Shown in pieces: positions 1 through 35,609 of a stretch of DNA of 35,609 nt. The translations under genes were made by a program, and so were the position numbers. Numbering within the stretch: position 1 is the first letter of the stretch; every line of letters starts with the position of its first letter. The stretch lies in NCBI GenBank assembly GCA_001783715.1, contig MFNF01000021.1, positions 1-35,609 of the forward strand, in the 5' to 3' direction. The stretch is from Candidatus Lambdaproteobacteria bacterium RIFOXYD2_FULL_56_26 (GTDB taxonomy: Bacteria > SAR324 > XYD2-FULL-50-16). The notes beneath the pieces are model-generated. The model was not told the origin of the DNA and made no database searches. It saw nothing but the letters and a program-made list of their open reading frames with translations.

Positions 1-78
1 GAATTTCGCTATAACAATCGGAAGGTTGATGTTAACAAAATCCTTCTAAAACTGATCAGAGAAAACCCGCTGTTCTAG
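1..78 (+). CDS. C-terminal fragment of an IS1595-family (IS1016-like) transposase
   Basis: Reading from the first base gives 25 codons ending in TAG at 76-78. The peptide starts EFRYNNRK and ends KLIRENPLF. IS1016/IS1595 (ISXO2-like) DDE transposases characteristically end with an EFRFNNR-like motif followed by a short LLLKLLRE(N/K)PL tail, so the match in both order and spacing is good. The rest of the gene lies outside the window. It marks the right end of an insertion sequence that abuts the restriction endonuclease gene. The inverted repeat could not be identified because the partner end is not visible. Identification rests on a short peptide and remembered family features. A methyltransferase C-terminus is the main alternative. 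Confidence 0.5.
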   Translation, partial: EFRYNNRKVDVNKILLKLIRENPLF

Positions 79-133
79 TCTTGACCCAATCCAAATTACC
101 CCTCCAACGCTCCAAATCGCTTTTTCCGAGGCC

Positions 134-1048
134 TTGTTCAAAATTCGAGAATCTCACTTGGATGAAGCCTTGGCGGCAACGGTTCAGAGAGTTAGCCTGA
201 AAGAGATAGATACAGAACTCAATGAATTGGTCCCTCAAGAATCTTTAAAAGCGGTGGCTGCTTGTGGACTACGTGGGGAACTGGCGTTTCTTGTCCCTTG
301 CCTTTTAGAGGCCAATCCTTTTTTGATCGGTTATTATCGGCTTTTTCTGGGGTATTCAAAAAAAGAGTTTTATTCTCCGCAATTTGGTTTGACCTCCTTT
401 CATGCGTTAGAAGAAAGAGGAACTATTCCCCTTAGTTGCGCTCCAAGGCTACAAGAATTTTCAAAGGCGATGATTTTTTCTGCTTGCCTTTTGATTGAAA
501 GTATTGGAATTGGGCGATTGAATCGAAATCTGATCCATGATTTGACCCTTCTTACACTTGGTCCCCAGTTGAGAGGGGGTGCCAATGTTTCAAGAGGGAC
601 GGAGGTAACCGATCAGGTGTTCGAGATCATTAAAGAGATTGTCCTGCGAAACGGTGGGAAAGCTGGAAAGAGAGAAATCATTTTCCAAAACGCTTCCGGC
701 AGAGCCGTCAAGATTCAATTTGCTTCTGACCCAGACATAATAATCCAGGAGTTTATGCCTAGCGGTGCGCCAATCAATAAGATTGCGATAGAAGTTAAAG
801 GAGGAAAGGATTTTTCAAACATACACAATCGATTAGGGGAGGCAGAAAAAAGTCACCAGAAAGCACACAAGCAGGGTTATCATGAATGTTGGACCGTGGT
901 GAATGTGGATCGGATGGACGAGGCTTTGGCAAAAAGGGAATCTCCCTCCACGAATAGATTTTATTTATTCAGTCAATTAGAACAAAGGCACGGTTTGATC
1001 TACGAGGATTTTGTTCAAAGAATAAAATCGCTGGCAGGGATCATCTGA
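134..1048 (+). CDS. XcyI/Cfr9I-family type II restriction endonuclease, probably 5'-disturbed
   Basis: This looks like a CCCGGG-type restriction endonuclease of the XcyI/Cfr9I/XmaI family (about 300-330 residues). The block GLRGELAF (residues 45-52), IGYYRLFLGYSKKEFY (65-80) and the later PD-(D/E)xK-like core fit the family: Asp199/Asp201 in SDPD, then Glu220 and Lys222 in EVKGGKD. The first usable start is TTG at 134. The frame is open back to 56, and the residues read before 134 (PTLQIAFSEA) also resemble the family N-terminus, which suggests the native start is missing or was replaced by the adjacent insertion sequence. No cognate methyltransferase is visible in the window. The region is less GC-rich than the genes to its right, consistent with transfer. 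It converges on the ABC permease gene with 8 bases between stops. Confidence 0.72.
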   Translation: MFKIRESHLDEALAATVQRVSLKEIDTELNELVPQESLKAVAACGLRGELAFLVPCLLEANPFLIGYYRLFLGYSKKEFYSPQFGLTSFHALEERGTIPLSCAPRLQEFSKAMIFSACLLIESIGIGRLNRNLIHDLTLLTLGPQLRGGANVSRGTEVTDQVFEIIKEIVLRNGGKAGKREIIFQNASGRAVKIQFASDPDIIIQEFMPSGAPINKIAIEVKGGKDFSNIHNRLGEAEKSHQKAHKQGYHECWTVVNVDRMDEALAKRESPSTNRFYLFSQLEQRHGLIYEDFVQRIKSLAGII

Positions 1049-1056
1049 TCCCCCCT

Positions 1057-2112
1057 TCAATACCACCGAAAAACCCTCAGCGCCAAAAAGGAGCAGAGCA
1101 GGCCGGTGGCGGTGAGGGCGGTGAGGGGGTAGGCGACTTGGGCGAGGCCTGCTCCTTCGTGGATGATGGCCCTCATGCCATCGGCCAGGAGGCTCAAGGG
1201 TAGGTTGGAGAGGTAGGGCCAGCTCCATTCGGGGAAGTTTTGGTAGCTGAAAAAGATCCCTGAAAGAATCATCATCGGCATGGTGGTCAGGTTGACCAGA
1301 CCACTGCCCACTGTGGTGCTGGAGGTGCGGCAGGCCATCAACAGCGCCAGCCCGGCAAAGGCGATGTTCCCGGCGATGATCAAGGCCAAAAGCGCCAAGA
1401 GGCTGCCCACCAAAGAGATCCGAAAGTACCCCCAAGCAAAGGCAAACAGCACCGAAAGCTCAATGGTCGAGACCACCAGCCGGTTCAAAAACTGGGAGAA
1501 GATCAGCGCCCCTTTGGGCATCGGGGTAGCGACCATCCGGCGCAATAACTTTTTCATCCTCATTTCGATCAAGGTCCAGCCGATCCCCCAGATGCAACTG
1601 TTCATGATCCCCATGGCCATCAGGCCGGGGATCAAAAAGTCCACGTACCTGCCCCCTTGGGTGGTGATCGGGTCGATCTGGAGTTCGAGGGTCTGGTTTT
1701 CCAGGCCGTTTTTGAGCAGGTGAAAGGTGGCGTTGGCCTCCGGGTTTTTGGGGTCCAGTTGCAGGTGCAGCTGGGTCCCGTCAAACGAGGCGATCAATTG
1801 GGCTCGGCCTCGGCGGACCCAGGTTTGGGCCTCCGAGTCTTCCATTGCTTTAAAATGCAGGACCTCTTTGGCCGGCCCCCAAACCTCCATGCGCCAGCCT
1901 CCCTCTTCCTTGGAGAGCTGCCCGGATTGGCTCAGTTCCGCAAGGTAGGTGTCCGGCCCAACCCAAGGCAAGGTCAGATTTTTTTGGCCCTCTCCCGAAA
2001 AGGCGATCCCCAAAATCCAAGACATCAGGATCGGGAACCCAAAGACCCAAAACAAGACTCCCGGTTCACGGAACATGACCCGCAGTTGGGCCAGCATCAA
2101 TTGTCTAATCAT
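1057..2112 (-). CDS. ABC-2 type transporter permease
   Basis: A 351-residue inner-membrane protein with the layout of ABC-2 exporter permeases: an N-terminal cytoplasmic stretch (MLAQLRVMFREPG), one membrane helix at about 20-37, a large soluble loop at about 40-165, then five or so hydrophobic helices in the C-terminal half beginning at FLIPGLMAMGIMNSCIWG. The LIPGLMAMGIM segment and the later MPMMILSGIFFSYQNFP segment are typical of drug or polysaccharide exporter permeases (YhhJ/NodJ-like). Its ATG lies inside the end of the ATPase gene (8-base overlap), so the two are translationally coupled and form one exporter. The substrate cannot be read from the sequence. Confidence 0.88.
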   Translation of the reverse strand: MIRQLMLAQLRVMFREPGVLFWVFGFPILMSWILGIAFSGEGQKNLTLPWVGPDTYLAELSQSGQLSKEEGGWRMEVWGPAKEVLHFKAMEDSEAQTWVRRGRAQLIASFDGTQLHLQLDPKNPEANATFHLLKNGLENQTLELQIDPITTQGGRYVDFLIPGLMAMGIMNSCIWGIGWTLIEMRMKKLLRRMVATPMPKGALIFSQFLNRLVVSTIELSVLFAFAWGYFRISLVGSLLALLALIIAGNIAFAGLALLMACRTSSTTVGSGLVNLTTMPMMILSGIFFSYQNFPEWSWPYLSNLPLSLLADGMRAIIHEGAGLAQVAYPLTALTATGLLCSFLALRVFRWY

Positions 2113-3040
2113 CTTCGGTCAGCCCCCTTCCGGTCATGGAGACAAACAAATCGTCCAAGGTCATGCGCCTGGACTGGAGTTCTTTGAGGATGTGGCCTCG
2201 TTCTTCGATCCAGTGCAAAAAAGCGGGCAGGGATTCAATCACCTTCTCCACCCGCACTTGTCCCTTTTTTAGGCCCGGCTCCAGCTCAAAGGGCAGATTT
2301 TTGAGCTCCAAGGGCAGGCTGGTTTTGTCCATCGGTTGGTCCAGTTCAAACTGGATCATTTCGGTCAGCCCCATGGAGGTCAGCAGCTCTGACAAGGAGC
2401 CATCGGCCAAAACCTTTCCTTGGTCCATGAACAGGATGCGGTCACAGAGCGTCTCTGCCTCTTCCATGTAGTGGGTGGTCAGGATCAAGGTGGTACCTTG
2501 GGTGCGGATCTCCTGGAGGATCTCCCAGAGGTCCCGGCGGCTGTTGGGGTCCAGCCCGGTGGTAGGTTCGTCCAGCAGCAGAACTTCCGGCTCGTTGAGC
2601 AGGGCCAGCCCCAGGGCCAGCCGTTGGCGCTGGCCGCCGGAGAGATTAACGGTGTAGGTTTTGCGCTTCTCCTTGAGCGCCACTTGGCCCAGGACCTTTT
2701 CGATCCGCTCGTTGCCTCCCCCATAGAGGCTTGAAAAGAGCCGCAAGGTCTCTTCCACCGAAAGCTTGTCGAAAAACCGGGTTTCCTGGAAAGAGATCCC
2801 CATCCGGCCTTGCAGCTCCTTGGAGGCTTGGGACCAAGTTTTGCCGAAGATTTTGATCTCCCCGGAGTCCGGCTTTTGCAGCCCTTCGATCATTTCCACC
2901 AAGGTGGTCTTGCCCGCACCGTTGGGGCCTAAGAGCCCGACATACTCCCCCCGGTAGAGGGTCAGGTCGAGGTGGTCGCAGGCGAGCAGCGGCCCAAACC
3001 GCTTGACCACACCTTTGAGTTCGATGACCGCTTCCCTCAT
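2105..3040 (-). CDS. ABC transporter ATP-binding protein
   Basis: A 311-residue nucleotide-binding subunit partnering the downstream permease. Walker A is GPNGAGKTT, the Q-loop is in GISFQETRFF, the signature is LSGGQRQRLALG, Walker B is VLLLDEPTTGLDP and the H-loop is LILTTHYMEEAE. The C-terminal extension of about 90 residues is as in CcmA/DrrA-type exporter ATPases. The frame is open further upstream, but the start at 3040 is preferred because it gives the usual N-terminus (AVIELKGVVKRFG) and overlaps the yaaA stop by four bases (ATGA). Order yaaA-ATPase-permease with overlaps indicates one operon. Confidence 0.93.
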   Translation of the reverse strand: MREAVIELKGVVKRFGPLLACDHLDLTLYRGEYVGLLGPNGAGKTTLVEMIEGLQKPDSGEIKIFGKTWSQASKELQGRMGISFQETRFFDKLSVEETLRLFSSLYGGGNERIEKVLGQVALKEKRKTYTVNLSGGQRQRLALGLALLNEPEVLLLDEPTTGLDPNSRRDLWEILQEIRTQGTTLILTTHYMEEAETLCDRILFMDQGKVLADGSLSELLTSMGLTEMIQFELDQPMDKTSLPLELKNLPFELEPGLKKGQVRVEKVIESLPAFLHWIEERGHILKELQSRRMTLDDLFVSMTGRGLTEDD

Positions 3041-3816
3041 GTTTGTTTCTCCCGGGTGAAAACCGGTTTTTCCGGTTTGGACAGTTTGGGGGCGTACCGG
3101 TAGCCTTCCAGGGCAAAGTCCAGCAGCCCCTGGGGGCGGTCGATGCCCTCTTGGGCGATAAACCGGCACATCAACCCACGGGCCTTTTTGGCAAAAAAAC
3201 TGATCACCTTGAGCTGCCCTTGGGGGTTGGGGTCCAAAAATTCGGGGCAAACCACCGGGGTCCCCAAAAGTTTGGGCTGGATTGCCTTAAAGTACTCCTG
3301 TGAAGCCAAGTTGACCAGTACCTCTGTAGAATGTTCCAAAAGCTCGGTTTTTAAGGCTAAGGTCAGGTCTGGTCCCCAAAAGCCGTAGAGGTCCTTGGCT
3401 TGGGCGGTCGCCAATTTGGTGCCCATCTCCAGCCGGTAGGGGAGGATCAGGTCAAAGGGCCGCAGCAGGCCATAAAAACCGGAGAGGACCCGGACCTTTT
3501 GGTTCAAGTACCGCCGTTCTTTGGGCTGTAGGCTTGCCACCCCGATCCCTTGGTAAACGTCCCCGTCAAAGGCCCAGAGCGCCGGTCTGGCGTTGGGGCT
3601 GGCCAAGGGTAGAGCAAAAGACTGGTATCTTTGGTGGTTTAACTCGGACAACTTTTCGGAGAGCCCCATCAACCGGCCCAATTCCCCGGGGCTGAAGCCT
3701 TTGAGCGTTTGGGCCAGGGTTAGGGTTTGGTCCAAAAACCGGGGTTCGGTCCAGGGCTCCTTGGGCAAGGGGGAGCTAAAATCCAGCGATTTTGCAGGGG
3801 AAATGACCGACAGCAT
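3037..3816 (-). CDS. yaaA: YaaA family peroxide-stress protein (DUF328/UPF0246)
   Basis: A 259-residue protein starting MLSVISPAKSLDF, the signature opening of the YaaA family, with the conserved LW.FDGDVY-type block (ALWAFDGDVYQGI), LSGFYGLLRPFDLILPYRLEMG, and a late FFAKKARG motif. Length is normal for the family. In Escherichia coli YaaA limits intracellular free iron during hydrogen peroxide stress, and structural work has shown DNA binding. The molecular activity is still not settled. It is the first gene of the minus-strand trio with the ABC exporter; any functional link between YaaA and the exporter is inference from the four-base overlap only. Confidence 0.93.
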   Translation of the reverse strand: MLSVISPAKSLDFSSPLPKEPWTEPRFLDQTLTLAQTLKGFSPGELGRLMGLSEKLSELNHQRYQSFALPLASPNARPALWAFDGDVYQGIGVASLQPKERRYLNQKVRVLSGFYGLLRPFDLILPYRLEMGTKLATAQAKDLYGFWGPDLTLALKTELLEHSTEVLVNLASQEYFKAIQPKLLGTPVVCPEFLDPNPQGQLKVISFFAKKARGLMCRFIAQEGIDRPQGLLDFALEGYRYAPKLSKPEKPVFTREKQT

Positions 3817-3996
3817 GAAAAAAAACCGCCAAAAGAAAGAAAGGTTCAGGCCCCCAACCTAGCCCTTTTGGTTCTTTTGGGCAAGGGCAGCCGCAAAGCT
3901 GGGGTTGCGAAAATTTGAGGGCTTGGTACGCTTTGACAGTTTACAAGGCCCACCAAAAGGGGGTATCCCGAACTTGGTTGGACGCTTCTGCAACCC
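3817..3996. promoter_or_regulatory. Divergent intergenic region between yaaA and nadA
   Basis: This 180-base gap must hold promoters for both yaaA (minus) and nadA (plus). On the plus strand a consensus-like TTGACA lies at 3933-3938, but no good -10 box follows at 16-18 bases, so the promoter call is weak. No clear operator or known riboswitch was recognised. Confidence 0.3.
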
Positions 3997-5157
3997 GTGC
4001 ACCCTGATGCGAAAGTGACCGAAGAGCAAGGCTCCCAATGGGTTAGCTCAGAGAAAGACAGTTTTCTCTTTGCCAACATCCCCGCCACCTACTACCAGAC
4101 CCCTATCCAAGAACTCCTGGAGCGGGGTGGTCGGATCAAGAAGGCCTTAGGCAAGGATCTCCTGATCCTGGCCCACCACTACCAGCAAGACGACACCTTC
4201 TCCCTGGCCGACTTTTCCGGCGATTCCTTGTACCTTGCCCAGCAGGCGGCCAAGGCCAGAGCGAAGTACATCGTCTTCGCCGGGGTGCATTTTATGGCCG
4301 AAAGTGCGGACATCCTCACCGGGGACGACCAGATCGTCACCCTGCCCAACTTGACCGCCGGGTGTTCCATGGCCGACATGGCCGACCATGATCAGGTGGA
4401 AGATGCTTTTGAACAGGTCGAGGAAATCACCGGGGCCAAGGTGATCCCGGTGACCTACATCAACAGCACTGCCGCCACCAAGGCCTTTACCGCCCAAAAA
4501 GGCGGAGTGGTCTGCACCAGCAGCAATTCTGGCAAGATCCTCAAATGGGCCTTTTCGGTGGGCCAAAAGGTGTTCTTTTTTCCCGACCAGTTTCTGGGCA
4601 TCAACACCGCCTTGGCAATGGGGATTCCCCGTGAGGAAATCGTCTTGTGGCGACGGGACAAACACGACGGCGGGCTGAGCCCCGAAGCGCTCAAACGGGC
4701 CAAAGTGATCCTTTGGGACGGGTTTTGTTCGGTCCACCAGCGGTTCACCCCGGCCCATGTGGCGGCGGTCCGCAAACGAATCCCCGACGTGACCGTGATG
4801 GTCCACCCCGAATGTCCGGCCGAAACGGTAGCGGCGGCGGACTTTTCCGGCTCTACCAGCGAGATCCTCAAAAAGGTCACCGAAGCCCCCAAGGGCAGCA
4901 AGTGGGCGATCGGCACCGAGATCAACATGGTCAACCGAATGGCCCGTGATTTTAAGGCCAAAGACGGTAAATACATTGAGGTACTCAACCCAACGGTTTG
5001 CATCTGCTCGACCATGTACCGCAACCATCCGGCCCATGTGCTTTGGGTGTTGGACCATTTGGCCAAAGGGGAGGTGATCCACCGGATTTTGGTCCCCGAA
5101 CCGATCAAGTCTCAGTCCAGGGCCGCCCTGACGAGGATGTTGGAGCTGAGCGCCTGA
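3997..5157 (+). CDS. nadA: Quinolinate synthase A
   Basis: NadA condenses iminoaspartate with dihydroxyacetone phosphate to quinolinate using a [4Fe-4S] cluster. The 386-residue protein has the family blocks LILAHHYQQDD (57-66), VFAGVHFMAESADIL (93-107), GCSMADM (122-128), VTYINSTAATKA (152-163), VCTSSNS (172-178), PDQFLG (196-201), VHPECP (269-274) and the Cys-rich NPTVCICSTM (331-340). The likely cluster ligands are Cys123, Cys244 and one of Cys335/Cys337. The start used is GTG at 3997; the ribosome-binding site is poor, so an internal start is possible, but the residues before the first conserved block are of normal length. It is followed after one base by nadB and then nadC. Confidence 0.97.
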   Translation: MHPDAKVTEEQGSQWVSSEKDSFLFANIPATYYQTPIQELLERGGRIKKALGKDLLILAHHYQQDDTFSLADFSGDSLYLAQQAAKARAKYIVFAGVHFMAESADILTGDDQIVTLPNLTAGCSMADMADHDQVEDAFEQVEEITGAKVIPVTYINSTAATKAFTAQKGGVVCTSSNSGKILKWAFSVGQKVFFFPDQFLGINTALAMGIPREEIVLWRRDKHDGGLSPEALKRAKVILWDGFCSVHQRFTPAHVAAVRKRIPDVTVMVHPECPAETVAAADFSGSTSEILKKVTEAPKGSKWAIGTEINMVNRMARDFKAKDGKYIEVLNPTVCICSTMYRNHPAHVLWVLDHLAKGEVIHRILVPEPIKSQSRAALTRMLELSA

Positions 5158-5158
5158 A

Positions 5159-6724
5159 ATGAAAAAAATGCAAGGTGACGCTCCCTTGGTGGTTGTGGGT
5201 ACCGGGGTGGCGGGGTTGATGACCGCACTCTTGACCGCCCAAACCAGACCGGTGGTCCTGGTGACCAAAACCGCTCTCCAGGAAACCAACACCAGCTTGG
5301 CCCAAGGGGGCATCGCCGCCGTATGGCGAGGGGACGACAGCCCGGCCCTGCACATGGAAGACACGATCAAGACCGGCGGGGGCATCAACGACCTCCAGGC
5401 GGTGGAACTGCTCTGCCACAGTGGCCCCGAAGCGATCCGCACCCTGGTGAAGTTGGGGGTCGATTTTGACAAGGCCGAGAACGGGGACTACCGCTTGGCC
5501 TTGGAAGGGGCCCACAGTCTGCCCCGGATCCTCCACTCCGGGGGGGACGCTACCGGCCTTGAAATCCAAAGGGCCTTGAGCCATGCGGCCTTGTCGCACC
5601 CCAAGATCGAGTTGCGGGAGTACACCGCCTTGACCCGTATCCTGACGGACCGGGAGGGGATTTGTGGGGTGGAGCTGTTGGACCGACAAAAAAAGTTCAC
5701 CATCTTGGAGACCTCCCAGTTGGTTTTGGCTACCGGCGGAGCGGGGCGGGTTTTCCGTTACACTGCCAACCGCCCGGCGGCGACCGGCGAACCAATGATG
5801 CTTGCCTACCAAGCCGGAGGGGAGTTGATGGACCTGGAGTTTTTCCAGTTCCACCCCACCGCCTTGTGCCTGGAGGGGCAACCCAACCATTTGATCTCCG
5901 AAGCGGTTCGTGGCGAAGGGGCCAAACTGGTGGACCGAAACGGGGTCGCCTTTATGGCCCACTACCACCCCTCCTTGGACCTAGCCCCCAGAGACGTGGT
6001 TTCAAGGGCCATCCGCACCGAGGCGGCCAAAAACGGCCAAGTTTTCCTGGATGCCCGCAAACTCAAGGCCGAACCGGTGGACCAACGGTTTCCCAACATC
6101 TTCCAAACCTGTATGAGCTGCGGGATCGACCCCCGCAAGGACCTGATCCCGGTGACCCCGGTGGCCCACTACATGATGGGCGGCTTGGGCACCGATCTCT
6201 GGGGCCGGACTTCGGTTCCCGGGCTTTATGGGGTCGGGGAAGTGACCCGGACCGGGGTACACGGCGCTTCTCGGCTTGCTTCCAACAGTCTTTTGGAGGG
6301 AGCGGTTTTTGGCATGCAGGTGGCCCAGGCGGTGGGGCGGGACCTGACCCAACCACCGGAAGCCTGGAACCGCCCCTGGCCCAGCCCCATCCCTTCCTTT
6401 ACCCCGGCCAAAGCGCCGCAACCTCTGACCCAAGACCAGTTCCGGGACCTAATGTGGACCAAGGCCGGGTTGGTCCGGGACCAAGCGGGGCTCAGTGAGT
6501 TGATTGCCCGGCTGGAGTCCGCCTTGGGGCCCTGTCCTAGCCCCTTGGACCAAGCCGCCTTTGAGTTGTACCACATGATGCTTTATGGTCGCCTGTTGGC
6601 CCAATCCGCCTTGATGCGGACCGAATCTCGGGGCAGCCACTTCCGGGCCGATTATCCCCAAAAAGATCCACGGCAGAGCCGTTCGATCACCCACAGTCCC
6701 TTTCATCCACCTCGGTTTGTTTAG
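5159..6724 (+). CDS. nadB: L-aspartate oxidase
   Basis: NadB is the FAD enzyme that oxidises L-aspartate to iminoaspartate, handed to NadA. The 521-residue protein shows the N-terminal dinucleotide-binding motif VVGTGVAGLMTA, the flavoprotein block TNTSLAQGGIAAV, LATGGAGRVFRYT, the substrate-region QFHPTALC and SEAVRGEGAKLVD, the PRDVVSRAI block, and the FAD-closing stretch GLYGVGEVTRTGVHGASRLASNSLLEG. The C-terminal helical domain is present and length is normal. The gene starts one base after the nadA stop, indicating translational coupling in a nadA-nadB-nadC operon. Confidence 0.97.
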   Translation: MKKMQGDAPLVVVGTGVAGLMTALLTAQTRPVVLVTKTALQETNTSLAQGGIAAVWRGDDSPALHMEDTIKTGGGINDLQAVELLCHSGPEAIRTLVKLGVDFDKAENGDYRLALEGAHSLPRILHSGGDATGLEIQRALSHAALSHPKIELREYTALTRILTDREGICGVELLDRQKKFTILETSQLVLATGGAGRVFRYTANRPAATGEPMMLAYQAGGELMDLEFFQFHPTALCLEGQPNHLISEAVRGEGAKLVDRNGVAFMAHYHPSLDLAPRDVVSRAIRTEAAKNGQVFLDARKLKAEPVDQRFPNIFQTCMSCGIDPRKDLIPVTPVAHYMMGGLGTDLWGRTSVPGLYGVGEVTRTGVHGASRLASNSLLEGAVFGMQVAQAVGRDLTQPPEAWNRPWPSPIPSFTPAKAPQPLTQDQFRDLMWTKAGLVRDQAGLSELIARLESALGPCPSPLDQAAFELYHMMLYGRLLAQSALMRTESRGSHFRADYPQKDPRQSRSITHSPFHPPRFV

Positions 6725-6745
6725 CCTTCCTTTCCAGTTGAGACC

Positions 6746-7594
6746 ATGGAATTTCGTTTGTTGTTGGATTTGGTTGATCGTGCCCTCAAAGAAGACCTCG
6801 CTTGGGGGGACGCTACGGCAGAGGGGCTGTTTGACGGCACCTTGAACTGCGAATTGGCCCTGGTTTTCCGCCAGGAAGGGGTGGTCGCCGGGCTGCCCTT
6901 GGCGGAGATGGTGTTCAAACACCTGGACCCCTACGCCCGATTCAAGGCCTTGGTCGAAGAGGGGGCTTGGGCGCAACCGGGGACGGTGATCGCTCGGGTC
7001 CAGGGGACCGCCCGGACCTTGGTACAAACCGAACGTACCGCCCTCAATTTTCTGCAACGGCTTTGCGGCATCGCCACCTTGACCCGGATGTACGTCCAAG
7101 AGGCCAGGAAAACCAACGACAAGGTCAAGATCGCCGACACCAGAAAAACCACCCCCGGCCTGCGGATGTTGGAAAAATATGCGGTTCGTACCGGCGGCGG
7201 GGTCAACCACCGGTACTGTCTGGCCGACATGGTGATGATCAAGGACAACCATTTGGCCCTGCTGGGACAGCAACAAATCAGCCTCAAGGACGCAGTCGCC
7301 AAACTCCGGGCCAAACAGAGCCACGCCCTGAAGATCCAGGTCGAGGTGGACCGGCTTGACCAGGTGCAGGCGGTCTTAGACAGCGGGGCGGAGGCGATCT
7401 TGCTGGACAACATGGGCCTCGAACACATGACCCAAGCAGTAGAGTTGATCCAAGGCCGGATGCTGGTCGAGGCCAGCGGCGGGGTCACCTTGGAGCGGGT
7501 CGGGGCGATTGCGGCCACTGGGGTGGACCTGATTTCGGTGGGCGCTTTGACCCATTCCCCGAAGTCTTTGGACATCGGCCTGGACTACCTTTAA
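6746..7594 (+). CDS. nadC: Nicotinate-nucleotide pyrophosphorylase (quinolinate phosphoribosyltransferase)
   Basis: NadC converts quinolinate and PRPP to nicotinate mononucleotide with loss of CO2, the step after NadA. The 282-residue protein starts LLDLVDRALKEDLAWGD and contains QTERTALNFLQRLCGIAT, the TRKTTPGLRMLEKYAVRTGGGVNHR-type signature (TRKT...GLR...EKYAV...GGG..NHR), MIKDNH, LLDNM, and the C-terminal EASGGVTLE and ISVGALTHSPKSLDIGLDY blocks. All of these are typical of the type II PRTase family and the length is normal. It lies 21 bases after nadB and is the last gene of the NAD operon. Confidence 0.97.
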   Translation: MEFRLLLDLVDRALKEDLAWGDATAEGLFDGTLNCELALVFRQEGVVAGLPLAEMVFKHLDPYARFKALVEEGAWAQPGTVIARVQGTARTLVQTERTALNFLQRLCGIATLTRMYVQEARKTNDKVKIADTRKTTPGLRMLEKYAVRTGGGVNHRYCLADMVMIKDNHLALLGQQQISLKDAVAKLRAKQSHALKIQVEVDRLDQVQAVLDSGAEAILLDNMGLEHMTQAVELIQGRMLVEASGGVTLERVGAIAATGVDLISVGALTHSPKSLDIGLDYL

Positions 7595-7598
7595 GGGC

Positions 7599-7616
7599 AA
7601 AAAATCGATATTTTTT
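7599..7616. terminator. AT-rich hairpin after nadC
   Basis: AAAAAAT and ATTTTTT form a seven-pair stem around a four-base loop (CGAT), starting five bases after the nadC stop. An all-AT stem is weak, but the T-run that ends it could act as a termination or pause signal at the end of the nad operon. Confidence 0.35.
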
Positions 7617-7723
7617 CAGGTTTCCGTTATTGCGGATCGAATCTTGAATAACCTTGTGGCATGATCAAAGTTAACCGGCCCTCTCCCGATTGGAGGCCGA
7701 CCACCTTTAACGGCCAAGTTGTC

Positions 7724-8956
7724 ATGATGAAGTCTCTGTTTGTTTTCTTCTTTATCCTGGTCGGTTGCGCCCAAAGCCTTTGGGCTTGGGACTTTTCCGA
7801 CCTGAGAAAAAACCTCAAACAAGACCTGGGGGACGGCACCGCCCAACAGTCCAGTGTGGCGCTGGTCTTTCGCACCCTAGGGCGAGAGGACCTCAAGGAG
7901 CGGTTTAATCTGGTGGAAATCAAACGGGACTTGGCCCACGAACTGGCCAAAAGCTTCAAGATTCCAGATCCCTTGATCAGTGCTGAGGTACTGCGCAACA
8001 ACGGCCTGACCTACGACAAACTGCTGGCCAACGCCAATCTGACCGAAGAGTTCGCCAAGCGCAACCAAGCGGACTTGGTGCTTTTGGTCTCCATCGAACC
8101 CAAAGGGGAGGATCTGCTGCTGGGAGCCAAACTGGTGACCACGAGGAACCAACCCTTGTCCAACCAGCAACTGGAACTGAGCCCCAAAGGCAAACAAAAA
8201 CAGGCGCGGCCCTCCGGCGAGCAGGCTTCGTTGGTCCGGGTGCAGCTGCCAAAGTCCGGGCTCAAACAAAAAAGTCGGACGGTCGCTCAATTCGGCGGCG
8301 AGGGATTCAACCCCAAAGACTTTGCCGGGGACCAAAACGACTCTTGGGTCGAGATGAACCCCACCGCCTTTCTCAACCCGGTCAACAATTTTATCCAAGC
8401 GACGGTTTGGGCGAAAAACTTGCCCGACACGGACGTAAGGTTCAAGCGGCTCCGGTATGAATACACCCTTCCCGACCTGCTGCAATTTGGCTTCCAAGGC
8501 AACGGTAACGACCAATCTGGTCCCCATTCGGCTTATGCCCACGTGAAAGTCCAGGTGGTCAACATCGAAGAGTTTGCCGCCGCCATCGGCTACCGCCGTC
8601 GGGTGATGTGGAACAGCGAAAACACCGACTTCAACCAAGGCCATGCGGTGGATTCGTTCAACGACAAACGCAACAAGTCCACCCTGTTTGCTTCGGTCAG
8701 CCGCAAGGAAACCAGCCTGGGCCTGTTGGGCAACCTTTATCTGGACAACCAGCAGGTAGGCCTGGGGGCCAAGTTTTTGGTCACCGAAGAGATCAAGGTG
8801 ATCGCTGACAGTTATTACAACTTTTACGACAAGCCTTTGGTCAGCAATGACGGTGCCTTTGGGGTGGAGATCCACAGCCAAAGCGGGGCCATTGCCTCCT
8901 TGGTGTACCGGGTCGATTCCGCCCAGGTTCACTTCAGCTTTGGCTACAGCTACTAG
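7724..8956 (+). CDS. Secreted or outer-membrane protein of unknown function, beta-barrel-like C-terminus
   Basis: From the ATG at 7724 the protein has 410 residues. It starts MMKSLFVFFFILVGCAQSLWAWDF, a clear export signal. LVGC fits a lipobox, while the SLWA/WD junction fits signal peptidase I, so it may be a lipoprotein or a plain secreted protein. The first ~125 mature residues look soluble and mixed alpha/beta. The C-terminal half is rich in alternating aromatic strands and ends FSFGYSY, the aromatic terminus seen in outer-membrane barrels. No family was recognised. An upstream in-frame ATG at 7661 would add 21 residues before the signal and is less likely. It is followed by a strong GC hairpin. 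Confidence 0.75.
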   Translation: MMKSLFVFFFILVGCAQSLWAWDFSDLRKNLKQDLGDGTAQQSSVALVFRTLGREDLKERFNLVEIKRDLAHELAKSFKIPDPLISAEVLRNNGLTYDKLLANANLTEEFAKRNQADLVLLVSIEPKGEDLLLGAKLVTTRNQPLSNQQLELSPKGKQKQARPSGEQASLVRVQLPKSGLKQKSRTVAQFGGEGFNPKDFAGDQNDSWVEMNPTAFLNPVNNFIQATVWAKNLPDTDVRFKRLRYEYTLPDLLQFGFQGNGNDQSGPHSAYAHVKVQVVNIEEFAAAIGYRRRVMWNSENTDFNQGHAVDSFNDKRNKSTLFASVSRKETSLGLLGNLYLDNQQVGLGAKFLVTEEIKVIADSYYNFYDKPLVSNDGAFGVEIHSQSGAIASLVYRVDSAQVHFSFGYSY

Positions 8957-8982
8957 AGCCGCAGCCCTCTTCCCGACTTGCA

Positions 8983-9006
8983 TTTGGGCCCCTTCCGGGG
9001 CCCAAA
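8983..9006 (+). terminator. Strong GC hairpin, probable intrinsic terminator
   Basis: TTTGGGCCCC, a TTCC loop and GGGGCCCAAA form a perfect ten-pair stem 26 bases after the stop of the outer-membrane protein gene. The following tract is AATTTCC, so the U-run is short. It probably separates that gene from selB, though some read-through is likely because no other promoter for selB is obvious. Confidence 0.55.
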
Positions 9007-9077
9007 AATTTCCCCGTTCCCTCTCTGCTCCAAAACCGGCTAGGTTGGTTTGTCACCTCAAGCTAGGTTTTGCGTTT

Positions 9078-10982
9078 TTGGAACAAATCACCTTAGGCAC
9101 CGCCGGGCACATCGATCATGGGAAAAGTACCCTGGTCCAAGCTTTGACCGGTACCGACCCGGACCGGCTCAAAGAGGAAAAGGAGCGGGGGATCACCTTG
9201 GACCTGGGGTTTGCCCATTTTGAACCGGTGCCGGGCAAGCGGGTGTCGTTGGTGGACGTGCCTGGCCACGAAGGGTTGGTGCACAACATGCTGGCCGGGG
9301 CTCAGGGGCTCTCGGGGGTGCTGCTTTTGGTCGCTGCCGACCAAGGGGTGATGCCCCAAACCTTGGAGCACTTTAACCTGCTCAAACTCCTGGGCCTCAA
9401 AAAGGGGTTGGTGGTGGTCAGCAAGGCCGATTTAGCGGACCCGGAGTTGCTGCAACTGTTAGGGCTGGAGCTGGAGGAGCGGTTTCGAGGCAGCTTTTTG
9501 GAAGCCGCCCCGATCCTGTTTGTCAGCGCCAAGACCGGGCAAGGGGTCGAAGCGCTCAAACAGGCCTTGGTGGAGCGGTTTTTCCCCGGCCCCGAACCCC
9601 AAGGTTCCTTCCGGTTGCCCATCGACCGGTCCTTCAGCCTCAAAGGATTTGGCACGGTGGTCAGCGGCACGGTGATTTCCGGGGCCACCGACCTGGACCG
9701 GCCCTTGTGGCTTTATCCCCAAAAGACTCCGGTCAAGTTCCGGGGGTTCCACTCCCTGGGCCAGCCGACCTCGACCTTGGTCCAAGGGATGAGGGGGGCG
9801 GTCAACCTGCAAGGCTTTGAGCCCAAGGACCTGGAGCGGGGGCAACAGTTGGCCGAGCCGGACTCGTTGGTGGTGACCCAAAAGTTAGCGGTCCGCCTGG
9901 AACCTATCGCCGCAGAGGCCCACAAAATTTCCGCCCGCAAACCGGTTTCGGTGTTTGTCCATGCCGCCCAGGCCCAGGGCCGGTTGGTTCCCCTAGAGAC
10001 CTTTGAGCCCAAGGCGGGGCCGCTGCTTTGCCTGCTCCAGTTGGACCGCCCTTTGGCGCTACGGTTCGGTGATGTCCTGGTGCTGCGAGGCGGCAGCCCG
10101 GAACGGAGTTTGGCCGGGGCCCGGGCTTTGAGTTTAAGCGGCCCCTTAAACCGTAGGACCCGGAAAGTTTTGGTCGAGCAACTGGCCCAGCTGGAACAGG
10201 GTGACTTGGCCCAAAGGGTCCGGGTTCTGGCCAGTTTGGCCGGGTTGGGGGGGATCAGCCGTCTGGAGCTGGGGCCTCGGACCGGCGCTCCGGCCAAAGA
10301 GATCGAAAAGGTGGTGGCCGGACTGCTGGCCCGGCAAGAGTTGGTGGAGCCGGACAAGGTCGAAAAACGGTTGTTCTGCCCCGAGCAGGTGAGAAGGTTG
10401 ATCGGCTTTTTCCAAAAAAGTCTCCTGGCCTTCCACCAAGCCCACCCGGAGGAAGCAGGAGCCCCGGCGGACCATTTTTTTGGTTCCGCCCCCAAAGGGC
10501 TCTCCCAAGGACAGGTGGCGGGCCTTTTGGCCTGGGCAGGGCGGCAAAATCTTCTGGCCAAAACCGATAAATTCTATCATCTTGAAGACTTCAAAGGGGG
10601 CCTGAGCCCCGCCCAAAAGGCCTTGGAAGAGCGGTGCCTGGACAGGATCGGCCAGTTGGCCCCCAACCTGCCGGGACTGTTTCATCTGGCCGAAGACTTG
10701 GGGCTTGATTCCCCAAAGCTTTTGTCTTGCCTCAAGCTGGCGGAAAAGCGGGGTAAGTTGGTCCAAGTGGGGGAAGAGTTCTTTTTCCGGCCCCAGGACC
10801 TGGAAACCCTGTGGGAACAGACCAAGAGGGAGTTGCAAAAGCAGCAGACCCTCACCGTCATTGGGTTTAAAGAGTTGTTCGGACTGCCTCGGAAGTTGGC
10901 GATAGCCCTGTTGGAACATTTCGACCACCGCAAAAAGACCCTTCGTCATGGCGACTACCGCTCACTGTATCATGAGGATTGA
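9078..10982 (+). CDS. selB: Selenocysteine-specific translation elongation factor SelB
   Basis: SelB is the EF-Tu-like GTPase that delivers Sec-tRNA(Sec) to UGA codons next to a SECIS element. The GTPase motifs are complete: G1 [10 protein letters not shown]2 [10 protein letters not shown]3 DVPGHE, G4 SKAD and G5 VSAKTG. Translation-factor barrel domains follow ([15 protein letters not shown]), then a C-terminal half of winged-helix repeats that bind SECIS RNA. The frame is open upstream of 9078, but TTG at 9078 gives the usual short N-terminus ([15 protein letters not shown]) and keeps clear of the terminator hairpin. It has 634 residues, normal for the family. selA, selD and tRNA-Sec are not in the window. 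CHAT-like and uridylyltransferase genes follow within 3 and 8 bases. Confidence 0.95.
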
Positions 10983-10985
10983 GCC

Positions 10986-13900
10986 ATGACCGCACCCTTG
11001 GTGGTAGAGCTTAGCCAGCTTTCGGTTCACATCCCCAAATATCAGCTGGAATTTCCCTTTGTCCCGCCGCCCGAATCCTTGACCCAGGCGGCTTTGCAGA
11101 CCTACAACTGGGCACGGAAGTCCGAGCGGTTGCAGAGCGACTCGACAAGGAGCCAGCGGGAAGAGGTGATGCGACTTTTGGTCCGGTACGGCCAGACGCT
11201 GTTTGAAGCCCTGTTTCCCGAAGCACTACGGGTAAGGCTGCCCAAGGAGGGGGCCATTTACATCCGGCCCAAGGACGATTCGGTGGCCGACCTGCCCTTT
11301 GAACTGCTCTTTGACGGGGTCAGTTTTATCAGCCAAACCCACGGTTTGGTGCGGCTTTATGGCTCCAAGTACACCGAGCCGACCCTGCCCTTTGACCACA
11401 AAAAAGCCCGCTTGGCCTTGACCTTGACCGCCCATGTCCCGCTCAACGGGCTCAAGGGCAGCCCCGGTTTTGTCTTGCCGGTCGAGGAATTTGGGTTGAT
11501 TGGCCGGGGGGCCAACCGGCGGCTGAAGATGACCTTGGATGGAGATGCCAGCGCCGCAAGGCTCTTGGGCTACCTGGAAGCAGGGCCGGACCTGTTTTTG
11601 TTCAGCGGTTTTGTGGAAGAAGGGAGCTGGAGGTTGGCCGGGCAGGTCCCCTTGGACCTGGAAACCTTGCTGCAAAAAGCCTTTGGCCAAGCGGTGATGC
11701 GGGGGATGCGGCTGGTGATTCTGGCGACCTCCGACCTGTTGGACGGGAAAACCCCGGTAGAAGTGATGGGCCAATCCGGGGTCCCCTTGTTGGTCACCTT
11801 GAGCGGGCGGGTGACCCGAGAACGGATCAACGACTACCTCAGCGCCTTCTTGCTGGCCCTAGCCCGTGGGGAAGGGGTTTTGCGGGCCCACCGCCAGTCG
11901 GTCAACCAGATCCAGGCGGCCCTGCCCTTCAGTTGGGACTGGTCTTGGATCAGGCTGCACATGGCCAAGGAGCTTCTGGGCCATTCCCGGCTGGACCCGT
12001 TGCGCCCCTTTTTGCTGGAAGAAGAACCTCCCGAGGAACCCGAAGGTTACGACCCTTCCCCCCGGATCTTCTCCCGCCGTCCCTTTGGGGGCAACTTGGG
12101 GGTGATGAACCAGCTGATCAGTGCCTTGATGACCGGCCCGCCCCAAGGGGTGATCTGGCTTAGGAGCCTCTGGGGCCAAGTGCAGGAGGAATATGTCCTG
12201 GAGCTGTTCCGCCGCTTGGCCCCCCGAGCGGATTTTAGCTTGAGCCTGTTTTATTATTTTCGCTGGGGTTACCATGAAGGCCAAGAGGCGAAACAGGATG
12301 CCTACCAACTGGGGGAAGAGTTTGATTTCCTGTGGGGAGAAGACAAGGTCCTGGAGTACTTCGACCAGTCCCAGGTGCCGATGCGCCAAGGCTCGGACCC
12401 GGACCAGCGGTACCTGTTGGTCTATTATCCCCCCGACCGGGTGGACCCCTTGTTTGAACAGTGGCTGTTGGCCAAGCGCAACCAGGGGATTCGGGTCCTG
12501 ATCCTGTCCCAACAGTCCTTTGTGACCGAACTTTCCACCCAGGTGGTCAGCAGCGACAAGACCAGTGTCGAAGAGCTTTTGTTTGCCTTTGACGACCGGT
12601 TGCCCGAGGTTTGGGTCCCCTTGTTGGTTGAGCCCCTGCCCGTCCAAATGCGTCACCGTACCTTGTTGGACTTGGCCAGGGCGACCGAAGACCCGGCAAC
12701 GTTGGAACTTTTTATCGCCGAAACCGACTTGACCCGGCTGTGGACCCAGGTGTTCGCCGCCCATTGGTCCAAGCTTTCCCACGCTTCCAAACGGCTGCTG
12801 ATGGCCTTGTACCTCCTGCGGGTCAAGTGGCCCCGGGAGAGTCTGGTGGCGCTGTTTGGCCCCGAAGAGATCGACAAGGACCTGGAGGCCCTGTTTGCCG
12901 CCCATCTGCTGGAGCGCAACCTTGAAGGAAGCCTCTACTGGATCGGCGGGCACCTTTACGGGCAGATTCGCGCCAAGGGCCTTTTGCCCGCCGAAGGGTT
13001 GGTCAAGATCGGCCAAGACTTGATGAAAAAACTGATTGGCCGGTATGAAGAGGTCGGCCACGAACCTGCCTTAACCATCGCCGGGGTGAGTTACCTTTTG
13101 GCGGAACTCTCCTTGTTGGGGGCCAACGAAACCGCCTGGCAACGGGGTCTCCAATTCGCCAAACGGGTGGCCGTAGAACTGGGCGACCGGCCTCGACTGC
13201 TTTCCCAACTGTTGCTCAGTTCGGTGGAGCTTTCCTTGGCCTCCCGCCAACCTGAAACCCTGGAACGGGCCTTTTTGTCCCTCTTGGGGGTGCTGGAACA
13301 CCTGCCTTTGGAGCCCCAGGCGCTGCGGCTTTACGAATGGCTGTTGAGCGAAGAGCAGGACCGGCGTAATTGGCCCCAGGTCTGCAAACTCCAGATCCGT
13401 CTGGCCGCCTTGTACGCCAAAAGCGAGCAGCCGGAACGGGCCAAAGGCCACCTGTTGGCGGCCACCCAATTGGCCCTGGACCTGCCCAATCCGGCGGAGC
13501 GGTTTGGCCTGTTGGTGGAGACCGGTCTGGGCTTTTTGGAATTGGGGGAGATGGAAAAGCTGCGTGGGCTTTTGGAAACCGCCGGCTTCGACCCGGCCCA
13601 CCTCAACCAGGAAAACATGTCCCGGCTTTGGTTGATCGACGGCTACCTGCTCTTTTTGGACCAGGACCCCCAGGGGGCCTACCGGTCTTTTGCCAAGGCC
13701 TTCAACTACCGGCACCCTTTTATCTCCGAGGCCCTGTTGGCCCAAACCCAACTGGTCTTGGCCCAGATCCACCAGCACCAAGGGGAAGAGGAAAAGGCCT
13801 TGGAATCTTTGATCCAAGCGGCCAAGCTCTTTGAACACCTGCGGGACTGGGAACAGGCCAGGCAAGTGCATGAGGAGATTTGCCGGTTTTTTGCTACCCA

Positions 13901-14093
13901 CAAACGGTCCACCGAATCGATCAGCCACCTGGAATGGCTCTACCGGTTCAACCGGGAAAGCGGCACCACCGAGAAGGCCGGGTCGATTGCCCATGAACTG
14001 GGCGGCCTTTACTTTCGGATCGGGGACCAGCACAAATCGACCGACTACTACAAAAAGGCCCAGGAACTGAACCAGGGCGACAACCTCAGCTGA
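10986..14093 (+). CDS. Large CHAT/STAND/TPR-like protein with apparently lost catalytic motifs
   Basis: A 1035-residue cytoplasmic-looking protein with no signal peptide. Residues ~1-330 follow a CHAT (caspase-like) pattern: LPFELLFDGVSFI (103-115), a VILATSDL strand (244-251), then PLLVTLSGRVTRERINDYLSAFLLALARGEGVLRA (268-302), where the family has its late strand and helix. The catalytic His strand reads DLFLFSGFV (202-210) and the catalytic Cys position appears to be Ser249. Residues ~360-640 resemble a NACHT/STAND unit, but the expected P-loop reads VIWLRSLWGQVQEE without GxGKT. The last ~350 residues are helical repeats of TPR type, ending FRIGDQHKSTDYYKKAQEL. It probably acts as a scaffold, not an enzyme. 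It lies 3 bases after selB and 8 before the uridylyltransferase. Confidence 0.62.
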   Translation: MTAPLVVELSQLSVHIPKYQLEFPFVPPPESLTQAALQTYNWARKSERLQSDSTRSQREEVMRLLVRYGQTLFEALFPEALRVRLPKEGAIYIRPKDDSVADLPFELLFDGVSFISQTHGLVRLYGSKYTEPTLPFDHKKARLALTLTAHVPLNGLKGSPGFVLPVEEFGLIGRGANRRLKMTLDGDASAARLLGYLEAGPDLFLFSGFVEEGSWRLAGQVPLDLETLLQKAFGQAVMRGMRLVILATSDLLDGKTPVEVMGQSGVPLLVTLSGRVTRERINDYLSAFLLALARGEGVLRAHRQSVNQIQAALPFSWDWSWIRLHMAKELLGHSRLDPLRPFLLEEEPPEEPEGYDPSPRIFSRRPFGGNLGVMNQLISALMTGPPQGVIWLRSLWGQVQEEYVLELFRRLAPRADFSLSLFYYFRWGYHEGQEAKQDAYQLGEEFDFLWGEDKVLEYFDQSQVPMRQGSDPDQRYLLVYYPPDRVDPLFEQWLLAKRNQGIRVLILSQQSFVTELSTQVVSSDKTSVEELLFAFDDRLPEVWVPLLVEPLPVQMRHRTLLDLARATEDPATLELFIAETDLTRLWTQVFAAHWSKLSHASKRLLMALYLLRVKWPRESLVALFGPEEIDKDLEALFAAHLLERNLEGSLYWIGGHLYGQIRAKGLLPAEGLVKIGQDLMKKLIGRYEEVGHEPALTIAGVSYLLAELSLLGANETAWQRGLQFAKRVAVELGDRPRLLSQLLLSSVELSLASRQPETLERAFLSLLGVLEHLPLEPQALRLYEWLLSEEQDRRNWPQVCKLQIRLAALYAKSEQPERAKGHLLAATQLALDLPNPAERFGLLVETGLGFLELGEMEKLRGLLETAGFDPAHLNQENMSRLWLIDGYLLFLDQDPQGAYRSFAKAFNYRHPFISEALLAQTQLVLAQIHQHQGEEEKALESLIQAAKLFEHLRDWEQARQVHEEICRFFATHKRSTESISHLEWLYRFNRESGTTEKAGSIAHELGGLYFRIGDQHKSTDYYKKAQELNQGDNLS

Positions 14094-14101
14094 AACCACC
14101 T

Positions 14102-15490
14102 ATGAAATTGTACTCGGAAATCACCAAGTCCATTGCCTTGCAAGGGTTTTCGGAAGAGCAGATCGAGTCTTTCGGCACCTTGTACAAGGCCTGGAACAGC
14201 CAAAAGGAAAAATCCCTAGATTGGTCCAAGGTCAAAAGCCCCGAAGAGGGCGAGGTGGAGCGGTACGACCAGCTCAAGGAAGTCTCGGACAAAAAAGCCA
14301 AGGAACTGCTTTCCAAGCTGGTGGTCGCCAGACTCAATGGCGGCCTGGGGACCTCCATGGGCTGCGTGGGGCCCAAGTCGGCGATCGAGGTCCGGGGGGG
14401 CTTGAGTTTTTTGGACCTGATCGTCACCCAGATCAACAAGCTCAACGAACGGTACGGCACCGACGTGCCCTTGGTCTTGATGAACAGCTTCAACACCGAA
14501 CAGGACACCCAAAAGATCATCCAAAAGTACGAAGGGGAGGTCACCTTGCGGACCTTTACCCAACACGAGTTCCCCAGGCTGCGCCGGGACAGCCTCCTGC
14601 CTATGTCCAGGAAGCGTTACGGGGGTTTGATCAGCTACCCTCCGGGGCATGGAGATTTTTTTACCTCCTTTGAAAAATCCGGGATTTTGGACTTGGCCTT
14701 GGCCGAAGGGAAGGAATACCTCTTTTTGGCCAATGCCGACAACCTGGGCGCTTCGGTGGACCTGCGTTTGTTGGGCCTCTTGGCCGATTCCGGCTGCCCC
14801 TACTTGATGGAAGTGACCCCCAAAACCAGGGCGGACGTAAAGGGGGGGACCTTGATCAAAACCGAAGAAGACGGGTTGCAGCTCCTAGAGATTGCCCAGG
14901 TTCCCGGCGAGTATGTCGAAGAGTTTAAGAGCGTCAAAAAGTTTCGTATCTTCAACACCAACAACATCTGGATCAACCTCAAGGCGCTCAAGGAAAAGCT
15001 GCTCACCGGCCTGGAGCTGGAGGTGATCGTCAACAAAAAGACGGTGGATCATGTCCCGGTGATCCAGTTGGAAACGGCCATTGGCGGAGCAATTTCCGCC
15101 TTCGAGGGGGCCAAGGCGGTCAACGTGCCTCGGTCCCGGTTTTTGCCGGTCAAAAAAACCGACGACCTGTTGCTGGTCCAATCCAACCTGTTTGTGCTCA
15201 ACGATGGGGTCTTGGTCAAAAACCCGGAACGCCAGTTTTCCGGCTTGCCGATGGTGCGGCTGGGGCCTTATTTCCAAAATTACGAAGACTACCAAAAACG
15301 GTTTGAAACCATCCCCGACATGTTGGAGTTGGACCTTTTGACCGTGGTGGGGGATGTCACCTTCGGCAAACACATCACCCTTCGGGGCAACGTGATCCTG
15401 GTTTGCGAGCAAGGCAGCCTCGCCTTGCCTGATGGAGCGGTGTTGGAGAACAAGGTTTTGACCGGCTCCATCAAAATGGGGGAATTGTAA
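14102..15490 (+). CDS. UTP--glucose-1-phosphate uridylyltransferase, UDPGP (eukaryotic-like) family
   Basis: The enzyme makes UDP-glucose (or a related UDP-sugar) from UTP and sugar-1-phosphate. The 462-residue protein belongs to the UDPGP family typical of eukaryotic UGPases, not the GalU family. It has the nucleotide-binding loop RLNGGLGTSMGCVGPKS at about 77-93, the VPLVLMNSFNTEQDT block, the YPPGHGDFF motif, FLANADNLGA, the VTPKTRADVKGGTLI lysine motif and FNTNNIWINL. The C-terminal part ends as a left-handed beta-helix-like tail (ITLRGNVILVCEQGS). It is the third gene of the selB-led cluster, eight bases after the CHAT-like gene. Substrate specificity cannot be set beyond UDP-sugar synthesis. 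Confidence 0.92.
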   Translation: MKLYSEITKSIALQGFSEEQIESFGTLYKAWNSQKEKSLDWSKVKSPEEGEVERYDQLKEVSDKKAKELLSKLVVARLNGGLGTSMGCVGPKSAIEVRGGLSFLDLIVTQINKLNERYGTDVPLVLMNSFNTEQDTQKIIQKYEGEVTLRTFTQHEFPRLRRDSLLPMSRKRYGGLISYPPGHGDFFTSFEKSGILDLALAEGKEYLFLANADNLGASVDLRLLGLLADSGCPYLMEVTPKTRADVKGGTLIKTEEDGLQLLEIAQVPGEYVEEFKSVKKFRIFNTNNIWINLKALKEKLLTGLELEVIVNKKTVDHVPVIQLETAIGGAISAFEGAKAVNVPRSRFLPVKKTDDLLLVQSNLFVLNDGVLVKNPERQFSGLPMVRLGPYFQNYEDYQKRFETIPDMLELDLLTVVGDVTFGKHITLRGNVILVCEQGSLALPDGAVLENKVLTGSIKMGEL

Positions 15491-15529
15491 GACCCTTGAC
15501 CGACCGGTGCGGTAAAAGCTGAAAAAACT

Positions 15530-15559
15530 CTGGCTATGGATACCCTGGTGGGGTATAAT
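15530..15559 (+). promoter_or_regulatory. Copper operon promoter with CsoR-type operator
   Basis: A perfect TATAAT -10 box lies at 15554-15559, with a weak -35 candidate CTGGCT at 15530-15535. An inverted repeat ATACCC-TGGTG-GGGTAT occupies 15540-15556 and overlaps the -10. TACCC...GGGTA palindromes are the known operator type of CsoR copper repressors, and the csoR start is about 40 bases downstream, so autoregulation by copper is expected. Confidence 0.75.
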
Positions 15560-15594
15560 AGCTTCAGCAGAAGAAACCTGCACCGGGGGTCATC

Positions 15595-15861
15595 ATGTTT
15601 CCCAGTCACGAAGACCAGCTCAAACGGTTGGCCAAGGTCCAAGGGCAGATCCGTGGGATCGCCAAGATGATCGAGGACCGCCGTTATTGTGCCGACATCC
15701 TAACCCAGCTCAAGGCCGCCCAGGCCGCCTTAAAAAAGGTAGAGCTTGGGGTCTTGGAAAACCACCTGCGCCATTGTGTCACCGATGCCGCCAAGACCGG
15801 CGGGGAGGAGTTCGACCGGAAGATTGAGGAGATCTTGCGGTTGCTCTCCCGTGCGGTCTAA
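15595..15861 (+). CDS. csoR: CsoR/RcnR-family copper-sensing transcriptional repressor
   Basis: An 88-residue all-helical DUF156 repressor. In CsoR the copper site is Cys-x24-His-x3-Cys across the dimer. Here Cys32 (RRYCADIL), His57 and Cys61 (ENHLRHC) have exactly that spacing, and the N-terminal RLAKVQGQIRGIAKMI helix is the family DNA-contact region. Copper binding releases the repressor from its operator; a matching palindrome overlaps the promoter just upstream. It is followed by copZ-like and copA genes in the same direction, which supports copper over nickel or formaldehyde sensing. Confidence 0.93.
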   Translation: MFPSHEDQLKRLAKVQGQIRGIAKMIEDRRYCADILTQLKAAQAALKKVELGVLENHLRHCVTDAAKTGGEEFDRKIEEILRLLSRAV

Positions 15862-15884
15862 CCCAGCTGAAGGAGCACTTGAAG

Positions 15885-16097
15885 ATGAACCAAGCGGTCT
15901 TGCAAGTCCAAAAGATGAAGTGTGAAGGTTGCAGCTCCAAAGTAGAGGGGATTGCCCGTGAGTTTGGAGCCAAGGAGGCCAAGGTGAGCCTGGAGACCAA
16001 GGAATTAACCTTGGGTTTTGAAGGCAGCCTGGACTTACGGGCCTTGGCCGAAAAAATCACCCAAGCGGGCTACCCGGCCAGCACTGTGGTAGCCTGA
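15885..16097 (+). CDS. copZ: CopZ-like copper chaperone (HMA domain)
   Basis: A 70-residue single heavy-metal-associated domain with the metal site MKCEGCSSK (Cys13, Cys16) and the usual beta-alpha-beta-beta-alpha-beta length. Such chaperones carry Cu(I) to CopA or CsoR. The ATG at 15885 is chosen over the TTG two codons upstream because AGGAG stands nine bases before it. It sits between csoR and copA. The metal motif CEGC differs from the CASC motifs of the neighbouring ATPase, which is normal variation. Confidence 0.9.
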   Translation: MNQAVLQVQKMKCEGCSSKVEGIAREFGAKEAKVSLETKELTLGFEGSLDLRALAEKITQAGYPASTVVA

Positions 16098-16121
16098 GCG
16101 AGCCCATACTCCAAAGGAACG

Positions 16122-18575
16122 ATGAAAGAACTGTTGATCGAAGTGGCCGAGATGTCCTGTGCCTCCTGTTCGGCCAAGGTTGAAGGAATCGCCCAGGGGA
16201 CGGAGGGAGTGGAACGGGCGAAGGTCAATCTGTTGACCGAGTCTTTGACCCTGACCTACGACGACCGCCTGGACCTGCCGGGCCTGTTGGCCAAACTGGG
16301 TCAAGGGGGGTATCCGGCCAAGTTGCCCGAAAAACGGGTCAGCCTCACCTTTGGGGTGGAGGGGATGAGTTGCGCCAGTTGTGCCGCCAAGGTTGAACAA
16401 GGGTTGACCCAGCTGCCGGGGGTTGAAAAGGCAAGCGTCAATCTGGCGACCGAAAAGGTTTCCTTACGGATCAACCCCGATCTGGTCCAAACCCGGACCT
16501 TAAAAGAGAAGGTGGAGCAGTTGGGTTATGCCCTCAAGGAACTGGAGGCGGGCAACGCCGCCGACCTGGAGCATTCGGCCCAAAAGCAACGGGAAAAGGA
16601 AGACTTGAAGAAACGGTTTTTCGCCAGTTCGGCCTTGACCTTGCCGCTGTTTGTGCTGGCGATGGGGCCGATGTTGGGCCTGGGGCTGCCGGACATTCTG
16701 TCTCCCCAAAGTGCGCCTTTGGTTTATGCTTTGGTCCAGCTGGCCCTTTGCCTGCCGGTGATGCTGATCGGCCACCGGTTTTACAGCCGGGGGTTCCGGG
16801 CCTTGGCCCACCGGGCTCCAAACATGGACAGCCTGATCGCCTTGGGCACCTTGGCCAGTTTCGGCAACAGCCTCTGGGGGCTTTCCCTGATCGCCCAGGG
16901 ACAGGTTCATGGGCTACACCAGTTGTACTTCGAGTCCACGGCGGTGATTCTGGCCTTGATTCTGATGGGCAAGTGGCTGGAAGCGGGGAGCAAACAAAAG
17001 TCGGTGGAGGCGATGAAGGCGCTGCTCAAACTCAAAGCCACCACTGCCAGACTGCTGGATGCCAAGGGCCGGGTCACCTTGATCCCCATTCATGAGGTCT
17101 TGCCTGGAGACCGTTTGTTGGTGCAGATTGGCGAGCGGGTCCCTATTGACGGCAAGCTGCGGGTGGGGGAAACGGCGGTGGACCAGAGTTTCCTGACCGG
17201 AGAATCCCTGCCGGTGGAGAAAAAACCGGGGGAAGACCTGATCGGGGCGAGCCTCAACCAAGGCCAACCCTTCGAGATGGAGGCGACCAAAACCGCCGAG
17301 GATTCCGCCTTGAGCCAGATCATCCGTATGGTGGAAGAGGCCAACGCTGCCAAGGCCCCGGTGGCCGCATTGGCGGACCGGATCTCCGGGGTTTTTGTCC
17401 CGGTGGTGATGGGGATTGCCCTGACCGCAGGGCTGTTGTGGTACTTTTGGGGCTCCGACCCGGCCTTTGCGGTCCAGGCCTTTGTAGCGGTGATGGTGAT
17501 TGCCTGCCCCTGTGCCTTGGGTCTGGCTACGCCGACCGCCATCATGGTGGGGGTCGGCCGGGCGGCCAGTTTGGGGATCTTGGTCAAAGGGGGGGACGCT
17601 TTGGAGGCGTTGGCTTCGGTGGACCGGATCGTCTTTGACAAAACCGGCACCTTGACCCAAGGACAGCCCCAGGTGGCGGACCTTAAGGCCCTCAAGGGGC
17701 ACAGTGAGGCGGAGGTGCTGGCGCTGATGGCCGGGGCCGAGGCTAGGTCCGAACATGTGCTGGCCAAGGCGATTTTGTCTGCCGCCCAAAAAGCCCAGGT
17801 GAGGCCCCAGGAGCTGGAGGAAGTCAAGATGGTCAAAAGCCTGGGGGTCGAAGGCAGCTTTCAGGGCCAAAGGGTTCTGGTGGGCCACTACGGCTTTTTG
17901 ACCGGCCAAGGGATCACCGAGCCACAGCCGCCCGAGGCCCTGGCGATGCACGAACAGGGGCAGACGGCCATTTTTTTGGCCGTCGGGGCCGAGGTCTGGG
18001 CGGTGGCGGGGATCAGCGACCCGGTCAAGCCCGAGGCGCTTGCTTTGGTCGAAGGGCTGGGGCGGCTGAAGATCAAGCCCCTGATGCTGACCGGAGACCA
18101 TGCCCAGGTGGCCCGGACGGTGGCCGGTTCGCTGGGGATTGAGGATTACGGGGCCGGGCTGCTGCCAGGGGACAAGTTGGGCCGCATCAAACAGTTGCAG
18201 GAAAACGGCGAGACCGTGGCCATGGTGGGCGACGGAATCAACGATGCCCCGGCGCTGATGCAAGCCCAGGTGGGGATCGCCATTGGCAAGGGGGCCGATG
18301 TGGCCATTGAGTCGGCAGACTTTATTTTGGTCAAGGACAACCTCCTGGGGCTCCTGGACGCTTTGGCGCTGAGTCGCAGGGTGATGGCAAAAATCAAACA
18401 AAACCTGTTTTGGGCCTTTGGCTACAACATCTTGGGGATTCCCTTTGCCGCAGGCCTGCTGGTCCCCTTTGGCGGCCCCGCCTTGAGCCCGATGATCGCC
18501 GCTTTGGCCATGGCCCTCAGCTCCGTCTCGGTGCTCACCAACAGCCTGACCTTGCGGAGCTTCAAGGGGAGGTGA
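16122..18575 (+). CDS. copA: Copper-translocating P1B-type ATPase
   Basis: An 817-residue inner-membrane Cu(I) exporter. Two N-terminal HMA domains carry MSCASC (Cys13/Cys16 and Cys84/Cys87). Membrane helices begin around residue 165; the transport site CPC is at 462-464 in IACPCALGLATPT, the phosphorylated Asp is in DKTGT (506-510), the actuator motif is TGES, and the hinge is GDGINDAPAL (from ~703). The C-terminal membrane pair ends in the conserved YN and MxxSS elements (GYNILGIPFAAG, AMALSSVSVLTNSL). All catalytic motifs are intact. It is the last gene of the csoR-copZ-copA operon. A decayed duplicate of its 3' end lies just downstream. Confidence 0.96.
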   Translation: MKELLIEVAEMSCASCSAKVEGIAQGTEGVERAKVNLLTESLTLTYDDRLDLPGLLAKLGQGGYPAKLPEKRVSLTFGVEGMSCASCAAKVEQGLTQLPGVEKASVNLATEKVSLRINPDLVQTRTLKEKVEQLGYALKELEAGNAADLEHSAQKQREKEDLKKRFFASSALTLPLFVLAMGPMLGLGLPDILSPQSAPLVYALVQLALCLPVMLIGHRFYSRGFRALAHRAPNMDSLIALGTLASFGNSLWGLSLIAQGQVHGLHQLYFESTAVILALILMGKWLEAGSKQKSVEAMKALLKLKATTARLLDAKGRVTLIPIHEVLPGDRLLVQIGERVPIDGKLRVGETAVDQSFLTGESLPVEKKPGEDLIGASLNQGQPFEMEATKTAEDSALSQIIRMVEEANAAKAPVAALADRISGVFVPVVMGIALTAGLLWYFWGSDPAFAVQAFVAVMVIACPCALGLATPTAIMVGVGRAASLGILVKGGDALEALASVDRIVFDKTGTLTQGQPQVADLKALKGHSEAEVLALMAGAEARSEHVLAKAILSAAQKAQVRPQELEEVKMVKSLGVEGSFQGQRVLVGHYGFLTGQGITEPQPPEALAMHEQGQTAIFLAVGAEVWAVAGISDPVKPEALALVEGLGRLKIKPLMLTGDHAQVARTVAGSLGIEDYGAGLLPGDKLGRIKQLQENGETVAMVGDGINDAPALMQAQVGIAIGKGADVAIESADFILVKDNLLGLLDALALSRRVMAKIKQNLFWAFGYNILGIPFAAGLLVPFGGPALSPMIAALAMALSSVSVLTNSLTLRSFKGR

Positions 18576-18604
18576 GAACAGATGGGCCTTGTTGGGTCGG
18601 TCAG

Positions 18605-18712
18605 TTGGTCCCGTTTGGCGGCCCCGCCTTGGACCTGAAAGTTTCCGCTTTAGCCCTGGCCCAAGCTCCGTACCCTACAACCGCACAGCCTTGCGAGAAT
18701 TTGGGGAGGCAA
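18605..18712 (+). repeat. Decayed duplicate of the copA 3' end
   Basis: This stretch repeats, with drift, the last ~115 bases of copA (18461-18575). It opens TGGTCCCGTTTGGCGGCCCC, nearly identical to copA, then keeps GCTTT.GCC.TGGCCC, AGCTCCGT, ACAGCCT.. and a closing GGGGAGG in the same order. One frame still reads LVPFGGPAL as in CopA. It looks like the leftover of a tandem duplication or recombination at the operon end. Confidence 0.72.
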
Positions 18713-18949
18713 GGGGAGCGGGCCGATTTTGACCGATTTTGACCGAATTCTTTTTTTACAACCCTGCACCAACCCTGTTAAAAGAGGGCTATCCAAGGTT
18801 AATCCCAGGAAGAAAGCCGTGCCCCACTCGCTCCCCAGCGGGTGGACAACGGCCAGAGAGGGGGGCTTTCCTGAACCGGCTGGATTTTTCCACCCCACCC
18901 CACCCACATTGGGGGGGACAGGTAACCAACCCTCTTGTTGAGGCCAGTG
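18713..18949. other. Intergenic stretch with a 10-bp tandem repeat
   Basis: Together with the copA remnant this makes a gap of over 370 bases without a gene. It holds a ten-base unit CCGATTTTGA repeated at 18723 and 18733 with a partial third copy, followed by AATTC and a T7 run, and further on C- and G-rich homopolymer tracts. No promoter or RNA gene was recognised. Confidence 0.5.
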
Positions 18950-19234
18950 ATGCGGACGATACTTCCGTTTTTTTTGGTTTGTGTTTGCTTTGCTTTGGGT
19001 CAACCCGCCTCGGCCCAGACCGAGGGCATGACCCTCTTCGGCTGGTCCCTGTACGGCCAAACCGATGGTGCCGCCTATCTGGACTGGGTCCTTCCCGAAG
19101 AAAGCCTCTCGGTCAAGGCTGAGATCATCAAATGCCTCGATGCCAAAGCCGCCTCCCACCCCACCCCCGAAGAACTGCAAACCTCCCTGGACACCCTGAT
19201 CAAGTCCTGCAAGGAAAGGGGCAAGGCGCTTTAG
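18950..19234 (+). CDS. Small secreted protein of unknown function
   Basis: A 94-residue protein from the ATG at 18950 with an export signal: MRT, a hydrophobic core (ILPFFLVCVCFALG) and a signal peptidase I site after ASA (AQTEGM). The mature part of about 70 residues is soluble, acidic to neutral, and carries two cysteines (IKC and KSC) about 28 residues apart that could pair in the periplasm. No family was recognised. It follows the copper operon but is separated by the duplicated copA remnant, so a copper role is only a guess. Confidence 0.6.
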   Translation: MRTILPFFLVCVCFALGQPASAQTEGMTLFGWSLYGQTDGAAYLDWVLPEESLSVKAEIIKCLDAKAASHPTPEELQTSLDTLIKSCKERGKAL

Positions 19235-19494
19235 TCTCAGCCCCCCAGTACATTGTTGGGCGGGGGTGCCATGTTTAAACTGCTAATTTTTTTTCAATCT
19301 TTGTTTCCAGAATTTGCACTGGAGAAGAAATTTTTCCGCTGGGAGCAAGTAATTTTGGACGAATGTACAGTTTTCAAGAAACTTTCAAAATAATACGCTC
19401 CTAAGACCTATAGTGATAAACTCTTGTCTCTGGACCGGCCAGGAGTGTCTTTACCGCTTACAAATTATAAAATCAAAAAAGGGAGTGTATCTTA
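19235..19494. other. AT-rich junction before the insertion sequence
   Basis: Composition drops sharply from the GC-rich genes on the left to an AT-rich stretch that reaches the IS left end. No gene or clear signal was found. It marks the likely boundary of acquired DNA. Confidence 0.5.
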
Positions 19495-19562
19495 GGTTCT
19501 GTTGACATTGCAAGGGTATGACCTGCATAGAGCTAATATCATAGCTGCTATGGAGGTTTTTT

Positions 19563-20386
19563 GTGACGATAGCCTTTGTCGATGACCAGTGGGAGAAGAT
19601 TTATGCGGTTTTGTCCCAGGACCCTCGTGCCTAAGCAGGCAACGAAGCGGACTGCCGATGTTTTCTAGAAGGGGTCTTGTGGCTGGCCCGCAGCGGTGGG
19701 CAGTGGCGGCTACTACCTGAAAAGTATGGAAAATGGAACAGCATTTACAAGCGGTTTGCCCGATGGCAAGCCCACAGAGTTTTCGAGCGACTCTTTGCCC
19801 ATTTCAGCACCGATGCGGATATGGGGAACCTGCGGATCGACGGCAGGGTGGTGTGGGCTCATCCTTGCTCCGCCGGAGCTTTAAAAAAAGTAGCCCACCC
19901 CAAAAAGCTCCGCTTTCCGGGGACCCCGGTGGCCCACCCCAAAAAGCTCCGCTTTCCGGGGACCCTGGCGGTGGACAGTCTGCCCAAGCGTTAGGGCGCT
20001 CTCGGGGTGGCTTCACCACCAAGGTTCATATCGCCGTGGACGGATTGGGAAACCCGCTACACTTTATCCAGACCGGTGGGCAAGTGCATGATGTAACTCA
20101 GGCTCGTTCGTTGGTTGGGGGTTTTAGGCCAGGCAGTGCTGGCGGACAAAAGGGTACGCATCCTTTGAGTTTAGGCGGCAAATCGAGGAACAGGGAATGC
20201 TGCCGGTGATTCCCCCAAAAGGGAACCTTGGGAAACCGATTTCGTAGGTTACGAAGAGTGGCATTTGGTGGAGTGTTCATCAACAAAATAAAACACTTCC
20301 GCAGGGTCTTTTCAAGATTCGAGAAGTTGGGGGATCGGTACTTGGCCTTCCTCTACTCCGTCCAAGCCCTCATCTGGCTCCGGTGA
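19563..20386 (+). pseudogene. Broken IS5-family transposase
   Basis: The GTG at 19563 opens a frame reading FVDDQWEKIYAVLSQDP, stopped by TAA at 19632-19634. The same frame continues with [24 protein letters not shown] and the first DDE region [13 protein letters not shown]. After an insertion of two 39-base repeats the reading moves to another frame ([33 protein letters not shown]), then another (EEWHLVECFINKIKHFRRVFSRFEKLGDRYLAF), ending IWLR before TGA at 20384-20386. The order is that of DUF4096 plus DDE_Tnp_1 transposases. At least one nonsense codon and two frame changes make it inactive. Confidence 0.85.
19893..19965 (+). repeat. Two tandem 34-base hairpin units with 39-base period inside the transposase
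   Basis: A 34-base unit at 19893-19926 recurs exactly at 19932-19965. Each unit contains CCCC-A-AAAAGC-TCC-GCTTT-CC-GGGG, a nested hairpin. It sits where intact relatives read straight from APKK to GGQ, so it appears inserted after the element arrived. Confidence 0.75.
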
Positions 20387-20422
20387 ATGTCAACAGAACC
20401 TAATATTTTGTATTCCTCTTTA

Positions 20423-20755
20423 ATGAGAATAATGGACGAAAGATCCCGATTTATGGACCAGCCGATCCCGGGGGCCCTATACGACTCAGACCCGGCCCAT
20501 TCTGGGCAACGGCTGCGGTTTTTACGGATTCTCTCAGGTATGAGCCAAATTGACTTGATCGACTCAGTGAGCTTTCCTGAGGTTTCTTTGCGGACCCTTA
20601 TCCGCTGGGAAAAAAAGGGAGTCCCAATACGGTTTGTGCGGCAGGTAGCTCAATTTTTTCAATGCCCCTGTGAGGCTTTTTTCCCTGAGCTTATGGGGGA
20701 AATTGAGTTTAAAAAAATGGTGTTGCGCCAAGGGGACAAGGGCTCAATAGAATAA
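20423..20755 (+). CDS. Small Cro/CI-type helix-turn-helix protein
   Basis: A 110-residue protein from the ATG at 20423. Residues ~32-88 fit an XRE/Cro-like DNA-binding domain: GQRLRFLRILSGMSQIDLIDSV for helices 1-2, SLRTLIRWEKKG for the recognition helix and turn, and IRFVRQVAQFFQCPCEAFFPEL for helices 4-5. The frame runs back into the insertion-sequence end (20387), but a start inside the repeat is unlikely. It stands directly after the IS and is convergent with the 12-gene minus-strand operon, so it could regulate that operon or be a leftover of mobile DNA. The target is unknown. Confidence 0.65.
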   Translation: MRIMDERSRFMDQPIPGALYDSDPAHSGQRLRFLRILSGMSQIDLIDSVSFPEVSLRTLIRWEKKGVPIRFVRQVAQFFQCPCEAFFPELMGEIEFKKMVLRQGDKGSIE

Positions 20756-20771
20756 AAACTCCTGCGGGGAG
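20754..20771 (-). terminator. Possible terminator of the 12-gene operon
   Basis: Read on the minus strand, CTCC-CCGCA-GGAG forms a short stem followed directly by TTTTTATT, about 85 bases after the thioesterase stop. The stem has only four pairs, so the call is weak. It also lies at the 3' end of the convergent HTH gene. Confidence 0.35.
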
Positions 20772-20858
20772 CTTAAGATATTCTCGGCGTTAGAGCCTTT
20801 GCCAACAGCACAGGATACCTAAATCGCCTTGCAGCGGTAAGCTGCCCGGTGTCGCAGG

Positions 20859-21308
20859 TTATTTGCAGGTGCTATTGCGGCCATCGAAGCAACTCCCGAG
20901 GCTCTGATAAGCCTCGGGCAAGCCGGTGAGCAGTTGCCCTTGGTGGTTTGACCAAACGTGCTTAGTTTGGCCGTAGGCAATGGCCCGGCCTATCCCTTCC
21001 TTTTGGATTTCATAGTTGAAATGCGGACGCAACGCTAGGCTCTTAGGGTGTACAAATACCCTGATTTCAAGCCGGTCGCCATATTTGGCCGCCGCACGGT
21101 AGTGGCAACAGGCCTCAATAACCGGAAGGTGGATGCCGCGGTGCTCCGTTTCGGCAACCCTGGCACCGGCCGCTTTCATCAGCTGTTCGCGCGCCAGATG
21201 GAACCAACTAAAATAATTCGAGTGATACACCACCCCCATCAAATCTGTTTCGTTGTACCGAACTTCCAGTTGAAAAATGGTGAGCGGATTCCCGATTGGT
21301 TTCATCAT
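20859..21308 (-). CDS. Hotdog acyl-thioesterase, YbgC/4HBT family
   Basis: A 149-residue 4-hydroxybenzoyl-CoA-thioesterase-type hotdog enzyme with the diagnostic opening VRYNETDLMGVVYHSNYFSWFHLARE. The Asp in ETDLMGVVYH is the catalytic residue in this family. The likely role is release of the finished acyl chain from the carrier protein or CoA. The ATG at 21308 follows the radical SAM stop with one base between; a TTG at 21335 would overlap that gene by 26 bases and is the alternative. It is the last gene of the operon. Similar thioesterases close many aryl-polyene and polyunsaturated-lipid clusters. Confidence 0.88.
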   Translation of the reverse strand: MMKPIGNPLTIFQLEVRYNETDLMGVVYHSNYFSWFHLAREQLMKAAGARVAETEHRGIHLPVIEACCHYRAAAKYGDRLEIRVFVHPKSLALRPHFNYEIQKEGIGRAIAYGQTKHVWSNHQGQLLTGLPEAYQSLGSCFDGRNSTCK

Positions 21309-21309
21309 A

Positions 21310-22794
21310 TCAGATTCGAGTCGATTCCGGGCCAAGTTGGGCCTGTAACTCGGTCATGATCAAATGCCCGGCGTGACGCTCGGGAACTTGGGCTTGCTTC
21401 CAGACTTTTAAGCAACTACGGGCGATCAACTGGTCCAAGGGGGGCGGGTTGTGTAGCATTTTGCGGATAAGTCGCGGCGAGGGCCGGAAAAAATTCTGTT
21501 TTATGCCCTTGAAATAGCCGGATTGTTCTAGTTGCTCGAATAGTGGGGTGTGGGGTTGAACTCCTAGAAAAAACAAATAGGGCTGTACCTGTTTAGGGTC
21601 AAAAATGCTGCAAATGTGATGATAAGCGGCCACCGACTCCCTGAGCGTTGCTTCGGTTTCTGTAGGTGCGTTTAGGCTGAAGTTTAGGATGATATTACCT
21701 TTATAGCCTGCCTCAGCTAGGTTGCGGCAACCTTGATACAAGGCCTCCATTTTAAAACCTGCCTTTAACTGGTCAACGATTTGCTGCGAACCGGAGTTGA
21801 TCGAAACCTCCAGGTCTTCTAACCCCGATTGGACCATGGCTCGGGCAATTTTTTGGTCGATCATGTTGGTGCGAACATAGCCACTCCAAGTGATGGGCAA
21901 ATTGAGCGCTGCCAGCCCTTCTAAAAGCTCCAAACAAGATTGGGCAGACTGGTGCGAAGGGATGAACTGGGAATCGGCAAACCAAAAACGCCGCATCCCC
22001 CACCGGCGGTGGTAACTCTCGATTTCAGAGACTACCTGTTTAGGCTCCCGTTGGCGGATGTTGCGCCCTTCTAGGTGGCTGTAGATGCAATAGGAACAAC
22101 GATGTGGACAGCCGCGCTTACTTTGGATTCCAATGGCAGTGTCTAAATAGCGGGTATAGCCGGGAAATATCTTGGCGGTATAATCTACATCCAGTTTTTG
22201 TTTTTCGTAACGCTCGGTGGGGCAGTGTGGGCCTTGGATCAAACGAACAGAGGGGTGTCCCTGTTCCAAAATATCCTTTAAAGGTCCCTCCCCCTCCCCT
22301 TTGACCCCGACGATCGCTTGGGGCAATTCGGCCAAAATCTCTTCTGAAAATACGCTAAATCCGGCTCCGCCAACTACGGTCAAGCTGCCGGGGGTCTGTA
22401 AATGTCCTTGCCGGATTAGCTTGAGGTTGCCCCTTAATTGGCGGCGGTAAGAAAAGAAATGACCTAACATTTTGGGTGCGATGCGCAATCTTTCCAATGG
22501 ATTTGGGTGGTGATAAAATTTCAGTGCGTCTCTAAGCGGATCATTCCCCTCATGGGGCCCAAAGGTCTGCACATCACGCCAAGAAAAAGCCAGCAGTTTG
22601 GGCCCAAAGGTTTGGATAACTTCTTTCAGTTTCTGGCTACGGTACCTGGGGGCGATTGGAGATAAATCTAAAATTTGCTGCTCGATTTGGGGGAAGTCTT
22701 GGTGGATATGGTTGGCCAAGGTCACGAGCCCAGTAGGGTAAATGGGCCGCTCCGTTGGGAGCCAAACATAGAGAATCCGATGGTATTGGCTCAT
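21310..22794 (-). CDS. B12-binding-domain radical SAM enzyme
   Basis: A 494-residue protein with the two-part layout of cobalamin-type radical SAM enzymes. Residues ~1-170 form a Rossmann-like B12-binding region (RILYVWLPTERPIYPTGLVTLA, LLAFSWRDVQTF, VGGAGFSVFS, VKGEGEG at 164-170). The usual DxHxxG cobalt-ligating motif is not seen. The radical SAM core follows, with RGCPHRCSYC (Cys229, Cys233, Cys236) for the [4Fe-4S] cluster, FADSQF and LEVSINSGSQQI. Relatives perform C-methylations, cyclisations and methylthiolations. Here it probably edits the acyl product. Its start overlaps the exporter stop by four bases. Confidence 0.85.
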   Translation of the reverse strand: MSQYHRILYVWLPTERPIYPTGLVTLANHIHQDFPQIEQQILDLSPIAPRYRSQKLKEVIQTFGPKLLAFSWRDVQTFGPHEGNDPLRDALKFYHHPNPLERLRIAPKMLGHFFSYRRQLRGNLKLIRQGHLQTPGSLTVVGGAGFSVFSEEILAELPQAIVGVKGEGEGPLKDILEQGHPSVRLIQGPHCPTERYEKQKLDVDYTAKIFPGYTRYLDTAIGIQSKRGCPHRCSYCIYSHLEGRNIRQREPKQVVSEIESYHRRWGMRRFWFADSQFIPSHQSAQSCLELLEGLAALNLPITWSGYVRTNMIDQKIARAMVQSGLEDLEVSINSGSQQIVDQLKAGFKMEALYQGCRNLAEAGYKGNIILNFSLNAPTETEATLRESVAAYHHICSIFDPKQVQPYLFFLGVQPHTPLFEQLEQSGYFKGIKQNFFRPSPRLIRKMLHNPPPLDQLIARSCLKVWKQAQVPERHAGHLIMTELQAQLGPESTRI

Positions 22795-25154
22795 GGGGTC
22801 TCCAAAGCTGGGTCTGCGGCCTTTTTAATGCCTTTACGGCGGTCAAACTGTAGCAAAAGTGCTGGCAAGAAAAGGAGGTCGCCGACTAAGGCCGAAGCTA
22901 TGCTGGAACTGAGGAGCAGGCCAAAATAGAAGGTCGGCTTGAAGTAACCCCCCATTAAGACACAAAACCCCATGGCCAGCAGGACCGAGGTGATCACGAT
23001 GGGTGTGCCGATGGATTCGATGCTGTTGCCCACGGCATTTTCCAGATCTTGTCCGCTGGTGCGTAAGGATTTGTAACGGAACATGAAATGGATCGTGTCA
23101 TCTACGGCGATCCCCAGACAAATGCTGGCAACCATTACGGTGGAAACGTCTAAGGGGACCCCCAAGTAGCCCATCAGACCTAAACAAATCGCTATGGGGA
23201 ACAGGTTGGGCGGGATGCTGATCAAACCTCGACGAAGCGAGCCCAGAGAGATAACAAATAAAAGGATGATCACCGCTATGGCCAACAAAAAACTTTTGAT
23301 TTGGCTTTGCAGAAGCATCTCGACCATCTGGTAAAACAAGTTGGCCCGACCGGTAATCCGCACCTGCACTTCTGTGCCGGCAAACTCTCTTTGGGCCAGG
23401 GCGTTGACCTGTTCGATCAATTGGGTGATTTGACTTGAACTGTGCTCTCGCATCCGTATGCTGACAACGGCTTCGCTATAATCAAAATTCACATAGCGGG
23501 AAAGTTCGCTGTCGTTTTCGGCAGCGAGCTCGTAAAGGAACAAAGCCTGTCCGACCTGCTCGCTGGTACTTGGAATCCGTCTTTGATCCGCATTTTCTCC
23601 TTGGATTGCCCAGTGGACCTCTTTTACATAGTCTGTCAGCGAAGAAACCTTCCCGAATTGCGGGATATTGCGCAATTGTTCGGCAAAGAGTTCAAGTTTT
23701 TTTAGTAAGGCCGGGTCTTTAAAGGCCTGTGGATGCGAAGTCTTTAAAAATACCGTCAAGGGCATAGCCCCAGAAAAACCCTCTTCAATGCGGCGGTTGT
23801 CTTGGAATGTCCGGCTGTCTTTTGGGAAATATTCCAGAAAATTGGTCTCGGTCTTGATTTGTAAGATCCCCGGAATTGAAGCCGCAATAATTAAGAGCAT
23901 CAACAGGATCAGCTTATTGGGATGCATCAAAATCACCTGGCGCAACTTGGAGAGGAATTTGGAGAACCAAGAGAAAACCGTCGGATTGACTCCGGCGGAT
24001 CCGGAACTTTTAAGCAGTAGCAACCCCACCGGCACCATCGCCATGGTCAATAAAAAATCAGCCGACACACCAAAAGCAGCCAAGAGACCAAACTCTTTTA
24101 CCGGAGCGATATCGCTGGTAAAAAGTGATAAAAAACCGATAGCTGTCGTTAAAGAAGTCATGAAGCAGGGTGCCATCGTAAGGCGAAAGGTCCGGCGCAG
24201 CATTTTATATTTTTGCAACCAAGTAGGATCATGGTAGCCCGCTTGAATCATTTGATCGTGGTAGGTTGCGTAAATGTGGATAATGTCGGCTACGGCGATG
24301 GTGACCAACAGAGGCGGTAAAAGGGTCGAAACCATGGTCAGGCTAATGCCCAACCAAGCCATAAGCCCAAGGGTCCAGATGAACGGCAGTATGATTTCTA
24401 GGCCTGCCATGCCCGATAAGGTCCAAGAGCGGTAATAAACCAGACAAAATGAAAAGATGATCCCCGCTGATAACGGCAACAGCCAAGCGAGATCCCTTTT
24501 GGTGTAGTGGTTCACATCGGCCTCCACCACATAAGGCCCCGCGAAACTGGGCTTGAGCTCTTGAAATTTTGGCCTTTGAATCAATTCCCTAATTTGGGCG
24601 ATCAATTTGGAGCGGAGTGCTGCGTCCTTGGCGCTTCCGGTTTCTAACGGGAAAACCACCAAAGCACCAAGCCGCTGGTCTTTGGAAAATAACTCCTCTT
24701 GTAATATCTGGTTTTGGGTCAGGTCATCATGGAATCTCTTGATGGCCTCTGGATCGAGTTGGGTTGGATCTTTGAGTAACTTGCGGACATCTAAGTAGGT
24801 GCCATTGCCGCGGATGGTTTGAGCGTTGGTGAGGCTGTAAACCTTCTCGGTTTCGGGCATTTGCTCAATGCTTTTGGTTAGCTCGTCGGTCCGCTCTAGA
24901 TAGGCGCGATCCATCGTGCCTTGGGGGGCCTCTAGGACCAGCAACATGATTCCATCGCTCTCGAAGGATTTTACCATTTCCCGGTAGGTGAGCACCTCGG
25001 GGTCATCGGGGGAAAAAAAGCGGTCTGTGCTGTTGTTTAATGTTAAATTAGGCAACCGCAGACAGAGCAGAACGGTCAAAAGGGCGATCAACAGCATGAC
25101 ACCCCAGGGATTGCGCAACACCAGGCGGCTAAACCAATTAGTGAATTTTTTCAT
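22791..25154 (-). CDS. RND/MMPL-family lipid exporter
   Basis: A 787-residue inner-membrane protein with duplicated halves: helix 1 near 18-35, a periplasmic loop to ~220, five helices to ~390, helix 7 near 420-437, a second periplasmic loop, and five helices to the C-terminus (about 12 in all). The helix-4 equivalents read VTIAVADIIHIYATYHD and ICLGIAVDDTIHFMFRY, with the acidic residues expected for proton relay. This is the single-chain MMPL/HpnN type associated with export of hopanoids and other lipids, not the tripartite drug-pump type. It lies next to the beta-barrel and LolA-like genes, a combination that recurs in lipid-to-outer-membrane transport. Confidence 0.9.
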   Translation of the reverse strand: MKKFTNWFSRLVLRNPWGVMLLIALLTVLLCLRLPNLTLNNSTDRFFSPDDPEVLTYREMVKSFESDGIMLLVLEAPQGTMDRAYLERTDELTKSIEQMPETEKVYSLTNAQTIRGNGTYLDVRKLLKDPTQLDPEAIKRFHDDLTQNQILQEELFSKDQRLGALVVFPLETGSAKDAALRSKLIAQIRELIQRPKFQELKPSFAGPYVVEADVNHYTKRDLAWLLPLSAGIIFSFCLVYYRSWTLSGMAGLEIILPFIWTLGLMAWLGISLTMVSTLLPPLLVTIAVADIIHIYATYHDQMIQAGYHDPTWLQKYKMLRRTFRLTMAPCFMTSLTTAIGFLSLFTSDIAPVKEFGLLAAFGVSADFLLTMAMVPVGLLLLKSSGSAGVNPTVFSWFSKFLSKLRQVILMHPNKLILLMLLIIAASIPGILQIKTETNFLEYFPKDSRTFQDNRRIEEGFSGAMPLTVFLKTSHPQAFKDPALLKKLELFAEQLRNIPQFGKVSSLTDYVKEVHWAIQGENADQRRIPSTSEQVGQALFLYELAAENDSELSRYVNFDYSEAVVSIRMREHSSSQITQLIEQVNALAQREFAGTEVQVRITGRANLFYQMVEMLLQSQIKSFLLAIAVIILLFVISLGSLRRGLISIPPNLFPIAICLGLMGYLGVPLDVSTVMVASICLGIAVDDTIHFMFRYKSLRTSGQDLENAVGNSIESIGTPIVITSVLLAMGFCVLMGGYFKPTFYFGLLLSSSIASALVGDLLFLPALLLQFDRRKGIKKAADPALETP

Positions 25155-25172
25155 GTACTGGCCTCAAAATAG

Positions 25173-26504
25173 TTAAAGGTGGTATTTCATCCCGAGAAAA
25201 ACTCGGCTGTGCTGTCGGTATCGACCCAGGGGGGCTGTGTCTTTGCCCCAGATCCAGTCGGCTCCAACCTGAAAATGCAATTGGTCGGTCCATCTGTGGG
25301 ATTCTTCAAGATGCAAAAGCCCGTCTTTGTTTTCGATGCCCACTACTTGCCGAAAAATGTGCTTGTATCGTTGGTTGTGGGTTTCTTTGCTGTAGTCGAT
25401 CATAAAAAAACTTTGGCTGCGGTCTTGGGTTTGTCCCTTCTGGTAGTCGCTGATATAGCGGCCATAGAGCTCGCTCGAAAGGTCCCCGTCGAATAGCGGA
25501 TACCGCCAGGCCAACAAGCCGTAGTCAATATTGTGTGGCTCCTGGAACATGGGCGCTTCAGAGGCAAGGTTGAGGCGCTTGGCCTGAAAATCCCGGCGCA
25601 GTTCAATATCCCATTGGTGTTTGTCCCAGGTGTAAGAGAAGGTCGCTACCGTGGAGGGGACTCGTTGGCGGGTCTGGGATATTTCTAACAAGCTTTTGAA
25701 GTTGAGGATCACAAAGTCGGCCCCAAAGGAGGGCTCCCGTTCATATCCCTCAAAGTGCATCAAGGAAAAATCGAAGGCCCCTAGGAAAGCCCGCAGTCTA
25801 AGATAACCTTGGTAGGTGGCGGGCTGTTCGGTTTGGTCCGGTACCACTTGGCAGGCCTGGCCGGCGGCTTCAAATAGATTGCAGGGGTTTTGTTCCGGCT
25901 GATACCAGAGGCTATTTTGACCCGGATATTGATTGAGGCGATCATCTTGGATCAATCCAAAGTCAAGGTCCCAGGCGGTTCGGGTGTACCTGATCCGCAG
26001 GGCATCCAGCGGCGTACGGTAGCGGGATTTGTCGGTAACCACCGCCTGCTGGAAGTCCACCGGGGTGACCATATCGGCAACCTGGAAGTAGTTGGAGCGG
26101 CCCAAGATAATTTCTTGTCGGCCCAGTTCCAGGCTCCCTTGGCTCTGTTCGTATTTGATGGTGGCCCAGCGCACCTCTGAACGGGGAGTTGGTACCCCTT
26201 CAAGATCCTGATAGGATTTGCCTCGATAATGCAGGTCTTCTTCTTGGAGCCCTTCGAGCCTCGCGCCCCAGGCATCCCACCAAATTTCCAAGCCTGCTTT
26301 CAGTGCCCACAGGTTTTGTTCCGACTGGTTTTTTCCCCTCCCCTGCGCCGCCTGCCAATAAACCTCGCCGTTGGTCTCTACATCCAACGATCCGCCGCTG
26401 ACTGAACCGCCCCAAATGGAGAAAGCGAAAAACGAGAGAGCCAAAAAGCGCAAAGATGCGCCAAGGTTTAGCTTCAATAGAGTGCGCATTTTGTGGTCCA
26501 TCAA
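25173..26504 (-). CDS. Outer-membrane beta-barrel-like protein of the exporter module
   Basis: A 443-residue protein with an N-terminal hydrophobic export signal (ASLRFLALSFFAFSIWGGSVSGGS) and then long runs of alternating strand-forming residues rich in Trp, Tyr and Arg. LELGRQEIILGRSNYFQVADMVTP and the following RTPLDALRIRYT resemble DUF1302-like barrel proteins that accompany MMPL exporters. It ends RVFLGMKYHL. It is the likely outer-membrane partner or acceptor of the exported lipid. It starts four bases inside the end of the LolA-like gene and ends 18 bases before the exporter gene. The family assignment is moderate; the barrel nature is better supported. Confidence 0.72.
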   Translation of the reverse strand: MMDHKMRTLLKLNLGASLRFLALSFFAFSIWGGSVSGGSLDVETNGEVYWQAAQGRGKNQSEQNLWALKAGLEIWWDAWGARLEGLQEEDLHYRGKSYQDLEGVPTPRSEVRWATIKYEQSQGSLELGRQEIILGRSNYFQVADMVTPVDFQQAVVTDKSRYRTPLDALRIRYTRTAWDLDFGLIQDDRLNQYPGQNSLWYQPEQNPCNLFEAAGQACQVVPDQTEQPATYQGYLRLRAFLGAFDFSLMHFEGYEREPSFGADFVILNFKSLLEISQTRQRVPSTVATFSYTWDKHQWDIELRRDFQAKRLNLASEAPMFQEPHNIDYGLLAWRYPLFDGDLSSELYGRYISDYQKGQTQDRSQSFFMIDYSKETHNQRYKHIFRQVVGIENKDGLLHLEESHRWTDQLHFQVGADWIWGKDTAPLGRYRQHSRVFLGMKYHL

Positions 26505-27316
26505 TCCAGGTCGTTGCGTTGGAACTCGGGGTATGAACGGCGCTCCAATTGCTGGACCGTGAACAATTGTGGCTCCACCTCAGGGTGTCCAAGCTGCAAC
26601 TTTTTTATATCAATGGTGGTTTGATGGTTCTCCAGCAGGTTTTTCATTACCGAAGTCTGCACGACCCAGATTTTTTCAGGGTCACTTTGGATCAATTTTA
26701 GGGCCTGATACCGCTTCTGCAGCAAGCCTCGTTGGTCATAAAAGTCGCTACGCAAAATCACCCAACTGTCCGGTAAAACCCAATGCAACATGCGCCCGTA
26801 AGCCGAAGAATCGAAGTTTTTGGGAATCGATTCCACCAAGTAGGTCCGGCGTCCGTCTAATTCCTCGGACTTAATGAAGCGGTGTTCGTCGGCCTCGACG
26901 TTGCGGGTGAGAATATCCTCATAGGTGTAATCGGTCCCCATGAAGCTACGGCTGCGCTCGGAACTGGATATCTTTCGAACTTGTTTGTAGGCGGGCAAAT
27001 AGAGGTATTGGTCATCATCCCCTTCCTGCTTTTCCAGGTTCAAAAAGGTAGTACGGTTGATGTCCTTTGGTTCGGTGAAACGGATCAAGCGCAGTTCAAG
27101 ACCCTCGGTTTTGCTCGTCAAAGTTAAGGTCTCACGCAAACGCGTCTCTCCTTTGGGGTTCACCAGCGTCAATTGGGCAGCTTCCAGGCGGGCCTTGCCT
27201 CGGTCGCGATCATACACTTTCTGCATGATTGTTTTGCCGTTAAGTTCTTGTGCGACGGCCAGCCCCGAGTGAACCGTTAAAAGAAAACTAATAGCCAGAT
27301 AGAGGAATGGTTTCAT
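26501..27316 (-). CDS. LolA-like outer-membrane lipoprotein-sorting protein
   Basis: A 271-residue periplasmic protein with a signal peptide (cut probably after AVAQ at ~23). It carries the pattern of the LolA-like family found beside MMPL/RND exporters: LRLIRFTEPKDINRTTFLNLEK, DDDQYLYLPAYKQVRKI and the hallmark SFMGTDYTYEDI at 124-135. Members have a LolA/LolB half-barrel fold suited to holding acyl chains in the periplasm. The likely role is to carry the operon's product from exporter to outer membrane. It overlaps both neighbours by four bases. Confidence 0.9.
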   Translation of the reverse strand: MKPFLYLAISFLLTVHSGLAVAQELNGKTIMQKVYDRDRGKARLEAAQLTLVNPKGETRLRETLTLTSKTEGLELRLIRFTEPKDINRTTFLNLEKQEGDDDQYLYLPAYKQVRKISSSERSRSFMGTDYTYEDILTRNVEADEHRFIKSEELDGRRTYLVESIPKNFDSSAYGRMLHWVLPDSWVILRSDFYDQRGLLQKRYQALKLIQSDPEKIWVVQTSVMKNLLENHQTTIDIKKLQLGHPEVEPQLFTVQQLERRSYPEFQRNDLD

Positions 27317-28107
27317 GAGTTATTTTCCTTGCTAAAAGAAATGCGGTACAAACGTTCGTCAAATAGGAGTTCGCATTTCGGATTGAGTGCTTGGCCGGGA
27401 ACCAGGTCCATCGGAATGGTAATGGTATCCCGATCCTTGTAAAAGATGCCCAGTTTAGGGAAATCCTCCACGCTCTTGGCCGCCGATTCGGTTTCGTCCA
27501 CTACGACTACTTGACCACCAGGACGGACAACGCGCAGTATTTCTTCCAGGCTTCGCCGCGGGTCATTAAAGAAATTAAGTCCACCGTAATGGTATACAAC
27601 TTCAAAATAATTGCTGGCAAATGGCAATTCCTCCGCTGCGGCGCAGAAGAGATTGGCATGTTTCTTCCACTTTGCGAGGTTTTTCTGGCAGCGCTTTAAC
27701 ATGCCGATGGAGAGGTCCAGCCCGGTATAGTGGACTTCATCAGGGATAACGCGCCGGTTGGCACCTGTGCCCGCACTGACTTCAAGCAGCTGCATCTGGG
27801 GGTGAAACTCGATACAGTCCAAACATTGTTTGCGCATTTCACTTTCTTTGACTCCAATATAGGCCCAGCCAATATTGGAGGCGACATCATAGGAATTGGC
27901 GAACTGGTCGTAAAGATGGCGGAACTTTTTGTTTTTCCCCTCCAGGGACTCCGCTTGAACCATCTGCACAATCCCATCGATACATTGGTAGCTCTGGCCG
28001 GTCTGCTGATTAAAAAAGCGGCCTTGGCCGGGCTGTTTACCTGGTTGCCACTCAAGGGTCGATTGGTCTTTAGTATCAATAATATGATTCATTATCTGAT
28101 GTCTCAT
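27313..28107 (-). CDS. Class I SAM-dependent methyltransferase (UbiE/COQ5-like)
   Basis: A 264-residue enzyme with SAM motif I LLEVSAGTGANRR (107-119), acidic motif II TGLDLSIGML, a post-II region CAAAEELPFASNYFEVVYHYGG and motif III ILRVVRPGGQVVVVDE. The first ~50 residues (QTGQSYQCIDGIVQMV) look like a degenerate Trm112-type zinc-ribbon leader, seen in some UbiE relatives. It probably O- or C-methylates the acyl product or its head group. Overlaps of four bases on both sides place it firmly in the operon. Confidence 0.88.
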   Translation of the reverse strand: MRHQIMNHIIDTKDQSTLEWQPGKQPGQGRFFNQQTGQSYQCIDGIVQMVQAESLEGKNKKFRHLYDQFANSYDVASNIGWAYIGVKESEMRKQCLDCIEFHPQMQLLEVSAGTGANRRVIPDEVHYTGLDLSIGMLKRCQKNLAKWKKHANLFCAAAEELPFASNYFEVVYHYGGLNFFNDPRRSLEEILRVVRPGGQVVVVDETESAAKSVEDFPKLGIFYKDRDTITIPMDLVPGQALNPKCELLFDERLYRISFSKENNS

Positions 28108-30137
28108 GTCGTTCTCTCTGATGAAATGGATTCAAAATTTTGGGAAAAATGATGGGACTGACTCAGGATTGATTTCACATTCACCCCTTCAGGCAAATGG
28201 TCCGGGTGCCCCAGAATAGCATGGGGCCGGTTATCGGTTCGCAGGCCTTCGGCCAAGCCGTTAGAATAGGTTTGACCCATGGCAAAAATGATCGACGCTG
28301 CTTTGATTCGTTCGGTATGGTTTTTATAGGTCACCAACAAAGCATCGGGCTCCGCTTCAAAGTGATCAAAGCTTACCACCGAGGTTCCCAGGGCGCTCAC
28401 CTTGTGGAGCAGGATCCAACGGGTTGTCGGCCCGACCCCCCGCCCTAGCCGCTTGTCTGCACGCCTTAAGAGGGTTACCGGTGCCGCTTCCCTCGGTGCC
28501 GCTTCCCATTGGGACCATTGGCGAAGATAGGCTAGGGCATTGTGGTTGCCTCGGAGGTTGAGGCTGGGGATAAAGGCCGCCATTTCAAGGGCAATTCCGC
28601 CACCACCAAGAACCACCACGGGCTCGGGCAAGGGGACTTGCTCGCTCAAAACTTGACGATAATCTTTAATCACCCCTTTAAAACCAGGTAGTTGCAAGCG
28701 TCTAGGCTGACCCCCTTGGGCCAATAAATAAAAATCGAAGGCTGCACAAGCCGCAGATATGGGGTCTATTTGGTGGCCTAAACGGTACCTAACTCCATGC
28801 CGTTGGCCCTGCTGGGAAAAGTAATGGACCAAACGCCCAAAATCTTGTTTGGACGGAATCTGGGCGGCCAGGTGTAGATCCCCGCCCAGCGATAAGCTCT
28901 GCTCAAAAACCTCCACTTCGTGGCCCCTTTGGGCCAACCAACAAGCAGAAGCCAATCCGGCAAGCCCCGCTCCGACCACCGCAATCCGTCGGCTCTTCTT
29001 GGTGAGGACCGGTTTTTGGCCCTCCAATAAACTCAGGCACCTCGGGTTTAAGATGCAACCCACTTTCTTCCCGGTCAGGGCATGGTCCAAGCAAGCCTGA
29101 TTGCAGGCAACGCAAGGTCGGATTTGCTCAACATGGTTCTGCCGGGTCTTCTTGACGAATTCCGGATCGGACAACAGCGGACGCCCCAAGCTAACCATAT
29201 CGGCAGCCCCCTGGCCTAAGACCTGTTCGGCTTGGTAGGGGTCCGCAATCCGGTTACTCAAGGCGACCGGAATCCCTTGAGCCCGTTGGCGGATTGCCGA
29301 GACCACCGGTGCGAAGGCCGCCGGGGGAACCGACATAGCGATGGTAGGCACCTTGGCTTCATGGCTTCCGATCCCAACGTTCAAAAGGTCCACCCCTTTT
29401 TGTACCACTTGATCAACCAGCCATTCTACTTCGGTCCAAGTCAGCCCCTGCTCATCGAGGTCCAAGGCGGGAAACCGAAAAATTAAAGGGAACTCGGGGC
29501 TCAACTGGGCCCGCACCGCTTCGAGCACTTCTAAAGTAAAGCGAGCCCTATTGGCCAAGCTACCGCCCCAAGCATCGGAACGCTGGTTGAAAGTTTTGCT
29601 TAAAAACTGGTGCAGCAAAAAACCTTGGCTACCCACGATTTCGATGCTGTCATATCCCGCCGCAACGGCCAGGGCCGCGCTTTGGGCAAAATCATTGATA
29701 GTGCGCCTAATCTCTGTTTCTTCTAACGCCCTAGGTCGATACAAAACTCCGGGTGCTCTCAGCGACGAAGAGGAGACATTTTTTCCGTGGAAGGCTTCAC
29801 GTCCAAAATGGCAAATCTGCAAAGCAATGCGGCCGCCTTCTTGGTGCACCGCTTCGGTGTAAGCAAGGTGCTTATCGACCTCTGTTTCACCTGCTAAAGA
29901 CAAGCCTAAATTTAATCTGCTGCGTCCCTCTTGGTTGGGGCTACAGCCGCCAACCATCACCAAGCCGACTTCTCCGGCGGCTCTTTGCCTCAGGAAATGG
30001 GCCATCACCGCTTCACGGTTCGGCTGTTCTTCTAAGCCCAGGTGCAAGCCGCTCATCATCACCCGATTGGGCAGTGTTAGGCCGCGCAACTTGATGGGTG
30101 CCAGCAAGTGGTTAAAGGGGTATTGTGTAGGTTCCAT
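28104..30137 (-). CDS. FadH-like 2,4-dienoyl reductase (FMN/[4Fe-4S]/FAD) with changed active site
   Basis: A 677-residue iron-sulfur flavoenzyme collinear with Escherichia coli FadH: an FMN TIM barrel (~10-330), the cluster motif CVACNQACLDH...CILNPRC (Cys342, 345, 349, 361) and an FAD/NAD(P) domain starting VVGAGLAGLAS (388-398). FadH reduces 2,4-dienoyl-CoA with NADPH. The catalytic His is kept (SHEAKVPTIA, His259), but the conserved Tyr of GSEGYLINEFL is Phe173 (GSQGFLLHQFL), so proton delivery should differ. In a cluster with its own carrier protein it may act on polyene acyl-ACP. It overlaps the methyltransferase by four bases and lies nine bases after the ketoreductase. Confidence 0.9.
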   Translation of the reverse strand: MEPTQYPFNHLLAPIKLRGLTLPNRVMMSGLHLGLEEQPNREAVMAHFLRQRAAGEVGLVMVGGCSPNQEGRSRLNLGLSLAGETEVDKHLAYTEAVHQEGGRIALQICHFGREAFHGKNVSSSSLRAPGVLYRPRALEETEIRRTINDFAQSAALAVAAGYDSIEIVGSQGFLLHQFLSKTFNQRSDAWGGSLANRARFTLEVLEAVRAQLSPEFPLIFRFPALDLDEQGLTWTEVEWLVDQVVQKGVDLLNVGIGSHEAKVPTIAMSVPPAAFAPVVSAIRQRAQGIPVALSNRIADPYQAEQVLGQGAADMVSLGRPLLSDPEFVKKTRQNHVEQIRPCVACNQACLDHALTGKKVGCILNPRCLSLLEGQKPVLTKKSRRIAVVGAGLAGLASACWLAQRGHEVEVFEQSLSLGGDLHLAAQIPSKQDFGRLVHYFSQQGQRHGVRYRLGHQIDPISAACAAFDFYLLAQGGQPRRLQLPGFKGVIKDYRQVLSEQVPLPEPVVVLGGGGIALEMAAFIPSLNLRGNHNALAYLRQWSQWEAAPREAAPVTLLRRADKRLGRGVGPTTRWILLHKVSALGTSVVSFDHFEAEPDALLVTYKNHTERIKAASIIFAMGQTYSNGLAEGLRTDNRPHAILGHPDHLPEGVNVKSILSQSHHFSQNFESISSERTT

Positions 30138-30146
30138 GAGGAAGTT

Positions 30147-30896
30147 TTACATCGACAAGCCGCCGTCTACATTAAGCGTTTGCCCCACCAGATAACTGGC
30201 CGCAGGCGAAGCTAAAAAGGAGACCACTTTGGCCACTTCAGAGGCTTTACCCGCTCTACGCAGGGGGCAAAAGTGTTGGATTGTCGTTTGGACTAATTGG
30301 CTTATCTGAGGGTTGTTCACTGCCGCTTGATACATTTCCGATTCCACATAACCTGGGGCCACGCAGTTGACCCGAATACCCGAGGGGGCCACTTCGCGCG
30401 CTAGCGACCGAGTTAAGGCGATAATCCCTCCTTTAGAGGCGCAATAATTGGCTTGACCCACCTGCCCGATCACTGCGGCTACTGAGGAAATATTGACGAT
30501 AACGCCCGATTTTCGTGCGATCATTGATTGCAGGAACACTTTGCAGCAATGGAAGGTGCCGTTCAGGTTGACGTTGATCACGTCCTTCCAATCCTCCTCT
30601 TTGAGTAGGGAAAACATTTGGTCTCTAAGAATCCCCGCATTGTTGATCAGTGTGTGGACCCACATCTTTTGCTCACGTATTTTTCGGCCCAGCTGCTTGA
30701 CCTGTTCGAAGTCGGAAATGTCACATGGAAACGCAAGGGCATCTCCTCCTTTATCGGTTATTTCTTTGACCGCATCTTCGGCTTCACGATGCCGAGTAGC
30801 GTAGACCAAAAGGACCGGCATGCGCTCAGCTAGTTCGAGTGCGATGGCGCGGCCAATGCCCCGGCTGGCTCCGGTGATTAGGGCGACTTGTTTCAT
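30147..30896 (-). CDS. 3-oxoacyl-ACP reductase (FabG-like SDR)
   Basis: A 249-residue classical short-chain dehydrogenase that reduces 3-ketoacyl-ACP to 3-hydroxyacyl-ACP. It has the nucleotide motif TGASRGIGRA (8-17), NNAG (85-88), catalytic Asn110, Ser138, Tyr151 and Lys155 (NISSVAAV...ANYCASKGG), and the C-terminal YLVGQTLNVDGGLSM typical of FabG. Length is normal. It supplies the reductive step of the operon's chain-elongation cycle and stands between the ketosynthase pair and the dienoyl reductase. Confidence 0.93.
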   Translation of the reverse strand: MKQVALITGASRGIGRAIALELAERMPVLLVYATRHREAEDAVKEITDKGGDALAFPCDISDFEQVKQLGRKIREQKMWVHTLINNAGILRDQMFSLLKEEDWKDVINVNLNGTFHCCKVFLQSMIARKSGVIVNISSVAAVIGQVGQANYCASKGGIIALTRSLAREVAPSGIRVNCVAPGYVESEMYQAAVNNPQISQLVQTTIQHFCPLRRAGKASEVAKVVSFLASPAASYLVGQTLNVDGGLSM

Positions 30897-30911
30897 GACG
30901 TTCCTTTAGGT

Positions 30912-32114
30912 TTAATTGGATGCTGGTGCTAAGGTCATCAAGGCGTGATTCCCGAAGGGGTCGCGGCTGCTGAGAAAACTCCAGCTCGGCCCACTCTGCT
31001 GAAGGCTTGCCTCTTTTAAACGGCTACCCTGAGGGCGCAAGGGCGGGCGCAAGGGGCTATGCCCAGCCAAAACCCAGGCGGATTCAGCAACTTGAAAGGC
31101 CGAACCGGCGGCTTCGGTTTCTCCAGTCCAGGCTTTTAGGGCGCTGATCGGTGGAGCATAGTCTGGCCCGTTCCAAAGCGTAGCAAGTGCTTCGGATTCG
31201 ATTTGATCATGCGGCATATTGCCTCCGCTTGCTGAGATGCTGACCCAGGCACAGCGGTTTGTTTCTTGACGTGACCATACCTGCTGGCAGCACTTGGCAT
31301 AGGACCCCGAGTCCAGACTGCGGCCAAATTCTTGCTCTTTGATCAAAGCCAGCGGTTGTGCCCCGCGCTCTAGGGCGTGGTTTAACTCTTCTAAAACCAC
31401 CACACAGACACCTTCAGCGGGGACTACAAGACCCGGCTGGTTCCCGAGAAATCGAGGATCAGTTTGGTCGAGATGATTTTTGTAATAAGACAGGGAGTGA
31501 CCTAACGATAACCTAGAAAGACATTCGACCCCACCGGCCAACATACTCCGGCAACGGCCCAGCCGGATCAAATCCGCCGCACGCATGATCGCATGAATAC
31601 CGGACACATGGTTGACTGCGAGGGTATTGCTGTAGCCTTTCAACCCAAAAGTAATGGCCGCCTGCCCAGCCGCCGCATTCCGCGCTAAAAGCGGGAAGTG
31701 GCCTGGATTGATTTTTTGGAGCTGCTTTTCTAAAACCGGGGAGGCAAATCTTTGGAATCCCCCGAATTCGGGCCGCGAGGTGCCAAAGATCAAACCCAAC
31801 TCTTCTTTTTTCGAAGTATCGCTAGGGTCTAATTTGGCAAACTCCAAGGCCTGTCCTACGGCGCAGACCGACATGATTAGAAAACGATCCAAAGCCCTTA
31901 ATTGTCTTTGGGGAAGATATTTTTCGGCCGAAGGGGCTGCAATCGGGGCGATCCAGGCTTTTTCAGAGGGCCGTTCGCTGCTTTCGGGCCAAGGCACGAA
32001 ATTCTTCGAGTCTTCGGCAGGGCTCGCAACAATCTGCTGCCAATCATTCCCAAGGTTGCATAGGGCTCCAATGCCGGTAATGGCGACTTCAATTGGGCGC
32101 ATCTGAGAACTCAT
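30912..32114 (-). CDS. Inactive ketosynthase homologue, chain-length-factor-like
   Basis: A 400-residue thiolase-fold protein related to FabF but without its catalytic residues. The nucleophile Cys position is His169 (AVNHVSGIHAIM in place of a TACASG motif), the first active-site His is Ser296 (SASGGN for AHGTAT) and the second is Glu332 (WTGETEAAG for IGHCMGAAG). Lys327 is kept. Start ITGIGALCNLG and the LIRLGRC dimer-side helix are preserved. Such partners pair with an active ketosynthase in type II polyketide and aryl-polyene systems and set chain length. It overlaps the active ketosynthase gene by four bases, which fits a KS-CLF heterodimer. Confidence 0.87.
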   Translation of the reverse strand: MSSQMRPIEVAITGIGALCNLGNDWQQIVASPAEDSKNFVPWPESSERPSEKAWIAPIAAPSAEKYLPQRQLRALDRFLIMSVCAVGQALEFAKLDPSDTSKKEELGLIFGTSRPEFGGFQRFASPVLEKQLQKINPGHFPLLARNAAAGQAAITFGLKGYSNTLAVNHVSGIHAIMRAADLIRLGRCRSMLAGGVECLSRLSLGHSLSYYKNHLDQTDPRFLGNQPGLVVPAEGVCVVVLEELNHALERGAQPLALIKEQEFGRSLDSGSYAKCCQQVWSRQETNRCAWVSISASGGNMPHDQIESEALATLWNGPDYAPPISALKAWTGETEAAGSAFQVAESAWVLAGHSPLRPPLRPQGSRLKEASLQQSGPSWSFLSSRDPFGNHALMTLAPASN

Positions 32115-33337
32115 TGAGGTTGGGTAAAGAGGATACTGGCGTTGTTACCGGCAAAACCAAAGGAATTTGAGAGGGCGCTGCGCACCTGCATTTTTCTGGC
32201 ATCGTTGGTTACCAAATCCAATTTGCAATAGTCCTCACGCTCTTGGAAATTGATGGTTGGTGGGATCACCCCCTGGTGGATGCTCAGCACCGTTGCGACC
32301 GCCTCAAGCGCTCCGGCAGCACCCATGCAATGCCCGATCATTGACTTGATTGAGCTGACCGCTAAATGCGGGGAATGCGCCTCAAAAACACTCTGTAACG
32401 CCAGAGTTTCGGAACGATCGTTGTGTATGGTCGCCGTACCATGTGCGTTCACATAATCGACTTGTTCCTTTAAACAGTCGGCATCGGCCAATGCGCGGAA
32501 GATGGCGCGGGCTTCGCCGGAGCCGTCTTTTGATGTTGCCGTAAGGTGTGAGGCGCTATTACTAGAGCCGTATCCTGCTACTTCGGCATATATGTTGGCC
32601 CCACGAGCTTTAGCAGACCGGTAGGACTCAAAAACTAAAAAAGCCGCTCCTTCACCGATGGCGAACCCGCTGCGGTTTTTGTCAAAAGGCCTTAGGCAAT
32701 CTTGGGTAATAGAAAATACGGAGTTAAATCCCGCATGAATCACTTCACTGATGATATCACCGCCGCCAACCAATACTAATTCGCAACGACCCAGACGGAT
32801 TAGGTCTAAGGCAAAACCCAAGGCATCTGTCCCTGAAGCACAGGCAGTAGAGCTGAGGCTAGCTGGACCGCTGATTCCCAAACGGTCCGCAAGGTGAGCT
32901 AGTTGGTAGGCAACAAGGGTGGGAGCGACAGACACCGGGGTTTGTCCGTTCAAGTCGCCTTGAAAATATTTGCGGCCCAATATTTCGTAATTGCGCGAAC
33001 TCGAACAGAGCGTGCCCACCATCAAGCCCGCCTGTGCACCTAGGTTTTCTAGCTCTGACTTGCCCAGACCTGCATCGCTTAGCGCCTCTTCTGCGGCTAG
33101 GTATGCGTAAAAGGTTGCATCTTCTTCGGGGGAGCCTGCTTGGTTTCTTAAGCTTAAATTGTTTCTGATTCCAGAAGGTATTTCGGCCCCTAACGAACTT
33201 TTGTAGGCCGCCGCATCAAAGACTTCAATGGGGCGTATCGCAGAACGCCCCTGGATCAAGTTTTCCCAAAAAGTATTACGCCCCAGGCCAAAAGGTGAAA
33301 CCACCCCCATACCGGTCACTACAACAGGGCTTCTCAT
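32111..33337 (-). CDS. Beta-ketoacyl-ACP synthase II (FabF-like), intact
   Basis: A 408-residue ketosynthase that condenses malonyl-ACP with the growing acyl chain. The triad is complete: Cys166 in STACASGTDALG, His299 in VNAHGTATIHND and His336 in MIGHCMGAAGA, with Lys331. It starts VVVTGMGVVSPFG and ends SNSFGFAGNNASILF as in FabF. Next to it is a homologue without the triad, so this is the catalytic half of a likely heterodimer. It overlaps the dehydratase and the partner gene by four bases each. Sequence alone does not fix starter unit or product length. Confidence 0.95.
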   Translation of the reverse strand: MRSPVVVTGMGVVSPFGLGRNTFWENLIQGRSAIRPIEVFDAAAYKSSLGAEIPSGIRNNLSLRNQAGSPEEDATFYAYLAAEEALSDAGLGKSELENLGAQAGLMVGTLCSSSRNYEILGRKYFQGDLNGQTPVSVAPTLVAYQLAHLADRLGISGPASLSSTACASGTDALGFALDLIRLGRCELVLVGGGDIISEVIHAGFNSVFSITQDCLRPFDKNRSGFAIGEGAAFLVFESYRSAKARGANIYAEVAGYGSSNSASHLTATSKDGSGEARAIFRALADADCLKEQVDYVNAHGTATIHNDRSETLALQSVFEAHSPHLAVSSIKSMIGHCMGAAGALEAVATVLSIHQGVIPPTINFQEREDYCKLDLVTNDARKMQVRSALSNSFGFAGNNASILFTQPQ

Positions 33338-33849
33338 GGAATCTCCGCTTGCTTGAGGTGGGTCAGTAGGTCGGTTTTCAACGCCAGCCCTAAAATCAAT
33401 TCCACCGTGGCGGCTTTGATTCCATCGACTGTTGCAACCGCATTGGCTCGGATCGCCTGGTTTCCGTAAGGTATCATTTTAACCTCAAACTCAACTAGAT
33501 TGTCCGCAAAGACGGGCCGGTGGATGAGCGTTTTACGAATTCCACCCAAAAGGCCCAAAACTTCTTCAGTTTGATGCCCTTTCAGGTAGCTATCAGCCTG
33601 TTCTTGAGGCAAAGCCTCAAACTGCTGGCGCAAAGTTACGGCAGCTAATTGGGCGGAGGCTTCCACCAAATAGATGCCCGGCACCAGATGAAATTGTGGA
33701 AAGTGACCTTCGAAAACCGGATGTTCCTTTTGCCAGCAATAGAAACCGCGGCTATGATATTTTTCAATTATTTCAGCGCAGTCTAAGAACAATATCGGTT
33801 CCCGGTGCGGGATCAACTGCTTAATTTGTTCTTTGTCGAGCCAAGTCAT
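33334..33849 (-). CDS. Hotdog 3-hydroxyacyl-ACP dehydratase (FabZ/FabA-like)
   Basis: A 171-residue hotdog protein with IPHREPILFLDCAE, then VFEGHFPQFHLVPGIYLVEASAQLAA. His49 (GHFP) and Glu63 (VEASAQ) match the catalytic pair of FabZ-type dehydratases. It removes water from 3-hydroxyacyl-ACP to leave a double bond. With no enoyl reductase of FabI type in the operon, repeated use would give conjugated polyenes unless the FadH-like enzyme reduces them. It starts four bases after the carrier-protein gene and overlaps the ketosynthase by four. Confidence 0.85.
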   Translation of the reverse strand: MTWLDKEQIKQLIPHREPILFLDCAEIIEKYHSRGFYCWQKEHPVFEGHFPQFHLVPGIYLVEASAQLAAVTLRQQFEALPQEQADSYLKGHQTEEVLGLLGGIRKTLIHRPVFADNLVEFEVKMIPYGNQAIRANAVATVDGIKAATVELILGLALKTDLLTHLKQAEIP

Positions 33850-33853
33850 CGAT

Positions 33854-34186
33854 TTAAACCCCTAAGCTGTCGTCTTTTTGCTGCATCTTGGCTAGGTCTG
33901 CAACATCCCGCTGCATGAACTGTTCGACCGTTTCGGTATCGTATTCATCCTTGATGTATTGAGCGATGCCGCGCAGGTTCCCCACCTTTTTAATATCCAC
34001 ATCCTCAGGCATGTCCACTCCCAAAAACTCATGTAAGGTGATCACCATTTCAAAAGCTTCTAGGGAATCCAAGCCGACTTCATCCATCAAGTCTGCCGTT
34101 GGGTCGATTTGGGTCGAAGCATCCAAATGTAAAAAAGAAACTAAGAAATCACTAATTTTTTGTTCTAAACTCGATTGATCAATCAT
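33854..34186 (-). CDS. Acyl carrier protein
   Basis: A 110-residue acidic protein with the phosphopantetheine site VGLDSLEAFEMV (Ser41) and four-helix ACP pattern. It is longer than a standard 78-residue ACP because of an extra C-terminal tail (QFMQRDVADLAKMQQKDDSLGV). It is the first gene of the operon, with an AGG about nine bases before the ATG. It is the dedicated tether for the downstream ketosynthase, reductase and dehydratase. No phosphopantetheinyl transferase is present, so a host enzyme must load it. Confidence 0.92.
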   Translation of the reverse strand: MIDQSSLEQKISDFLVSFLHLDASTQIDPTADLMDEVGLDSLEAFEMVITLHEFLGVDMPEDVDIKKVGNLRGIAQYIKDEYDTETVEQFMQRDVADLAKMQQKDDSLGV

Positions 34187-34356
34187 TTTTTTTACCTGGA
34201 TGGCAATTGATGTAAATGTTTGTTCAGAGCAAGACTACAGGGTTTTTAAAGGCAGTAAACAACAAAATTTTTTGTGGCAAATGAGCCTACATAGGCTGTC
34301 TGTATGGGTCCTATAGGTGTCACATTGACAGCATGAAATAGGTGCATCTGGTAAGG
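34187..34356 (-). promoter_or_regulatory. Upstream region of the lipid-type operon with several inverted repeats
   Basis: The region must hold the operon promoter. Three short inverted repeats stand out: TGTCA-CAT-TGACA at 34318-34330, CCTATAGG at 34310-34317 and AGCCTA-CA-TAGGCT at 34284-34297. On the minus strand TTGCCA (complement of 34274-34279) is a -35 candidate, but no good -10 follows. The operator role of the repeats is inference. Confidence 0.35.
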
Positions 34357-34694
34357 TGGTCAGCAAAATTTGGACTATCGGCAAAGCTCTGATCGTCTTC
34401 CAGCAAGGAGAAAGGCTGAGCAACAAACGACAACAATACAAAGCTGAATTCAAAACGAAAGCTGCGTTGGAGGCAACCAAGGGTAAGCGAACGATTTCCG
34501 AACTTTCAGCTTTGTGCCAGATCCACCCGACCCTGATCAACACTTGGAAAAAGTCCCTGGTCCAGGGTGCAACCGGGGTCTGTGAAAAGGGCAAAAAGCA
34601 AGTCGCCAAACAAGGCCCGAGTGAAGAAGAGCTCTACAAGGAGATCGGCAAATTCAAGATGGAGCAGGACTTTTTAGGATATATCCGCAATTAG
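34357..34694 (+). mobile_element. Left part of a truncated IS3-family element
   Basis: TGGTCAGCAAAATTTGGAC at 34357 resembles the left inverted repeat of IS3-family elements (TG start, TTGGAC core), and the truncated orfA follows. No orfB or right end is present; the next sequence belongs to an IS5-family transposase. Confidence 0.45.
34416..34694 (+). pseudogene. Truncated IS3-family transposase OrfA
   Basis: The peptide LSNKRQQYKAEFKTKAALEATKGKRTISEL...IHPTLINTWKKSLVQGA...EELYKEIGKFKMEQDFL matches IS3-family OrfA (HTH plus coiled coil). The natural start would be ATG at 34416, here CTG, with AAGGAG five bases upstream; the frame is open back to GTG at 34356. It runs out right after MEQDFL, where family members continue into LKKK and the OrfA/OrfB overlap. 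OrfB is absent. The gene was cut by arrival of the next element. Confidence 0.82.
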
Positions 34695-34745
34695 TTCTTT
34701 TCGCTAATTGTCGCTATTTTTCCCTTACAATCTCAAGGCGGAACA

Positions 34746-35565
34746 ATGGAAAAAGTAAAATCCTGGGAAGTGTCGGATGCGTTTTGGGAGAGGGTGGAAC
34801 CCCTGATCCCCAAGCCGGAGCGGGACCCAAGCAAGTTGTATCAAAGGAAGGCTGGTGGGGGTCGGAAGCCACTCCCGCCCAAGCAGATTTTTGAAGGAAT
34901 TGTGTTTGTTCTGCGAACCGGTTGCCAGTGGAAATCGCTCCCCAAAGAGCGGTTTGGTAGCGCCAGTTCAATCCATGGCTACTTCCAGAAGTGGTCGGAG
35001 GCTGGATTCTTCCTGGCGCTTTGGCAGGCAGGTTTGGCGGAATATGATGCGATGGAGGGGATCGCTTGGTCCTGGCAGGCGATAGACGGGACGATGGTCA
35101 AGGCTCCCTTGGCGCAGGATGCCGTTGGACTGGGGCCAACGGATAGAGGGAAAAAACGGTCAATGCCGCAGGCATTGGCCAGTCTTGAGCCGCTGTTTCA
35201 AAACTCCCAAACGCCATATGCTGGTGGACGGGCGTGGAGTCCCGTTGTCGATCGTCGTGACCGGAGCAAATGACCATGATGTCAGCCAGCTTGAGGCGGT
35301 CTTGGCCGGGGTGGTGATCAAAAGGCCCAAGCGCCTCCAGCATCTATGTGCAGACAGGGGGTACTTTGGAAAATTGGCGGCCTGGATCATGCGCTTCTAT
35401 GACTATGCGCCGAAGGTTGACCCAAGAGGTGCAGCAGAAAAAAGAAGCCCCAGGAAGCGGGCGAGAAGATGGGTGGTTGAAGTGGTTCATGCTTGGCTAA
35501 ACCGCTTCCGCAAACTCCTAGATAGTGTAGTCACGAGATTGTGGCCCAAAGAAAAATGCACCTGA
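34746..35565 (+). pseudogene. Frameshifted IS5-family transposase
   Basis: The first frame reads SWEVSDAFWERVEPLIPKPERDP, the RKPLPPKQIFEGIVFVLRTGCQWKSLPKERF block and the first Asp in WQAIDGTMVKAPLAQ, typical DUF4096 plus DDE_Tnp_1. After GPTDRGK the frame changes at a six-A run (35151-35156); the second frame carries KRHMLVDGRGVPLSIVVTGANDHD, LCADRGYFG and RRWVVEVVHAWLNRFRKLL. An extra stretch of about 48 bases separates GKNG from KRHM compared with relatives. The end (DSVVTRLWPKEKCT) departs from the family, so the 3' end is also damaged. It belongs to a different IS5 lineage from the one at 19495. Confidence 0.85.
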
Positions 35566-35609
35566 TATGAATTGCCGCCAAGAAGGAATTCGCGTTTTTC
35601 GTGTATCTG

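Follow-up and report, generated by a model that had tools for sequence, protein, structure and literature searches.

A 12-gene operon was found on the minus strand (34186-20859) of the window, a stretch of 35,609 nt that represents contig C21 of a host genome of 3.08 Mb (97% complete). With a confidence somewhat better than even, it is read as an acquired gene set encoding a type II polyketide/fatty-acid synthase of the highly reducing kind together with a dedicated exporter, and its likeliest product would be an exported lipid, either a methylated polyene or a partly reduced acyl chain. Each part of the operon was of a known type, and the combination was absent from every other genome searched. 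The features of the operon, in the direction of transcription, were as follows.

33854..34186, minus strand: acyl carrier protein (ACP), 110 aa, with the Ser in GLDSLEA (PF00550, E 2e-8, and motif)
33334..33849, minus strand: FabZ-like 3-hydroxyacyl-ACP dehydratase (DH), 171 aa (NF000582 FabZ, 71.6 bits, equivalog cut-off 113; PF07977)
32111..33337, minus strand: ketosynthase (KS), Cys-His-His intact (TIGR03150 FabF, 384 bits, cut-off 494; active-site alignment)
30912..32114, minus strand: chain-length-factor-like (CLF) KS homologue, three catalytic residues replaced (PF00109, E 1e-19; alignment)
30147..30896, minus strand: FabG-like ketoreductase (KR), SDR (PF00106; TIGR01830, 276 bits)
28104..30137, minus strand: FadH-like FMN/FAD/4Fe-4S flavoenzyme, 677 aa (Oxidored_FMN and Pyr_redox; 1ps9, 418 bits)
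27313..28107, minus strand: class I SAM-dependent methyltransferase, UbiE/MenG-like fold (PF08241, E 7e-19; TIGR01934, 63 bits, cut-off 158)
26501..27316, minus strand: LolA-like periplasmic lipid carrier with signal peptide (PF17131, 171 bits; second match DUF1329, PF07044, 42 bits)
25173..26504, minus strand: putative outer-membrane beta-barrel, no Pfam family (suggested by signal-like N-terminus, distant homologue and position)
22791..25154, minus strand: HAE3-family MMPL/RND transporter, 787 aa (TIGR00921, 251 bits, cut-off 352; PF03176)
21310..22794, minus strand: Slr0320-like B12-binding radical SAM protein, C229-x3-C233-x2-C236 (NF045585, 355 bits, cut-off 775; motif)
20859..21335, minus strand: acyl thioesterase of the hotdog fold (4HBT_2), which could also start at the ATG at 21308 (PF13279, E 5e-16)
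20756..20774, minus strand: possible intrinsic terminator about 85 nt beyond the last stop codon (such sites occur at chance level across the region)

The original prediction of a single 12-gene operon was borne out by 12 intact, uninterrupted, co-directional open reading frames (ORFs) and by their tight spacing, all junctions lying between -26 and +18 nt. Its statement that four-base overlaps prevail applied to about half of the junctions and not to most of them: 4-bp ATGA overlaps were present at five junctions, or at six if the putative barrel starts at TTG, and the others were gaps of 4-18 nt, apart from the thioesterase junction, which is a 26-nt overlap with the TTG start or a 1-nt gap with the ATG at 21308. 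Families were assigned by Pfam and NCBIfam profiles to 11 of the 12 proteins in the predicted parts list, the exception being the barrel. An ammonia-lyase, an acyltransferase and an AMP-ligase were absent from the operon, as had been predicted.

The synthase core was examined by the alignment of active sites. The catalytic Cys-His-His was kept in the KS, whereas His, Ser and Glu occupied the corresponding positions in the CLF, in agreement with the predicted pair of one active and one CLF-like KS. For the CLF, the KS-like N-terminal domain was detected by Pfam without a Ketoacyl-synt_C match, which, together with the replaced catalytic residues, is as expected for a chain length factor. Highly reducing type II polyketide synthases (PKS) making polyenes are defined by KS-CLF plus KR and DH (PMC10698177); judged from family assignments and active sites, the set of ACP, FabZ-like DH, KS, CLF and KR is the composition of such a polyene-forming synthase. 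The likeness to the ishigamide-type systems and to the aryl-polyene core lies in a KS-CLF pair with an inactive CLF, KR, DH, ACP and, the FadH-like flavoenzyme aside, the lack of an enoyl reductase, whereas the window KS shared about 31-40% identity with every KS in the comparison, and the FadH-like enzyme, the B12 radical SAM protein and a dedicated exporter are additional in the window. In a tree of 40 sequences, built without ishigamide-type references, the KS and CLF could be assigned to no clade, so that the KS is at most a candidate member of the highly reducing type II PKS clade. A cispentacin-like, cyclising reading was dropped on the scores of the DH (71.6 for FabZ versus 27.9 for AmcE). 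The predicted joining of a type II, polyene-type core to an export module was thus supported by family content and active sites.

KR and FabZ-like DH are present without a dedicated enoyl reductase, a role in which the FadH-like flavoenzyme could act, although its proton donors are replaced. This enzyme was aligned with Escherichia coli FadH 2,4-dienoyl-CoA reductase (1ps9) across residues 10-644 (418 bits), and the active-site His252 and the 4Fe-4S cysteines were retained, but E164 was changed to Q and Y166 to F. In E. coli FadH, Glu164 and Tyr166 serve as alternative proton donors, and both were kept in 1ps9 and in three ordinary plasmid FadH proteins. The likeness to FadH therefore held over the full length but not at the two proton donors, which makes dienoyl reduction of the ordinary kind doubtful. 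Reduction lacking the usual protonation, isomerisation, or catalysis in the oxidising direction may be what it performs. FadH matches on plasmids were 37-40% identical and all of the normal type, and no Nitrospirota match was obtained at E<=1e-90.

The best NCBIfam match of the radical SAM protein was the family of Synechocystis Slr0320 (NF045585, 355 bits), below the equivalog cut-off of 775, and its Nitrospirota relatives scored 443-481 bits on the same profile. By this best family match and by full-length similarity, the protein is assigned to the Slr0320-like group in the broad sense. Relatives were sought in 84,980 species with two short words, whose choice was steered by an alignment with rows 2 and 3 synthetic; tblastn with the actual window protein then confirmed the matches. 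The best 80 of a larger group were 38-44% identical and nearly all from Nitrospirota, the Nitrospirota homologues reaching 40-44%; no comparable match was obtained in the other 51 genomes of the phylum, and no relatives among plasmids or in viral contigs. In the tree of these proteins, the window protein was placed on a long branch beside Leptospirillum-like sequences with weak support (80/52).

The Slr0320-type proteins and their Nitrospirota homologues share the B12/radical SAM architecture of the window protein, whose gene sits in an acyl-synthesis operon whereas the homologues sit behind the methyl-plastoquinone methyltransferase MpqE; the rest of the operon was absent from those Nitrospirota loci, among the matches listed. 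A methyltransferase gene lies directly upstream of the Nitrospirota radical SAM genes, and both of the two tested matched MpqE (NF052510), with scores of 402 (above the cut-off of 335) and 321 (just below). By tblastn, an MpqE-type gene was located directly before the radical SAM gene in 71 of the 75 loci with enough upstream sequence, among the matches listed, which are not independent events because the loci are related to one another. Nitrospira makes methyl-plastoquinones (PMC12324825), and quinone methylation was proposed earlier for Slr0320 (PMC8065906). We infer C-methylation of quinone-type rings as the activity of the Slr0320-type family, from which the operon would have borrowed its own enzyme.

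That pairing with MpqE, the literature on methyl-plastoquinones and the UbiE-like fold of the window methyltransferase would also fit an aromatic or quinone-type ring lipid, with the methyltransferase and the Slr0320-like enzyme methylating the ring as in methyl-plastoquinone formation. This reading is unlikely: keto groups needed for ring formation would be removed by KR and DH, and the operon has no cyclase, prenyltransferase or hydroxylase. Moreover, the window methyltransferase was about 23% identical to MpqE, with 45 bits on a profile whose cut-off is 335, and far below the UbiE/MenG equivalog cut-offs, and the host genome already encodes its own UbiE/MenG.

The original prediction had also pointed to ladderane gene sets, a link that was not supported by the radical SAM protein, which gave 146 bits on the ladderane/lipid family TIGR04072 (cut-off 360) and was akin to Slr0320 and the Nitrospirota proteins instead. 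In the proposal for Kuenenia and Desulfotalea, type II fatty-acid synthase genes, the KS among them divergent, occur together with genes for a methyltransferase and a radical SAM protein of the B12 type (PMC2649909), a co-occurrence shared by the window, and true TIGR04072 members of two sister genomes (423 and 426 bits) lie in other clusters, with KS, KR and ACP genes. A ladderane or polyunsaturated-hydrocarbon pathway, with cyclisation or desaturation of the polyene by the radical SAM enzyme, is nevertheless highly improbable and the assignment was rejected, as the radical SAM protein is of another family and a phytoene-desaturase-like (CrtI-like) gene is absent.

The aryl polyene (APE) gene list comprises ACP, DH, KS, CLF, KR, methyltransferase, thioesterase, LolA-like protein and RND pump (PMC8253772), and these gene types are all represented in the window. 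The type II core, methyltransferase, thioesterase, LolA-like protein and RND pump are accordingly shared with apeA-R of E. coli CFT073, but detectable homology between the shared classes was confined to KS/CLF and KR, which were the only window proteins matched by E. coli APE queries (31-36%). No window match at E<1e-3 was obtained with the E. coli APE ACPs, dehydratases, aryl-ACP synthetase, glycosyl/acyltransferase, LolA-like or MMPL proteins, and an aryl-ACP synthetase, an acyl/glycosyltransferase, a second ACP and DUF3261 are missing from the window. Because the same queries recovered the APE cluster of Cupriavidus almost gene for gene but little of the window, the operon is not an APE cluster, which agrees with the prediction that it is no standard one; with the aryl starter genes absent, the APE assignment fails. 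A divergent APE/xanthomonadin-like cluster, for which the aryl starter is supplied from elsewhere in the genome, would be favoured by the common gene types and by a separate APE-type KS/KR pair on contig 57 of the host (KS 45% and KR 49% to E. coli APE). It is improbable, since the window KS lay outside the APE KS clade of the 40-sequence tree and the FadH-like and B12 radical SAM proteins are not encoded by APE genes.

For the export module, TIGR00921 was the best match of the HAE3 pump, below its cut-off, and PF17131 and PF07044 of the LolA-like carrier passed theirs. The third protein gave no Pfam match even at E<=1, DUF1302 included, and its single-sequence AlphaFold model was uninformative (pLDDT 31), so that 'barrel' is a putative label drawn from a signal-like N-terminus and from 23% identity to a Photobacterium protein encoded beside LolA-like and MMPL genes. 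Its gene occupies the same position as DUF1302 in the MMPL/LolA-like/DUF1302 trio of Prevotella. On the Photobacterium megaplasmid, ACP, KS and KR genes are joined to barrel-LolA-MMPL genes with different tailoring (an aminotransferase there), which indicates that exporters of this type are coupled to type II chain synthesis more than once. AmeABCD of Castellaniella defragrans is an HAE3 exporter, and Ame-type trios export monoterpenes (PMC6394551). The HAE3 pump, a LolA-superfamily (DUF1329) periplasmic protein and an outer-membrane protein are shared with its AmeA/AmeB/AmeD part, but the window has no AmeC homologue, its barrel has no DUF1302 match, and its exporter is linked to acyl synthesis, whereas Ame is linked to monoterpene catabolism. 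The outer membrane is the putative destination of the product, as suggested by the family of the exporter.

The exporter comparisons also bear on the reading that three separate functions are simply co-transcribed, namely a specialised fatty-acid synthase, a general exporter of hydrophobic compounds and an unrelated methylation enzyme. The trio stands alone in Prevotella, monoterpenes are the cargo of Ame-type trios, and an Slr0320-like gene is stand-alone in one other locus (L122); but the synthetic, exporter and radical SAM genes of the window are translationally linked, have a common low GC3 and form one block bounded by insertion sequences, and this reading is quite unlikely.

No syntenic copy of the operon was detected in 51 relatives in the phylum, in 72,556 plasmids or in two other phyla, each represented by about 400 genomes. 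These sets are what the full-set and CLF searches covered, and within them the predicted status as an uncharacterised operon stands. In the 52 genomes of the phylum and in 396 Nitrospirota genomes, the best CLF match outside the window was about 31% identical, and no match was returned from 395 genomes of the phylum to which a Syntrophaceae hit belongs; for the empty results, the window itself was the sole positive control. The neighbourhoods of 18 Nitrospirota CLF matches proved to be KR-KS-DH-KS clusters of a different make-up, of which some included a CrtI-like gene, and only generic KS/CLF matches (27-29% identical) were found on plasmids.

The operon differed in composition from its surroundings, with a GC3 of 0.575 versus 0.765 in neighbouring housekeeping-type genes and a GC of 0.516 versus 0.573-0.585 in five other stretches of the same genome. 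It is flanked by the following elements.

19489..20406, no strand assigned: decayed insertion sequence left of the operon, with 21-nt terminal inverted repeats (95%) and disrupted ORFs
34356..34694, plus strand: transposase orfA (HTH_Tnp_1), truncated, right of the operon (PF01527, E 1e-4, slightly short of the cut-off)
34746..35565, plus strand: IS4/5-family transposase in two ORFs, right side (PF13340, E 3e-23), with 75% copies elsewhere in the genome

Because of the low GC3 and the insertion sequences on both flanks, the operon was probably acquired horizontally, and recently as the simplest reading.

For the preferred reading, a polyene-type synthase with its own exporter, the following route is proposed from the family composition. 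The ACP-bound chain would be extended by KS-CLF, and each new unit would be turned into an enoyl by KR and DH, leaving a conjugated polyenoyl-ACP because a dedicated enoyl reductase is lacking. The conjugated chain may then be modified by the altered FadH-like flavoenzyme through partial reduction, double-bond shift or oxidation, and methyl groups would be added by the class I methyltransferase and the Slr0320/plastoquinone-type B12 radical SAM enzyme, for which an sp2 or ring carbon is the probable target. The acyl chain would be released or proofread by the thioesterase, and the lipid would be carried to the outer membrane by the HAE3 pump, the LolA-like carrier and the putative barrel. The operon has no gene for a starter unit, a phosphopantetheinyl transferase or a lipid-anchoring acyltransferase, and the route as drawn is therefore incomplete. 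The operon could instead use FabI of the host, which would give ordinary saturated or monounsaturated chains. A further step, that the product represents an outer-membrane lipid of a new, exported class, in which a plastoquinone-type B12 radical SAM enzyme C-methylates the type II polyketide chain and a FadH-like flavoenzyme no longer acting as a plain dienoyl reductase reshapes it, is put forward tentatively and with considerable doubt.

If the reading is true, the range of polyene-type II synthases would widen to include decorated, exported lipids of a new kind. The operon would also be a small and testable system in which to study a FadH without proton donors and an Slr0320-group B12 radical SAM enzyme. 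The Slr0320 group spans cyanobacteria and Nitrospirota, and in Nitrospirota it travels with MpqE, a pairing through which a part played by the Slr0320 family in plastoquinone-type quinones can be tested directly.

The last 92 bases of the contig (35518-35609) were identified as a repeat, with copies of 99-100% identity at about 10 further places. Since many of these copies lie where other contigs of the source genome end, the contig was taken to break within the repeat. The style of its genes and its overall statistics hint that the source genome may belong to the phylum SAR324/Lambdaproteobacteria.

Ketosynthase (KS) genes and related clusters were located elsewhere in the source genome and in other genomes, as follows.

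Loci with KS genes outside the contig
L041:8362-10696, source genome, contig 57: KS and ketoreductase (KR) of aryl-polyene type, 45% (KS) and 49% (KR) to E. coli
L044, source genome, contig 27: KS domain (best E 1e-73) in an open frame of about 2749 aa
L040, source genome, contig 14: KS domain in an open frame of about 1319 aa
L033:222-9184: KR-DH-KS-CLF cluster with CrtI-like oxidoreductase, ACP and MMPL exporter
L131:3253-17360, Photobacterium sp. DA100: ACP, several KS/CLF, two SDRs, barrel, LolA-like carrier and MMPL
L029:6029-15745: KR/KS/ACP/DH/TE cluster with TIGR04072 radical SAM protein
L030:8929-16100: KR/KS/ACP/DH/TE cluster with TIGR04072 radical SAM protein

The remainder of an aryl polyene cluster was not found near the KS/KR pair on contig 57, and the two long KS-bearing frames are type I PKS or PUFA-synthase-like genes. 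The radical SAM proteins of L029 and L030, in two genomes from the family of the source genome, are bona fide TIGR04072 'ladderane' members (423-426 bits).

KR-DH-KS-CLF clusters with a CrtI-like oxidoreductase were common in the Nitrospirota sample; L150, L153 and L163 each carry one, and these three and L033 have no synteny with the 12-gene operon. The Photobacterium cluster, without annotation in its record, also encodes a class III aminotransferase fusion of 978 aa.

Among the matches listed to the B12 radical SAM protein of the operon (L045-L124), the Slr0320-like gene was located directly 3' of an MpqE-type methyltransferase gene at 71 of 75 Nitrospirota loci. The Slr0320-like protein is a candidate for a missing partner in methyl-plastoquinone methylation, and perhaps also in plastoquinone methylation in cyanobacteria.
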